NCBI GenBank assembly: GCA_030068145.1
Contig: JAPJBO010000218.1
Coordinates: 186,001 to 250,000 of the forward strand
Length of the DNA: 64,000 nucleotides
Origin: Diplonema papillatum
Lineage: Eukaryota; Euglenozoa; Diplonemea; Diplonemida; Diplonemidae
Reading direction: 5' to 3'
A program made the position numbers and the translations under genes. A model generated the notes under the pieces. It did no database searches and was not told the DNA's origin. It was given only the letters and a program-made list of their open reading frames with translations. Shown one piece after another: positions 1 to 64,000 of this stretch (position 1 is the stretch's first letter; each line of letters opens with the position of its first letter).

Positions 1-5
1 CAGGT

Positions 6-38
<33 letters not shown>

Positions 39-242
39 CTCTCTTAAGGTAGCCAAATGCCTCGTCTTCTAAAGACGCGCATGAATGGACCAATGAGATT
101 CCTTCTGTCCCTACCTACTATCTGGCGAAACAGCAGTCAAGGGAACGGACTTGAAACTGTCAGCGGGGAAAGAAGACCCTGTTGAGTTTGACTCTAGTCT
201 GACTTTGTGCAGTGACACGAGAGGTGTAGAATAGGTGGGAGG
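1..242 (+). rRNA. 28S (large-subunit) rRNA, partial 3'-region core
   Basis: The sequence follows the highly conserved eukaryotic LSU core: GGGTAAACGGCGGGAG near 14, CTTAAGGTAGCCAAATGCC near 43, GCGCATGAATGG near 78, GGGGAAAGAAGACCCTG near 165 and GAGAGGTGTAGAATAGG near 219. The site where R2 retrotransposons insert (around 43-66) is present and empty. Several usually invariant positions differ: an extra C in GACCTCTC near 37, and a shortened hairpin (CGTC, TTCTAAA, GACG) near 62-77. The shortened hairpin still pairs, so this may be a divergent functional rRNA rather than a dead copy. Similarity stops near 242, where repeat sequence begins, so the gene is truncated on the right and runs off the window on the left. 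Confidence 0.85.
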
Positions 243-400
243 CCTGGTCCGTGACGTATTACACCACATTACACCGCACGCAGGCTTTGAAGTGATTGCT
301 CAGACCACACGGTTGTAGGGGAGGCCTTCACCCGAGACGGATGCGTCCGTGATCTCGTGGCAGCGCGGTCCTGGCCCGTGACGTACTACGAACAGCCGCC
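243..400 (+). repeat. Dispersed repeat family B, partial
   Basis: The stretch with GGTTGTAGGGG, a GTGAC-rich part and GAACAGCCGCC recurs at 6543-6760, 33215-33760, 45838-46140 and, degraded, 46405-46530. It abuts the truncated rRNA on the left and is cut on the right by tandem repeat A. Confidence 0.7.
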
Positions 401-716
401 TATATCTCGCAGAGCTGAAAACTGGTGGGATCCCGTTCGAAGCTTGATTTGGGGTTGTAGGTTGTACAAAATTGGAGGGAAGCACTCAGTAGCTAGTCAG
501 GCGAGCGCAAACTCAGAACCACCGGCGAAATCGAATCCGCGCTGTGAAGGTCGACAACTGGCAACCGGTGGGATCCCGTTCGAAGCTTGATTTGGGTGTA
601 CAAAATTGGAGGGAAGCACTCAGTAGCTAGTCAGGCGAGCGCACACCCAGAACCACCGGCGAAATCGAACCCGCGCTGTGACGGTCGACAAACAGCAGAG
701 CTGGCAACCGGTGGGA
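401..716 (+). repeat. Tandem repeat A, about 145-bp units
   Basis: Two full units and part of a third. Each contains GGTGGGATCCCGTTCGAAGC, a TGTACAAAATTGGAGGGAAG block and a CGAACCCGCGCTGTGACGG block. The same array, with about three and a half units, lies at 5929-6422. It opens short shadow ORFs but shows no coding signal. Confidence 0.85.
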
Positions 717-769
717 TGTGGTGGATTCATCATGTTGTGGAGTTTTGCGCGAGAGGTAGAGCATGCAAG

Positions 770-825
770 GCACTTCAAAATGCGTCGGACATGTAAGGGT
801 AACTGCAAAATATGTCGGACATATA
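770..825 (+). repeat. About 31-bp satellite, left part
   Basis: Units of the form ATGTCGGACATATAAGGG(G/A)C followed by ATTTTGAAA. The array is interrupted at a TA by the DNA transposon at 826-2452 and resumes at 2455. Confidence 0.85.
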
Positions 826-2452
826 CCGTCTTCGGAAAAATATCGGATAGGAAAAATATCCAAATTTTTCTGGGATGGCCATTTTATCCAAAATATTTCC
901 TATCCAAACATTTTTCCTATCCAAATATTTTTCCGGTCCGATCAAAGTTCAAGACGATTTTCCGGTTGTTAAGTCCAGAACGTATTCCCTAACTATGGTT
1001 TTCTCCCCCGCCTTATGAGCCACGAAATCCTAGGCTGAGAGCGCTTTGGACGCTCCGACCCAACGACTAGGAAGCAACGGGGACGCTGATGGTTCGATTC
1101 GCAGAAGGAAAAAGCACTTGCTGATGGAACCGTTTCTTCACCATTTTTCGCCCTCCAGTCGATGTACTGCTTTGCTGTCACGGTGTTGGTCTAGGTCAAG
1201 TGGAACCCCTTCGTGTCTGCGACCTGGGGAATGACCCGGCTCGTTTTTCCCACAAGGATCACTTGGTAGGGGATGGGAGTCCCGTCCGCAGCCCCACCAG
1301 TCACAACAGTAACGCTTCGCTCGTCGCCCATAGCCAATGCGCACATCACGAGTACCTTTCGGGGCGTGTTGCAGTCGGGCTGGGCATGAAAAGCGCCGCA
1401 GCATGGTCGCAGTTCAAGACGCAGCTTTGTGGGATATCGTGTTGCTCCATTAATCTCTTCTTTCTTTTGAATAAAACAAAACTACGCATTTATTTTGTGC
1501 CGTCTGGGTTTCATTCAGTACTCTGCTTGTCTCAGCTCGTCTGTGCGTGGTTGTGCTTCCGACACCACTTCAGCCCATTCTGTGCAAGTTCTGATTCGAT
1601 GACTGGCAACCCAGTAGTTCGGCGACGGTCGCGCGTGCAAGCACGCTCACGAGCGAGTAAGTGATAGCGGCCCCGTTCGTTCGTTTTCGCTCGATCAGTT
1701 CTAAAAGGATCGCGGTCTCCTTTTGTCTTAATGACAATGGACGGCCTCTCTTGGCCTTTGGTTCGTTAACGTCGATCGGTTCACTCCGACTTCCGCCCAG
1801 AGCGTCCGCAATGGTAGTTGTTTTTTTTCGTACAGCGTACGAGCGCGAGTGGCCGTTCGCACGAGACCTTCTTTTGCCTGGCATGCTGTTCCACTTCTGC
1901 ATCCCTCCTGTGAGTCCTGGACAGCAACAAGCTCACCTATTTCAAGGTCTCTTTCCTCCGAGCTGTACTTCCCGTGCTTTTCTGCGGAGCGTTCTGCGGT
2001 GTTCCTCGTGCGGTATATCTGATTGATATCTCTGGTTCGTTTTTTGCTGCATGGCACTGATACGTAGCCTTTTTTGACCATTTCTTACACCCCGGACTTC
2101 AGCAGCCATTTTCTAAGTCAATGCGGAGTGAAAACGTGCGGGAGTGCCACTCCCGCATTGAGGGGGTCCCACTCCCGCATTGAAGGAGTGAGGCCGACCG
2201 CACAAAAGACCGCAACCACCATCGCAAAAACCCGGAGTGGGTGTCCGGGGTGTACATCAAGAGAGCCGAACAGAAAGTCCCGTCCGGGTAAAGCAGCTAC
2301 TGCTGTGCGGGCATTCAGAGAAGACATAAAGAAAAGAAAAATTCCGGAAAAATATCCAAATGTTCCGCGGAAGGCCGTTTATCCAAAATATTTCCTATCC
2401 AAATGTTTTTCCTATCCAAATATTTTCCTATCCAATATTTTTCCGAAGACGG
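826..2452 (-). mobile_element. Tc1/mariner-pogo-like DNA transposon, internally decayed
   Basis: Both ends carry the inverted repeat CCGTCTTCGGAAAAATAT, followed by palindromic GGATAGGAAA-type motifs. The element is flanked by TA at 824-825 and 2453-2454. Removing the element and one TA restores GACATATAAGGGAC, the consensus of the interrupted satellite, so both boundaries are exact. The 1627-bp element contains remnants of a DDE_1 transposase on the minus strand. TA target duplication is established for the Tc1/mariner superfamily; pogo affiliation is inferred from the transposase. The interior is too short and too broken to be autonomous. Confidence 0.85.
1004..1902 (-). pseudogene. Pogo/DDE_1-type transposase remnant
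   Basis: Reading the minus strand across frames gives the expected domain order. A psq-like helix-turn-helix lies near 1740-1830 (QLPLRTLWAEVGVNRSTL). A CENP-B-type second HTH follows near 1620-1740 (KRGRPLSLRQKE). The first catalytic aspartate context is near 1405-1425 (LNCDHAA). The DDE core strand is near 1245-1315 (SVTVVTGGAADGTPIP, then VILVGKTSRVIP). At least one frameshift separates the HTH parts, further shifts precede the core, and an in-frame TAG sits near 1191. The region that would hold the remaining two acidic residues is not found before the terminal repeat. I infer a dead deletion derivative. Confidence 0.75.
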
Positions 2453-2454
2453 TA

Positions 2455-2728
2455 AGGGACAATATGAAAATATGTCGGACATATAAGGGACATTTTGAAA
2501 ATATGTCGGGTATCATCTGCGAAAATATGTCGGACCTATAAGAGGTATTTGAAAGTATGTCGGACATCGAAAAATATGTCGGACATATAAGGGGCATTTT
2601 GAAACTATGTCGGACATATAAGGGACATTTTGAAAGTATGTCGGACATATAAGGGTAACTTGAAAAATATGTCGGACATATAAGGGGCATTTTGAAAATA
2701 TGTCGGACATATAGGAGAATTTACCCAA
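2455..2728 (+). repeat. About 31-bp satellite, right part
   Basis: Eight to nine units of ATGTCGGACATATAAGGG plus an A/T-rich spacer, with point changes and short deletions between units. It gives open but meaningless minus-strand frames because each unit lacks stops. Confidence 0.9.
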
Positions 2729-2729
2729 A

Positions 2730-3590
2730 AAAAAAATGATAATCTTCTGAACAGGCAGTTCTTTTTTTGGGTGTTGGCCAGGGTCAGTCAGGGCACCATG
2801 CCACCGAAGAAGCGGGCGAGATTCGATGGCACACTCGCTGGCTTTTTAGCTCCAAATGCAGAACCTGCTGGGCATGCTCGAGTGCGCCCAGGAAGGAGAA
2901 GTGTCAGCAGCTCAAGTCGAAAGCGCAGCATCAGCCAATATTCGGGTTATTGCACCTACGACTGCCACTCTAGCCGACTTCATGAAACAACAACTCGCTC
3001 CCAGAGGATTCACATACCAATCGACGCATGCAGGAACTATGTGCGGGAATTATGCAACATCACAGAGAAGTCTAGATTACGTAGACCTCTGTCTCCGTGG
3101 TGTCTTGTATTGACCGGAGCAGGTGCTGGCGCCAGGAAACTAGTTCGGGGCTAACGTTCTCAGTTGGAACACAAACAGACCCTGTTGCCCCAACGCCCTT
3201 ACCCGATCTTCTTGCCACAGCGCGTTCTGACTGCCAAGTTGGCACCTGGCTGGGCGAGCATGACGCAGCAGTGTCCAACGTGAGACGAGAAGCGTCGGAA
3301 ACTTCTGCCAAAAGGCAACATTCCAACTGCCCAAGTTTCGCCCACTGCACTCCCAACTTTCCCGCCAAATCTCTCAGACCCATATAAGTCCCTGCTCTAA
3401 ACCACAATAAACGCTACAAAAGTGCCAAAGTACATGGGCGTTAGGACCACCCTTAGCGAGTCTAGAGGTGAGCTGTTTTTGCAAACCCGAACCTTTTTGC
3501 CAGTCCGGCGTTTTGTGCAACCCGAACCGTTGCTCAGACCGCAAACCCGTCATGTCGGGAATCCCACACCCTTGGCTTTCTTTGTGTTTA
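2730..3590. other. No convincing gene; possible basic ORF fragment
   Basis: A short frame near 2801 starts MPPKKRARFDGTLAGFL and is Ser/Arg-rich, but it breaks soon after and has no recognisable domain. The motif CCACAATAAACGCTACAAAA near 3402 recurs near 53513 and 54138, and in near-identical form near 52897, so part of this stretch is dispersed repeat. Nothing else was recognised. Confidence 0.3.
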
Positions 3591-3814
3591 GCGAGCCGTC
3601 AAATCAACTCTAGAGGCAACCTGGCCCCTTGCTCTACCGCCTTGAAAAGGTGGGTTGTGGCTCCCCGCTTGATGCTGTGACCTGTAAAGCCGCGCATCTG
3701 GGGGTCTTGCCACAAAGGTGCTAATTCTGCGGTTGTTACGTGACAGTGTTGATGGAACGGCTGCAGTGTTTGGAATAGGGAGGCGATCTCGCAGGTCAAA
3801 TCCCCAACCATCAC
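3470..3814 (-). pseudogene. Tyrosine recombinase C-terminal fragment, Crypton-like
   Basis: The minus strand encodes a segment ending GFTGHSIKRGATTHLF, then LPLELI, a stop, and in the same frame RLAKHKES. The GHS-I-K-R-GA block fits the box II histidine/arginine region of tyrosine recombinases. The KHK block about 25 residues later fits the segment before the final tyrosine in Crypton- and DIRS-related enzymes. The TGA between them and the absence of a clear catalytic tyrosine point to a dead copy. Family assignment is by motif only. It could derive from a Crypton, a DIRS-like retroelement or a captured integrase. Confidence 0.5.
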
Positions 3815-3829
3815 AGCCCACCTTGAACG

Positions 3830-5340
3830 AGTGGTTGGCTCTTCGCGACCTCGAAACTGATGCCCACTTTTGAGTTCGTCAACGACTCAAAAGCACAAAA
3901 AACGAGAAAAAAGTGTTGAAACCATAGTTTGGGCCTCGTTCTGTCGAAGCCGGAAAGAAGCCCTGCGGCAGGCCCGTTGGCGGAGTAACTGTTCAACGCA
4001 AACCGTACTCGACTTCCTTTCGTTTGGTTTTATTTTCTTCTGATTCTTTCCAGAAAGTCGGCTCCTTCGTTGGCTTCGCGCCGTATCGATGATCGCAGGC
4101 TCGGAGAATGTTCCCCGCGTTAGTTTGACGCCTGTACCAAAGTGCCAAACCCCTCCTCCTGCCTCCTAAAAGGTCGTCATCGACAGCGCCGCGTCCGTGG
4201 CGCCCTTCGGGTGGCCGATGCGGCACCCCCATCTTTCATCCTCGCCCCGCCTGTGCTGGCGACTGTTCCTTTTTCTCTTTGACACTCGCCAATTCCAAAA
4301 GCTCCACTTCTTTTCACTACTATCAGTTGCGCAGTCCGTGTTTTCTCAGCTGTACTGTGAAAATCGGACAGAACAAGCGGCTACAGCTCTTCTTCGTCCG
4401 CGTGTAGACCGAGAGAATGGCGAAGCACGCTCTCGGTCGGCCACTTGTGGCACGGGTTAAATGTCTCATCGGGGATGGCTTCTTGCAGACACCCTGTAAA
4501 AGTGTTCATACTTCATCCCTCGGACCCTTCTGCACAAAGGACTGCAGAACGAGTTCGAGTGTCTCCTGGTTTCCTGGCTGTGTCTGCGGTTTGCGGCGCA
4601 CTGCATGCGGTCCGGGGGCAACAGGAAACTGAACGTCAGAGCCCTGAGGGTGGTCTGGGGGGCCAAACGTAGTGGAAGCGAACCAGTGCCATCTTGAGCA
4701 CGCCCATGCTCAAGCGCATGCCGGCTGACACCCCCTGCTCGACGTGCTCCAGCAGCCGCCCGCAGCGGCGTCGCCCAGGCGAACAGCAAAACCTCCGTTT
4801 TTGGAGGCAGTGCGCGCTGCGGATACTGACCTGGCCCCGATATACACGCATTCATGCTTAACAAACGTCATAAAGTAACCTTAAGCGGCGACACAGTGCA
4901 TGCTAATCCATGTGGTTCATGTACTTAAAAGAACTCAATGCTTAACAAAATTTGACGTGTGCGGCTTTAGATCTACATCGGAATGACACCTCAACCACAA
5001 TATGTTGTCGACAACAAACAAGTAATACTCTCCTCCTCGCCCGTCTCGCTGCTCCGTACTCGCTGCTCTCGTCCTTGCTGCTGCGTGATGTCAGATTCAT
5101 GGTGCGTAACAAACGTAGAAAGGTCATGCAGAGATTCTCGTGTGTGTGCCACGAACTTCTTCGTGACGCCTCAGGACACTGGACTAGAAGATAAAAATGG
5201 GCAAGGGTGGGTGGGCAAGCGAGGGGTAAAATTACGGTGTTCTTCTCGAGAGCGACGGGGTAATAACCTTTGTACAAGTGTTAGTTCTCGTCGGAATAGT
5301 ATTAATCTTCTAAGATCTTCGATCTTATACGACTAAAATA
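3830..5340. other. Intergenic; no gene recognised
   Basis: Only short unsupported frames. Positions 4893-4940 match the 3' terminal part of element H (CATGCTAATCCATGTGG to CTTAAAAGAACTCAATGC; compare 28550). The end, 5341-5373, is a pyrimidine-rich run ending CAG that may be a splice acceptor for the next ORF. Confidence 0.5.
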
Positions 5341-5404
5341 ATAAAACAATTCTTCCATTCTTCCTCAGGTTTTATTGACACAAGCGAATCTTCCCCGCGC
5401 AACA

Positions 5405-5947
5405 ATGGCAACCCGCGAGTGGCAGCTGTTCGAACCCGTGTGCGTGCTATACACGCTCGTTGCAGCTGCGCTGGCGGCTGGCGGCCACGGGGTCGTGGAA
5501 ACCGTCATGACCCCGCTGGTGCGCGAGTGGGATGCCATGAACCGGCTTTTCTCCCAAAAAGGTCGGTTCGTGGCAGTCTTCTGCGATGAGCCCCCAGGGA
5601 TGCTTCTCAGCGTTCCCTGGGCTGTGCTCGAAAAGTGCCTGTGCGGGTTTGAGACCATTTCTGGTCTCTTTCTGCAAGATGCGCATACCCGGCACTTTGC
5701 CGGGGAACTTGCGTCGTCCGTCGCTGCGCTGGTCCGCATGTTGCAGGAGGTCCGAGCGGCGCCCTTCTTGCAACGTGTGGATCGCATCTGGTCGCTAGCG
5801 TACACTGTGCTGGGGAAGCTTGCACAGTGCGCGCAGCTGCGAACGGAGTTGCTCGTCTTGCCCTGCTCGGTGCTGGCGTCCTCGCCATCCGTCCTGAGTG
5901 CTTTCTGGGATGCTTTCTCTGCCTATGCCTATATCTCGCAGAGCTGA
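5405..5947 (+). CDS. Hypothetical protein, probably 3'-truncated
   Basis: About 180 residues from MATREWQLFEPVC. The ATG has a good context (CAACAATGG), and the frame shows G/C-rich third positions typical of the credible genes here. The product is mostly helical, with a hydrophobic stretch (VLYTLVAAALAAGG) near residues 12-26 and several Cys residues; I recognise no domain. A pyrimidine tract ending in AG just upstream suggests a 5'UTR or earlier exon is spliced on. The last residues (AYISQS) and the stop lie in tandem repeat A, which starts at 5929, so the natural C terminus has probably been lost by repeat insertion, or a donor site was replaced. Confidence 0.45.
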   Translation: MATREWQLFEPVCVLYTLVAAALAAGGHGVVETVMTPLVREWDAMNRLFSQKGRFVAVFCDEPPGMLLSVPWAVLEKCLCGFETISGLFLQDAHTRHFAGELASSVAALVRMLQEVRAAPFLQRVDRIWSLAYTVLGKLAQCAQLRTELLVLPCSVLASSPSVLSAFWDAFSAYAYISQS

Positions 5948-6422
5948 AAACTGGTGGGATCCCGTTCGAAGCTTGATTTGGGGTTGTAGGTTGTACAAAA
6001 TTGGAGGGAAGCACTCAGTAGCTAGTCAGGCGAGCGCACACCCAGAACCACCGGCGAAATCGAACCCGCGCTGTGACGGTCGACAAACAGCAAAGCTGAA
6101 AACTGGTGGGATCCCGTTCGAAGCTTGAGGTTGTAGGTTGTACAAATTGGAGGGAAGCACTCAGTAGCTAGTCAGGCGAGCGCACACCCAGAACGACCGG
6201 CGAAACCGAACCCGCGCTGTGACGGTCGTCAAATAGCAGAGCTGAAAACTGGTGGGATCCCGTTCGAAGCTTGATTTTTTGGGGTTGTAGTACAAATTGG
6301 AGGGAAGCACTCAGTAGCTAGTCAGGCGAGCGCAAACCCAGAACCCGGCGAAATCGAACCCGCGCTGTGACGGTCGACAAATAGCAGAGCTGGCAACCGG
6401 TGGGATCCCGTTGGAAGCTTGA
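5929..6422 (+). repeat. Tandem repeat A, second array
   Basis: About three and a half units of the 145-152-bp repeat seen at 401-716, starting with the same junction (CTATATCTCGCAGAGCTG). Small deletions distinguish the units. Confidence 0.9.
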
Positions 6423-6542
6423 ACCGGCACCGCACAAAAATGGGGGCAAGAAGAATGGGCAGCACACATTGAGATTTAGGAAGAAGCGTGCCCTTGTGTC
6501 TGTCAGTTGGACCACTACCAGCAGATTGAATTGAAGCGACGT

Positions 6543-6760
6543 CTCACGAACAGCCGCCTGACAAACCAGACTCACACTGTCCTGTCTGCAGGCACTCAGG
6601 TTCCGCGCTGATGATGGTCCGCCTTATGCGTCCGTGGCTTGAAGGACCGAAACACGGTGCAGACGGGACCAGTGCGGTGTTGAGCACATAACCACCAAAG
6701 CACGTTCTTGCAATCCCCCTCTTGCACTGCACCACCACTACCAGAGAGTCCTGCTGTGGG
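6543..6760 (+). repeat. Dispersed repeat family B
   Basis: GAACAGCCGCCTGACAAACC, CTGTCCTGTCTGCAGGCACT and a block around GGTTCCGCGCTGATGATGG match the copies at 33215-33760 and 45838-46140. No coding frame runs through all copies. Confidence 0.8.
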
Positions 6761-7205
6761 GCCCAAATTCCTTAGCTTGGCCCTTGGCCCAAGCTCAGAT
6801 TCTTATTAACGGCTCTGTGGACCAGTCTGCAAATTGGACCCTCGCAAGAAGTGCAGGAAGCCGAAGGTCGAAAGGCACTATTCTGTGCGCCCAAACGTCG
6901 GAGCCACAGCAACATGATCGCGACCGATTGCGGTTGGTCACCCGAAGTTGGATCAAACCGCGACAAAACGCGTTGACCACCCATTTGTCAAGGGACGGCT
7001 CAGCGTAAGTCCGGTCCAACTTATTTCTGTTTACCACCCGAGATGCCAAGCGAGGAAGAATATGACATTCAGAGGCTCGTAAACCAACCCTTCCCACAAC
7101 ACAGCGTCCACGGCAGCGCTTTCACGGCACCGAAAGGCGCAAAGAGTGCGGGCGAGGGAAGGGGGTTTATCGTGAAGCGGGTGGCGGCGGGAGGGGGCGC
7201 TGAAG

Positions 7206-10200
7206 ATGCTCGCGGCCGGCTCACGGAGTTTGTTGCGGAGGAGCACCGCCAGCCTCGCGGCCGCAGGGCCCCGGCTGCAGCAGAAGCGCTTCAACAACAA
7301 CTGGAACCGGTGGAACCACGATGCGAGCTCGGACAAGGTACGGGAATCTTCCAATATCTACCTGTGTTGTTCGTACGTGCACATAAGTTCCCTCAGTGAG
7401 GTGCTGCAAATGTTCACGTAGGTCGAGTCCGCGAATGCAAATCTGAGGACTATCCCCGGAAACTGCGTTGTAGTGCCTGCTGCTGTCTTATCACATGGTG
7501 AACTCCAGCAACTTTTGCTCGAGCTAAAGTCCGGCCTCAACTGCGGCCGTGACCACACCCGGACATAGGGTGTGAAATAGGGCGTGCACACCCTATTGGC
7601 GGGTGTGGCACACCCGCTTTTGGAGAGTCTGGTTTCACTCAAGCAAAAGTTGCTGTAGTTCACCGTGCACACGCGACGATCAAGACGAGCTAAAGAAGCG
7701 AAAGCATGACACATTCACGTGCGAAGAGATAACCGCGCCGCCGGCGATGCAGATTGTCGCCACAGATTCTTTGCATTCTAACCCAAACCATCGCTAACGC
7801 AGCGGCTATCGCAGTATTCATGTCTTCATGACACATCACGTGCGAAGAGGTAACCGCGACGCCGTCGATGCAGATTATCACCGCAGTTTCTTTGCGTTCT
7901 AATCCAACCATTTCAGCAGGGGTGGCCAGGCTGACAAGCCTTGTTGTGAGCCAACTTTTCTGAAGGGACTTGCCTTTAGAAGCCTTGATGTGAGAGTGCT
8001 CTTACTCACCTCCTCTGCGCACGAGTTCCCTCAGTGAGGTGCTGCAAATCGTTCGTCCTCACCACGATCTTCCCACGCACAGGAAACGCGGAGTCCCGTC
8101 GAATTCTTCCGCGAGTTCCAGCAGGATCTGCAAATGTTCCCCGAATACTTCAACTGCGTGACGTACGCGCTCTTCGGGTTGATGACAGTGTACCTCCTGT
8201 TCGTCACCTCGAACAACCGGGCGCGCAACTGGTTCTTTCGCCACTTCAGCTTGAACCAAGAAAACATGAACCACAACAGATGGTACACGGTATGCCGGCC
8301 GGTTTCTTTTTTTTGTTGTATAAGCTTAGGGGCAGCAGTCAGTTGTAAGACTGGCAGGTGAGCAGCGTCACCTCCCCTAGCGAGCTCTCGGATCAAGCTG
8401 CGTCTGATGCAGCTGTTGTATGGATCGCTTACATACACTCAGCTGCGCGTGCCTTCATTGCGAAGGTTACTGCTGCGGCCTTCTGGGTGGCAGCTGTGTC
8501 AGGTCAAGTAGCGAGATCTGGGGCCCTGTGATGGCTGAGTGCACACCTAAGCAGGGCTGCATCCTCGTGTTGTGTAGCCGTGTTGTGTATAAGGCTTCGT
8601 GAGGGCCTGGTCAACCACCTCATCACTATAGGGCACAAACCTTTCGCGACAGAGATTGGACAGTCGGGATTGCCAGGGGCGGGTCTCCATGAAGAAGAGA
8701 AAAGTAAAGCAAGACCTGCCCCCTGCGCCTGCTGTCTCCGGCTGCTTCGGCAGACGACACATACTACTACTGCTGTTGTATAAGCACCTGCTTTGTAGGA
8801 AATACTTGAGGAGGCTGCCAGCTGCAAAATATCAAAGGAGGTAAATGTGCTGCAGCCCACACGAAACACAGGGTGAATCTGGGTTTAGTGGCGGGCGTAA
8901 GCGTTCAACAAAAATGCCGAAGCAACTCGACAGGTCGGGCGCGGTGAGTTTGGTGAAGAGGGTGGTCGGGACTGATGTCCCGTCCCTTCTTTCATTCACC
9001 GCAAACAACCGCCGACTCGCGGCGGTACTCAAGGTCGCACGCGACGTCGAGGGGACCGCGGAGGCGGGGCTGAGGCGCCTTCTGGGCGCCTTGGGGTACA
9101 CGGACGAGGAGGCGCCTTGGGGTACACGGACGAGGAGGCGCCTTGGGGTACACGGACGAGGAGGCGCCTTGGGGTACACGGACGAGGAGGCGCCTTGGGG
9201 TACACGAACGAGGAGGCGCCTTGGGGTACACGGACGAGGAGGCGCCTTGGGGTACACGGACGAGGAGGCGCCTTGGGGTACACGGACGAGGAGGCGCCCC
9301 CCGAAGGCGTGGCCCAGTCAGACGCGGCGGTACTCAAGGTCGCGCGCGACGTCGAGGGGACCGGAGGCGGGGCTGAGGCGCCTTCTGGGCGCTTTGGGGT
9401 ACATCGTAAGTGCCTTCTGGGCGCTTTCTGGCGCCTTCTGGGCGCTTTGGGGTACATCGTAGATCGTAGGTGTCATGGGGGAGCCTTCACGTGGCGATAC
9501 TGTTGACCGCACCTTACACGAGTGGGATATAAGGGCACAAATTTGTTTTGAGTGGGAGGAAGGTACCAGGGAAAGCCTGCTACACGTCCACGAGTACTGC
9601 AGAGCCACGGGCCTGCGGGTCAAGTGGCTACCGATTTTCCCAAATTAAAGCATCAAGGCGTGTCGCACCTTGGGGCTTGGCGCTCGCGCTGAACACAAGC
9701 TCGTCAAGACCGTCAGCCACAGGGCAGAGCGGACGGGGTTGTGGCACTGTGCTGCCTCCGACTCAAGCTTTGCAAGCTGTGGTTGACGTCACGTTCTTGG
9801 ACCCGGTGCGGCCTTTTTCTTCTTCTCTTTTCTTTTCCTCCATTTGCAGAATAACACGAAAATCCTCGAGCCAGTGCGGTGTTTGAGCACATACCCATTC
9901 CAAGCACGTTTTTGCAATCCCCTAGGCATGCCGTGCATACGAGTCAGAATTCTGTTCTCGGGGGCAAATTCCCTTCAAACGACTCGTGTTTTAGTGCCGC
10001 TCTTGTGCTCCTTTTTACACTCTCCTCCAACGTCTCCTGTAGCCCGGCGAAAAAACGGAAGGGCAACGCGTTGCAAAAAATCTTACTAGTTAGCAGTTGT
10101 CGTAGTTGCTGGCAGCGTATTACATGTACCCTACCTTCCAGTGCGCACACACACACACGAACGTACTAAATTGATCTTTTGGACACATGCAATCTGTGGC

Positions 10201-12325
10201 CCGCGTTCCGGGGGGGGGGGGTTTTGGCGGGGTTCCTTTTTAGCCACATGCGGTGTGCGAAGAAACTGAACCGCCCGAGTAGGATCGTGTCGCCAGTACA
10301 TTTGTTACCGAAGGGAACGTCTTCGAAACGGTTGCACGCGAAAAATTCAAGTGCCGCACTTGCGAAAGTGTTCACGCATGGACCCCCTCAGAGAGACGTC
10401 TGTTTTCGCAAAGCGCAAAGCTATTCTGCCTCATCATTTCATCACAGTAGTTCAGCAACTATTCCGAGCAACCTAGCACTTTGGGCTCTAATCGAAAGCG
10501 AACGCTGGAAGCATAATAAAAAGGTCAACCAAACAGATACTAACACATTCGCTGCTCGAGACAAGCATCCTCACTCTTGTGTTGAACCTGCTGCTACTAC
10601 GGTGGGGTGGAAACATAGTATGCCTGTTTAACACTTCTCCCGGACGTTTGACCCAGCAAGCTACGGTGTCATAAAACGCCATCCACCCGCTTACCGTTGA
10701 GAAGAGTTGGGAAGGCTTTCAAGTTCCAACCGTTGCTCTTTACGCTCCTGACACTCCTGTTTGCACTGCAATTCATTCAAAAACTGGCAACTTATACAAG
10801 GTGTCCCGGCCGCTGCTCAACGGCTTTATCACTAGCACCTATCGTGGTATCCGTGGTAAGCTGTGGTATCCACAGCACCTACGTATTTATCACCTGCTAG
10901 GTATCAGGGATGCTGAGTAGGTAGTAGCTAGGTGGTATCCACCAGCTGCACCATACTCGTGGATGTGTACACACCACCACCATCCACTAGCACCTATCGT
11001 GGTATCCGTGGTATGCTGTGGTATCCACAGCACCTACGTATCCATCACCTGGGATGCTGAGTAGGTAGTAGCTGTGGTATTCACCCGCTGCACCATACTC
11101 GTGGATGTGTACACACCACCACCATCCACTAGCACCTATCGTGGTATCCGTGGTATGCTGTGGTATCCACAGCACCTACGTATCCATCACCTGCTAGACA
11201 TCAGGGATGCTGAGTAGGTAGTAGCTAGGTGGTATCCACCGCTGCACCATACTCGTGGATGTGTACACACCACCACCATCCACTAGCACCTATCGTGGTA
11301 TCCGTGGTATGCTGTGGTATCCGCAGCACCTACGTATCCATCACCTGCTAGGTATCAGGGATGCTGAGTAGGTAGTAGCTAGGTGGTATCCACCCGCTGC
11401 ACCATACTCGTGGACACCACCACCATCCACTAGCAGCTAGTGCAGTACCGTGGTACGCGGTGGTATCCACTAGCACCTACGTATCTACACCCACATGCTG
11501 TGGTAGCAGTATACCACGTAGTAGTAGGTACCACGTATGGGCGGCCCTGCGATTACCCCCTCAGGTGACACCACTGTTTCACCTTCAACCCCTTGCGATG
11601 CCCAGGCGCAGAAAGCTTTGCTGGGAATCTACGGGGTCAAACCCGAGAGTGTTACAACTCCAGAATGGGAAACCCGGTGCTCCTTGGAAAGATTTCGGAG
11701 CATCTCTTCACAGCAGCAAAGATTGATCTTTTTTGACGTGTCATTGCTCTCGAGGCGCAGTGTCTGAGTTCAAGCTCGGGGTCTGGCCATAAAATATGTG
11801 TCCCCCGTCCGTAAAGGGTTCACCATGCTTCAATTGTATCGGCTGCAATATGCATGCGTCCCATTCCATTTTCCTGCACTTTTTCATGCAACTCGACCCC
11901 CCTTCTCGTCCCTGCAGATTCTGAACCTCGGAGGCGGCGAAGCTGGGTTCATGCGAGCCCTTGCCATTCTGACCGTGGTGCCCGGCACCATGTACACCAC
12001 CGCGGCGGCCGTGGGCAACAAGGCGCAGCAGCACAACTACCTCCAAGTGGGCAACGCGACGCTGCCGGCCGCCCACTTCCAGTCGCGGAGCACAGTCAGC
12101 GGCTTCCAAGGCGTCAGCGCGGGTTTGCTCGCGAACGGGATTATGGAGGTCACCTCCCGGTACCCTGCGGCCCACTTCGCCAGCTTCCGGATGAACCTCG
12201 CTCTGCCGATGCTGATCTCGACGTATCTCGTCCTCGGCGCGAGCGGATCTTCCGACTCGTGGCTGTCCTTGTGCGGCGTGATCACCGCTATGGCCTACCG
12301 GGTGGTTCTCAAGAAAGGTTTCTAG
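7206..12325 (+). CDS. Rhomboid-like membrane protein, mitochondrial-type presequence (incomplete model)
   Basis: Three phase-0 exons can be placed: 7206-7337, 8083-8289 and 11918-12325. Exon 1 (MLAAGSRSLLRR...) is an Arg/Ser/Ala-rich, mitochondrial-like presequence ending before GTACGG. Exon 2 has a CAG acceptor, one membrane helix (CVTYALFGLMTVYLLFV) and the rhomboid L1-like segment HFSLNQENMNHNRWYT, ending at GTATGC. Exon 3 follows CCTGCAG and has several hydrophobic segments; its GFQGVSAG (12101-12124) and LSLCGVITAMAYR (from 12264) align with GxSGxxxG and HLGG-type motifs. On that alignment catalytic Ser is Gln and His is Ser. The exon expected to encode helix 2 (SxFSH region) was not found in the 3.6-kb gap, so exon 3 may belong to another gene or an exon has been lost. 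The stop after KKGF may equally be a read-through splice donor. Confidence 0.5.
7498..7664. repeat. Small inverted-repeat (MITE-like) element
   Basis: Ends 7498-7523 (GTGAACTCCAGCAACTTTTG...) and 7639-7664 are inverted copies about 26 bp long with few mismatches. The interior contains further short palindromes built on CACACCC/GGGTGTG. No coding capacity. Confidence 0.7.
7703..7914 (+). repeat. Tandem duplication, about 121-bp period
   Basis: The block starting ATGACACATTCACGTGCGAA and ending near CTAACCCAAACCAT is repeated with about 10 percent change. Confidence 0.8.
8525..8785 (+). repeat. Dispersed repeat family F
   Basis: The segment from GATGGCTGAGTGCACACC to GACGACACATACTACTACTG recurs nearly unchanged at 25657-25895. 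Confidence 0.85.
8785..8935 (+). repeat. Dispersed repeat family C, 5' part
   Basis: CACCTGCTTTGTAGGAAATA through AAGCGTTCAACAAAAA. Longer copies are at 21098-21308, 25312-25520, 39566-39768 and 54824-55240. In each genomic setting it follows directly on other repeat families. Confidence 0.85.
9088..9300 (+). repeat. 26-bp minisatellite, about 8 copies
   Basis: The unit GGCGCCTTGGGGTACACGG plus ACGAGGA is repeated head to tail with one A/G variant. Because 26 is not a multiple of 3, the peptide frame rotates each unit, so the long open frames through it are not evidence of coding. A separate block (GACGTCGAGGGGACCG and neighbours) sits on both sides, near 9040 and 9350. Confidence 0.95.
9558..9812 (+). 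repeat. Dispersed retroposon-like family D
   Basis: About 255 bp matching, in the opposite orientation, 21455-21745, 32410-32830 and 48400-48715. In the D orientation of those copies the element starts in an A/G-rich run (GAAAAAGGCCGCTCC) and ends at CTGGTACC. Here the poly-purine end appears as a pyrimidine run near 9810-9842. Confidence 0.85.
9873..10010 (+). repeat. Family B distal part
   Basis: CAGTGCGGTGTTTGAGCACA, CCTAGGCATGCCGT and AAACGACTCGTGTTTTAGTG recur near 18950-19020. The first of these blocks also appears inside family B at 6672, 33700 and 46100. Confidence 0.7.
10236..10290 (+). repeat. Family E fragment (poly-A retroposon, reversed)
   Basis: TTTTTAGCCACATGCGGTGT and GAAACTGAACCGCCCGAGTA match the fuller copies at 29405-29570, 34168-34378 and 59705-59875. 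Confidence 0.75.
10828..11530 (+). repeat. Minisatellite, about 150-bp units, five copies
   Basis: Units begin CACTAGCACCTATCGTGG at about 10830, 10985, 11129, 11279 and 11426. They are built from short TGGTATCCAC / GTGGATACCA-type words, so each unit is rich in internal inverted repeats. A related shorter array lies at 46135-46345. It lies in the gap between rhomboid-like exons 2 and 3. Confidence 0.9.
11536..11580 (+). repeat. Element H 3'-end fragment
   Basis: GGGCGGCCCTGCGATTACCC and CTCAGGTGACACCACT match the 3' end of element H at 28610-28650 and 59630-59670. Confidence 0.7.
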
Positions 12326-12700
12326 TTCCACCTCGATTGCGTACCCGTGTGGCTTTGAAGGTCAGGGATGGCACCACCACCTTTGCGTACCGGGTGGTTC
12401 TGAAGAAAGGTTTCTGGTCACGGGTGGTACCACCTCAATTGCGTACCGTGTGGGCTTTAGGGGTCAGGGGCGGCGTCGCCACCTTTGCGTCCCGGGTGGT
12501 TCTGAAAAAACGTTTCTAGTCAGGTGTGGCACCACCTCCATTGCGTACCGTGTGGCTATGAAGACCCGGTCGGTGGCACCACCTCCATTGCGCACCGTGT
12601 GGTTCCGAAGAACGGTTTCTAGTCAGGTGTGGCGCCACATCCATGGTTCTGGCGAAAGGCCTCCAGTCACCGGCGCAGCGGTAGAGAAGTCCAAGTGGAC

Positions 12701-12970
12701 AGTACGACGCTGCTGGCCGCCCACTTCCAGTCGCGGAGCACAGTCAGCGGCTTCCAAGGCGTCAGCGCGTCTGCTCGCGAACGGGATCATGGAGGTCACC
12801 TCCCGGTACCCTGCGGCCCACTTCGCCAGCTTCCGGATGAACCTCGCTCTGCCGATGCTGATCTCGACGTATCTCGTCCTCGGTGCGAGCGGATCTTCCG
12901 ACTCGTGGCTGTCCTTGTGCGGCGTGATCACCGCTATGGCCTACCGGGTGGTTCTCAAGAAAGGTTTCTA
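12701..12970 (+). pseudogene. Copy 2 of rhomboid-like exon 3, frameshifted
   Basis: Matches exon 3 from the GACGCTGC position to the end. A 2-bp loss near 12767 (GCGCGTCTGCTC in place of GCGCGGGTTTGCTC) breaks the frame within the GFQGVSAG region. The downstream part keeps LLANGIMEV to the KKGF stop. Confidence 0.9.
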
Positions 12971-13199
12971 GTTCCACCTCGATTGCGTACCCGTGTGGCT
13001 TTGAAGGTCAGGGATGGCACCACCACCTTTGCGTACCGGGTGGTTCTGAAAAAAGGTTTCTGGTCACGGGTGGTACCACCTCCATTGCGCACCGTGTGGT
13101 TCCGAAGAACGGTTTCCAGTCAGGTGTGGCACCGCATCCATGGTTCTGGCGAAAGGCCTCCAGTCACCGGCGCAGCGGTAGAGAAGTCCAAGTGGACAG

Positions 13200-13480
13200 T
13201 ACGACGCTGCCGGCCGCCCACCTCCAGTCGCGGAGCACAGTGAGCGGCTTCCAAGGCGTCAGCGCGGGTCTGCTCGCGAACGGGATCATGGAGGTCACCT
13301 CCCGGTACCCTGCGGCCCACTTCGTCAGCTTCCGGATGAACCTCGCTCTGCCGATGCTGATCTCGACGTATCTCGTCCTCGGCGCGAGCGGATCATCCGA
13401 CTCGTGGCTGTCCTTGTGCGGCGTGATCACCGCCATGGCCTACCGGGTGGTTCTGAGAAAGGTTTCTAGTCCCAGGTAGT
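13200..13480 (+). pseudogene. Copy 3 of rhomboid-like exon 3, frame intact at start
   Basis: Starts TTLPAAHLQSRS and keeps SGFQGVSAGLL and LSLCGVITAMAYR. It ends in a shifted tail (RKVSSPR) after losing one base near the usual KKGF end. It lacks the exon's 5' third and its acceptor. Confidence 0.85.
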
Positions 13481-13796
13481 ACCACCTCCATTGCGTACCA
13501 TGTGGCTTTGAAGGTCGGGGATGGCATCGCCACCTTTGCGTATCGGTGGTTCTGAAAAAAGGTTTCGAGTTAGGTGTGGCATCTCCATCGCGTACCGTGT
13601 GTCAGGGGGCGGCATCGCCACTTTTTTTGCGTACCGGGTGGTTCTGAAGAAAAGTTTCCAGTCAGGCGCGGCACACCGACGAAAGGCTTTTTAGTTACGG
13701 GCGGCATCACCACCTTTGCGCACTGTGTGGTTCCGAAGATAGGGTTCTTCTCGTCAGGTGTGGCACCACATTCACGGTTCCGACGAAAAGACGTCC

Positions 13797-14055
13797 ACCG
13801 GCCGCTCACTTCCAGTCGCGGAGCACAGTCAGCGGCTTCCAAGGCGTCAGCGCGGGTTTGCTCGCGAGCGGGATCATGGAGGTCACCTCCCGGTACCCTG
13901 CGCTCTTCGTCAGCTTCCGGATGAACCTCGCTCTGCCGATGCTGATCTCGACGTATCTCGTCCTCGGCGCCAGCGGATCATCCGACTCGTGGCTGTCCCT
14001 GTGCGGCGTGATCACCGCTATGGCCTACCGGGTGGTTCTGAAGAAAGGTTTCTAG
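13797..14055 (+). pseudogene. Copy 4 of rhomboid-like exon 3
   Basis: Same segment with an in-frame 3-bp loss in the RYPAAHF region and a Ser-for-Asn change after LLA. It ends KKGF and a stop like the parent. Confidence 0.85.
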
Positions 14056-14388
14056 TCACAGGTAGTGCCACCTCCATTGCGTACCAGGTGACTTTTAAGG
14101 TCGGGGGTGGCATCGCCACCTTTGCGTATCGGTGGTTCTGAAAAAAGGTTTCGAGTTAGGTGTGGCATCTCCATTGCGCAACGTGTGGCTTTGAAGGTCA
14201 GGGGGCGGCATCACCACTGGTTCTGAAGAAAAGTTTCCAGTCAGGTGTGACACACCACTTTCATGGTTCTGACGAAAGGCTTTTAGTCACGTGTGGCATT
14301 ACCACCTTTGCGTACTGTGTGGTTCCGAAGATAGGGTTCTTCTCGTCAGGTGTGGCACCACATCCATGGTTCTGACGAAAAGACTTCC

Positions 14389-14580
14389 ACCGGCCGCCCG
14401 CTTCCAGTCGCGGAGCACAGTGAGCGGCTTTCAAGGCGTCAGCGCGGGTTTGCTCGCGAACGGGATCATGTGCTGATTTCGACGTATTTCGTCCGCGGCA
14501 GCGGGTCCGCAGACTCGTGGCCATCCTTGTGCGGTGTGGTCACCGCTATGGCTTACCGGGGTTTGAAGAAAGGTTTCTAG
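14389..14580 (+). pseudogene. Copy 5 of rhomboid-like exon 3, internally deleted
   Basis: Retains the SRSTVSGFQGVSAGLLANGIM part, then jumps about 70 bp to the ISTYFV region. The end reads RGLKKGF. It is the most diverged copy. Confidence 0.8.
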
Positions 14581-14899
14581 TCGGGTGTGGCACCACCTCC
14601 ATTGCGTACCGTGTGGCTAGGAAGAAGGGTTAGTAGTCAGGGTGGCATCACCTTCTTTGCATACTGGTTGGTTCCGAAGAACGATTGCTAGTCACCTGTT
14701 TTGATGAACGGCTTCATTGCGTACCGTGTGGTTCTGAAGAAGGGTTAGCAGTCAGGGGTGGCATCACCACCTTTGCGCACCGTTCTAGTCAGGTGTTGGT
14801 TCTGACCAACGACGGTCGAGACGCGATGCTTTCCAGCGTGCCACCCGCGATTGCGAATCGTGTGGTGCTGAAGACGGACTTCTATCTACAGCGAGTGAG

Positions 14900-16330
14900 A
14901 GAAAGAGAGGGATCATGAACTTCGTTTGCGTTGTGGCAGCTCTGGACGAACTTGTACCAATGGGCGGACCTGTTGGTCAAGTACGAACCACACAAAAGAC
15001 CACAAGAGCCACATGAGGAATCAGCAACTTCCCCAAAGGTAGTTCGGACAGAGCATCTGTTTGGTAGACAAACCTTATGCGCTAGCTTCGTTTAACCGTG
15101 AATCTAATTTTCAGGGCTAACCACAATGTACTCTGTTTGAGTTGGAAACAGAGAGCATCAGTCAAAGGGTGTATGCCTCCACCGTCAGGTGGGCCAGGCT
15201 AGATCCGGGGTGGCTCCCTTGGTGGGTAGTCACGCCTTAGCCGTCGCGGGCCTCTTCCTCCCCAGTCACTGCTACCGCGCTGCCTTTTCCCGGGAAACAG
15301 CTAGTTTTAGCACAAACTCATCGCAGGGAAAAGGGGGAAATGCTTCCATAGCCGGAGGTCTGGCCAAGTTCCCAGTCAATCAGCCGCTGTGCAGAGTGAC
15401 ATCTTTCCTTTTACCGACCGTCTGCTATCGGATGGCGTCCGTGCGTTTTTTGCACCGTTGTGCAAAAGGTCAATTCTCATCGTGACACATTTCCCTTTGT
15501 TCCGACCGTTGAAAGCGACTGAGTTGAATCCAGCCGGAGTCATTTCACGACCAATCTAGGGCAGACCAGAGTCCAATGAAGTCAGATGGTCTGGCATGCC
15601 TTAGACTAACTTTGAGTAGGGTGCAGATATTGACAATCAAAAAGAGACTAAACGTAACAGCTTCTGCTGGTGGAGAAAAGCTGCTAAAGTACGCAACTAC
15701 TCTGACACTTGCTAATCGTCGGGAAAAACACGCAAACGCAATCCCGTGCCCGCAAACGACCCTGGATTTACAGGTACCCCGTCATGCTTTTTAGAGTTAA
15801 AGTTCGCTTGAAATTCCGGGGTCTTAGGGTCTCCGTGTGACCGTTCATGAATGGGTTCTCTTGACGCAAGAAAGGGCAATATGGTTACACGGGTTTTTGC
15901 ACTTCGCACGTAGCCTTCACGCCTAGCCGAAACCCGAGAGCACGTTGGCCTGGCAACTTCCTCCGCCGGGTATTATGTTGTCTGCCCCGACAGCTTTCTC
16001 TTTTGAGCAAAAAACACGGTCCTCTTGCGATAGGGATTGAGGATAAGGCAAAGCGATCTGCGACATCGTGGCGCATGCCTCGATGTTCTGTGTGGCGTCC
16101 GATCCACAGAGCGATAGACCTTTGTGTGCAGCATGGTGTGACGAACCACGGAAAAACTAGGCCGGCAAACTAGTAGCGAAGGAAAATGCAGACGCTTCCT
16201 ATTGCGAGAGAGAGATTGCAGATGAGGCGAAGCGGTCTGCGACCGATTGGCATTGTAAACTTCCAAAGCTCGCAAGAGCACGGCACAACGTCCAATTCAC
16301 GCACCAACAGGGCACACACCACACACCCAA
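14900..16330. other. Intergenic; dispersed repeat fragments only
   Basis: 15035-15125 (GCGCTAGCTTCGTTTAACCG and AATCTAAT) recurs at 44452-44545. 15785-15840 is a reversed copy of the short repeat seen at 42356 and 62205 (CCCGGAGTTTCAAGCGAAC type). No gene was recognised. Confidence 0.6.
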
Positions 16331-16336
16331 CACACC

Positions 16337-17809
16337 ATGCAAAACAGTAAGCCCAAATGGTTTTCCAGCACAGTTAAAGACTGTGAAGTGTTCACCGCCT
16401 GTCAGGGTAACTCATGCTCGGTCCTGCGCACAGCAGGCAAGACGGAGACCATCAAGTCGAAGCTCACACGCGAGCGCCCCGCCGAAGCCAAACTGTGGGT
16501 CATGGGGATAAGCAATCGCATGAATCGAATTCAAGACAAAAGGGTTACAGACAAAATGAAACAGTATTGGTGCCCCATGTGCAACAAGAACCGAACATTC
16601 ATCAGTGTCCCCAGACCCTTGTATGTCGTCAAAACTTCAGCTGCAGAAGCTCAGTGGTTCTTCACAGATGCTCCCGAGATGGCTCCCGAGATGTGGGCCA
16701 TAGTCGTCTGCAACGACTGCAGAAAAGCCGAACAACCCGAATCCTTCACTGTCTCCACCACCGCCTCCGAAATCCTTTTTTACAAAGCCGCCATCAGCTT
16801 AGAGCATCGGGACCATGATGCAACGTTAGACAACAGCGTGCGTAAGAACGAATCGTCTATAACCACGTACCGTTGGACCAAACTCATGTCGAACGATGAC
16901 ATGGCGGTGTACACCTGCCAAAAAAAAGTTCCGCTCTTGCATAAAAAAAAGGAGAACACTTGGTTTTCTTTGACGGACACGCTCCAAAAGGACACCGAGT
17001 TCGCGAAAGAGCTGAGCAACGGCTCAAAAATGCGTAACTTGACCCGTACCGGTTGTCTGCCGCCAGTTAAAAAAAATATCGATTCGCCAGGTGCTCAATG
17101 CCCCGCGTGCAATCGTGCCAGCGATTCCCTGCACAAGGCGCATGTCATCAAAGCGGCAAAAGACGACGAAGATAGTAAACCGATACCGGTGTCTTGTGAT
17201 AACTACAAAGATATGTGGATCATCAAGATCTGCCCGATGTGCAACAACTGCAACAATACCACACCGTTCGCCATTCATGCGGAGTACTCTTTAGACCCCA
17301 TCGTGTACAAGCTCGTGTACACCGAGGTACCAGTTACCTTGAAGAGCAGCGAAATAGATTGGATAACGAATGTGGGTCTCATATTCAAGTTCACGTCCCT
17401 CTCCACGTGCTTCCTGCGCGCCCTCGGCGATTTCATGTGCGACAAAGACCCCGAAGGCCTCGGCAAGACAGTAAATGATATTGTCGATTTTTTCGACTTC
17501 TCTCAGAGCGACGAGGAACCCGAGCCTGGTGGCTCTGAGGACAACGGCGAGACGTTGCCTGCTGGCACTCAGAGTGAAGATAAGATCGTCGGCAACGTCC
17601 TGCGCGTCTTCTCTAAGCTCCAGGAGGCGGTTCACGAGGAACACTTCGGCAACGATTTTGGGGATATCCTTGACCTCTTTAAAACGTACACCAGCAACCT
17701 CACCCGCGACGCTGAGGTTCACCAGCTCCAAAGCAACCAGCCAGATCACTCGCAGCCCCGTGATGGTTCATGTGGATACCTGCCCGCTCGAGCACCAAGT
17801 TCTTCCTAG
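16337..17809 (+). CDS. Intronless 490-aa protein with paired Cys-x2-Cys modules, one HNH-like
   Basis: A single uninterrupted frame starts MQNSKPKWFS after an ACC/ACA-rich leader. Module 1 spans CPMC (79-82) to CNDC (125-128). Module 2 spans CPAC (255-258), KAHV with His269, an Asn at 289, and CPMCN (299-303) followed by C305-N306. Module 2 fits the HNH endonuclease layout (Cys pair, His, Asn, Cys pair plus Asn); module 1 has the Cys pairs but no clear catalytic His. A strongly acidic stretch (SDEEPEPGG) follows at about 390-410, then a helical C-terminal part. I infer a zinc-binding, possibly nucleic-acid-cleaving protein with a degenerate first repeat. It could instead be a non-catalytic zinc-ribbon protein of viral or mobile origin. 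Lack of introns is consistent with transfer but does not prove it. Confidence 0.6.
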   Translation: MQNSKPKWFSSTVKDCEVFTACQGNSCSVLRTAGKTETIKSKLTRERPAEAKLWVMGISNRMNRIQDKRVTDKMKQYWCPMCNKNRTFISVPRPLYVVKTSAAEAQWFFTDAPEMAPEMWAIVVCNDCRKAEQPESFTVSTTASEILFYKAAISLEHRDHDATLDNSVRKNESSITTYRWTKLMSNDDMAVYTCQKKVPLLHKKKENTWFSLTDTLQKDTEFAKELSNGSKMRNLTRTGCLPPVKKNIDSPGAQCPACNRASDSLHKAHVIKAAKDDEDSKPIPVSCDNYKDMWIIKICPMCNNCNNTTPFAIHAEYSLDPIVYKLVYTEVPVTLKSSEIDWITNVGLIFKFTSLSTCFLRALGDFMCDKDPEGLGKTVNDIVDFFDFSQSDEEPEPGGSEDNGETLPAGTQSEDKIVGNVLRVFSKLQEAVHEEHFGNDFGDILDLFKTYTSNLTRDAEVHQLQSNQPDHSQPRDGSCGYLPARAPSSS

Positions 17810-18340
17810 TTGTAGCACCTGGTCACAGTCGGGTCAAAAGCTCTCACACCTTCAACGATTGTTACACGCGGTGACAACCTTTACAGATTGTGATGACTAT
17901 GTGCGATATGCCAACACCGGTGCCGGTACGCCCTACGCTCCCAGTGACGGTGCCGGCGGCAGGCGGGTCCTGGACTACACACGGGCTGTCTGCGTGCATC
18001 CTCGTGTGCAGGCCTCCGTGCCTCGCCAACACCAGCCGAAGCGGCGCGACCCCTGGCCGCGACAAACAGCCGTGCGACGCTGCACAACCGCGCCGCCGGG
18101 GGCGGCACAGGTGCTCGCCTGATTCCGAACACGAAGCATCACTTGCATCCTCCTCAAAGGTGCCGGCCGGCGCGGGGCCCTTGGTTCAACGTCCGCTGTG
18201 CGTCCGCCGTCTTGAATTCTTCCCTGGTTGCGACTGAAATGCAAGCGTCCTTGAGTGACGGCCCTCGGACCCCACCAATGCCTGCCAAGGCGGCGCCGCG
18301 ATTGCGCCGGGTCTCGTAGTGCGTTGACAGTAAAGCAGGG
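17810..18340. other. GC-rich flank, coding status unclear
   Basis: An open frame of about 115 residues (17890-18237) is Pro/Arg/Cys-rich with no domain. The region is GC-rich in all frames, so openness is weak evidence. Confidence 0.3.
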
Positions 18341-18344
18341 GGTT

Positions 18345-18640
18345 TACATAAGCGCCAGCTTGGTAGGAAATGCTCGACGAACGCTGTCAGACAAAGAACC
18401 GAAGGGATCCCAAGTGCTGTAACTACCGAACCACGTGTTGAACGGACGTGGGGTCATGCGGGTCTACCCCTACACGACAAGACACACAAACGCAACAGGT
18501 AAAAGGTCCTGAGTGAGAAAGCAATACACGGTGGTGTAAGCGAAGCACACATCAGATTGTGTTTATATTGGATTTACCTCAGTATTCCTCCCTTCCATTC
18601 GGAGTCAAAGCAGCAACGTCGAGTATTTTGTAGGGGACAA
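18345..18640 (-). repeat. Dispersed repeat family K
   Basis: Inverted copy of 42630-42920. Shared blocks include ACCACGTGTTGAACGGACGT, TACCCCTACACGACA and GTCGAGTATTTTG. About 10-15 percent diverged. Confidence 0.75.
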
Positions 18641-19160
18641 AAGGTTGCACACCCCTTGCGCACCCAAGTAAGGCCACCGGAGGTCCCCTGAGTAAAGACT
18701 GAAGAACGTGCACCGACCTTGCGCAGGAGGGTTTGCGGGCGCGTGCCACAGGAGCCCGAAATAGTGCTTGTACGGTCAGGGTTACCAAAAGAAAGAAAGA
18801 GCCGAAAACAGCTGCTGGCGCACCGGCTCCTCCTACTTGCATCCGACCGCCACCGTTTTCCCACGTCCCCTGTTTCTTTTGCTTGATTTCACTCCCCTCC
18901 TTTTCTTTTGTGGTGAGTTGACTAATCAGTGCATTGTTGGTCATTTACCCCTCCCCTAGGCATGCCGTCCATATGAGTCGCAAATTCCCGTCAAACGACT
19001 CGTGTTTTAGTGCCGCTCTCGTACAAACTCGCCCTTCTGCTCCTTTTTACACTCCTACTCCTCTACTCCAGAGATTCTCTTGGCCTTGCAACTGCTCCTG
19101 CTTACACCGACCTTTTTTTTCCTGTTCCCTTGATTCCCCATCACCGATTCTCCCAATGGG

Positions 19161-19893
19161 TTAGGGAACCGGTCTCCCCGTTTTCACTTTCCATTCCCGA
19201 TAGCCTGGTGGGTTGTTCCAGTAGGACTGCTTTTGTTGTCTCAACACGACTTGTGCAGCGACCTGCCAACCTTTTTCATGGCCTATTTTTGCATATCGGG
19301 TCCAAATTGCTGTAGGTACCCACTGACAACGGCTGCCATAAGGCTTAGCTGTGGGTTGCCTCGGAAAGTCGTTATAAGAAGAAGCCAGACCCCGTTGCCA
19401 GTATGCTGCATTTGCAGCCAAGGCTGGTCATCAGACACTCGCCCGCAGATCCAGCAGGGGAAAAGACAGCGCTGGCCTTCTGGAAGAATCCCGGTGCCAA
19501 GAGCTTTCACTACTTCGGTTCTTTCTAAAACGGACCTTTGCGCCTGAAACCACTGAAACCTACTAACTACGTGCGGGGAAAGGCTGGTCCAAGCCGCTGA
19601 TCTGCGGTTCTTGAAGAGTGGGGCCAGCCTGGTGCACCGCCACTATGCAGGCGGGGCAAACCCACCCGTCCGCCGCTAAGTGGTCTACGAACAGGGGCGC
19701 GATTTCCCTTGGGAGCGCCGCTTTGAGGCAGGTGGCCAGACCCCGTTTCCCGCATCGGGCCCAGAACGCCCCCGCGGTGTGGATTTATCCACAATCGACA
19801 CAGCAATCGACGCCTTCCTCCGCGGCCTCCCACTCGTCGGGGGCGCGGACAACCTGGATCGGGGACCAATCCACGGTCTTGATAGCACGAGCA
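19161..19893 (-). pseudogene. Cys-rich zinc-binding protein remnant
   Basis: On the minus strand a coherent frame from 19893 reads ...IKTVDWSPIQ, VDCCVDCG, a TAA, then in the same frame AGAFWARCGKRGLATC, DGWVCPAC and a stop near 19566. Farther down, ALGTGILPEGQRCLFPCWIC continues and passes by frameshift into AAYWQRGLASSYN and KTGRPVP. The spaced CxxC pairs suggest zinc binding. I recognise no family. One stop and at least one frameshift argue for a dead gene, perhaps a mobile-element ORF, because dispersed repeat L abuts its start. Confidence 0.4.
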
Positions 19894-19894
19894 A

Positions 19895-20010
19895 TTATAT
19901 TTTGTTTGTGCGATTTAACCTACATGTGTTCTGGTTAAACCGCTGCCAACGTTCTTTTTTGCTGTAACAAATACTGTCTCCAGGGAAGCAGAAATTGGTT
20001 GTCGCAAAAA
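19895..20010 (-). repeat. Dispersed repeat family L
   Basis: In reverse it reads CTTCCCTGGAGACAGTATT, AACGTTGGCAGCGG and TAAATCGCACAAACAAAA. The same order is at 59895-59990, with parts at 58490-58530 and 58940-58995. Confidence 0.75.
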
Positions 20011-20284
20011 ACAGTGTGCAATTGACCAGCCACGGGTCGTGGTGGGAGCTCGTCCACTGCGGGAAATGTTTTCGCCGCCACGAAAGTCTTTCCCACAGTG
20101 CGTTGCATTGCGGTCAATCTTTTTTTGTATTAGGGTGCTCTAAAAAAAACTAGGGCCTATAAAGGTGTTTTTCTCTGAGCCTCTGCTTCATAAAGGCGTC
20201 GCATCTGTCGTGGCCACTCTGGTTGTACACAGATCACAGATACTTTGAGTCGTCTTGTACTTCCGTTGTAGAGTGTCGTCAGGT

Positions 20285-21095
20285 TTAAGGTCTACTCGAC
20301 ATGGGCAGTGCAGGACATCCCTCCCTTAGTGGCAACACGGATGACAGCTTAATCTCACTAGCATTGTCTCCCTCGCCCTGTACTCGTAGCAGCCTCCTCA
20401 GGAAATGTCGTGGTGCAATGTAATGTGTTTCCTCGATGAGTTGAGACAAGGCACCCTGGTGAAGCTTGGCTTGCGATACACTTGCCCGGAAGATTCCGCA
20501 AAATTTGTTACACATTGGGCACTTAGTAGACTGGTGCAGATTCTGTATCTTGATGAAGGCCGATTGGCGCCTTCTGGGCAGCGGGCGACGGTCTGAAGGT
20601 GTCCTCGTGACCGATGAGAGAGAGACTTGTATCCTCGCAGCTCCGCAGGTTGACAAGGTGCGGGGATGAATTTGCTTCCAGAGTTCCATGACCCTGTTGT
20701 TGCCTTCTGCTTCTTCTTCATAGGACTGCTGATACCAAACTTCTCCTGGACGTACGCAAGAAGAGATGCCTGTTCAGTTGCGGTATCCTCATTTATACAA
20801 CTACCGGTTGTCTGCTGTATGGTGCGGTCCCAAGACGGGCTTTGATAGCCTCCAGAGCGTTCATACAGCGTTCACAGCTCTTTGTGTAGCTGGTGCTGTT
20901 CTGAACACACTGAGAGCGCGTGCTTTAGAAACCTACCACAGCGCGACGAGACAGAGGCGAACCGACCAGTTTGTAACGTGTGTGGTCAGTTCTTGTGCAA
21001 ATTATCTTTTTCTTGGATTATCTTTTTTCCGGCAATTCTCAGAAATCTGTACGCACGCGGGACCAGAAACAAAAAAAAAAGTCAGAGCACCCTTA
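20285..21095 (-). other. Coding-like minus-strand fragments, unresolved
   Basis: Frames include YTKSCERCMNALEAIKARLG and, downstream, STKCPMCNKFCG with ALSQLIEETHYIAPRHF. They lie in different frames and are broken by stops. The Cys pairs hint at zinc binding. I cannot assign a family, and these may be remnants of the same class of element as 19161-19893. Confidence 0.25.
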
Positions 21096-21097
21096 GC

Positions 21098-21308
21098 ACC
21101 TGCTTTGTAGGAAATGCTTGAGGAGACTGCCAGTTGCGATAGATCAAAGGAGGTAAATGTGCTGTAGCCCACACGAAACACAGGTAAATCTGGGTTTGGT
21201 GGCGGGCGTAAGCGTTCAACAGAAAGACCCACTTTGTAGTTGTATTGTTTTCTCCCCCTCTAGCCTCCTTCGAAATGAGCACAAGGCAGTCCCTCGAGTA
21301 TTTCCACA
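21098..21308 (+). repeat. Dispersed repeat family C, near full length
   Basis: Runs from CACCTGCTTTGTAGGAAATG to CAGTCCCTCGAGTATTT. Internal marks are TAGATCAAAGGAGGTAAATG, GGCGGGCGTAAGCG and CTCCTTCGAAATGAGCAC. Confidence 0.9.
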
Positions 21309-21454
21309 GCCCGCACGGTTGGAAAAAAAAATTCGAGTGCTATTCTGTACCGGATCTGGGAAATACCTCTAATAATACCCTGTTATAGCGCCCTGCGAAA
21401 GACAAACGGGGGGAAAAAGGACGCGCGCAGGAAAAGCGAAGGAAGAAGAAGGAA

Positions 21455-21745
21455 GAAAAGAAAAAGGCCGCTCCTGGTCCAGGAACGTGACGATCAACTG
21501 TAACTTGCACAGCACTTGAGTCGGAGGCAGCACAGTGCTACAACCCCGTCCGCTCTGCCCTGCGGCTGACCGTCTCGACGAGCTTGTGTTCAGCGCAAGC
21601 GCCAAGCCCCAAGGTGCGCCACGCCTTGATGCTTTAGATTGGGAAATCGGTAGCCAGTTGACCCGTAGACCCGTGGCTCTGCAGTACCGCCGAACACGTG
21701 AAGCTTGGCTCCAGTGTAGCAGGCTTTCCCAGGTACCTGGAAAAC
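21455..21745 (-). repeat. Retroposon-like family D
   Basis: Preceded by an A/G-rich run containing GCGAAGGAAGAA. The copy ends near GGTACC and is followed by ACGAAGGAAGAA, a probable target duplication. The body matches 9558-9812, 32410-32830 and 48400-48715. Confidence 0.85.
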
Positions 21746-22284
21746 GAAGGAAGAACAAATAAAACCCAAGGGCTCAGCAATGATATGATCGTTGCTGAAC
21801 CACCCTGAAAAAACGTTGCAATCCCGATACTCGAAACCGGTTTTCACAACTCTTCTCCTCAACCCGTCTTCGTGTTGCGTTAGTGGGGAGTCATTTGCAT
21901 GCAAATGTGTGCCACACTATGCCATGCCCTCAACCCTTAACTCGCCGTTGCGTCAGCTGTGGCTTCCACACCATTTTAAAACCGGGCGCTCCCACGCCGG
22001 ATCGTCTCAAGCAATTCGGTGTGGCCTTGTGCGTACATCTCCTTTACACCTTTCATGAGGCGCAAGAGAAATTCATGTAGTCAGCCTGTCAGCCTGCCCC
22101 AGAAGTCTACTCCTGCCGCACGTTCCCCTGGACGTCCCCTGGATTTGGATATCCATACCCTGCCCCATGAACTCAAAATGGGGCCGACAAGTCTGGTGCC
22201 AGCACCGATAACGCGTGCAGTCGCTGTCAAAAAAGCTTGCTTTGCTCGTAAGTTGTTGTTCGATCCAGAGCTCAGGTTGTGAAT

Positions 22285-22745
22285 TTACAGACATGTCGTC
22301 ATAGCCATGGTGTTCAGCGGCTGGGGCAAATACCTGTGCTCACCAAGATAGGTGCACCTAGGCGGGGAGGCAAATTCGAAGTCTAGAGCTAAAGCCATTG
22401 ACCACACTACTTCCGGCCGGGCGGGAAAAACTCGTCCAGGCCCGCTTGTCAAAAGTAGTGGCCATCTAATCCACAAATAACGCTTTTCCCTTGGTGCGTC
22501 CGCGATAGCTTCGAGAACCTGACTCCACATGGTCGCTCTCTCGTCGCCCCCGATCCTGCATTCCAGGAAAAGGTGCGTTAGGGGGCAGATCGGCGTGGCG
22601 TCGCATAGCTGGCATGGGCGGGTTGCTTGCCTCTCTTCTGCTGCGAGATCCATCCAGTCCTCCCGGTAGCAGTTTTGGAGGAGCTGGTGGTGTCCCGTGC
22701 GAAGTTGGCGGATCTCGCGCTCGGCTGCTAAAAGGGTTTCCCCGA
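22285..22745 (-). pseudogene. Non-LTR retrotransposon C-terminal zinc-finger fragment
   Basis: Minus-strand reading gives IRQLRTGHHQLLQNCYREDW, then PCQLCDATPIC, THLFLECRIGG and WSQVLEAI. The R-x-L-R-T-G-H lead, the C-x2-C and the T-H-x-x-x-x-C spacing match the zf-RVT-type domain downstream of reverse transcriptase or RNase H in plant and protist non-LTR elements. No RT domain is nearby, so this is a 3'-end fragment. It is followed by ordinary sequence, not a poly-A tail. Confidence 0.6.
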
Positions 22746-23444
22746 TTCTCTCAAGCGAACTACAGCAGTACAGAAATGATAAAGGTACGCCCCAGAAAAG
22801 CGGGATGGCTCGCTAGATGGCTTTTTTTGAGAATTTCAATTATACCAAAGTGAGCTTGCTAACAAGAAAGCTACAACGGCAAACCAAGCTAGACCACTGT
22901 ACTGTACAATTCTCGATACCATGCCGTACAAAGAACATGAGTCTGCAAAATAAATCCGCCCGAACAATACAGTTTTTCGGGAGGGGAGTTGCACACACAC
23001 GTGCACACACACACATACTAGCAAGCTAGCTTGAGCGCCGAAGGCGCGTCAAGTGGAACCATATCCTGTCCACGAGAAGGGCGATGTATTCTTGTTTTCT
23101 CCACTCTTTTACGAGGTTGGAAAGGCTGGTTGATGCAAACAACGAACAGGCCAAAAAGGAACCGCACTGCCTTACATCTCTTGTTTGCACTCCCTCCTTC
23201 CCGAAGAATGTCTGCCCCGCCAAGCTCTCCGCTCCCGGACCATCTCTTGTTTGCACTCCCTCCTTCCCAGTTATTCGTGCCGTCTCTCGGCCCTTTCTTT
23301 CCTTTCTTCTTGGTTCATGTTCTGTGCCTGACGGATACGATATGATGTTTTCTTGTTTCACCGTTTTGCTGCCATTTGGGAAATCCACAGCACAGCATGG
23401 GTTGCATGTGATTGAGCAATAAACTCGGGACAGGATAAAGGATT

Positions 23445-23909
<465 letters not shown>

Positions 23910-23931
23910 GGTACCGACAACCTGTGCATGC

Positions 23932-23990
23932 TACCGCTACACTACTGTTACACTACCGTTACGCTACCGTTACGCTACCGTTACGCACCC
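23932..23990 (+). repeat. Short 11-12-bp tandem repeat
   Basis: CTACCGTTACG repeated about five times, directly after the AC tract. Confidence 0.9.
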
Positions 23991-23999
23991 GGGACCAGC

Positions 24000-25310
24000 T
24001 TGATTGAGAAGGCATAGGATGGTTTTCAACACTCGTTCTCTGTGTGCTCCAACAAGTCGACAAGGGAAATATTCTTGCTAGAACATGGTAGCTTTCTTGG
24101 GTGCACCACCCTGAGTGTACGGACCTTGGACTTTTCTGGAGCATCTGGGCGGGATATTATGGTCCCCTGAGTGCTTTTCTGCCCGCCAGGTGTTGTGTGC
24201 TGCCAGTAGGGGTAATTTTCTGGCAGTCTCGGGCTTCAGGAAGGCGTAGCGGGAACAGTCAATCTCGCTCCCCGAAATAGGCAAAACCCCCTGATTTTGT
24301 TAACATTTGTTAACAGGCCGAAAATTCTCCTTTTTTGGCTTTCGTGCATCAAATACGCAGTTCCGCAGCTTTGTGGCCGTAAATTCGGTGTCATGCCACA
24401 ATGAAGGTGATGTGTAATACATGGAGTACGGTCACCGCCTTGGGCGAAAATGTCAAAAAACACGAAATCACGTTCGTTTTGCTGGGCCGTGGTACCCCGG
24501 TCCGGGGGTTTTCGCACGACAAGAAACTTCGACCCACACACAGGACACAGAAGAACCCCGAATGAGCGGTTCGAGTGTGCAAATGCCAAGTGTGCTTACA
24601 GCAACCGTTTGTTTGCCAAAAGCCTAGTGTCTTGCAGATCACGTGACTTTCTCTCGTAGGTAGGTACAAACCCCAGGTTCCTTATGAAATTGCAACCAAA
24701 CACTTGTTATAACAAGCAATCACTTGTTATATAACAAGTGACCACTTGTTACATCACTTGTTAGAAATATAACTAGTTATGTCCCAAAAAAAAACAGCTA
24801 ACAAGTGCGTCGTGTATACAACGCCCCCCCCCCTCACGTCCTCAGTAAGGGTGGCCTTTTTCTTTTTCTTCTCACCCCACATGTGCGAACTTTACACCTC
24901 TGCGACGATTGCGACGATCCGTCCTCAGTAAGGGCGGCCCTTTTCTTTTTCTTTTTCTTCTTTCTCCACATGTGCTTCCACGTCACATGGTCCATGCAGG
25001 GGAGTCGGCTCGGCCACCCGGTCGATCTGACAAGTCGCCAAGGCCGCACACCAAGTGTCGCCAAGTCCAGCAGTGGCACATATTCTTTTTGCCTTAAGGG
25101 GAAAGGGTTCTTTTTCCTCGAACCTTAAGCGTCCATGTGGACCACACGCGTTTTCTCTGAGACCGAATGGAGCGTAAGCCCTGTACAAACCGCAAACCCG
25201 AGAAAACGCGAGAAAACCCCTACGAGCTTCTAAACCCGCGCAACTCCCGAATGACCTGGATGGAAGTTGTTGTCGTAAAGCAAGCCAGGAGCTCCTTTTT
25301 CTTTTGTATA
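24000..25310. other. No gene recognised; palindromic and duplicated stretches
   Basis: 24701-24800 holds a cluster of CACTTGTTAT words. 24838-24980 contains a short duplication around CCTCAGTAAGGGTGGCC. A minus-strand frame with FGVLLCPVCGSKFLVVRK near 24530 has an isolated Cys pair but no wider support. Confidence 0.5.
24701..24770. repeat. Cluster of CACTTGTTAT palindromes
   Basis: 24721-24740 is a perfect 20-nt palindrome, CACTTGTTATATAACAAGTG. Neighbouring partial copies are at 24701, 24743 and 24755, so this DNA can form alternative hairpins. Confidence 0.9.
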
Positions 25311-25311
25311 C

Positions 25312-25520
25312 GCACCTGCTTTGTAGGAAATGCTTGAGGAGACTGCCAGTTGCGATAGATCAAAGGAGGTAAATGTGCTGTAGTACACACGAAAACACAG
25401 GTAACCCTGGGTTTAGTGGCGGGCGTAGGCGTTCACCAAAAAAGACCCACTTTGTAGTTGTATCGTTTTCTCCCCCTCTAGCCTCCTTCGAAATGAGCAC
25501 AAGGCAGTCCCTCGAGTATT
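25312..25520 (+). repeat. Dispersed repeat family C
   Basis: Same order and extent as 21098-21308, with a few substitutions. Confidence 0.9.
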
Positions 25521-25529
25521 TTTTGTTGA

Positions 25530-25660
25530 ACGGGAACCGCCAGCATCATGTTCTTGATGCGACGCGGAACAAGTGCTGACAGCACCCCCCGGCGAATAGA
25601 GGGCCACAAAAGTGGCCAATCGACCGGTCGCGGGGTGCTTAGCAGCCAATGGCCTGATGG
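25530..25660 (+). repeat. Dispersed repeat family G
   Basis: The segment CGCCAGCATCATGTTCTTGA to GTGCTTAGCAGCCAATGG recurs at 28805-28925. It is directly followed here by family F (25657-25895), as if these are adjacent parts of one larger element. Confidence 0.8.
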
Positions 25661-25895
25661 CTGAGTGCACACCTAAGCAGGGCTGCATCCTCGTGTTGTA
25701 GCGGTGTTGTGTATAAGGCTTTGTGGGGGCCTGGTCAACCACCTCATCACAATAAGCGCAAACCTTTCTCGACAGTGATTGGACAGTCGGGATGCCGGGG
25801 GCGGGTCTCCATGAAGAAGAGAAAAGTAAAGCAAGACCTGCCCCCTGTGCCCTCCGGCTGCTTCGGCAGACGACACAAACTACTACTACTACTGA
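25657..25895 (+). repeat. Dispersed repeat family F
   Basis: Close copy of 8525-8785. Confidence 0.85.
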
Positions 25896-26701
25896 ACGCG
25901 AACAACACGCAGTCTTTTATCCCCGAGGTTTTATTATCCCGCAATCGAACCAGGTTGTAATACCGAAGCACATACACACCTTCTCCGGTAGCTCCCGGTT
26001 CAGCCGACTTCCGCGGCCTTCTTAAAAGGGCCCAGTGTCCTTCCGCATGGAGGCATACGGAAGAGCTCCCCTGCAAGGGTGCTTACCCCCGCGAGTATGT
26101 AAATTTGTTGCATTAGTGTGATTGTCAGGCCTTCGACTACCCTGAGCAACGCACTATGCACACTCCGTGTCTACGTCACAGCAGCGCGGAGGCGGCCTAC
26201 GAGTGGGTGTCGTTGTGGCCTCCCGGCCGGAGCCATCGTTGGGTGACCCTTCGCTCGCGAGTAAAAGGGTGCTTCTTTGCAGGGCAGGTATTCTCTCATC
26301 TTGCAAGGTGGTCGGTGCTCCCTCACGGGCCCCGACGCACGCCCACGTCCTCTCCATCCAACCCTCTGTGTTTCTTCCACGACCAATCATACCACATCCA
26401 CGGCCGCACGAGGAGCTTCTTCATCTCAACCAGACCACTCGTCGACTGTCCGCGCCCCTTCAAATGACCGTGCACAATCCGCAAGTCGGGAAACATATCG
26501 ATGTATCCACTGCAGAACAGCGGTCACCAAAGCTGATTCACCATTCGTGGGAGAAATAGGTCTCAGAATTCACATGAGGCAATGCTCCCAAAATCCAAAC
26601 CTGAAACGGTAGCATACCCAGTTTCACTGGAGTGCCCGTTCCCGGCGAGCTACGAGGGAACGCACCTGTAAGAGTGCCAACGCTACTCTTTCTATATATC
26701 G

Positions 26702-26712
26702 TACATATAAAA
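26702..26712 (+). promoter_or_regulatory. TATA-like motif of element H
   Basis: TACATATAAAA lies about 75 bp before the first Met of the first gene and is conserved at 59526. The right end carries a second such motif (GTACTTAAAAG near 28571, GTATATTAAAAG near 59598). The role is inferred only from base composition and conservation. Confidence 0.3.
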
Positions 26713-26777
26713 GGTGTCACGGGATAAGCCGGCAGCCGCTGCTTAACTTACCTCCGGCGGTCTGCGACCGGCACCGC

Positions 26778-27404
26778 ATGACGAGATGCGTGGAGTGCAA
26801 CACGCCGACAGCGTGCTGCAAGGCCGGCCACCATGACTGCCGCGAACACGCCCGCGGGCCGTGTGACGACTGCCGCGGCTTACCGACGCTAGCGGAACGG
26901 CGGCCGTCAGCCTGCTGCAAAAAGGGCCACCACGTGCCAGCGCCCCCGAAGCCAGCCCCCGCTAAGCCGAAGCCAACAACGCCGCGGAAGAAGGGCCGAC
27001 AGAAGCCGACGACACCACCGCGCATGAAGAGGACGCGTCAAGCGTCCCCAAAGGCGGCCAAGATGGCGAAAAAGCACGCTCCGACCGAGCCGGCCCGAGC
27101 GACACCACCAAGAAAGGGGCAGAAAAGAGCCCGACTCCCGACACCATCGAATGACCCGGCAGGAAAACCCGGAAAAAAGCACGTGGCGCGAAAGCGCAAC
27201 ATTTCGAGAATGGAGCTGGATATCACCAGCCCTGCCACCTCGACTTCATCCTCATCCATGTCAGGATCGCCTCCTCGAGCGACTGCTTCGGCGGGACAGC
27301 CGGCGCGAAAGCGCAACAAACGAAAAATGGAGCTGGTTATCACCAGCCTATTATCACCGTCCTCGTCCGCTTTGAGATCGTCCTCGGACGACGTATTCAA
27401 ATAA
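26778..27404 (+). CDS. Cys/His zinc-module protein with basic tail, small paralogue
   Basis: 208 residues from the first Met. The N terminus holds two copies of C-x2-H-x4-C-x2-C-x(5-13)-C-C-x3-H-H. The first is complete only if reading begins upstream: codons 26763-26777 read C-D-R-H-R, supplying its first Cys and His. So the true start is upstream (the frame stays open leftwards) or the gene is 5'-truncated. The rest is Lys/Pro/Arg-rich, with two copies of an ARKRNxxxMELxITS motif (about residues 138 and 175), suggesting nuclear or nucleic-acid binding. It is paralogous to the next gene, in the same direction, and both sit between the ends of element H. I recognise no known family. Confidence 0.6.
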   Translation: MTRCVECNTPTACCKAGHHDCREHARGPCDDCRGLPTLAERRPSACCKKGHHVPAPPKPAPAKPKPTTPRKKGRQKPTTPPRMKRTRQASPKAAKMAKKHAPTEPARATPPRKGQKRARLPTPSNDPAGKPGKKHVARKRNISRMELDITSPATSTSSSSMSGSPPRATASAGQPARKRNKRKMELVITSLLSPSSSALRSSSDDVFK

Positions 27405-27487
27405 CCCTAGCCTATGACAAATGCAAGCTTACCCCTGTGGTACCTGCATTTCAAGTTCACACTGCGTCGTTCGGTTACCCGTCGTTC

Positions 27488-28531
27488 ATGGGCATCACGG
27501 GGATATCGGGTATACGGCCCAGGCCACGCTTTCGCGAGGCACACACGGGGACGATACCTGAGGAACAAGTGAAAGGAAGCGATGTAGGGGCGCAGTGCCC
27601 GACGTACCCTGACTGGACGACCGGGAGAGCGGCGAGGTGGGCCCTGCCTGCCCCACCACAACTGCACCCAGACCCCGTGCATATGCCGGGTGTCGGTATA
27701 GAGAAGCCACTCGTCACGTGCGCGACCCATCACAAAGGGAAGTGTGAGGCGTGCAGAGCACTCGTCCGAAGGGACGTTCCCACGGTAGGGATGTGCTGCC
27801 GGCACCATCACCACGCGAACGATGGGCAGCCGATCGCGGTGTGCACAGAGCACAGCACGACGAAGTGCGGCGAGTGCAAGACGGCGGCGGCGTGTTGCCG
27901 CAGCGGGCATCATGCCTGCCGCACGCATGGCAGAGGGACCTGCCAAGAGTGCAAAAGGCTCCCTACGCTGACGCAGAGGCGACCGGCGGCATGTTGCAGC
28001 CGCGGCCACCACCAGTCCAACAAGCCGAACGTCCAGTCAACCCCCGGACGCAACAAGAAGAAGAGGCCCTCCTCACCCACCCAGGTGGGCGTACAACGGG
28101 AAACGCCAGTAGGAAAGCGAGCGGCGCGAGCGCCGCTCGCGGCAACGAAAAAGGAGACGGCGACGACCGGACGGGCGACCAAGAGGCCGCCACCAACGCC
28201 AGGAACCAGCGAACGACCAGCGCTGAAGAAGAGGGTGCTCGGCACCCCGAAGGAAGGCCTGATCGCCGGCCGCAAGCGGAAGAAGACGAAGGCGACCACC
28301 CCCGACTCAGGGGTGCAACGAAGGAAGAAGAAGGTACCGAGGGCAAGCAGCTCTCAGAAACGACCGGGGACCACGGGCACACCAATGCCCTCGAAAGTGA
28401 AAAACGGACACACGTGCCCGCCCTCGTACTCGCCGACTCAGTCTCTGGAATCGCAAGAAAGCCAAACCCCGCTAGCTCCACAAATGCTCGACCTTGACGA
28501 CGCAATGGCAGGTGACGACGTCATCCGATAA
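27488..28531 (+). CDS. Cys/His zinc-module protein with basic tail, large paralogue
   Basis: About 347 residues from the first in-frame ATG; a later start at the Met before PGVGIEKP is possible. Three zinc modules follow: CATHHKGKCEAC...CCRHHHH, CTEHSTTKCGEC...CCRSGHH and CRTHGRGTCQEC...CCSRGHH. All fit C-x2-H-x4-C-x2-C-x(n)-C-C-x3-H-H. The phrase LPTLxxRRPxACC is shared with the small paralogue. The C-terminal 200 residues are Lys/Arg/Pro/Ser-rich with nuclear-localisation-like clusters (GRKRKKTK) and an acidic end (LDLDDAMAGDD). Function unknown; nucleic-acid binding is inferred. The third base of codons is strongly G/C, as in the host-like genes here. Confidence 0.6.
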   Translation: MGITGISGIRPRPRFREAHTGTIPEEQVKGSDVGAQCPTYPDWTTGRAARWALPAPPQLHPDPVHMPGVGIEKPLVTCATHHKGKCEACRALVRRDVPTVGMCCRHHHHANDGQPIAVCTEHSTTKCGECKTAAACCRSGHHACRTHGRGTCQECKRLPTLTQRRPAACCSRGHHQSNKPNVQSTPGRNKKKRPSSPTQVGVQRETPVGKRAARAPLAATKKETATTGRATKRPPPTPGTSERPALKKRVLGTPKEGLIAGRKRKKTKATTPDSGVQRRKKKVPRASSSQKRPGTTGTPMPSKVKNGHTCPPSYSPTQSLESQESQTPLAPQMLDLDDAMAGDDVIR

Positions 28532-28804
28532 CCTGACTTTCAAGGCAGTGCATGCTAATCCATGTGGTTCATGTACTTAAAAGAACGCAATGCTTAACGG
28601 CTTATCACGTGGGCGGCCCTGAGATTACCCCCTCAGGTGACACCACTTTATCTTTAGCCATACTTCAACCTTCGTTCTCTGTATCTCCAAGTTCTCCCCT
28701 CGTGTTGTCACCACGAAGCGAGGTCTGTCGCTGCTAGCGGGCCCAGAGAGAGGACGAGGCGACACTGTTGACCGCGCCTCAATTGAGCTGCGGTCGCCGA
28801 TCTC

Positions 28805-28925
28805 CCAGCCGCTAGCATCATGTACTTGACGCGACGCGGAACGAAGTGCTGACCGGCGAATAGAGGGTCACAAGAGTGGCAAATTGACCGGTCGGGGGGT
28901 GCTTAGCAGCCAATGGGCAGTATCT
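28805..28925 (+). repeat. Dispersed repeat family G
   Basis: Matches 25530-25660, including GCGACGCGGAAC and CGGCGAATAGAGGG. Confidence 0.8.
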
Positions 28926-28989
28926 GGTCCTTGCCGCGCCAGAGAAGCGAAGAAGCACGAGAGGCAGGGTTTGGCGATTTTTGCTGCAG

Positions 28990-29132
28990 ACCGAGTGACG
29001 AAGGTGGCCACCTGGAACGCGCGTTCCCTGCTGCTGTGTGCGCTCGGATCGGCGCCGCCCGGGCAGCTGCCTAAAGTCACTCGTTTGTTTGTAAACATTG
29101 CTCTGTTCTCTTCCAGACTTGCTCTGGACTAG
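28990..29132 (+). pseudogene. Possible retrotransposon endonuclease N-terminus
   Basis: The frame reads DRVTKVATWNARSLL, resembling the first strand of AP-type endonuclease domains in non-LTR retrotransposons (K-x-A-T-W-N-x-R-S/G-L). Nothing further of the domain follows, so this is at most a fragment. Confidence 0.35.
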
Positions 29133-29157
29133 AACGACACATACTACTACTGTTGTA

Positions 29158-29255
29158 TCAGCACCTGCTTTGTAGGAAATACTTGAGGAGGCTGCCAGTT
29201 GTGAAATATTAAAGGAGGATAACAAAAAAGACCCACTTTGTAGTTGTATTGTTTC
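29158..29255 (+). repeat. Dispersed repeat family C, internally deleted
   Basis: CACCTGCTTTGTAGGAAATA, then TTAAAGGAGGATAAC, jumping directly to AAAAAGACCCACTTTGTAG. Confidence 0.8.
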
Positions 29256-29404
29256 TCACCCTTCTTACCCTTCCCCATTCCCTGCCGCCCCTTTACATTT
29301 ACTTGCCTTTCCTTATTCCTCCGGCTCCTTTCCCCACCCTTTCCACGCTTCTATTTTTTAACCCCTTCAGAGGGCCTCCTCCTTCGCTTCCCGTCTTTTT
29401 TTTT

Positions 29405-29570
29405 TTTTTTAGCCACATGCAATGTGTGAGGAAACTGAACCGCCCAAGTAGGACCTTCTGATCATGATCATTTGCCAAATTTGCCACCTGAAACCACGTC
29501 CAGGACGGTCAACGAAAACTCTAGTTTCCCTTTTCTACTTTCTCCTACTCTCGCGGTGTACGGTTTTGCA
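29405..29570 (-). repeat. Retroposon-like family E (poly-T at left = reversed poly-A)
   Basis: Begins after a run of T (29399-29411) with AGCCACATGCAATGTGTGAG and ends near GTTTCCCTTTTCTAC. In the opposite sense it ends ...CATGTGGCT plus poly-A, as seen at 34368-34378. Confidence 0.8.
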
Positions 29571-30000
29571 ACGACGTTGTAACACCGAAGGCAACCTTGT
29601 ACTCTTTTTGCCACCGCTTTCTCCACCGGAAAACGACGGAAGGTCCTCATTCCTAAGACCAGCACCATTAACAACGACCCCCGCCCCGCCTCCACCGCCC
29701 CTTTCTCCGCCACTTCCTCCCTTTCCACGTCTCTGTTTTTCTAATCCCTTCTCCTTCTCATTCCTGTAAACGTTTGCCGAAATAGGGTTGCAGATAGGAT
29801 ATCTAGCACGAGCCATCAACGACCTAAGCTTTGCTGACACGGGGGCCTCAGCCTTCCCCGGGAAGTGGCGACAGGGTGTATGCTCTTTACGCTGCCTGGG
29901 TGCGCCGGCAATGCCGGGTTTCACACACTGTCCACGTTTTGCAGCTGGACGGAGGACAGAAGTGATGTTAAACGGCATAGAAGCAGTTTGCTCCAAAGAC

Positions 30001-30267
30001 AGCTGGAACGACGCCAAACCCGTGTACCCTCAGGACGTAGCCTTCGCTCCATTGAAGCTGAAGTTTCCCATCAAGGTGTTGGCCCCCGCCGTAGGCCGCG
30101 CAGTCGCGAGAAAGAAGAGGGCCCGCAGCGTTACAAGGCGGCGATCCCCCGCGAGACGAGCTCACCCGCCGGCCAGAGCGCCCGCTGCACCAACTCCGGT
30201 GCCGCCACTCACTGTAGCAGAGCCGCAACCTGCAGCGCGCCTCCGGAACGACTTACGCCCGCCGTAA
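30001..30267 (+). CDS. Basic C-terminal module ending RNDLRPP, copy 1
   Basis: Starts at SWNDAKPVYPQDV, with GRAVARKKRARS and an Arg/Pro/Ala-rich tail ending RNDLRPP. It is homologous to 54450-54722 through residues, stop and past the stop (GGAGAGATGGTCCCTGCACT, then CT repeats). Similarity to 54450 begins at ACAGCTGGAACGA, which looks like a splice acceptor plus exon start, so this may be a last exon. A frame continues upstream to 29788, but that part is unsupported. Family unknown; the basic, proline-rich tail suggests nucleic-acid binding. Conservation into the 3' flank shows that a mobile DNA or RNA segment was copied. Confidence 0.45.
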   Translation, partial: SWNDAKPVYPQDVAFAPLKLKFPIKVLAPAVGRAVARKKRARSVTRRRSPARRAHPPARAPAAPTPVPPLTVAEPQPAARLRNDLRPP

Positions 30268-30439
30268 CAGCGCGAAGAGAAGTGAGGAGACCGGAAACTC
30301 CCCGGAGAGATGGTCCCTGCACTCTAGCTCGTCTCTCTCTCTCTCGCACTCTTTTTGCCACCCCTTTCTCCACCGGAAAACGACGGAAGGAAGTTGAAGT
30401 AAGGAGTTGTTGTACCAACGAAAGCGCCAGACTGCGGGG

Positions 30440-30536
30440 GCCGCCTGATCACCCGGTTCTCGTCTGCGGCGGCGACGTCGAACTGCGAGCCCTGCAGAAG
30501 CCGGTCGCCCACGAGAAAGCTTCCCGCAACAAGAGA
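30440..30536 (+). pseudogene. Fragment of the 30.9/31.5-kb duplicated exon
   Basis: CACCCGGTTCTCGTCTGCGG, then a 20-bp or so deletion, then GACGTCGAACTGCGAGCCCT matches the C-terminal half of the unit (TTRFSSA...DVELRALQK). Its start and frame are lost. Confidence 0.8.
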
Positions 30537-30860
30537 TTCGTTTCGCGCAGATAGAAGCATGTGAAGCCTTCTTCCACGTGGCCTGCTGGCACAGCAAGCT
30601 AGCAAACCCGCAGCAACAGACAGACCAAATGTCGAAACATTAAAAAAAGTCGCAGCAAGCAACATACTCGAAGTGTAAGGGTCGCAGTTTATTGGCAATC
30701 AAATAGAGACTAAATGTAACCCGAACAGCGCTTGGTAGAGAAAACCTGCCAAAATAAATCAACTACTCTGACGCGTGCGTCGTCGGAGAAAACACCGTCT
30801 CGTCAAGGTCAAGGTACAGAAGGGGGAAGGGTGGGGGGTCTGGCGAGGGGGCACAGACCA

Positions 30861-31940
30861 ATGATAACCGCGTATGTCGACCACGCCGACGTGGTGCCGC
30901 ACCCGCTGCAGGTAGCGGACGGCGAAACGGAAGTGGAGGAGCTGGCCCGCGCGAAGGTGGAGCGGGACGGCAAGAAGAAGGAGAGGCTGTACAACGAGAG
31001 CGTGCGCGCGGAGCGCGGGGGGCCGCCCAGCGGCCGGACCACCCGGTTCTCGTCTGCGGCGGCCGACGCGCTGAAGAAGGCGCAGGAGTTCGCCAGCGAC
31101 GTCGAACTGCGAGCCCTGCAGAAGACAGTCGTCCACGAGAGAAAGCATCCCGCGGACAAGAGCTTTAGCTTCGCGCTGGCAGAAGCGTGCGAGGCCTTCT
31201 CCCACGTGGCCCGCAAGCAGACAAAACGTCGAAACACACAAAACCCCCGGAATTTCAAGGGAACTTTAACTCTAAAAAAGGTTGCAAGCGAAAGAAGTAT
31301 GCGTCCAACAGGTCGAAATGCGGGTTGCATTCACGGATCGATGGCAACAAGAAAATATGAAACGACCGAGTTTCACCCAAACAGCCTCCGCTGGTTAGAG
31401 AAAACCTGCCTAAAGAAATCAACAGACAACTTGTTGTCGTCGGGAAGAAACACCGTCTCGTTAAGGTCAAGGCACAGGAGGAGGAGGGGTCGGGGGGGTC
31501 TGGCGAGGGGGCACAGACCAATGATAACCGCGTATGTCGACCACGCCGACGTGGTGCCGCACCCGCTGCCGGTAGCGGACGGCGAAACGGAAGTGGAGGA
31601 GCTGGCCCGCGCGAAGGTGGAGCGGGACGGCAAGAAGAAGGAGAGGCTGTACAACGAGAGCGTGCGCGCGGAGCGCGGGGGGCCGCCCAGCGGCCTGACC
31701 ACCCGGTTCTCGTCTGCGGCGGCCGACGCGCTGAAGAAGGCGCAGGAGTTCGCCAGCGACGTCGAGCTGCGAGCCCTGCAGAAGACGGTCGCCCACGAGA
31801 AAACATCCCGCGACAAAAGCTTCGCGCTGGCCTTCCCGCAGCTGCACAACGAGGGAGAAGCGTGCGAAGCCTTCTTCCACGTGGCTTGCTGGCACAGCAG
31901 GGCGCAACGTTCGCTGTATGCCCGGCCCCTTCCTTTTTAG
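30861..31940 (+). CDS. Unknown protein or exon pair from a 660-bp in-frame tandem duplication
   Basis: Two near-identical blocks start MITAYVDHADVVPHPL at 30861 and 31521, exactly 660 bp (220 codons) apart, so one frame runs through both. Each block is about 95 residues, highly charged and probably helical (VEELARAKVERDGKKKERL, then ADALKKAQEFASDVEL). It is preceded by GGGGCACAG, a possible splice acceptor. The linker between blocks contains a dispersed short repeat (CCCCGGAATTTCAAGGG) and is probably intronic in origin. I recognise no family. Either copy could be the ancestral exon; the readable 360-residue product may never be made. Confidence 0.45.
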   Translation: MITAYVDHADVVPHPLQVADGETEVEELARAKVERDGKKKERLYNESVRAERGGPPSGRTTRFSSAAADALKKAQEFASDVELRALQKTVVHERKHPADKSFSFALAEACEAFSHVARKQTKRRNTQNPRNFKGTLTLKKVASERSMRPTGRNAGCIHGSMATRKYETTEFHPNSLRWLEKTCLKKSTDNLLSSGRNTVSLRSRHRRRRGRGGLARGHRPMITAYVDHADVVPHPLPVADGETEVEELARAKVERDGKKKERLYNESVRAERGGPPSGLTTRFSSAAADALKKAQEFASDVELRALQKTVAHEKTSRDKSFALAFPQLHNEGEACEAFFHVACWHSRAQRSLYARPLPF

Positions 31941-32050
31941 TACTAACAATCTTGCGGGTTGCCCTTCAATGTGCTGCGCAGGCTAAAAAACGTAGGCAGC
32001 GTGTTTTGGCGGATGATCAGAATTCCTTACCTGAATATACACAGGGTAAG

Positions 32051-32165
32051 TACAAGCGGGAAAACCGATCAACCGGCACGCACAAACAAACTTGCTTGTC
32101 TTTTTTGAAAAAGCGCAAGCAAAATTTCGACGGATTGTGAAGTCTCGAAAGCATTGAAAAAAGAC
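32051..32165 (+). repeat. 115-bp dispersed repeat, copy 1
   Basis: ACAAGCGGGAAAACCGATCA to GCATTGAAAAAAGAC recurs at 32996-33110 with a few changes. Confidence 0.9.
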
Positions 32166-32173
32166 GTACAGAA

Positions 32174-32347
32174 ATGCAGAGAGTGCAAAGCAAGTCTCTT
32201 GAAGGGCAGTTAGCACGAAGCTGAGCACAGTCCCTCTTCCAAAGCAGTCAGGTTCACATCAATGGGTATATTCAGAGAGTGCAAAGCATGTCTCTTGAAG
32301 GGCAGTTAGCACGAAGCTGAGCACAGTCCCTCTTCCAAAGCAGTCAG
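32174..32347 (+). repeat. Tandem pair, about 100-bp period
   Basis: CAGAGAGTGCAAAGCA and GAAGGGCAGTTAGCACGAAG to CCAAAGCAGTCA occur twice. Confidence 0.9.
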
Positions 32348-32409
32348 CGCCGGAGCGGTTCACAGTCAATGGGTAGCTAGAGACGTGTAAGGTGGTCAGC
32401 ACGAAGCAG

Positions 32410-32830
32410 AGCGCATCCCTAGAGCAGCCGGCCGAAGAAAGAAGAAGAAGAAAGAAGAAGAAAACGAAAACGAAAAAAGAAAAAGGCCGCTCCTGGTCCA
32501 GGAACGTGACGGTCAACCACAGCTTGCAAAGCTTGAGTCGGAGGCAGCACAGTGCCACAACCCCGTCCGCTCTGCCCTGCGGCTGACCGTCTCGACGAGC
32601 TTGTGTTCAGCGCGAGCGCCAAGCCCCAAGGTGCGCCAAGCCTTGATGCTTTAGTTTGGGAAATCGGTAGCCACTTGACCCGTAGGCCCGTGGCTCTGCC
32701 GTACCGCCGAACACGTGAAGCTTGGCTCCCGTGTAGCAGGCTTTCCCTGGTACCGAAGAAAGAAGAAGAAACAAAAAACAAAACAAAAGAAAAGAAAAAG
32801 GGCCGACCCTGGTCCAGGAACGTGACGGTG
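32410..32830 (-). repeat. Retroposon-like family D with purine flanks and partial second copy
   Basis: The body lies between two CCGAAGAAAGAAGAAGAA runs (near 32427 and 32754), a probable target duplication. The second run is followed by the first 40 bases of another D copy (CCTGGTCCAGGAACGTGACG). Confidence 0.85.
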
Positions 32831-32995
32831 TAACCAAGAACACCCTTTGTACCTGGCATCCTGCTCCTTGTCTAAGTCAGTTCCGGGAAGCGACAGTCGC
32901 GAGGCTCCAAAACAAAATCGAAGGATAACGTTAGGTAGGTTTCGCTTCTGCTGACGCTTGCACGAAATTAGCTGACATTAAACCTCCAGTAAAAA

Positions 32996-33110
32996 ACAAG
33001 CGGGAAAAACGATCAACCGGCACGCACAAACAAACTTGCTTGTCTTTTTTGAAAAAGCGCAAGCAAAATTTTGACGAATTGTGAAGTCTCGAAAGCATTG
33101 AAAAAAGACT
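32996..33110 (+). repeat. 115-bp dispersed repeat, copy 2
   Basis: Second copy of 32051-32165. Confidence 0.9.
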
Positions 33111-33214
33111 AGGCTCGCTGGAGAGCTAAATTTGAGAATTTCAATCGTACCCAACTTCTAGAGTTTGCTTCGCAGATTGCCACCGTAAAAAGAAGACAAG
33201 TCAGTGCTGCCTAG

Positions 33215-33760
33215 CGAGTCGCAGTCACAATCAGGGCGAGGACCCTGAGTTTTTTAACTGATTGCTCAGACACGGTTGTAGGGGCCTCCTCCGTGACGGA
33301 TTCGCCTGTGCTCTAGTAGCACGGGTGGTCCCGGCTGTGACGAGCTACGGCGAAACAGCCGCCTGACAAACCAGACTCACACCGCTGTCCTGTCTGCAGA
33401 CACTCACCCTGTATCGCGAACTACCATCATCAGGAGGCGCCGCAGGCCTTTACAAGGGTAGCTACGCTCTGCCTTCAGATATCATCATTGACACCACTAA
33501 AAGCATGCTGGTTGCAGAGTCAGGAGGGCTTACTGTCGTGAAGTTTCCTTTGGCTACAACCGCCAACCAGGTGATTACCGTCGAGCGGGGCAATTGGAGA
33601 AACAATCCAGAATTGTTGGGCGTGTCAGGTTCCGCGCTGATAATGGTCCGCCTTATGTGTCCGTGGCTTAAAGGACCGAATCACGACGCAGACGGGACCA
33701 GTGCGGTGTTGAGCGCATACCCATTCCAACCGCACGTTCTTGCAGTCCCCCCTCGTCGTC
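33215..33760 (+). repeat. Dispersed repeat family B interrupted by a 219-bp insert
   Basis: 33215-33406 and 33626-33760 together equal the uninterrupted copy at 45838-46140. Between ACACTCA and GGTTCCGCG sits an unrelated stretch, 33407-33625. The insert is open in one frame (LYKGSYALPSDIIIDTTKSM and onward, then RGNWRNNPELLG) and looks coding, possibly an element ORF fragment or a captured exon. Confidence 0.75.
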
Positions 33761-34167
33761 TTAAGGGGTTGAACAAAAAAAATGGCAGGCGCGCGAAGGC
33801 GCTACGTGATTACCCGCTCGCGGCTCGTTGGTCCCTTGTTTTAAGATATCTCGATTAGTGCTTGCTTGTGTATTTTGTGTGTACAGGGAGTACTGACAGT
33901 GAAAAAGGCGACTAGCGGAAAGGAGAAAGGCATAAGGAGAGCGGACATTGGGCGGCCGATAATAAAATACTCACTCCTATATATATGCATGTGCCTGTCA
34001 CTCTCGTCCACCGCTCCTGCTCTGCTTGCCGCGCGCCGTATGGTTGGAGTAAAAGGTGAAGCCAGAAAGCTGCTAATCTTGCTGCGAGTGACCACATGAA
34101 TTGGGGAACTTGCCTAAAGAAATCAGCTGCCTTCGGGTAGGCTAGTCTGACACTAGTTGTCGTCGGG

Positions 34168-34378
34168 AAAAAAACCGTACACCGCGAGAGCAGGAGAAAG
34201 TAGAAAAGGGAAACTAGAGTTTTCGTTGACCGCACTACCCTGAGCCCAAGTCCTGGACGTGGTTTCAGGTGGCAAATTTGGCAAATGATCATGATCAGAA
34301 GGTCCTACTTGGGCGGTTCAGTTTCCTCACACATTGCATCATTGCAACAATTTGCATGTGGCTAAAAAAAAAAAAAAA
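34168..34378 (+). repeat. Retroposon-like family E with 3' poly-A
   Basis: Ends in about 16 A residues at 34364-34379, only a few bases before the acceptor of the next exon. Matches 29405-29570 and 59705-59875 in the opposite orientation. Confidence 0.85.
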
Positions 34379-34384
34379 ATGCAG

Positions 34385-37300
34385 GCCGGGACTCGTGTAC
34401 CTTACGCAGCGCAATTTGCTGTTCAATTCCGAAGACGGCCGCTTCACGATCCCGTGGAGCGACGTGCTGTCGCTGCAGAAGGCGGTCGAGCTCCCGTCGT
34501 ACCCGCCGAACCCTCCGTACTTCTTCAACATCCACCACCCCAACGTCGAGTGGGACGCGCTGCAGGTCTACTGCGCCCGGGGGCGGCTGTACCAGTTCCA
34601 CAAGATCAGAGGCGGCCCCCTCCTTCGCGTGGGCTTTCCGAAAGCCCTCCGGCTCTTGTTCCTCCACTGCGACCGACTGTGGCGCGCCGCTGTCGACGTT
34701 GAGCAGCTCCTGAGCGAGAGGTGTGTTTGTTCGTTTGTGTTGGAGTTCATGTACGGGTAACCCGGGCTAAAGCTGAAGCTATAAAGCTGAAGCTGTAGCT
34801 AAAGCTGGAGCTAAAGCTGGAGCTAAAGCTGGAGCTAAAGCTGGAGCTAAAGCTGGAGCTAAAGCTGGAGCTAAAGCTGGAGCTAAAGCTGGAGCTAAAG
34901 CTGGAGCTAAAGCTGGAGCTAAAGCTGGAGCTAAAGCTGGAGCTAAAGCTGGAGCTAAAGCTGGAGCTAAAGCTGGAGCTAAAGCTAGAGCTAAAGCTGG
35001 AGCTAAAGTTGGAGCTAAAGCTAGCTAAAGCTGGAGCTAGAGTTGGAGCTAAAGCTGGAGCTAAAGCTGGAGCTAAAGCTGGAGCTAAAGCTGGAGCTAA
35101 AGCTGGAGCTAAAGCTGGAGCTAAAGCTGGAGCTAAAGCTGGAGCTAAAGCTGGAGCTAAAGCTGGAGCTAAAGCTGGAGCTAAAGCTGGAGCTAAAGCT
35201 AGCTGGAGCTAAAGCTGGAGCTAAAGCTGGAGCTAAAGCTGGAGCTAAAGCTGGAGCTAAAGCTGGAGCTAAAGCTGGAGCTAAAGCTGGAGCTAAAGCT
35301 GGAGCTAAAGCTGGAGCTAAAGCTGGAGCTAAAGCTGGAGCTAAAGCTGGAGCTAAAGCTGGAGCTAAAGCTGGAGCTAAAGCTGGAGCTAAAGCTGGAG
35401 CTAAAGCTGGAGCTAAAGCTGGAGCTAAAGCTGGAGCTAAAGCTGGAGCTAAAGCTGGAGCTAAAGCTAGAGCTAAAGCTGGAGCTAAAGTTGGAGCTAA
35501 AGCTAGCTAAAGCTGGAGCTAAAGTTGGAGCTAAAGCTGGAGCTAAAGCTGGAGCTAAAGCTGGAGCTAAAGCTGGAGCTAAAGCTGGAGCTAAAGCTGG
35601 AGCTAAAGCTGGAGCTAAAGCTGGAGCTAAAGCTGGAGCTAAAGCTGGAGCTAAAGCTGGAGCTAAAGCTGGAGCTAAAGCTGGAGCTAAAGCTGGAGCT
35701 AAAGCTGGAGCTAAAGCTGGAGCTAAAGCTGGAGCTAAAGCTGGAGCTAAAGCTGGAGCTAAAGCTGGAGCTAAAGCTGGAGCTAAAGCTGGAGCTAAAG
35801 CTGGAGCTAAAGCTGGAGCTAAAGCTGGAGCTAAAGCTGGAGCTAAAGCTGGAGCTAAAGCTGGAGCTAAAGCTGGAGCTAAAGCTGGAGCTAAAGCTGG
35901 AGCTAAAGCTGGAGCTAAAGCTGGAGCTAAAGCTGGAGCTAAAGCTGGAGCTAAAGCTGGAGCTGAAGCTGGAGCTAAAGCTGGAGCTAAAGCTGGAGCT
36001 AAAGCTGGAGCTAAAGCTGGAGCTAAAGCTGGAGCTAAAGCTGGAGCTAAAGCTGGAGCTAAAGCTGGAGCTAAAGCTGGAGCTAAAGCTGGAGCTAAAG
36101 CTGGAGCTAAAGCTGGAGCTAAAGCTGGAGCTAAAGCTGGAGCTAAAGCTGGAGCTAAAGCTGGAGCTAAAGCTGGAGCTAAAGCTGGAGCTAAAGCTGG
36201 AGCTAAAGCTGGAGCTAAAGCTGGAGCTAAAGCTGGAGCTAAAGCTGGAGCTAAAGCTGGAGCTAAAGCTGGAGCTAAAGCTGGAGCTAAAGCTGGAGCT
36301 AAAGCTGGAGCTAAAGCTGGAGCTAAAGCTGGAGCTAAAGCTGGAGCTAAAGCTGGAGCTAAAGCTGGAGCTAAAGCTGGAGCTAAAGCTGGAGCTAAAG
36401 CTGGAGCTAAAGCTGGAGCTAAAGCTGGAGCTAAAGCTGGAGCTAAAGCTGGAGCTAAAGCTGGAGCTAAAGCTGGAGCTAAAGCTGGAGCTAAAGCTGG
36501 AGCTAAAGCTGGAGCTAAAGCTGGAGCTAAAGCTGGAGCTAAAGCTGGAGCTAAAGCTGGAGCTAAAGCTGGAGCTAAAGCTGGAGCTAAAGCTGGAGCT
36601 AAAGCTGGAGCTAAAGCTGGAGCTAAAGCTGGAGCTAAAGCTGGAGCTAAAGCTGGAGCTAAAGCTGGAGCTAAAGCTGGAGCTAAAGCTGGAGCTAAAG
36701 CTGGAGCTAAAGCTGGAGCTAAAGCTGGAGCTAAAGCTGGAGCTAAAGCTGGAGCTAAAGCTGGAGCTAAAGCTGGAGCTAAAGCTGGAGCTAAAGCTGG
36801 AGCTAAAGCTGGAGCTAAAGCTGGAGCTAAAGCTGGAGCTAAAGCTGGAGCTAAAGCTGGAGCTAAAGCTGGAGCTAAAGCTGGAGCTAAAGCTGGAGCT
36901 AAAGCTGGAGCTAAAGCTGGAGCTAAAGCTGGAGCTAAAGCTGGAGCTAAAGCTGGAGCTAAAGCTGGAGCTAAAGCTGGAGCTAAAGCTGGAGCTAAAG
37001 CTGGAGCTAAAGCTGGAGCTAAAGCTGGAGCTAAAGCTGGAGCTAAAGCTGGAGCTAAAGCTGGAGCTAAAGCTGGAGCTAAAGCTGGAGCTAAAGCTGG
37101 AGCTAAAGCTGGAGCTAAAGCTGGAGCTAAAGCTGGAGCTAAAGCTGGAGCTAAAGCTGGAGCTAAAGCTGGAGCTAAAGCTGGAGCTAAAGCTGGAGCT
37201 AAAGCTGGAGCTAAAGCTGGAGCTAAAGCTGGAGCTAAAGCTGGAGCTAAAGCTGGAGCTAAAGCTGGAGCTAAAGCTGGAGCTAAAGCTGGAGCTAAAG

Positions 37301-39030
37301 CTGGAGCTAAAGCTGGAGCTAAAGCTGGAGCTAAAGCTGGAGCTAAAGCTGGAGCTAAAGCTGGAGCTAAAGCTGGAGCTAAAGCTGGAGCTAAAGCTGG
37401 AGCTAAAGCTGGAGCTAAAGCTGGAGCTAAAGCTGGAGCTAAAGCTGGAGCTAAAGCTGGAGCTAAAGCTGGAGCTAAAGCTGGAGCTAAAGCTGGAGCT
37501 AAAGCTGGAGCTAAAGCTGGAGCTAAAGCTGGAGCTAAAGCTGGAGCTAAAGCTGGAGCTAAAGCTGGAGCTAAAGCTGGAGCTAAAGCTGGAGCTAAAG
37601 CTGGAGCTAAAGCTGGAGCTAAAGCTGGAGCTAAAGCTGGAGCTAAAGCTGGAGCTAAAGCTGGAGCTAAAGCTGGAGCTAAAGCTGGAGCTAAAGCTGG
37701 AGCTAAAGCTGGAGCTAAAGCTGGAGCTAAAGCTGGAGCTAAAGCTGGAGCTAAAGCTGGAGCTAAAGCTGGAGCTAAAGCTGGAGCTAAAGCTGGAGCT
37801 AAAGCTGGAGCTAAAGCTGGAGCTAAAGCTGGAGCTAAAGCTGGAGCTAAAGCTGGAGCTAAAGCTGGAGCTAAAGCTGGAGCTAAAGCTGGAGCTAAAG
37901 CTGGAGCTAAAGCTGGAGCTAAAGCTGGAGCTAAAGCTGGAGCTAAAGCTGGAGCTAAAGCTGGAGCTAAAGCTGGAGCTAAAGCTGGAGCTAAAGCTGG
38001 AGCTAAAGCTGGAGCTAAAGCTGGAGCTAAAGCTGGAGCTAAAGCTGGAGCTAAAGCTGGAGCTAAAGCTGGAGCTAAAGCTGGAGCTAAAGCTGGAGCT
38101 AAAGCTGGAGCTAAAGCTGGAGCTAAAGCTGGAGCTAAAGCTGGAGCTAAAGCTGGAGCTAAAGCTGGAGCTAAAGCTGGAGCTAAAGCTGGAGCTAAAG
38201 CTGGAGCTAAAGCTGGAGCTAAAGCTGGAGCTAAAGCTGGAGCTAAAGCTGGAGCTAAAGCTGGAGCTAAAGCTGGAGCTAAAGCTGGAGCTAAAGCTGG
38301 AGCTAAAGCTGGAGCTAAAGCTGGAGCTAAAGCTGGAGCTAAAGCTGGAGCTAAAGCTGGAGCTAAAGCTGGAGCTAAAGCTGGAGCTAAAGCTGGAGCT
38401 AAAGCTGGAGCTAAAGCTGGAGCTAAAGCTGGAGCTAAAGCTGGAGCTAAAGCTGGAGCTAAAGCTGGAGCTAAAGCTGGAGCTAAAGCTGGAGCTAAAG
38501 CTGGAGCTAAAGCTGGAGCTAAAGCTGGAGCTAAAGCTGGAGCTAAAGCTGGAGCTAAAGCTGGAGCTAAAGCTGGAGCTAAAGCTGGAGCTAAAGCTGG
38601 AGCTAAAGCTGGAGCTAAAGCTGGAGCTAAAGCTGGAGCTAAAGCTGGAGCTAAAGCTGGAGCTAAAGCTGGAGCTAAAGCTGGAGCTAAAGCTGGAGCT
38701 AAAGCTGGAGCTAAAGCTGGAGCTAAAGCTGGAGCTAAAGCTGGAGCTAAAGCTGGAGCTAAAGCTGGAGCTAAAGCTGGAGCTAAAGCTGGAGCTAAAG
38801 CTGGAGCTAAAGCTGGAGTTAGAGCTAAAAGCTTCAGAGGCCGGACTCCACCGTGTATCTGAGTCCGAATGGACCGGCCACTGACCAACACCCACAGGAG
38901 CGACTTCGGGAAAAAGTGGCCGAACTTCGACTACACCGTCCCCGAGGCAGCAAACGCCGTGCATGACGACGACGACGACGAGTTCGAAGAGCTACCCGTG
39001 CCTTCACCCACTCCCAACATGGCAGGATGA
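34385..39030 (+). CDS. GRAM/PH-like domain protein, last two exons
   Basis: Exon 34385-34720 follows TGCAG and ends before GTGTGT; exon 38898-39030 follows CCCACAG. The split codon (AG|G) gives Arg and joins ...LLSE to SDFGKKWPNFDYTV, so phases agree. Exon 1 encodes PGLVYLTQRNLLFNSEDGRF, then TIPWSDVLSLQKA, resembling the opening strands of GRAM/PH-like domains (G-x-x-Y-L-T-x-R...). The end is acidic (a run of five Asp, then EFEELPVP) and finishes PTPNMAG. The intervening 4177-bp intron is almost wholly a 12-bp minisatellite. Upstream exons were not identified; a poly-A retroposon abuts the first acceptor. The domain call is by pattern, and a related lipid- or phosphoinositide-binding PH fold is possible. 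Confidence 0.6.
34764..38833 (+). repeat. 12-bp minisatellite, about 335 copies, intronic
   Basis: Unit AGCTGGAGCTAA: an AGCT tetranucleotide every 6 bp. 35530-38815 is nearly perfectly homogeneous, with one G variant near 35965. The first 750 bp contain variant units (GCTAGAGCTAAAG, GCTAGCTAAAG) recurring about 482 bp apart (34981-35046 and 35466-35526), a higher-order duplication. Since 12 is a multiple of 3, all six frames lack stops; the kilobase-long Ala/Gly/Lys, Glu/Leu/Lys, Leu/Ala/Pro and Ser/Phe frames are not genes. Confidence 0.98.
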
Positions 39031-39163
39031 CCACAAGCGGATGTCCAAGGCTCACGTGGCGCACTGCGGCCCCGCGCAAAAAGAAGGTCTTTGTCAAAGA
39101 AGCAAAAATCGAGATCTCGAAAGACCGCTCTGAAGCAGTTTTTCAGGGAGGTGTTGGCAGAAC

Positions 39164-39510
39164 CACATATCGCCGCGTGTGTGTCACCTTGCACACCCGT
39201 TCGCAGTCCGATGGAGCAATATTTCGAGACAGCCATCCGCACCTTGAAGGTGCAGTGCATCAGGGCAGCTACTGTCAAACCATATCACCGCGTGTGTGTC
39301 ACTTTACACACCCGTTCTCAGTCTGATGGGGCAATATTGCGAGACAGCCGCCCACACCTTGAAGGTGCAGTGAATCAGGGCAGCTACTGTCAAAACCATA
39401 TCACCGCGTGTGTGTCACTTTACACACCCGTTCTCAGTCTGATGGGGCAATATCGCGAGACAGCCGCCCACACCTTGAAGGTGCAGTGAATCAGGGCAGC
39501 TATTGTCAAC
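39164..39510 (+). repeat. Tandem repeat, three units of about 116 bp
   Basis: Each unit runs from CCATATCACCGCGTGTGTGT to AGGGCAGCTACTGTCAAA. The first is the most diverged and continues a coding-looking frame (KQFFREVLAEPHIAACVS) from 39091, so the array may have been seeded from a coding segment. Confidence 0.9.
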
Positions 39511-39565
39511 CGCGCGTGTTGGACACCTTACACCGCCCGTTCGATCAAATCGTTCTCCTGCGAAC

Positions 39566-39768
39566 TTGCTTTGTAGGAAATGCTTGAGGAGACTGCCAGT
39601 TGCGATAGATCAAAGGAGGTAAATGTGCTGTAGCCCACACGAAACACAGGTAATCTGGGTTTAGTGGCGGGCGTAAGCGTTCAACAAAAAAGACCCACTT
39701 TGTAGTTGTATTGTTTTCTCCCCTCTAGCCTCCTTCGAAATGAGCACGGGCAGTCCCTCGACTATTTT
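39566..39768 (+). repeat. Dispersed repeat family C
   Basis: Near full-length copy, starting CTTGCTTTGTAGGAAATGC and ending CAGTCCCTCGACTATTTTG. Confidence 0.9.
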
Positions 39769-39779
39769 GTAACGAACGC

Positions 39780-40490
39780 GTGTGTCTTCCTTGAAAAGAG
39801 ATGGCTGCCTGCGTTTTGTGTGTTATACGTACCAAACAGATACTGCACACATGCGCACAGGCAAACTGCCTTGTTGGTTCTAAAAAAGTAGTAGTTGGCG
39901 GCACCGGGCGGTCCCTCGAGCATATTATACTGCCAGAATCCCGCTCCCAATTCGAACCCGCATGATAGACCCCAAACCGAACTCTAAGACGCCGATTTTT
40001 CTTGTTTTTGCTCTTTTTTCACATGAGTTGGCACAGACAGGGGACTTAAAAAAAAAAAAAAAAAAAAAACCGGTTTGAATTTTCAGGAGAATTCTTATGG
40101 ACCGCTTTCAGAAGTGCAGTAACCTCAGTAAGTCTGCTTCACTTTGCCTCCTTCTTTTTTAGTGACCCAAAAGTGTCTACGTCCGCAAAACTCCGCCTGC
40201 AGTGCAGAAAAGTAGCTCTGTTGTACACATACGAGCGTGATGCACCGTACACACAACTAAACCGGGATTTTGGCTTCAACCTGCGTTCGACTTGGATCCC
40301 AAACTTTGAAAAGCCCCCCTGGTACTGGCAAGCATGTAGCAAGAAAGATATCTTTCAAGTTGTAACGTTTTTCTCCTCCTCTAGCCTCCGTCGAAAAGAA
40401 AGCACGCCCTCCGAGTGTTTTCTTCGAGAAAACAAAGAGAGCCTCTCGAGGTTCTCTTGTACGAAGTAGTCGGCCGACGAAGCGTTTTCC
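39780..40490. other. No gene recognised; poly-A run at 40049-40070
   Basis: Short frames only. 40372-40440 resembles the end of repeat C (CTCCTCTAGCCTCCGTCGAAA). Confidence 0.5.
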
Positions 40491-40497
40491 TTCACAA

Positions 40498-41235
40498 TGT
40501 CTCCGATCTTTCAGCGTTTTGCTCGATCGAGCTATCCTGGGGAAGTGGATGATCTGGACCAAGAAACGCCTGGAGAGCTATGCCGGCCACTGACCCCCCG
40601 CGAACCCGCAAATCCGGGTTTGCGGGTTTGCGGGGGGGGGGGGGCCCGCGAGTTACGCCGGTTTGTGCAAGATAAAGGCCAACCAGAGGTAGTACTGAAA
40701 CGACGAACGAACGAGCACAATAGGAAGTAGTAGGCCGACGAAGCGATTTCACCCCCCCCCCAATGTCTCCGATCTTTCAGCGTTGCTCGGTCGAGCTATC
40801 CTGGGGAAGTGGATGATTCGATAAAGGCGGTATGCCTGGACCAAGAAACGCCGTGGCTTGGAGAGCTATGCCGGCCACTGGTCCGCGAGTTACGCCGGTT
40901 TGTGCAAGATAAAGGCCAACCAGAGGTAGTACTGAAACGACGAACGAACGAGCACAATGGGAAGTAGTAGGCCGACGAAGCGATTTCACCCCCCCCCCAA
41001 TGTCTCCGATCTTTCAGCGTTGCTCGGTCGAGCTATCCTGGGGAAGTGGATGATTCGATAAAAGCGGTATGCCTGGACCAAGAAACGCCGTGGCTTGGAG
41101 AGCTATGCCGGCCACTGGCCCGCGAGTTGCGCCAGTTTGTGCAAGACAGACCACCATGCTGTAGCATACAGGCCGACCACAGGTGGTACTGAAACGACGA
41201 ACGAACGAGCACAATGGGAAGTAGCAGGCCGACGA
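40498..41235 (+). repeat. Tandem repeat, three units of 238-264 bp
   Basis: Units start TGTCTCCGATCTTTCAGCG at 40498, 40762 and 41000 and end GGAAGTAGTAGGCCGACGA. Each unit keeps a frame reading YPGEVDD, ELCRPLVRELRRFVQDKG, PEVVLKRRTNEHNGK and a stop, so the array derives from a coding segment. The first unit has a G/C-rich insert near 40600-40650. The array runs directly into the RNase H remnant. Confidence 0.85.
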
Positions 41236-41289
41236 CGCGCCCCCCATGTGCGCTATCGAGAGAGTGGGGAAACAGGTAAAAGGCGATCC

Positions 41290-41820
41290 CCTCACACAAG
41301 CCACTGCGCGAAGCACCTCGGCTAGAATGGGCTAGGGGACATGTTGGCAATGCCGACATCAATGCAGCGGACAGAGCGGCGGCGGCAGCTTGGCAATCGG
41401 TGCGGGTCCCATTCGATTTGGAGTGGTGCTACCATAGGAGCGGGGTGTCAAGAGTATGTGCACATAAGACGGAAGGAGTCGTGCAGATGGAAGAAGCAGA
41501 CCGCTTCATAGCGAAGACCCGGGAGTACCTGAGAGGAGGAGCGGCCCGCACGCGCATCAATGCACCTCAGAAATGTCGAAGCACCGACGATGAAGATGTA
41601 CCCCGGAGCGACAGACTTGCTACAGGCCCTTGTGCGACGAGCCCTCATGCCTGACAGAGCTAGAGCGCCGTGTTTGATGCCAGGGTGTACAGAAAGAGCC
41701 ACTCCTATCCACCATGGACCGCCATCAAAGTTTCTACGGCACATCGACCATCGACATGAGTACGGAACAACCGACCCTTCAACAAGTTTTAGCCGACTTT
41801 GTATTTGCAAAAGGGAGTAA
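41290..41820 (+). pseudogene. Non-LTR retrotransposon RNase H plus zinc-finger remnant
   Basis: PRLEWARGHVGNADINAADR matches the RNase H signature W-x-x-G-H-x-G-x-x-x-N-x-x-A-D-R. The frame continues through DRFIAKTREYLRGGAARTRI and stops at 41654. A shifted frame from 41560 carries on with ALVRRALMPDRARAPCLMPG and FLRHIDHRHEYG, a C-x4-C...H-x3-H finger. I infer one ancestral ORF with a frameshift near 41560. No reverse transcriptase or poly-A was found. Confidence 0.65.
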
Positions 41821-41829
41821 ACTGGTGAG

Positions 41830-42355
41830 TGAGGATTGTCGCAGAGGAAGAAGTTTTTGTTTGAAAGGTCCACAAGAAAAACAAAGCAAGCAAAGAAACA
41901 GAGTCGTCAGGCATCAGAACGACGTATATCGTCGACCGCACAAAAAGGGTACCTAGTGTGCCCAGAGAGCCTTTTCTGTGGCGAGCAACGAACAGACCAA
42001 CCTCCATGCTTTGCTTTTTCAATTCTTTTTGTTTTTTACTTCTATTCGCGACACTTTGCTACGTTAATTGTAGCACCCCGCGTATGCAATACGATATAGT
42101 TACGGATATTCAACCTGCGCAAACCATAAGCAGCACCACAAATTCACGAAAAGAGACGGTCAGACGGTACCAAGAAGACAGACAGTCACCTACTGCGGCA
42201 CCATACTGAGGAGGGCCCACCGTAAGTAAGGTATGTGGACAATGGCCGAAACCACCAACGACCAACAACCAAGGTACCCGCCGATCCTCCTACCTCGTAT
42301 TACCATCACTCTTACGATACTCAGAGCACAAGGGATATCTTCCCATACCGACGAA
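41830..42355. other. No gene recognised
   Basis: Only short frames. Possible 3' flank of the RNase H remnant. Confidence 0.4.
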
Positions 42356-43500
42356 GGTCACCCGGAGACTTTAAAACCCCGGAGTTTCAAGCGAACTTTC
42401 ACTCTAAAAAACAGGTAGGGTGCCAACATTGGGAGGGTGGGGAACACACCCGCCCCGGACCTGGGAGCCGACGTGTGCCGGGCTTGGGCGCAGGAGCAGG
42501 CCAAAAGAGACCACAATCAACCTGGAGGCCCGACTAAAGGAAGCAGGCCAAAAGAGAACCCACAATCAATCCTATTAGTCAGATCCCGTGGGATCCCCTC
42601 ATCCAATCGCGTGGTCGACGCTGTACCGAAAATACTCGACGTAGCTGCTTCGACCGAATGGAAGGGGGGAAATATAGAGGTAAGGGGCAAATACAATACA
42701 AACACAATCTGATTGGTTCTTCGCTTTCACCACCGTGTGTTGTTTTCTCACTCAGGACTTTTGACCTGTTGTGTTTGTGTGATTTGTCGTGTAGGGGTAG
42801 ACCCGCATGACCTCACGTCCGTTCAACACGTGGTTCGGTAGTTACAGCACTTTGGATCCCTTCTGTTCTTTGTCGGGCAGCATCGTCGAGCATTTCCTTT
42901 CAAGCTGGCGCTTATGTAAAAAAAGAGGTCAGTTCCGGAAAGCGACAGATCCCGAAATGAACCAGACTAGGTTGAGAAAAAGACTCAGCGTTCCTGTTTC
43001 GGTAAATTTCGTTCCCCGCCGGGGCTTTGCGCGAAATTAGCTGACATTGAACTACCAGTTTCAAGCGAACTTTCACTCTAAAAAAAAAGCAGGTAGGGTG
43101 CCAACATCAGGAGGGTGGGGGGGGAAGCACACCCGCCCCGGACCTGGGAGCCGACGTGTGCCGGGCTTGGGCGCAGGAGAAGGCCAAAAGAGACCACAAT
43201 CAACCTGGAGGCCCGACTAAAGGAAGCAGGCCAAAAGAGAACCCACAACCAATCCTATTAGTCAGATCCCGTGGGATCCCCTCATCCAATCGCGCGGTCG
43301 ACGCTGTATCGAAAAAAGAGGTCAGTTCCGGAAAGCGACCGATCCCGAAATAAACCAGACTAGGTTGAGAAAAAGACTCAGCGTTTCTGTTTTGGTAAAA
43401 TTTCGTTCCCTGCGCCGGGGCTTTGCACGAACTTAGCTGACTTTGAACTACCAGTTTCAAGCGAACTTTCACTCTAAAAAAAAAAAGGTAGGGTGCCAAC
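42356..43500 (+). repeat. Duplicated repeat block (families I, J, K)
   Basis: 42380-42640 and 43060-43320 are close copies (GGTAGGGTGCCAACAT, CGACGTGTGCCGGGCTTGGG, AGTCAGATCCCGTGGGATCC). 42930-43060 and 43320-43450 are a second duplicated pair (AGTTCCGGAAAGCGAC to TTTCGTTCCC). 42630-42920 is the inverted partner of 18345-18640. The short word CGGAGTTTCAAGCGAAC is shared with 31240, 62225 and 62780. Confidence 0.8.
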
Positions 43501-43559
43501 ACACATTGGGAGGGCGGGGGGGTGAAGCACATCCGCCCCGGACACGCGGCGGCCCTACA

Positions 43560-45804
43560 ATGCGTTCGGTGGCCCTGGAAAAGATGGCCGACCTGGTGGC
43601 AGCCCTGTTCTCGTTCGGGGCGTCCGTCGGGGACCGCATCTTCTTCCACGACCACAAAGGGGTCGAGGACGTCCCGCACGTGCACGAGCTGAAGCTGGGG
43701 GTGGCGGCGATGCTTTTCTTCACGCTCCTGCGCCGGTACATCAGCGGCAAGAAGATGGCTAACTACATCGGCGTGACCCTCGATGCGATCGCGCTCAAGT
43801 TGATGAACCAGTGGATCAGCCTGGCCGTCCACTTTCTGTCGGCCGTGTGGGCCGTCATTTACCTACCACACGAAGCTTGGGTACGAGATGTGCTCGCTGG
43901 CAAGTCCGGCGTTCTGCTTGACGGTATGCCCACTCTCACGGTGTGCCGGATGGATGCGGGCAACTGCACCTTTGTACCTCTCGGAGAGATGTGTCTGCAC
44001 TTCGACTTGTCTCTCTCTCTCCCCCTGAGGATTAGTAGTAGTATTAAAAAAGCCCGCACCCACGCGGCGTTGACTGTGGCTGGTCTTTGTAAGGGCTGCC
44101 TTGATGTTACTTTGATCAAACTCACACTGAGCTGAAACTCATGGTGTGGTCCACAGTAGACAACTTAACTTCTCATCAACTTACTAAGAACTTCCCGAGT
44201 ACTACCCAAGCACACCCCTTGCACACCCAAGTAAGGCCATATCACACCATCTCACAACCACCACCCTCAGGAAAAGCCGTGTACCTACCCTTCCCCTTTT
44301 TAAAGAAGAACGAACGAAGGAAGGAGGAAGTGGAACCATACCACATGGTTTCAAACCACGGAGTCCTGGACTCCTTTCCCACACTTCTTCTGCGAAGCAG
44401 ACGCACAAAGGGACGGTGCCACGGCATGATTCGGCAGCCGCTGCGAGTTTGAATAGAGCATCTATTTGGTATCGGAAAGTAGGTGCGAGATCAGGCAAAC
44501 CTTGTGCGCTAGCTTCGTTTAACCGTGAATCTAATAATCAGGGCTTACCCCACATTCTCGCTTTCATTTCATTGACGTGGGCGGCATAGAGAAAGAAGAA
44601 CTACTCTACGGCACCAGAAAGTCCAAAAAACCCATGGTAAAGAAAGTAGAAGGAGAAAAAAGAAGTTGTCGACAACGAAAGAAAGAAAAGAACAGAAACA
44701 CAATAACGCTAGAAAATAAGACCCTGCATTCCGCGAAGAAGACTTGATGCTAGCATCAAACACATGAGAGGCAAGTAGCGCCTGAACACGAAACTAAGAT
44801 TTTCCCCCGTGTAGTCGAGACAGCAGAAACCGCTTGTAATTGAGACACTTTTTGGGGCTGAGGGCAGGGTGTCTCAATTACACGCGTTTAGGTTAACGGA
44901 CATGTACCGTGTGTCGCCTGCGAAGCGACAGAACAACGATGCGCCCGTGCAAATTGTGGCAGAACGAGCTCCAAGCGATAGCTAGCCTAGCACACAAGCA
45001 GTAGTCGAAAATTGCCTCAAACTTCAAAACATCCAATCTTCTAACACAAGAAACAGTCTAAAAACACTTTTCGATACCCTTCCCCGCGTCAACGGTCGAC
45101 CGGAGACTCATCATCAATAACACCGGCCTTCTCAAAGCTCGAAACGGTCTAAAAACACATCACACATTGCAACAGGCGTCGCCGGGGGCGAAACGATGCA
45201 ACTTTCGGTCCCGCTGAAAGTGTTCTACATGCTCCACCTCGGGTACCAGATGCACCAGCTCCTCTTCACCGTGCAGGAGAACGCTTCGTTTCCCACCGAG
45301 AGGCGAGCGGACTACAGGCAGATGCTGCTTCACCACATCATCGCCGTCAGCATGATCGCTATCAGCTACGTGATGGGGTACGAGCGTATAGGGCTCATGG
45401 TCATGGTCAGCCACAGCATCAGCGACATACCGACGTCGCTTACGAAAAGTGCGAAGCTGCTTGGGTGGCGACGGACCAGTTTGTTCCTGCTTCCCGTCAT
45501 GATCATCGTTTGGCTGCTCACGCGCCTGCTGTTCTTCCCGTTTTACGTGCTGAACCACGTGTTTGAGGTTGAGTACTGGACTCTTACCTTTGACCACCAG
45601 CTTGCGTACGTCGTATGCGTGATGGGCCTGTTGACGCTTCTCTTCCTCAACTTGTTCTGGTTCGTCATCTTCCTGCAGATGGCCGCCAACGCCGCGCTCT
45701 TCGGCAACTCGATCGACGTAACCGAGAACCGGAAGACGAACGACATGTCCGAAAATCGTGACATCTGGGCCAAGTGGCACAACCGCCGGTGGTGGGAAGG
45801 GTGA
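43560..45804 (+). CDS. TLC-domain ceramide synthase-like protein (Lag1/LASS family)
   Basis: Two exons, 43560-43923 (donor GTATGC) and 45176-45804 (acceptor CAACAG), join in phase 1 (G|GC, Gly) to give 330 residues, a normal Lag1 length. The ATG follows CCCTACA. The N terminus has a helix (GVAAMLFFTLL) and further hydrophobic segments around 85-100. The Lag1 motif is present: ERRADYRQMLLHHIIA, with HH at 174-175, then GLMVMVSHSISDIPTSLTK. The family usually has HD at the later site; here it is His201-Ser202, with Asp205 kept. Three more hydrophobic segments follow. Family members acylate sphingoid bases with acyl-CoA in the ER membrane; activity is uncertain because of the Ser202 change. The intron (1252 bp) contains repeats, including 44452-44545. 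Confidence 0.85.
44452..44545 (+). repeat. Dispersed repeat family M, intronic
   Basis: GCGCTAGCTTCGTTTAACCG and AATCTAATAATCAGGG recur at 15035-15125. Confidence 0.8.
44835..44882. repeat. Perfect 14-bp hairpin, intronic
   Basis: TGTAATTGAGACAC at 44835-44848 is exactly inverted at 44869-44882, with a 20-nt loop. It lies inside the TLC intron. Confidence 0.9.
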
Positions 45805-45837
45805 AGCAAAATCGCCCCCACCCCCCTTTTCCCCGCT

Positions 45838-46140
45838 AGCGAGTCGCAGTCACAATCAAGGCGAGTGCCCTGAGTTTTTTAACTGATTGCTCAGACACGG
45901 TTGTAGGGGCCTTCTCCCCGTGACGGATTCGCCTGTGCTCTAGTAGCACGGGTGATCCTGGCTGTGACGAGCTACGAACAGCCGCCTGACAAACCACTCA
46001 CACCGCTGTCCTGTCTGCAGACACTCAGGTTCCGCGCTGATGATGGTCCGCCTTATGTGTCCATGGCTTAAAGGACCGAAACACGGCGCAGACGGGACCA
46101 GTGCGGTGTTGAGCACATACCCAGTCCAAGCACGTTAGGA
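45838..46140 (+). repeat. Dispersed repeat family B, most complete copy
   Basis: From AGCGAGTCGCAGTCACAATC to CACATACCCAGTCCAAGCACG. It serves as the uninterrupted reference for 33215-33760. Confidence 0.9.
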
Positions 46141-46345
46141 GGTGATGGTATTGAGGTGCTGGGATCCTACCAGCATACCACGATACCACGATAGGTGCTA
46201 GTGGATGGTGTGGTGATGTCTACACACCCACGAGTATGGTGCAGCGGTAGGTGGATACCACCAGCTGATACCTACTCAGCATCCCTGATACCTACGAGGT
46301 GATGGTATTGAGGTGCTGGGATCCTACCAGCATACCACGATACCA
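46141..46345 (+). repeat. Short minisatellite related to 10828-11530
   Basis: GGTGATGGTATTGAGGTGCT and GGGATCCTACCAGCATACCA repeat twice around an inverted version of the CACTAGCACCTATCGTGG words. Confidence 0.8.
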
Positions 46346-46404
46346 CGATAGGTACTAGCGTTCTTGCAAACACCCCCCTTTTCCCCGCTTCTCACATTTT
46401 GGTA

Positions 46405-46530
46405 CCTCAACCATTGGTGCTTGGCTGTGACGAGCTACGAAACCAACCGCCTGGCAAACCAGACTCACCCCGCTGTCCCGTCTGTAGACTCTCTGGTTCC
46501 GGGCTGGCAATCTTCTGCCGGATGTTCTAT
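46405..46530 (+). repeat. Degraded family B copy
   Basis: GGCTGTGACGAGCTACGAAA, AACCGCCTGGCAAACCAGAC and GTCTGTAGACTCTCTGG match the family with many changes. Confidence 0.6.
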
Positions 46531-46559
46531 GTTCGCCTACGATCACACCATGCGCTGGG

Positions 46560-47800
46560 AAACGTGACACATTCTGGCGTCCACAGTTCTGCTTATACGA
46601 GACCACCTTGCTGTGCGGCGTGCGCCGAAGAATGCTGGCCATTGCTCACGGGCAACGTGATACAAAACCGAAATTGCATCGAGAGCAGTAAGCCGGTCCA
46701 TCCCCCTCCCGATAGACCGTGGTGATCGACAGCGGCAGGCAATGCTCCAGCTGGTTGCGAGTAGGGGTCCGTAAGTCGATAGAAACGCATGTGGCTCCGT
46801 CGAAGGGGGAGTACAAAAAGGGGGCAAACCTGTGTTTGTCAGTTTTTGCTTTACCCCTCCAACCTCGCTTCTGGCGAGTGGATATGAGGAGTTCACTTAG
46901 AAACGAAAGGATTCCGACTTGAAGGCGCTCAAGCAAGCTTGCTAACCCGCGCCTGTGCGTGAGTGTGAGTGTGCGTGGTCGCGCCGCGGAGTCAAATGGC
47001 GTAAGTCTGGACACGTGCATGACTTTGTTGCAGCAGCGAATGACCAACGGGAAGCATAATATATTGTATTGAAACCCACCCGAGATCAACTTCCGTATCA
47101 GCAGCACATCAGTCTGCTCCAAGGCACGGTAGCCAGACCGGAACAGATGTTTTTGCGACCTTCCTCAATGTGCAACCGTTGTACCGGAGTTGTTCCCTTC
47201 GGTGGAACTTCATGAACGCATGCATGCGAGAAGCGACGTTACGTATCTTCAACATACCGGAATTGGAATAATGTTGAACTGGACTAAAGCTGGAACGGGT
47301 AAATGACAGACCGGGTAACACCTGAGGGTCTGGGTCTCCAGGTAGTCACCTGCGTGACAGCACCAGTGGTGGTCCTGCAGCCTCCTATGACAGCGGCATC
47401 TAGGGTCGAGCTGAGTATTGAGCATCCCCAAGGCGCGGGCAAGCACAAGGGTCGCGATAATCTACGCAAAGTCGCAAGCAGGAGGTTATGCACTGCAGCG
47501 GTTGGGTGAGGTAACCAGTGGCTTATATATGGGTCTGGTGCTCGGACCAAGTCCGAGCAACGAGAAAAAAAAAAAAGCACAGAATGCCCCGGCTGAGGGG
47601 CCCAGTAGTAGTGCTACAGTACAGCAGTCACACTAGCAGTACACAGCACCGGTTACTGCACCTTCGGATAAGCAACGTACAGCCTCAATTTTGGAACCTG
47701 CGACTGGCCCAATAGCTTGAAAAATTTTCCGCGCCTGCGGCGCTGGTATTTCTGGCTGTTTCATGACGTGTTGCCAAGAAAGCGAAGACCGCGGCTGTCC
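46560..47800. other. No gene recognised
   Basis: A minus-strand open stretch of about 158 codons (46646-47122) and short plus-strand frames (for example near 47418) have no domain, poor composition and no splice support. Confidence 0.4.
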
Positions 47801-47802
47801 GC

Positions 47803-47852
47803 CGAGATTACCCCCTCAGGTGACACCACTTTTTTAGCCATACTTCAACGTT
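47803..47852 (+). repeat. Element H 3'-end fragment
   Basis: GAGATTACCCCCTCAGGTGA and CACCACTTTTTTAGCC, then CATACTTCAACG, match 28620-28665. Confidence 0.8.
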
Positions 47853-48399
47853 CTTGAATGATCCCGGCACACTGCTACAGTACCCCAACACTTGCCTTCT
47901 TCGCATGGCTCTTTTGCTTCCCGAAGGACAGTCTCTGTGGTGGACAGTAGTGACAACCACAAAAGAGGTGCACCCTGTCGGGTACATAAACGTGCAGTTG
48001 TGCCGCAACTGGGATTTTTAGTAACTCCGAGCAATTTATGGACAGTTACGTGGGAGGAGTTTTTATATATAAGGCCCTGGAGGTAACTCACCCAAAAAAA
48101 AAAAAAGAATTGGAAATCGGGTGGGAGGTTGGGTTGATTTACACTACCTCGGATTGGGTTGGGCAGCGTTTTGGTGTCTGTATTCTGGGTTGGCAGGGGC
48201 AGGCTAGGTGTCTTCTGAAGAAGAAAGCTGGCTGCAGAAGGCCTGCCTTCAGCCAGGACATCAGATTCTGAGGCTCAAGTACCGTACCGTCTCCCGGGGG
48301 GCGGTGCCCCCCCCGGACCCCCCTGTATTAAGACTCGCCAGAGAAAACGGGCTTGGTGTCTATTCTGAAGGAGAAAACGGGCTGCATAAGGTCCTGGTC

Positions 48400-48740
48400 G
48401 CAAGCTCCGAGAAAAGAAGACGAAGAAGAAAAAGGCCGCTCCGGGTTCAGGAACGTGACGGTCAACCACAGCTTGCAAGGCTTGAGTCGGAGGCAGCACA
48501 GTGCCACAACCCCGTCCGCTCTGCCCTGTGGCTGACGTCTCGACGAGCTTATGTTCAGCGCAAGCGCCAAGCCCCAAGGTGCGCCAAGCCTTGATGCTTT
48601 AGTTTGGGAAATCGGTAGCCACTTGACCCGTAGGCCCGTGGCTCTGCAGTACCGCCGAACACGTGAAGCTTGGCTCCCGTGTAGCAGGCTTTCCCTGGTA
48701 CCCGCAAGCTCCGAAAAAAAAAAAAAAAAAAAAAAAAAAT
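48400..48740 (-). repeat. Retroposon-like family D with target duplication
   Basis: The copy is bracketed by CGCAAGCTCCGAGAAA (near 48400) and CGCAAGCTCCGAAAAA (near 48706), a clear direct repeat. It has a purine run at one end and GGTACC at the other. A 24-A run follows at 48715-48739. Confidence 0.85.
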
Positions 48741-48743
48741 GCC

Positions 48744-48807
48744 GAACCGGGTAAAACCTGGGACACACAGCCCCATTTTTGGGAGTGTCCCAGGGTTTAC
48801 CCGGTTC
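48744..48807. repeat. 23-bp stem hairpin next to poly-A
   Basis: 48744-48766 (GAACCGGGTAAAACCTGGGA...) pairs with 48785-48807 with one mismatch, around an 18-nt loop. It starts four bases after the poly-A run. Confidence 0.9.
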
Positions 48808-48839
48808 AACATTAATCCAATTACGGTACTGCTGGCAGG

Positions 48840-49980
48840 TCCTACTCCAGACAACATGTGCATTGACGCTTCTCCTATTTGTGAAACGACGCGTGCACTG
48901 GGTCTTCTTAAGACCCACTTGGGAAACAACGTGTGCACTGGAGCTTCTGGCGAGCCGTCCGATTGAAACAACGTGTGCATCAGAGGTTCTAGCAAAGAGT
49001 TGCTACAGAAAAAAACACGTGCGCTGGCGCTTTCCGGCGAAGACTTACTTCGGGAAGCGGCCCGCGCATTGGTAGGAACCTTCTGTGTGCGTGCCTGACT
49101 CTGCTTTACCTTTTTCTTTTTTTGGCATACCGTGTCTCAGGCTGTTGAAACCACCGTCATCAGGTTGTGGCGAAGTGTCCACCCGACGCTCAAGCAGGCA
49201 CAGACAGTAGTACTGGCGTAGAAAGATGCAAAGAACCTTGAAAAGAGGGTTAAAAGTCTCTGAAACCGACGGGTGGAAAGAGCTGGAGATGCATTCAAAT
49301 GCCAACCTTTGCTCCTTCACTGGGGTTTATGTTCGAGGTGCAAGTGCTTGACGGTTGCAGTGTCACCTTCTGGTGCTGCGTCATGCTCACCAACCCTGCC
49401 ACGTGCTGAGTAGTGCGTCTGCTGACTGTGTGCGTAGCGGCAATCTGCTCGGCGACAGCTTCCACCTTGTTGCGTGACCCGTAGTGCAACAGTAATCCAG
49501 CAGTAAGTAGGAATGTTGCAGTTGTGAAGCGCGTAGTTGCGTGGCCCGTAGTGTCACAGTAGTCCAGTAGTAAGTAGCGCAGTAGTAGGAATGTTGCAGT
49601 TGGTGCAACGGCGTAAAGCGCGTAGCGTAAGTAAACCTGCAAACAAGATCGCCGCGAACGATTTCAGTTCCGGTGGATTCGAGTCGGCCTGAGAGCAACG
49701 CGGCAAATTGGAGTTCGAGGATTACAATCCTGCTCCCACTCGCGAAAGAGGTCGAGAAAAAAGGCACCGACCTCTCTCGTTTGTTTGAGCTGCGGTTGAT
49801 CGACAGAGCGACATCAGTTGCCCTGGATTGACACACTCAATATCGGATGCAAATCAGCTTCCATGGCCACCGTTCTGCTGTAAAGGATTCGATGGGCGAT
49901 CCCTCGAACACGTTGCGTCAGCTCTCGGTTTATCCCGCGTCGCCAGGATGCCTTGCGCCATGCTAGTTACGAATAGCCTT
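48840..49980. other. No gene recognised; degenerate short repeats
   Basis: 48860-49070 shows degenerate units around AACGTGTGCACTGG. 49480-49610 repeats GTAGTAAGTAG and GGAATGTTGCAGTTG words. Confidence 0.5.
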
Positions 49981-50025
49981 CAAACAAACACCTTGTAGGG
50001 CAACTGTACTGACAAAGCGAAAAAG

Positions 50026-50273
50026 ATGAATCGATTGGACGAATCGGAGAGCCAACGCCGCAAAGACGATGGCTTCATCATCCCGAAGTTCAAGTGGTGT
50101 CGACGCCTTCTTGGAGCTGACGCGGCTGCTCGACCGATCGTCCCACGCCTTCTGCAAGAAGCTGGGCAACGTCCCCACGTCGCGAAGGCTACCGCCGAAG
50201 GCGCCCGCGGCTACAGCCTGGCACCCAGCCTCAGTGGTCAACCCGAGACACTAAACCGGACCTTCAAAGTTTA
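50026..50273 (+). pseudogene. Scrambled 5' fragment of the PhyH gene
   Basis: Begins MNRLDESESQRRKDDGFIIP like the intact gene at 51761. It then jumps by deletion to pieces matching VDAFLEL, HAFCK and, out of order, the KLVNAHVAKANAEG region. Several breaks and no complete frame. Confidence 0.8.
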
Positions 50274-50284
50274 AACTTCGAAAC

Positions 50285-51750
50285 AGCATTTAAAGTAGTG
50301 TGCCGTGCTAATTCCTGATAGCCTTTAAACACGCACCTTGCAGGGCAACCGTCCTGTCAAAGCCTTCTGCAAGAAGCTGGGCAATGTCCCACGTAGCGGA
50401 GGCACGCGGCTACAGCCTGGCACCCAGCCTCAGTGGTCAACCCGAGACACTAAACCGGACCTTCAAAGTTTAAACTTCGAAACAACATTAAAGTAGTGTG
50501 CCGTGCTAATTCCTAATAGCCTTTAAACACGCACCTTGCAGGGCAACCGTCCTGTCAAAGCCTTCTGCAAGAAGCTGGGCAACGTCCCCACGTCGCGAAG
50601 GCTAACGCCGAAGGCGCCCGCGGCTACAGCCTGGCACCCAGCCTCAGTGGTCAACCCGAGACACTAAACCGGACCTTCAAAGTTTAAACTTCGAAACAGC
50701 ATTTAAAGTAGTGTGCCGTGCTAATTCCTGATAGCCTTTAAACACGCACCTTGCAGGGCAACCGTCCTGTCAAAGCCTTCTGCAAGAAGCTGGGCAATGT
50801 CCCACGTAGCGGAGGCACGCGGCTACAGCCTGGCACCCAGCCTCAGTGGTCAACCCGAGACTTTAAACCGGACCCCTTCACAGTTTAAACTTCGAAACAA
50901 CACTAAAGTAATGCGCCATGCGAATTCCGAATAGCCTTCAAACAAACACCGTGCAGGGCCACCGTACTGACAAAACCTTGCAAGAAGCTGGCAACGCCGA
51001 AGGCACCTGCGGCTACAGCCTGACACCCAGCCTCAGTGGTCAACCCGAGACTTAACCGGACCCCTTCACAGGTTAAACTTCGAAACAACACTAAAGTAAT
51101 GCGCCATGCGAATTCCGAATAGCCTTCAAACAAACACCGTGCAGGGCCACCGTACTGACAAAACCTTGCAAGAAGCTGGCAACGCCGAAGGCACCTGCGG
51201 CTACAGCCTGACACCCAGCCTCAGTGGTCAACCCGAGACTTAACCGGACCCCTTCACAGGTTAAACTTCGAAACAACACTAAAGTAATGCGCCATGCGAA
51301 TTCCGAATAGCCTTCAAACAAACACCGTGCAGGGCCACCGTACTGACAAAACCTTGCAAGAAGCTGGCAACGCCGAAGGCACCTGCGGCTACAGCCTGAC
51401 ACTCAGCAACCCGAGACTTAACCGGACCCCTTCACAGTTTAAACTTCGAAACAACACTAAAGTAATGCGCCATGCGAATTCCGAATAGCCTTCAAACAAA
51501 CACCGTGCAGGGCCACCGTACTGACAAAACCTTGCAAGAAGCTGGCAACGCCGAAGGCACCTGCGGCTACAGCCTGACACTCAGCCTCAGTGGTCAACCT
51601 TACTGACACAGCAAAAACAAAGTGAGACTCTGAACTGGACCTTCAAAGTTGAAACGTCAAAACAACACGGTAGCACTGCGCCATGCTAATCCCGAATAGC
51701 CTTCGAACAAACACCTTGCAGGGCAACCTTACTGACAAAGCAAAAGAAAA
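50285..51750 (+). repeat. PhyH-derived tandem repeat, about 180-216-bp units
   Basis: About eight units. Each contains GCAAGAAGCTGG, CAACGCCGAAGGC-type sequence and CGGCTACAGCCTG, CAGCCTCAGTGGTCAACC, then an A/T-rich spacer with CTTCGAAACAACA and GCAGGGC. The first two words derive from the PhyH 5' fragment at 50130-50220. The three units around 50940-51500 are almost identical. The last spacer leads straight into the intact PhyH ATG. Confidence 0.9.
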
Positions 51751-51760
51751 AAAAAAAAAG

Positions 51761-52558
51761 ATGAATCGATTAAATGAAGCAGAGATCCAACGCTACAAAG
51801 AAGATGGCTTCATCATCCCGAAGTTCAAGTTCGACGAAGCCCGGATCGCGCGGCTGCGGGAGCACCTTGATGAGTTGATGGCCAAGAACCCCGGCGTTCG
51901 CCCCGAGAAGCTGGTCAACGCCCACGTCGCGAAGGCCAACGCCGAAGGCACCCGGGGTGTCGACGCCTTCCTGGAGCTGGCGAAGGACGAGCGGCTGCTC
52001 GACCTGGTGGAGTCGGTCCTGGGCCCGGACATCGTCCTGTGGGGCTGCCACGCCTTCTGCAAGCCAGCCGGCGATGGAATGGAGGTGCCGTGGCACCAGG
52101 ACGGGCACTACTGGCCCATCCGCCCGCTGGCAAACTGCACGGTGTGGGTTGCCTTGGACGACAGCGTCGAAGAGAACGGCTGCCTGCAAGTCGTGAAAGG
52201 CTCGCACAAAGAGCAGCGGCTGTTCACCCACCACCGCGACCAGCGCGATAGGCTGACTCTCGCCGACGCCGTCGACGAAAAATACGTCGACCCCTCCCGG
52301 ATCGTCAACCTAGTCCTCGAACCCGGCCAGATGTCGATGCACGATGTGTACATGATCCACGGGTCCTCCGAAAACAGGTCGACCCGCCGCCGGGCCGGGA
52401 TTGCGATTCGCTACATGCCGGCCACGTCGGTCTTCGAGCGGAAGGCCATGGAGGCGGGCGACGACTCGGGACTCAAAATCGACTTCAGCCAGCGGCCGCT
52501 GTGGCTGGTCCGCGGAAAGGATGCGTCCGGCAAGAACGACTTCGAAGTCGGCCACTGA
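51761..52558 (+). CDS. Phytanoyl-CoA dioxygenase (PhyH)-like Fe(II)/2-oxoglutarate oxygenase
   Basis: Single-exon, 265 residues, starting MNRLNEAEIQRYKEDGF, the usual PhyH opening. The Fe-binding set is visible: H112-x-D114 in VPWHQDGHYW, distal His200 in MSMHDVYMIHGSSEN, and an Arg cluster at 209-211 for 2-oxoglutarate, followed by RAGIAIRYMP. Length is normal. Known relatives hydroxylate acyl or other substrates using iron and 2-oxoglutarate; the substrate is not evident. No peroxisomal PTS1-type end is present (ends FEVGH). The upstream A-rich leader (17 A/G bases) is the end of the degenerate repeat. Both ends of this gene have been copied locally (50026 and 52962-54449). This is the only copy with all catalytic residues. 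Confidence 0.92.
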   Translation: MNRLNEAEIQRYKEDGFIIPKFKFDEARIARLREHLDELMAKNPGVRPEKLVNAHVAKANAEGTRGVDAFLELAKDERLLDLVESVLGPDIVLWGCHAFCKPAGDGMEVPWHQDGHYWPIRPLANCTVWVALDDSVEENGCLQVVKGSHKEQRLFTHHRDQRDRLTLADAVDEKYVDPSRIVNLVLEPGQMSMHDVYMIHGSSENRSTRRRAGIAIRYMPATSVFERKAMEAGDDSGLKIDFSQRPLWLVRGKDASGKNDFEVGH

Positions 52559-52961
52559 TCTCTTTCAAGAAGATGAAACAGCATGGACACAAAATAGCTC
52601 AAAGCATCTGCAGGAGTGACAGCATGGTCGCAAAAAATAGCTCCAAGGCATCTGCAGAAGAACACGAAAAGCCTCTAGGCAAGAACTGGTTTCGCGCGTC
52701 TCTTTTGTTTGCGCACTAGCGGAACTCACCTGCTTTGGCAAGTTTCATGTAGTACGCTGCGACCTACGAATTCTTCGTGCCACCACTGCATTGTTAACAG
52801 ACAAACATGGCTAGCCGTAGTTAAAGTGTATAACGCCTCACAGCCTCAATGGTCAACCGGAGACCGTAAAACACCGAACCTCTAAACCACAACAAACGCT
52901 ACAAAATACTCGAGGGACTGCCCTGTGCTCATTTCGACGGAGGCTCGAGGGGGAGAAAACA

Positions 52962-53189
52962 ATGTCGATGCACGATCTGTACATGATCCACGGGTCCTCC
53001 GAAAACCGGTCGACCCGCCGCCGGGCCGGGATTGCGATTCGCTACATGCCGGCCACGTCGGTCTTCGAGCGGAAGGCCATGGAGGCGGGCGACGACTCGG
53101 GACTCAAAATCGACTTCAGCCAGCGGCCGCTGCGGCTGGTCCGCGGAAAGGATGCGTCCGGCAAGAACGACTTCGAAGTCGGCCACTGA
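52962..53189 (+). pseudogene. PhyH 3'-end copy 1 (75 codons)
   Basis: MSMHDLYMIHGSSENRS to KNDFEVGH and stop. Keeps the distal His and Arg region but lacks the HxD part, so it cannot be a working oxygenase. Differs from the parent by Val-to-Leu and Trp-to-Arg changes shared by all three copies. The ATG is the parent's internal Met. Confidence 0.9.
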
Positions 53190-53207
53190 TCTCTTTCAAG
53201 AAGATGA

Positions 53208-53320
53208 AACAGCATGGACACAAAATAGCTATTTTTTGCGACCATGCTGTCACTCCTGCAGATGCTTTGAGCTATTTTGTGCCCATGCTGTTAGTGACAG
53301 CATGGTCGCAAAAAATAGCT
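53208..53320. repeat. Nested inverted repeat downstream of PhyH copies
   Basis: AACAGCATGGACACAAAATA (53208) pairs with the inverse at 53270-53292, and AGCTATTTTTTGCGACCATG (53228) with the inverse at 53294-53320. The parental 3' flank (52575-52660) has the same words without the inverted middle, so a segment was inverted and re-duplicated, as expected from template switching. The same structure is at 53832-53944. Confidence 0.85.
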
Positions 53321-53585
53321 CCAAGGCATCTGCAGAAGAACACGAAAAGCCTCTAGGCAAGAACTGGTTTCGCGCGTCTCTTTTGTTTGCGCACTAGCGG
53401 AACTCACCTGCTTTGGCAGTTAAAGTGTATAAGCATACCTACTACCCTCATACCACCCGCCTCACAGCCTCAATGGTCAACCGGAGACCGTAAAACACCG
53501 AACCTCTAAACCACAATAAACGCTACAAAATACTCGAGGGACTGCCCTGTGCTCATTTCGACGGAGGCTCGAGGGGGAGAAAACA

Positions 53586-53813
53586 ATGTCGATGCACGAT
53601 CTGTACATGATCCACGGGTCCTCCGAAAACCGGTCGACCCGCCGCCGGGCCGGGATTGCGATTCGCTACATGCCGGCCACGTCGGTCTTCGAGCGGAAGG
53701 CCATGGAGGCGGGCGACGACTCGGGACTCAAAATCGACTTCAGCCAGCGGCCGCTGCGGCTGGTCCGCGGAAAGGATGCGTCCGGCAAGAACGACTTCGA
53801 AGTCGGCCACTGA
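53586..53813 (+). pseudogene. PhyH 3'-end copy 2 (75 codons)
   Basis: Identical in protein to copy 1. Confidence 0.9.
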
Positions 53814-54209
53814 TCTCTTTCAAGAAGATGAAACAGCATGGACACAAAATAGCTATTTTTTGCGACCATGCTGTCACTCCTGCAGATGCTTTGAGCTATT
53901 TTGTGCCCATGCTGTTAGTGACAGCATGGTCGCAAAAAATAGCTCCAAGGCATCTGCAGAAGAACACGAAAAGCCTCTAGGCAAGAACTGGTTTCGCGCG
54001 TCTCTTTTGTTTGCGCACTAGCGGAACTCACCTGCTTTGGCAGTTAAAGTGTATAAGCATACCTACTACCCTCATACCACCCGCCTCACAGCCTCAATGG
54101 TCAACCGGAGACCGTAAAACACCGAACCTCTAAACCACAATAAACGCTACAAAATACTCGAGGGACTGCCCTGTGCTCATTTCGACGGAGGCTCGAGGGG
54201 GAGAAAACA

Positions 54210-54449
54210 ATGTCGATGCACGATCTGTACATGATCCACGGGTCCTCCGAAAACCGGTCGACCCGCCGCCGGGCTGGGATTGCGATTCGCTACATGCCGG
54301 CCACGTCGGTCTTCGAGCGGAAGGCCATGGAGGCGGGCGACGACTCGGGACTCAAAATCGACTTCAGCCAGCGGCCGCTGCGGCTGGTCCGCGGAAAGGA
54401 TGCGTCCGGCAAGAACGACTTCGAAGTCGGCCACTATTATCTCTCTAAC
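54210..54449 (+). pseudogene. PhyH 3'-end copy 3, stop lost by fusion
   Basis: Same as copies 1 and 2 to GGCCACT. The parental TGATCTCTTTC is then replaced by ATTATCTCTCTAACAG, so the frame runs on into the module at 54450, giving a 170-codon chimeric frame from 54210 to 54722. Confidence 0.85.
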
Positions 54450-54722
54450 AGCTGGAACGATGCCGTGCCTGAATATCCGCACGACGTACCCTATGTTCAG
54501 TGGGAGTTGAGATTCTCTGTCAAGATGCTAGCCGCCGCCATAGGGCGGGCTATTGCCAAAAGGAGGAGAGCCCGCGAAACAACGTGTCAACACACGCCTG
54601 CCAGGCGGTCTCGTCCGCCAGTCAGAACGCCCCCGGCTGCGCCACCATCGGTGCAACAATCATCTTTGACAGGGCCACGGCTCGCTCCGCGCCCACGGCG
54701 CAACGACTTGCGCCCGCCGTAG
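54450..54722 (+). CDS. Basic C-terminal module ending RNDLRPP, copy 2
   Basis: SWNDAVPEYPHDVPYVQWEL, GRAIAKRRRAR and a Pro/Arg/Ser-rich tail ending RNDLRPP. Homologous to 30001-30267 through the stop and a 3' flank that ends in CT repeats (54788-54806). A polypyrimidine run and ACAG immediately precede the start, consistent with a last exon. Here it is joined in frame to the truncated PhyH copy. Whether the chimera is expressed is unknown. Confidence 0.45.
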   Translation, partial: SWNDAVPEYPHDVPYVQWELRFSVKMLAAAIGRAIAKRRRARETTCQHTPARRSRPPVRTPPAAPPSVQQSSLTGPRLAPRPRRNDLRPP

Positions 54723-54823
54723 TAGTACGGGATAGTAGTGGGGCGACCGGATACTCCTCGGAGAGATGGTCCCTGCACTCTAACTCGTCTCTCTCTCTCT
54801 CTCTCTTTTTTGTTGCATAAGCA

Positions 54824-55240
54824 ACTGCTTTGTAGGAAATGCTTGAGGAGACTGCCAGTTGCAGGTGATTGTGCTGTATCCCACAAACGAAACACAGGTA
54901 AATCTGGGTTTAGTGGCGGGCGTAAGCGTTCAACAAAAAGACCTGTGGTTGTGCTGTTTTCTCCCCCTCTAGCCTCCTTCGAAATGAGCATGTGTTGTTT
55001 TCTCCCCCTCTAGCCTCCTTCGAAATGAGCACGAGGCAGTCCCTCGAGTATTTTATAGCACCTGCTTTGTATGAAAGACTTGTGGAGACTGCCTGTTGCG
55101 AAATCTGGAAGGTACTCATCGGCATGCCGGTGACTCCTCACTATCGCAACAATATTCCAATCTCAAAGAAGGTAAATGTCCTGTAGCCCACACGACACAC
55201 AGGTAAATCTGGGTTTAGTGGCGTAAGCAAGCGTTCAACA
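54824..55240 (+). repeat. Dispersed repeat family C, two tandem copies
   Basis: Copy one runs from AACTGCTTTGTAGGAAATG to the TTTTCTCCCCCTCTAGCCTC block, which is duplicated. Copy two starts CACCTGCTTTGTATGAAAG at about 55060 and is more diverged. Confidence 0.85.
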
Positions 55241-56360
55241 ACAGCGTTGGCAGCATTGGAACCTGTCATAGAAGTATACATAACACGTCCTTCGCACACG
55301 CAGAGAGGCGTCGGACCTATTCGCCTCGTTTGAAGCTTTCCGTTCAACTCAGTTCATCCCCCGCTGACAGCTTCAAGTCCCCACGACCGACGCGAAACAT
55401 GGGCGAAGACTGTGGGAAGGCGAAAAGTCAGGTTTTCCCCCTTCTATCGAAGTGGTTGCAGACCCGGAGTATACACATCTTCCGCTACGGACTCTTTGGT
55501 CCTGCGGGAATTGGCAGCTAGTTTCTGGCCTCATCGCACTCGGTCTCGGCTTAAGTCTTCGGTCGTTGCACTCAGATTTGGCTTGGCAACCGTCGTAAGA
55601 ACGAAGCGTTTTTATCCCACAAACGTAAGACCCTTTCCGCAAAACACTCACTCTACAGCGCCGGAATTCTGCAGCGACCTCAGCCAGAATAGCAAGAAAA
55701 AATGTAAAACGAACTGGGAAGTGAACCCCATACGGTCACCCGCTGAAAGAATATCCTCCCCGCACCCTTCTTGTTTTTCTCCGTCTCCCCCTGCTCTCGT
55801 CGCGGCATTCTCGAAAGGTTGTGCACTTCGTAGTCTCCCCCACTCTCTCCTGATAGCCTTGAGAAGAGCATACTTGTCGTATAGCAAATGCTCTCCGTGT
55901 CATCGAATGTACTTGTCCAGTGTACTTGTTGATACTCCATCACACAAGTAGACGCGACTTGCCACCTCGTGACCAGTACGCAGGTGTCCACCAACGTTTT
56001 ACCAGCCACCTTCTCTTCTGACTAACCTTTCGCGTTTGCTCGTCTTCTGTACGCCGCGTCACGTGCCACTCTGCTTTGAAGCCAGACCTTCGACGAAGAA
56101 AGCAATGGCAAGCAATGCCATAGCGAAAGGAGTGGCACAAGAGCAGAGGGGGTCCCTCATGGCCGCCTGCACCACGTGGCTTGTTTTGGTGATTTGGCCA
56201 GAAATTCCAAGCTTGAGGATGGCAACAGGGTAATTGCAAGTTGGAAAACGATCAACTGGCGCACAAGCAAAACGAAGGCGAGACCTGTCATATTTAGAAG
56301 CATTTCTCGCACGCTCTCCCGCGAAGAAGCCTTGCTGCTAGCAAACATTGCATGCGAGGC
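55240..56360. other. No gene recognised
   Basis: An open plus-strand stretch (55412-55951) is Ser/Arg/Pro-rich with no domain. Nothing else was seen. Confidence 0.4.
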
Positions 56361-57876
56361 AGGATCCTTTTTATATATATGAGACGATGCCAACCCCCCC
56401 CCCCCCCCCTTTGCACTAATAAAAACCTTTTTGACATCACCCCATACTGGCCCCGAACCTGTGTGGCCCAAAACGGTTTTTGACGGGCTGAGTCGAGGTA
56501 AAGGGGTCTCCGAAGGCCCACGAATGGGCCCAGGTGGGCCCAGGTGGGCCCCGGAGCGGGCACTCAGCGCGAGGGGGAGAGCCCCCAAAAATGGGGTCGT
56601 TTTCGGGCCTCGCCACTACTCAAGCTAGTCAAACACCTTCTGGCCTCCAGCGGGAAACCCAGACTTCAAAACGACAAGATCGGCTGTGTTCAGCCGTAGA
56701 TAGCCACCAGCGGGTCCTCTTGAAGCCGAAGAATGCTCTCGGGGGTCACAGTTAGCCCCATGTGTGCAGCGCCAGCAGTGGGCAGGCACACGCTTAGAAT
56801 GTGTGGTATGCAAGTGCACCCTGCCTAGAATCCGGCTTCACCCGCTTTTGAGACACAGTGCTTACAAGGAAAACGCAGAATATAAGGTGGAAAAATGCAA
56901 AAGAACCAAGATGAGGACTCCCCCGCCAACGCCAATCTCGGCAGCCTTTCCCCGGTTCTTTCAGAGATTGTCACCCACGACCATTCCAACAGCCCTGTAC
57001 CGGGCACGTGCCCAGTCCAAACCGCTCACGATGCGTCGCCGGCTCGCCTCGTCGTCAAGGCTGTTGAAGGCTTCTGAAAGCCTACCAGAAAGGCGCATCC
57101 AGATGGCAACCTTCTCCTCCTCTGTCATTAGGGCGAGAAAGAAACCGATCAGGTCCTCACCAGAGACCTTTTCGCAAAAGGTCCTGCTGGCTACGAGTCG
57201 TCTCTGCAAGGACTGACCACGTCTCGTTTCCTCATGAAACGGCGACAACTTCTGCATTGCTCTCACCGATCACTCCACGAACTCCAGACCCGTGATCTTT
57301 GGCATTTTCTCCTCTCTTAGTTTCCGTTTTTCTGGGTCAACCTTAATTCTTAATTAGTATTGCTGGTAAAGCCGGATTCTAGGCAGGGTGCACCTGCTGC
57401 ACCCACTCTATTTACAACGTGTGCCTGCCCACCGCAGGCGCTGCAGGCGGGGTGGCCAAGTAGGGCTATCGGTGACCCCTGAGAACATTCTTCGGCTTCA
57501 AGAGGACCCGCTGGTGGCTATCTACAGCGGAACACAGCCGATCTTGTCGTTTTGAAGTCTGGGTTTCCTGCTGGAGGCCAGAAGGTGTTTGACTAGCTTG
57601 AGTAGTGGCGAGGCTTTGAAAATGACCCCATTTTGAGGGCACCCCCCCTCGCACTGAGTGCCTGCTCCGGGGCCCACCTGGGCCCACCTGGGCCTATTCG
57701 TGGGCCTTCAGAGACCCCTTTACCTCGACTCAGCCCGCCAAAAACCGTTTGGGAACCGTTTTGGGCCACACAGGTGGGGTTTCAGGGCCAGTATGGGGTG
57801 ACATCAAAAAAGAATTTATTAGTGCAAAGGGGGGGGGGGGGTTTTGGCATCGTACCATATATATATATAGGATCCT
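56361..57876. mobile_element. Long inverted-repeat element, about 1.5 kb
   Basis: 56361-56844 and 57367-57876 are inverted copies of each other over some 480-510 bp, with about 10 percent change. Both arms begin at AGGATCC, run through an AT tract and GATGCCAA, and include long C/G runs (C at 56395-56411; G at 57828-57841). The interior, 56850-57360, encodes a minus-strand ORF. Long TIRs with a small interior fit foldback-type or MULE-like elements, but no transposase was recognised. The AGGATCC at each end could be a palindromic target duplication. Confidence 0.8.
56961..57305 (-). pseudogene. ORF inside the inverted-repeat element, one in-frame stop
   Basis: Reading from ATG at 57305: MPKITGLEFVE, TGA, then SVRAMQKLSPFHEETRRGQS and onward, through LIGFFLALMTEEEKVAIWM to VVGDNL and a stop, 115 codons in all. 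Frame and length remain coherent across the TGA, so a single substitution (for example of CGA) would explain it. The product is helical and charged; no family recognised. Confidence 0.5.
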
Positions 57877-57882
57877 ATACAT

Positions 57883-58170
57883 AAATCGCACAAACAAAAG
57901 TCAAGAGCTGCGACTCAAACTAATCATGCTCGACGAAGAAAACGAACTACAGTACTCCGGGGGCTTAGACCGGGGGGGAAGGGAGGCTCACCGCCGCGAT
58001 GCGACTGCTGTTGAGCGCGCGAAGGGTGCCTGCTGCAGTCAGCCGGGCGGGTGCCTGCCGGTGGCGTGCGGCGGACCAGCGGCGCTGGACGCAAAGCGGG
58101 GGTGCCGAGGAGAGGAGAAGCCGAAGCAGGGCTTCAAGGAAATGCTGGGAGTGAGGTGGAGGAATCGATG
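57883..58170 (+). pseudogene. Copy 1 of the DUF1279-like first exon, frameshifted
   Basis: Has the same leader (AATCGCACAAACAAAAGTC, GACTCAAACTAATCATGC) and MRLLLSARRVPAAVS from 57999. A small rearrangement after the GGTGCCGAG codons disrupts the frame. Similarity to the parent ends after AAATG. Confidence 0.85.
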
Positions 58171-58235
58171 ACTAATCGGTTTTCATTTGCTATAGCAGTT
58201 TCTTAGTGTGGGAAACGAAAAACCTCCTTCTTCTA

Positions 58236-58445
58236 CCTGTTTTTTTTGCTGCAGCTGCCTTGTTGCTGCTGCCTTGCTGCTGCTATCTTGCCTTGCCGCT
58301 GCTGCCTTGTTGCTGCTGCCTTGCTGCTGCTGTCTTGCCGCTGCTGCCTTGCCGCTGCTATCTTGCTTGCCGCTCCCTTGCTGCCGCCTTGCCGCTGCTG
58401 CCTTGTTGCTGCTGCTGCCTTGCCGCTGCTGTTGCCTTGCTGCGA
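58236..58445 (+). repeat. CCTTGCTGCTGCTG-type low-complexity repeat
   Basis: About 14 degenerate units of CCTTGC(C/T)GCTGCTG between copies 1 and 2 of the exon. Gives Leu/Cys/Ala-rich frames in all three readings, hence not a gene. Confidence 0.95.
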
Positions 58446-58637
58446 GAACCAGTAACCACCTCCTTAGTAAGCATACTTGTTACAGCTAAGAAGGAACGTT
58501 GGCAGCGGTCTCACCTAGGTCAAATCGCACAAACAAAAGTCAAGAGCTGCGACTCAAACTAATCATGCTCGACGAAGAAAACGAACTACAGTACTCCGGG
58601 GGCTGAGACCGGGGGGGAAGGGAGGCTCACCGCCGCG

Positions 58638-58808
58638 ATGCGACTGCTGTTGAGCGCGCGAAGGGTGCCTGCTGCAGTCAGCCGGGCGGGTGCCTGCCGG
58701 TGGCGTGCGGCGGACCAGCGGCGCTGGACGCAAAGCGGGGGTGCCGAGCCGGAGAAGCCGAAGCAGGGCTTCAAGGAAATGCTGGGAGTGAGGTGGAGGA
58801 ATCGATGA
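58638..58808 (+). pseudogene. Copy 2 of the DUF1279-like first exon; open presequence-only ORF
   Basis: Intact 56-codon frame, MRLLLSARRVPAAVSRAGAC to KQGFKEMLGVRWRNR and stop. It encodes the presequence without the membrane segment. It could make a free targeting peptide or be a relic. Confidence 0.7.
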
Positions 58809-59089
58809 CTAATCGGTTTTCACTTGCTACAGCTGTTTCGTTGTGTGGGAAACGAAAACCTCCTTCTTCTACCTGTTTTTTTGCGATAACCAAAACCACC
58901 ACCAGTAACCGCCTCCTTAGTAAGCATACTTGTTACAGCTAAAAAGGAACGTTGGCAGCGGTTTAACCTAGGTCAAATCGCACAAACAAAAGTCAAGAGC
59001 TGCGACTCAAACTAATCATGCTCGACGAAGAAACGAACTACAGTACTCCGGGGGCTGAGACCGGGGGGGAAGGGAGGCTCACCACCGCG

Positions 59090-59464
59090 ATGCGACTGCT
59101 GTTGAGCGCGCGAAGGGTGCCTGCTGCAGTCAGCCGGGCGGGTGCCTGCCGGTGGCGTGCGGCGGGCCAGCGGCGGTGGACGCAAAGCGGGGGTGCCGAG
59201 CCGGAGAAGCCGAAGCAGGGCTTCACGGAAATGATGAAGGAGCACAGGAAGGCGGCGCTTCTCGTCGGGTGCGCGGAGTACGTGGCGGCCGGGCTGGTGT
59301 TCTTCTTCGCGTGCACACTGCTGCCGGTCGCGACCTCAATCTGCGACTTTTTCGGGGAGGAAAAGGTGGAGGGCTTGCGCGAGTACTTGAGGTCATTTCC
59401 CGTCATCGGAGAATGGTCACCCGAAACTCTGACGAACGTCGCCCTTGCCTTTGTCCTGGACGAG
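59090..59464 (+). CDS. Organelle-targeted membrane protein, DUF1279/FAM210-like, first exon
   Basis: 125 codons ending in phase 0 before GTGTGC. The N terminus (MRLLLSARRVPAAVSRAGAC) is Arg/Ala/Ser-rich and acid-free, like a mitochondrial presequence; I chose this ATG over one 24 codons upstream for that reason. It continues with a charged helix (FTEMMKEHRKAALLVG), a hydrophobic helix (VAAGLVFFFACTLLPVA), an acidic loop and ETLTNVALAFVLDE. This order resembles DUF1279/FAM210 proteins (K-E-x-x-K-A, membrane helix, lG-like loop, A-x-A-x-x-L-x-E). The next exon was not identified in the window. Two partial copies of this exon precede it. Confidence 0.5.
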
Positions 59465-59525
59465 GTGTGCACTCTTCTACGCTACTCTTTTTTTTCTGTA
59501 ATGTAGTTTATTCTTGATAACCAAC

Positions 59526-59700
59526 TACATATAAAAGGTGCCACGGGATAAGCCAGCAGCCGCTGCTTAACGGTTCATGCTGATCCGTGTGGTCCGCGTA
59601 TATTAAAAGTTCCCAATGCTTCTTCACGTGCGCGGGCGGTCCTGAGATTACCCCCTCGGGTGACACCACTTTGTCTTTAGCCATAGTTCAACTCTCTTTG
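59526..59700 (+). mobile_element. Gene-less version of element H
   Basis: Left-end words (TACATATAAAAGGTG, CACGGGATAAGCC, GCAGCCGCTGCTTAAC) are followed directly by right-end words (CATGCTGATCCGTGTGG, GGCGGTCCTGAGATTACCCC, CTCGGGTGACACCACT). In the 26.7-kb copy about 1.8 kb with two genes lies between. About 15 percent diverged from that copy, so not a recent direct deletion of it. Confidence 0.7.
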
Positions 59701-59704
59701 TCTT

Positions 59705-59875
59705 TTTTTTTTGGCCACATGCAATATGAGGAAACTGAACCGCCCAAGTCGGACCTTCGTGATCATTTGCAAATTGCCACCTGAAACCACGTCCAGGATT
59801 TGGGATCAGGTTCGTGCGTTCAGCGAAAACCCTAGGTTCCCTTTCTGCTTTCTCCTACTCGCGGTGTGCGGGGGG
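59705..59875 (-). repeat. Retroposon-like family E
   Basis: After a T run: GGCCACATGCAATATGAGG to CTTTCTGCTTTCTCCTACTC and GCGGTGTGCG. Matches 29405-29570. Confidence 0.85.
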
Positions 59876-59894
59876 TTTGCAACAACCAAGTCTG

Positions 59895-59990
59895 TCCTGC
59901 TTCCCTGGAGACAGTATTTATTGTTTGTTTGTTACAGCTGAAAAGAACGTTGGCAGCGGTCTAACCAGAGCACATGTAGGTTAAATTGCA
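59895..59990 (+). repeat. Dispersed repeat family L
   Basis: CTTCCCTGGAGACAGTATTT, AACGTTGGCAGCGG and ACATGTAGGTTAAATTGCAC. Inverted partner at 19895-20010. Confidence 0.8.
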
Positions 59991-59999
59991 CAAATAAAG

Positions 60000-60540
60000 G
60001 TCTGCACGCCCACCACAAGCAATCGAAGAGAAAGAGCGTTTTACCCGAGGAATAGGCGTCAACACTTCTCATTTCCGAGGCATGATCGTCAGAACTTCTA
60101 ATTTTCCGAGGAATGGGCGTCAGAATTTCTAGTTTTATCTCTACCGAGCCTACTCTTTTATCCTCGAGGTTTTATCATCCCGCAAGCGGTCAATAACCGC
60201 GCCATGCCCACGCCTGTTTAGCGCAATGTGGGGCAAATCGCAAGATACACACAGCACTCTAATTAATGGTCATATACCGTGTGGTCCTCCACTGTTCTGT
60301 CGAACCATTGCACCTAAGATTTCCCTTCCACTCACGCCCTTCACACACACACACACAGGCGACTTGGCCGTTACGGATACCACTGCTGATTTTCCTCATC
60401 CCTCGAGTGGGCAAGTTGCTGAAGTAGCATGCCGTGCTCGTGACTCGTTCTGGCGCGAGGACAGGGTTAACTATCCTGAAAAGCTGCACTTTCTTCGCTG
60501 TTTTTGCGTATTGTGGGGCTCTCCGGAAGGAGTCCACGGA
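60000..60540. other. No gene recognised
   Basis: 60075-60145 has short repeats of TTTTCCGAGGAATGGGCGTC. Otherwise featureless. Confidence 0.4.
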
Positions 60541-60740
60541 GCTGGAGGTCATTTTCGACCGTTTCCCCGCAGTAGATCCATTCCGAGCCCCGGCGCTCTC
60601 AGGGGCGAATGGATCCAGTGGAACAACAGGGGGCCACTTTCTACTGTTTTCCCGCAGTAGATGCATTCCCAGCCCCCGGGGCTCTCAGCGGCGAATGGAT
60701 CCAGTGGCACACCAGGGGGACACTTTCTACTGTTTTCCCG
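60540..60740 (+). repeat. Tandem repeat, about 84-bp units
   Basis: CGCAGTAGATCCATTCCGAG to GGCCACTTTCTACTGTTTTC occurs twice, with a partial third before it. Confidence 0.9.
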
Positions 60741-60749
60741 GGGCCAACC

Positions 60750-61110
60750 CTTGCACGGCCGGATCTTAAAGCAATCGGGCAACCATCCAGCGCGACGTGG
60801 ATCACCAGATGTGCGGCTGCCTTGGCACACGCGCGAGACTCATTGCTTGGGGTATCTGCTGCTTGCATCATCAGTTTTGTAGCAAACGAGAACGAACGCA
60901 GCGATCAAATGACGGCGTAGAGAAACCTGTCGTTGTCGTCGTGAAATGCCTCCAAAATCTTAAAAGATCACTCTTTTCCGACTCATGGCGAACCGCACGA
61001 CGTGTTCATCTGCCCCCGCCAGCAAGCAAAATCATTTCGTCTTCTACCCCCTCCGCCCTGCTAACTAAAATTCCCCCACCTCCCCCCCCCTTTGGCGCGG
61101 CCGGCAACGA
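60750..61110. other. No gene recognised
   Basis: Short frames only; C-rich near 61070-61092. Confidence 0.4.
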
Positions 61111-61111
61111 A

Positions 61112-61680
61112 GGTCTGATGGATCCCAAAGAAGGCCTGGCACCGATCCGGAATGTCTGGATGCCCCTTTGCTTGCGCCTTTCGACTTTCCGCTACCCCGT
61201 CAATCATCGGTCGGGATTGCTTGTCACTGGTGGTCGGCAGGAAAAAACCAGAGTTAAGTCCAAGCCACGAGTCTCAAGCTAGATGATGAATGGCACGTTC
61301 TTGATACGGGTGTGAGCGTTACACGCGCCGGGGTGCAAAATCCACGGTTTTAGTGGTTATTTGGTGTTCCTAAGCGGCCGTCCATGGGGTCTGATGGATC
61401 CCAAAGGCCTGGCACCGATCCGGAATGTCTGGATGCCCCTTTGCTTGCGCCTTTCGAGTTTCCGCTACCCCGTCAATCATCGGTCGGGTTTGCTTGTCAC
61501 TGGACGAGTCTCAAGCTAGATGATGAATGGCACGTTCTTTGCACAGATGTCAGATACGGGTGTGAGCGTTACACGCGCCGGGGTGCAAAATCCACGGTTT
61601 TAGTGGTTATTTGGTGTTCCTAAGCGGCCGTCCATGGGGTCTGATGGATCCCAAAGGCCTGGCACCGATCCGCAACCAAT
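61112..61680 (+). repeat. Tandem duplication, about 250-277-bp units
   Basis: GTCTGATGGATCCCAAAG to TCGGGATTGCTTGTCACTGG and AGATGATGAATGGCACGTTC, present at 61117, 61389 and partly 61638. Confidence 0.9.
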
Positions 61681-61791
61681 GACCAACAACAAAAAGTACT
61701 CAGAAAGAAAACAAAGGAAAGGAAAAGGAGGAGGGGAAACAAGGAATATCGCCCGGAGGAGCTTTATTTCTCGAGACCCGCTCGGTCGAAG

Positions 61792-62020
61792 ATGGTGGCA
61801 GAATGGACGTGCACGACGCGGGAAGGCTTGGAGCGGCCGATGACCTGCCGGTGGGGGCCCCGAGAAGAACTTCACGATGGAGGAGGTGCGGCGGTACGGA
61901 AAGGGCAGGGCGAGTGCTGGCTCGTCATCGGCGGCGGCAACAAAGTGTTCAGCGCAAGTGAGCTAGGTGTTTCGAGATTGTTGAGAGCAGGGCGCTGGGA
62001 AAGAGATTGTTTAAGACAGC
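61792..62020 (+). pseudogene. Desaturase 5'-end copy 1
   Basis: Matches the gene from 62905 (MVAEWTCTTREGLERPMTCR). One extra C shifts the frame after WGP, and a missing G shifts it back near KGQGECW. About 20 bp covering the heme motif HPGG are absent, then a diverged match to GGFEIIEQ follows. Confidence 0.85.
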
Positions 62021-62270
62021 AGCAAGCCAGCCCTCTCACCCGTCGTGATTCTCCCTTCCCACGATTTCAAAGCTCCCATCAAAAGCAACCAATGACCAAC
62101 AACAACGGTACCCACCGGATCTCTTCACCTCGTGTTGTCACCACTCTTAAAAACACAACACACTCAGAGCACAAAGGATATCTCTACCCATACCGACAAA
62201 AGGTCACCCGGAGACTCTAAACCCCCGGAGTTTCAAGCGAACATACCACAGGAAAACAGAAAGAAAACAA
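62020..62270 (+). repeat. Unique-looking spacer repeated at 62578-62825
   Basis: The spacer between desaturase copies (CAACCAATGACCAACAACAA, CACCTCGTGTTGTCACCACT, CCCGGAGTTTCAAGCGAAC) is part of the 556-bp repeated unit. Confidence 0.9.
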
Positions 62271-62348
62271 GGGAAAGGGAAAAGGAGGAGGGGAAACAAG
62301 GAATATCGCCCGGAGGAGCTTTATTTCTCGAGACCCTCTCGGTCGAAG

Positions 62349-62577
62349 ATGGTGGCAGAATGGACGTGCACGACGCGGGAAGGCTTGGAGCGGCCGATGA
62401 CCTGCCGGTGGGGGCCCGAGAAGAACTTCACGATGGAGGAGGTGCGGCGGTACGGAAAGGGCAGGGCGAGTGCTGGCTCGTCATCGGCGGCGGCAACAAA
62501 GTGTTCAGCGCAAGTGAGCTAGGTGTTTCGAGATTGTTGAGAGCAGGGCGCTGGGAAAGAGATTGTTTAAGACAGCA
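62349..62577 (+). pseudogene. Desaturase 5'-end copy 2
   Basis: As copy 1 but without the extra C, so the frame is right as far as VRRYGKG, then lost by the same missing G. Lacks HPGG. Starts 557 bp after copy 1 and 556 bp before the gene. Confidence 0.85.
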
Positions 62578-62904
62578 GCAAGCCAGCCCTCTCACCCGTC
62601 GTGATTCTCCCTTCCCACGATTTCAAAGCTCCCATCAAAAGCAACCAATGACCAACAACAACGGTACCCACCGGATCTCTTCACCTCGTGTTGTCACCAC
62701 TCTTAAAAACACAACACACTCAGAGCACAAAGGATATCTCTACCCATACCGACAAAAGGTCACCCGGAGACTCTAAACCCCCGGAGTTTCAAGCGAACAT
62801 ACCACAGGAAAACAGAAAGAAAACAAGGGAAAGGGAAAAGGAGGAGGGGAAACAAGGAATATCGCCCGGAGGAGCTTTATTTCTCGAGACCCTCTCGGTC
62901 GAAG

Positions 62905-64000
62905 ATGGTGGCAGAATGGACGTGCACGACGCGGGAAGGCTTGGAGCGGCCGATGACCTGCCGGTGGGGGCCCGAGAAGAACTTCACGATGGAGGAGGTG
63001 CGGCGGTACGGAAAGGGGCAGGGCGAGTGCTGGGTCGTCATCGGCGGCAAGGTGTTCAACGCTAGCGCCTTCAAAGCCCACCCGGGCGGTTTCGAGATCA
63101 TCGAACAGTGCGCGGGGAAGGACGTGACGGATGTGTTCAGCGTGAACCACTCACCCGAGACGGTGCTGCCGATCCTCGAGAAGTACTACCTAGGCGACGT
63201 GATGGACGCGAAGGAGCAAAACGACGTCATGCGGGACTTCCACGCCATGGACTCTCTTTTCCAACGGAGCGGGCTGTACGAAACGAAGCTCTCGTTTTAC
63301 GTGAAGCTCGGGGTGTGGCTCGCGTCGCTGTTCGCTGTCGTCCTCCTCCCCTTCACAGTCCTCGAGCAGACGTGGGCCACCGTCACGCTCTCGGCGGTGT
63401 TCCTGGGGCTGTTCTGGCAGCAGACGGCGTTCGTCGGCCACGACTGCGGACACAACTCGGTGTTCCACGACCGCGAACGCCTCGACTACTACCTATCGCT
63501 GGCGGTCATCCTCGGGTTCGGGGTGAGCGGTCAGTGGTGGAAGCGCACGCACAACGTGCACCACGTCGTCACCAACAGCCTGAACGGAGACCCGGACATC
63601 CAATACCTTCCCCTCTTCATGGTTGACTCTCAGATGATGCGGTCGTTGTACTCGCTGTACCACAAAACTCGCTTCGTGTACGACCGAGCGGCGCGTGCTC
63701 TGGTCAGCAAGCAGCACATTTTGTACATCCCGGTGATGCTGCTTGCTCGGTTCAACCTGTACGCGCAGAGCTGGATATTCACTCTGACCAACAGAGACGT
63801 TCGCAACCGGAAAACGGAGGCCGTCGCGCTGCTGCTGTATGCATGGTGGGTGGCGGAATTGGCGTGTCGGGTGGAGGACCCTTGGATGGCCGTCGCCTGG
63901 GTGTTCCTCTCGCACGCCGTGTGCGGGATCTTGCACCTGCAGATCACCATCAGCCACTTCTCCATGGAGTGCTTCGAAACCCATGAGGCGACCATCCACC
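62905..64000 (+). CDS. Cytochrome b5-fused front-end fatty acid or sphingolipid desaturase, partial
   Basis: Open from ATG at 62905 to the window edge, 365 codons with no stop and no visible intron. An N-terminal cytochrome b5 domain has the heme motif HPGG at residues 59-62 in FKAHPGGFEIIEQCAGKDVT. The desaturase part has His box 1 HDCGH (179-183), box 2 HNVHH (216-220) and the SHFSMECFET segment near 355; the third box (Q-x-x-HH) must lie beyond the edge. Front-end desaturases insert a double bond between an existing one and the carboxyl end, in the ER membrane, using b5 electrons; delta-6, -8, -5 and sphingolipid types share this design, so regiospecificity cannot be read here. Hydrophobic segments around 130-170 fit membrane helices. 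The A/G-rich leader is shared with the partial copies upstream. Confidence 0.92.
   Translation, partial: MVAEWTCTTREGLERPMTCRWGPEKNFTMEEVRRYGKGQGECWVVIGGKVFNASAFKAHPGGFEIIEQCAGKDVTDVFSVNHSPETVLPILEKYYLGDVMDAKEQNDVMRDFHAMDSLFQRSGLYETKLSFYVKLGVWLASLFAVVLLPFTVLEQTWATVTLSAVFLGLFWQQTAFVGHDCGHNSVFHDRERLDYYLSLAVILGFGVSGQWWKRTHNVHHVVTNSLNGDPDIQYLPLFMVDSQMMRSLYSLYHKTRFVYDRAARALVSKQHILYIPVMLLARFNLYAQSWIFTLTNRDVRNRKTEAVALLLYAWWVAELACRVEDPWMAVAWVFLSHAVCGILHLQITISHFSMECFETHEATIH

Follow-up and report, generated by a model that had tools for sequence, protein, structure and literature searches.

Truncated non-LTR retrotransposons of two sister families, apparently stacked inside an older repeat of Diplonema papillatum

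The window, a 64-kb stretch of the D. papillatum genome, contains two adjacent coding stretches that the initial annotation took for a pair of zinc-module genes. Both are 5'-truncated ORF2 C termini of two sister families of non-LTR retrotransposons (LINEs), here called A and B. The locus as a whole is best read, with a probability of about 0.9, as an older repeat, E, that holds two neighboring 5'-truncated copies of APE-type elements. The features, in window coordinates, are as follows.

4894..4965, + strand: piece of B tail plus the start of the downstream part of E
11538..11575, + strand: fragment of the downstream part of E
26377..26746, + strand: upstream part of E, a third, retroposon-like repeat present here as a 5'-truncated 3' portion
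up to 26609, + strand: coding end of E with a C-x2-C...H-x3-C finger, followed by 3' non-coding sequence
26702..26747, + strand: H, an internal piece of E formerly called a left end, with TATAAAA and an AG at 26712-26713
26740..26746, + strand: 5' target half-site, TGCTTAA
26747..27465, + strand: 5'-truncated copy of LINE family A with the final 218 aa of ORF2 (frame from 26748)
26763..26834, + strand: A Cys/His module 2, CDRHRMTRCVEC...CCKAGHH
26838..26933, + strand: A Cys/His module 3, CREHARGPCDDC...CCKKGHH
61 nt after the stop at 27402-27404, + strand: A 3' UTR, ending ...TTCACACTGC
27466..27480, + strand: A/B joint, 15 nt assigned to neither A nor B, with the usual TTAACGG absent
27481..28593, + strand: 5'-truncated copy of LINE family B with the final 349 aa of ORF2 (stop 28529-28531) and the 3' UTR, ending ...CAATGC
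27719..27814, + strand: B Cys/His module 1
27842..27913, + strand: B Cys/His module 2
27917..28012, + strand: B Cys/His module 3
28594..28600, + strand: TTAACGG, the 3' copy of the target
28594..28676, + strand: downstream part of E, ...TTTAGCCATACTTCAAC (right limit approximate)
47804..47853, + strand: fragment of the 3' end of E
59478..59573, + strand: second E copy, upstream part, ending TTAACGG (left limit approximate)
59574..59619, + strand: 46-nt B-like LINE 3' tail inserted in E, the sole sequence between the E halves
59620..59693, + strand: second E copy, downstream part

The coding stretches of both window copies are open back to their 5' junctions and have no start codon of their own. 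The A copy is 98.3% identical to positions 6469-7187 of the long A copy at locus L016, and the B copy is 98-99% identical to the B copies at L002-L008. Among the 150 candidates that were scored out of 2,590, the 208 aa of A sit in open frames of up to 1,750 aa (matches over the whole length) or 1,892 aa (one match). The B frame stays open over 849 aa in L002 and over 2,004 aa along its contig. The view that the two proteins derive from mobile DNA is thus borne out, as both lie in the tails of much longer ORFs bearing a reverse transcriptase (RT), and their proposed paralogy also holds (44% identity between A and B over 825 aa).

The A ORF2 at L016 matches RVT_1 (8.7e-25) and Exo_endo_phos (2.2e-10), indicating an RT and an apurinic-type endonuclease; a match to zf-RVT (0.001) falls below the curated cut-off, and the best PDB match is the LINE-1 ORF2p (6.3e-21). 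The B ORF2 likewise matches RVT_1 (1.3e-20) and Exo_endo_phos (1.2e-8), together with 2OG-FeII_Oxy_2 (1.6e-11), an AlkB domain that lies upstream of a 2A motif in the one B copy read. In both families the endonuclease is N-terminal to the RT, the YADD motif of which is found at aa 881 in A and aa 1115 in B.

Translated in all six frames, the whole window contains the pattern C-x2-H-x4-C-x2-C five times, each time within these two proteins, and the ORF2 tail of long-ORF copies contains three Cys/His modules. No Pfam family matched these modules at E values up to 10, in agreement with the initial annotation, which had found no known zinc family for them. The Pfam matches of the proteins were Anillin_N (0.047), to the basic tail outside the modules, and a chance-level match (0.82) for one 34-aa piece. 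A PDB profile search of the module returned cytochromes alone (0.24 and 0.26), and an AlphaFold2 model built with two sequences had a mean pLDDT of 45.9. The tail probably binds nucleic acid.

The sequence that we take to be the diplonemid spliced-leader exon occurs 609 times in the genome and is joined to LINE leaders at 71 places, 67 B-type and 4 A-type, which suggests that transcripts of the long-ORF copies carry it. In some A copies the leader is joined after the AG of H; the predicted joins lie at AG|GTGTCACGGG in A and before GCTGCTCACG in B. For eight B copies in which spliced-leader and UGA places could be paired, the leader lies 2,119-2,176 nt before the UGA junction described below.

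ORF1, a UGA-CUA, and ORF2 share one frame in the long-ORF copies of both families. The in-frame TGA CTA was found in all 11 fetched A loci holding that region and in one B locus. When the stop codon was left free in a genome-wide search (stop NNN, CTA fixed, ≤2 mismatches), it was TGA at 64 of 64 B places and 23 of 23 A places, although such conservation within families says little because the scans found hardly any diverged copies. The weight therefore falls on the comparison of A with B, the B side of which is one fully read copy: TGA CTA is kept between the families while the neighboring sequence differs. Before the endonuclease, a 2A sequence that fits D(V/I)ExNPGP reads GDIEENPGP in the same 11 A loci and GDVEQNPGP in the B locus. 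The first in-frame Met of the B ORF2 is at aa 221, beyond the AlkB HxD at aa 200; in A, it is at aa 36, and the segment of about 100 aa between UGA and 2A has no domain. The single frame, the 2A motif, and the lack of an AUG before the HxD of B together point to stop-codon readthrough followed by StopGo. One frame would then encode ORF1, a leaky UGA-CUA, the AlkB domain (in B), a 2A StopGo site, endonuclease, RT, and Cys/His tail.

It is possible, but rather unlikely, that ORF2 is instead made by reinitiation or from a non-AUG start after ORF1, with the UGA CUA being due to chance or inheritance. Termination-reinitiation is known for SART1 and has been proposed for L1 (PMC5972666), the early Met of the A ORF2 would suit it, and the RNA 3' of the UGA shows no significant stem (z = -0.62 in A and -1.34 in B). 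Downstream stem-loops accompany type II readthrough in many, but not all, cases. Against reinitiation stand the frame common to ORF1 and ORF2 in both families, the retention of TGA CTA amid differing neighbors, and, in B, the stretch from UGA to HxD without an in-frame AUG. Furthermore, UGA CUA fits type II readthrough, for which the defining signal is UGA with, as a rule, CGG or CUA as the next codon (PMC11166343). The A and B signal resembles that of the viruses and some cellular genes using this type in having UGA and then CUA; it differs in belonging to a non-LTR retrotransposon and in its nonsignificant stem-loop.

Family A inserts at TGC^TTAACGG or, in a sister repeat of E, at TGC^TCAACA. 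Its pieces have many start positions and a common end, ...CACACTGC. Junctions were tallied at 34 A loci hand-picked from the list of A-tail matches; because the A copies are young and related, and L010 and L014 share a 5' flank, the counts do not represent independent events. Among 37 A 3' ends, 31 were at TTAA or TCAACA (TTAACGG, 18; other TTAA, 6; TCAACA, 7); of the 6 without an exact motif, four were near-variants, one was that of the window copy, and one lay in L015. Truncated 5' starts were at TGCTTA or TGCTCA in 27 of 39 cases, with 12 lacking the exact motif. Within 60 bp upstream of the starts we found H (16/39), a B-type tail (7/39), or another A 3' end (3/39), and 11 of 37 A 3' ends ran directly into another A or B body. 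A genome-wide search for exact A 3' ends with TYAAC directly behind them gave 307 places (reversed control, 0), an absolute count and not a share of all A 3' ends. The variable 5' end of A, next to a near-constant junction beside E, is the pattern of 5'-truncated, presumably target-primed insertion and not of internal deletion.

Both A and B end in ...TGC, so that each insertion rebuilds the target; this accounts for the E-A-B-E stack at the locus. The endonuclease and RT would begin copying at TGC^TTAACGG, or at TGC^TCAACA in the sister repeat; since the LINE RNA ends in ...TGC, the new junction would again read TGCTTAACGG, and the target would not be consumed. Further A and B copies could then stack beside earlier ones. 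The A/B joint of the window counts against this stacking model, as the expected TTAACGG is absent and 15 extra nt are present.

The target, E, is itself dispersed. Its upstream part shares 95.2% identity with L074 across 332 bp, and matches at the other 39 scored E places begin at query position 176-188. A 30-nt pattern spanning the insertion site (≤2 mismatches) identified 58 uninterrupted E sites (reversed control, 0). The 535-aa ORF upstream in L074 has only a weak OTU match (0.11), and the ORFs neighboring it have no domain match. As for E being a known RNA, an Rfam search with the 59.5-kb unit gave nothing near the gathering score (best E, 0.16); the 64-kb window contains no tRNA. A hairpin RNA had little in its favor (z = -2.22; 6 of 200 shuffles equally good), and a MITE, proposed on GGTGTCAC...GTGACACC, was dropped because E is 5'-truncated and continues upstream as coding sequence.

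These results change the reading of the supposed element ends. The flanks do match (26702-26747 and 59526-59571, 95.7%; 28548-28669 and 59573-59692, 79.5%), so sequence similarity around the two coding stretches stands, while an element with ends of its own does not: the ends are parts of E plus a B tail. The left end, H, is internal to E, which in the 26.7-kb copy starts at about 26377. The right end (R) is a real sequence made of two unrelated units, a B 3' tail (28546-28593) and the 3' part of E (28594 to about 28676). The pieces reported as single right ends exist (4894-4965, 11538-11575, and 47804-47849) but do not represent one shared end, the first being mainly B tail and the others E. 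At 59.5 kb, where the same ends were thought to be joined with nothing between, a B-like tail of about 46 bp splits the E halves; H and the outer part of R belong to a single older repeat, interrupted at a constant position, and the 59.5-kb unit is not a deletion derivative. The short unit occurs independently of the genes (40 of 40 scored places match, from 1,840 first-look candidates), which for E is the outcome that the initial annotation had named as refuting its model.

It is quite improbable that H and R are instead the 5' and 3' termini of the LINE itself, with the 59.5-kb unit a non-autonomous derivative keeping both, like those known in trypanosomatids as RIME and NARTc. Some trypanosomatid elements do share a common 77-nt 5' sequence, Pr77 (PMC8190864, PMC4748587). 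In the present case, 34 nt of H lie within the 5' leader of spliced-leader-headed A copies and a true B 3' tail opens R, so that E sequence is carried in LINE RNA, which counts for this explanation. However, E extends about 325 bp further upstream with a coding end of its own, the B leader has no H, and some copies lie in the TCAACA sister repeat without H (4 of 39 starts, two perhaps from one event); the uninterrupted E sites largely refute it. Least probable is the autonomous or cargo-bearing element of the initial annotation, in which terminal sequences would enclose the two zinc genes, together with its deletion derivatives. The matching flanks at 26.7 and 59.5 kb speak for it, and a single composite element would also give the recurrence of the order H, A, B at C241 and C393, but at those two places A is cut elsewhere and the A-B spacing is 309 and 505 bp. 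Both genes are tails of much longer RT-bearing ORFs, and A pieces vary at the 5' end whereas their 3' end and the junction with H hardly do. No A body was present within the loci of the B copies L002-L008, many A loci lack a B body, and no second end-to-end match to the H-A-B-R block was found among 40 scored of 3,733 candidates.

Truncated A and B insertions in E thus remain our reading of the locus. We consider it slightly better than an even chance that they represent a diplonemid LINE lineage that makes its replication enzymes through two successive recoding events, UGA-CUA readthrough out of ORF1 and then 2A StopGo, with an AlkB-type RNA demethylase or repair enzyme freed between them (in B), has a new Cys/His tail, and rebuilds its own target, permitting unlimited stacking in the 3' regions of other retroposons. 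Target-specific APE-type non-LTR elements are known, and multicopy targets in print include transposons (PMC4640811). Like the Tx1 and R1 clades, A and B have an apurinic-type endonuclease, an RT, and a defined insertion sequence in a multicopy target; unlike them, they use a short motif in the 3' region of another retroposon, restored on insertion, and have UGA-CUA and 2A expression signals, an AlkB domain (in B), and a triple Cys/His tail. With L1Tc/ingi of trypanosomatids they share a euglenozoan host with a spliced leader and a 2A peptide, as 2A-like sequences occur in trypanosome LINEs (PMC4981915). They differ in having an ORF1 and a putative leaky stop before the 2A and in being site specific for E. 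L1Tc, like A and B, carries an APE endonuclease. An RNase H domain is a feature of the L1Tc/ingi clade; no RNase H match (E ≤ 1) was found in the A ORF2 or in the first 1,551 of 2,004 aa of the B ORF2. Orchid Ty3/Gypsy elements have also acquired an AlkB-type 2OG oxygenase (PMC9289625); those are LTR elements with an additional ORF for it, whereas B has no LTRs and encodes AlkB as part of the ORF2 frame, before the 2A.

If the expression scheme holds, readthrough and StopGo would be linked in one retrotransposon, and the ratio of ORF1 protein to enzyme would be set as in some RNA viruses and retroviruses; a literature search, mostly by title, turned up no publication describing readthrough for a non-LTR element. 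Making AlkB only by way of readthrough would suggest that the LINE counters RNA methylation or damage, as has been proposed for the AlkB-bearing LTR element (PMC9289625). Diplonemids abound among marine protists, and their repeats have, to our knowledge, hardly been sorted so far; in D. papillatum, repeats account for 52% of the assembly (PMC10161547). For these LINEs, a self-restoring target would explain a continued supply of safe sites.

The window locus at 26702 to 28665 is an ordinary one, consisting of truncated LINE (non-LTR retrotransposon) tails inside a repeat. The initial annotation placed two novel zinc-module genes of one element here; the pairwise sequence matches it described are present in the sequence, and all five occurrences of the motif C-x2-H-x4-C-x2-C in the six frames of the window fall inside the two proteins. 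Genome-wide searches of the 271-Mb assembly (2,910 contigs; the window is C218:186001-250000) found at least 151 matches to protein 1 (26778 to 27401; 150 scored among 2,590 candidates). Many of the matches listed are whole length, and many lie inside long open frames, of up to 1,750 aa among the whole-length matches listed and of 1,892 aa in one other. One 1,750-aa frame (locus L016, family A) has Pfam matches to reverse transcriptase (8.7e-25), Exo_endo_phos (2.2e-10), and, below threshold, zf-RVT, and its top PDB match is LINE-1 ORF2p. The frame of protein 2 is open for 849 aa in locus L002 and for 2,004 aa measured along contig C1241, and its family is 44% identical to the A ORF2 over 825 aa, which identifies it as a sister family, B. 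Given these long reverse transcriptase-bearing frames and the kinship of A and B, both genes are, judged by sequence comparison, C-terminal remnants of ORF2 from two LINE families and not separate zinc genes. The ATG annotated as the start of gene 1 is internal; its frame stays open as far upstream as the 5′ junction, which gives a length of 218 aa. The C-terminal tail, read in long frames of both A and B, carries three modules of the form C-x2-H-x4-C-x2-C-x(n)-CC-x(1-3)-HH, followed by a basic tail. Beyond position 8900, the 3′ flank of L016 holds tandem copies of a small gene resembling that of a cold-shock-domain protein.

Elsewhere in the window, we noted the following features.
51683 to 54722: intronless 291-aa ORF, resembling a PhyH-type dioxygenase, with partial repeated copies downstream
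About 35040 to 38890: very long tandem array, reading KLELKLEL or ALAPALAP in several frames
1 to 1004: LSU rRNA fragment (171 bits), interrupted by the window edge; about 3,600 scattered 28S pieces are described in D. papillatum (PMC10161547)

The sequences taken for the ends of the element belong in large part to an older repeat, E, which was defined by aligning the short unit at 59526 to 59700 with 20 fetched copies, plus 10 of the 58 places that are uninterrupted at the insertion site. The aligned copies represent one repeat, with a 5′ truncation point that differs between copies; it mostly terminates in TTTAGCCATACTTCAAC and reads ...AGCCGCTGCTTAACGGCTTWATCACGTGGG... across the insertion site. 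The supposed left end (H) is the portion of E preceding TTAACGG, and the right end (R) is not a single end but the B 3′ tail followed by E from TTAACGG onward. The 59.5-kb unit does share these flanks, but instead of being a gene-less counterpart of an element it is E holding only a 46-nt B-like tail. In seven B loci (L002 to L008), the B tail joins E at TTAACGG (five), CTAACGG (one), or TTAGCGG (one), although these loci are no test of target choice because the query that retrieved them contained this piece of E. At the window locus, E reaches upstream to about 26377 and codes there for the C-terminal end of a further protein, which bears a C-x2-C...H-x3-C finger, and in L074, a longer E copy, a 535-aa ORF (1452 to 3056) with a weak OTU match and a C-terminal finger lies upstream of E. 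The upstream coding end and the L074 frame make it likely that E forms the 3′ portion of a third retroposon, on which the insertions landed. The 535-aa ORF overlaps a second long ORF in a different frame.

We chose 34 loci from the protein 1 match list (14 with long frames and 20 mostly truncated), and A junctions were counted from all BLAST matches of the A body in fetched loci L001 to L075 under fixed length and end criteria. The next letters after the 37 A 3′ ends are TTAACGG in 18, another TTAA sequence in 6, and TCAACA in 7; the other 6 comprise the near-variants TTAGCGG, TTACTGG, TTATCAC, and TAAACAT, one end in L015, and the window copy. Truncated A starts have the junction TGCTTA (23/39), TGCTCA (4/39), or neither (12/39), and within 60 bp upstream of the 39 starts are found H (16), a B-type tail (7), or an A 3′ end (3). 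Downstream of the 3′ ends, an A or B body follows directly in 11/37, a B tail of at most 62 nt follows in 8/37, an A or B body occurs further on in 2/37, and none of these is seen in 16/37. Genome-wide, 307 exact A 3′ ends precede TYAAC (reversed control, 0) and 265 precede TTAACGG with at most one mismatch; both figures are plain counts of such junctions and not fractions of the A 3′ ends present.

Target-primed reverse transcription most simply accounts for these junctions. It would start from the strand nicked at TTAA^GCA, and insertion would be accompanied by a short duplication of the target and by truncation at the 5′ end. Because A ends in ...CACACTGC and B in ...CAATGC, TGC+TTAACGG is recreated at every insertion; the target thus survives each event, which allows insertions to stack. 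At the window locus the stack has the order E, A, B, E, with an irregular A|B joint in which 15 nt of no assigned origin replace TTAACGG. Contigs C241 and C393 also show the order H, A, B, with A cut elsewhere and A-B spacings of 309 and 505 bp. Two loci, L010 and L014 (contigs C1690 and C2830), contain an A copy with a common 5′ flank and differing 3′ flanks, reflecting either assembly duplication or gene conversion.

A diplonemid spliced-leader exon sequence occurs at 609 genome places with at most two mismatches (reversed control, 0). It is fused to a LINE leader at the copy start in L019 and L032 (A type), L063 (B-type leader), and L036 (another leader), with shorter spliced-leader ends in L015, L016, and L017. 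An exact degenerate pattern of spliced leader plus LINE leader matches 71 places (67 B-type and 4 A-type); the B-type leader is assigned to B because, in eight hand-paired copies, it lies 2,119 to 2,176 nt ahead of the B UGA junction on the same strand. These copies look like retrocopies of trans-spliced mRNA. The A leader starts GTGTCACGGG..., the letters that follow AG in the H portion of E, so transcription of an A copy within E apparently originates outside, with trans-splicing taking place inside E, and 34 nt of its target pass into the new copy. From position 1841, L036 has the spliced leader on a different leader (GTGGCTTACCGTGG...), followed by an A-like 5′ region shared with L009, which is a further subfamily.

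In both families, ORF1 and ORF2 are in the same frame, separated by a single TGA and then CTA. This junction is found in all 11 fetched A loci that hold it and in the one B locus; when the stop was left free (NNN) and CTA fixed, with at most two mismatches, TGA stood at 64/64 B and 23/23 A places genome-wide. Copies within a family are nearly identical, and the weight therefore rests on the comparison of A with B, which have different letters around the junction. Type II readthrough signals include UGA with CUA as the next codon (PMC11166343). A 2A motif (GDIEENPGP in A, GDVEQNPGP in B) precedes the endonuclease, and BLAST aligns the A and B stop-to-2A segments over only 26 aa around it. The B segment encodes an AlkB-type oxygenase (2OG-FeII_Oxy_2, 1.6e-11; ALKBH8, 1.8e-6). 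Because the first in-frame Met of B ORF2 (aa 221) lies beyond the HxD (aa 200), no in-frame AUG downstream of the UGA can serve as the start of the AlkB domain. We consider readthrough at UGA CUA the best reading of the sequence, with initiation of this AlkB-containing ORF2 at a non-AUG codon as a less likely alternative. RNA stems were sought downstream of the stop, and none was significant.

Several of these traits have published parallels: 2A-like peptides in trypanosome and sea urchin LINEs (PMC4981915), LINEs that target multicopy sequences, including transposons, with Tx1 and R1 as target-specific clades bearing APE (PMC4640811), and AlkB within an orchid LTR element (PMC9289625). The D. 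papillatum paper names LINE-1, SLACS, R2, and jockey-like gene models, unsorted (PMC10161547). In the literature searched, outside which most subscription papers lie, we found no report of readthrough or of AlkB in a non-LTR element, or of families A and B. A and B are site-specific APE-type LINEs whose expression layout is unusual, and they present a case open to testing.
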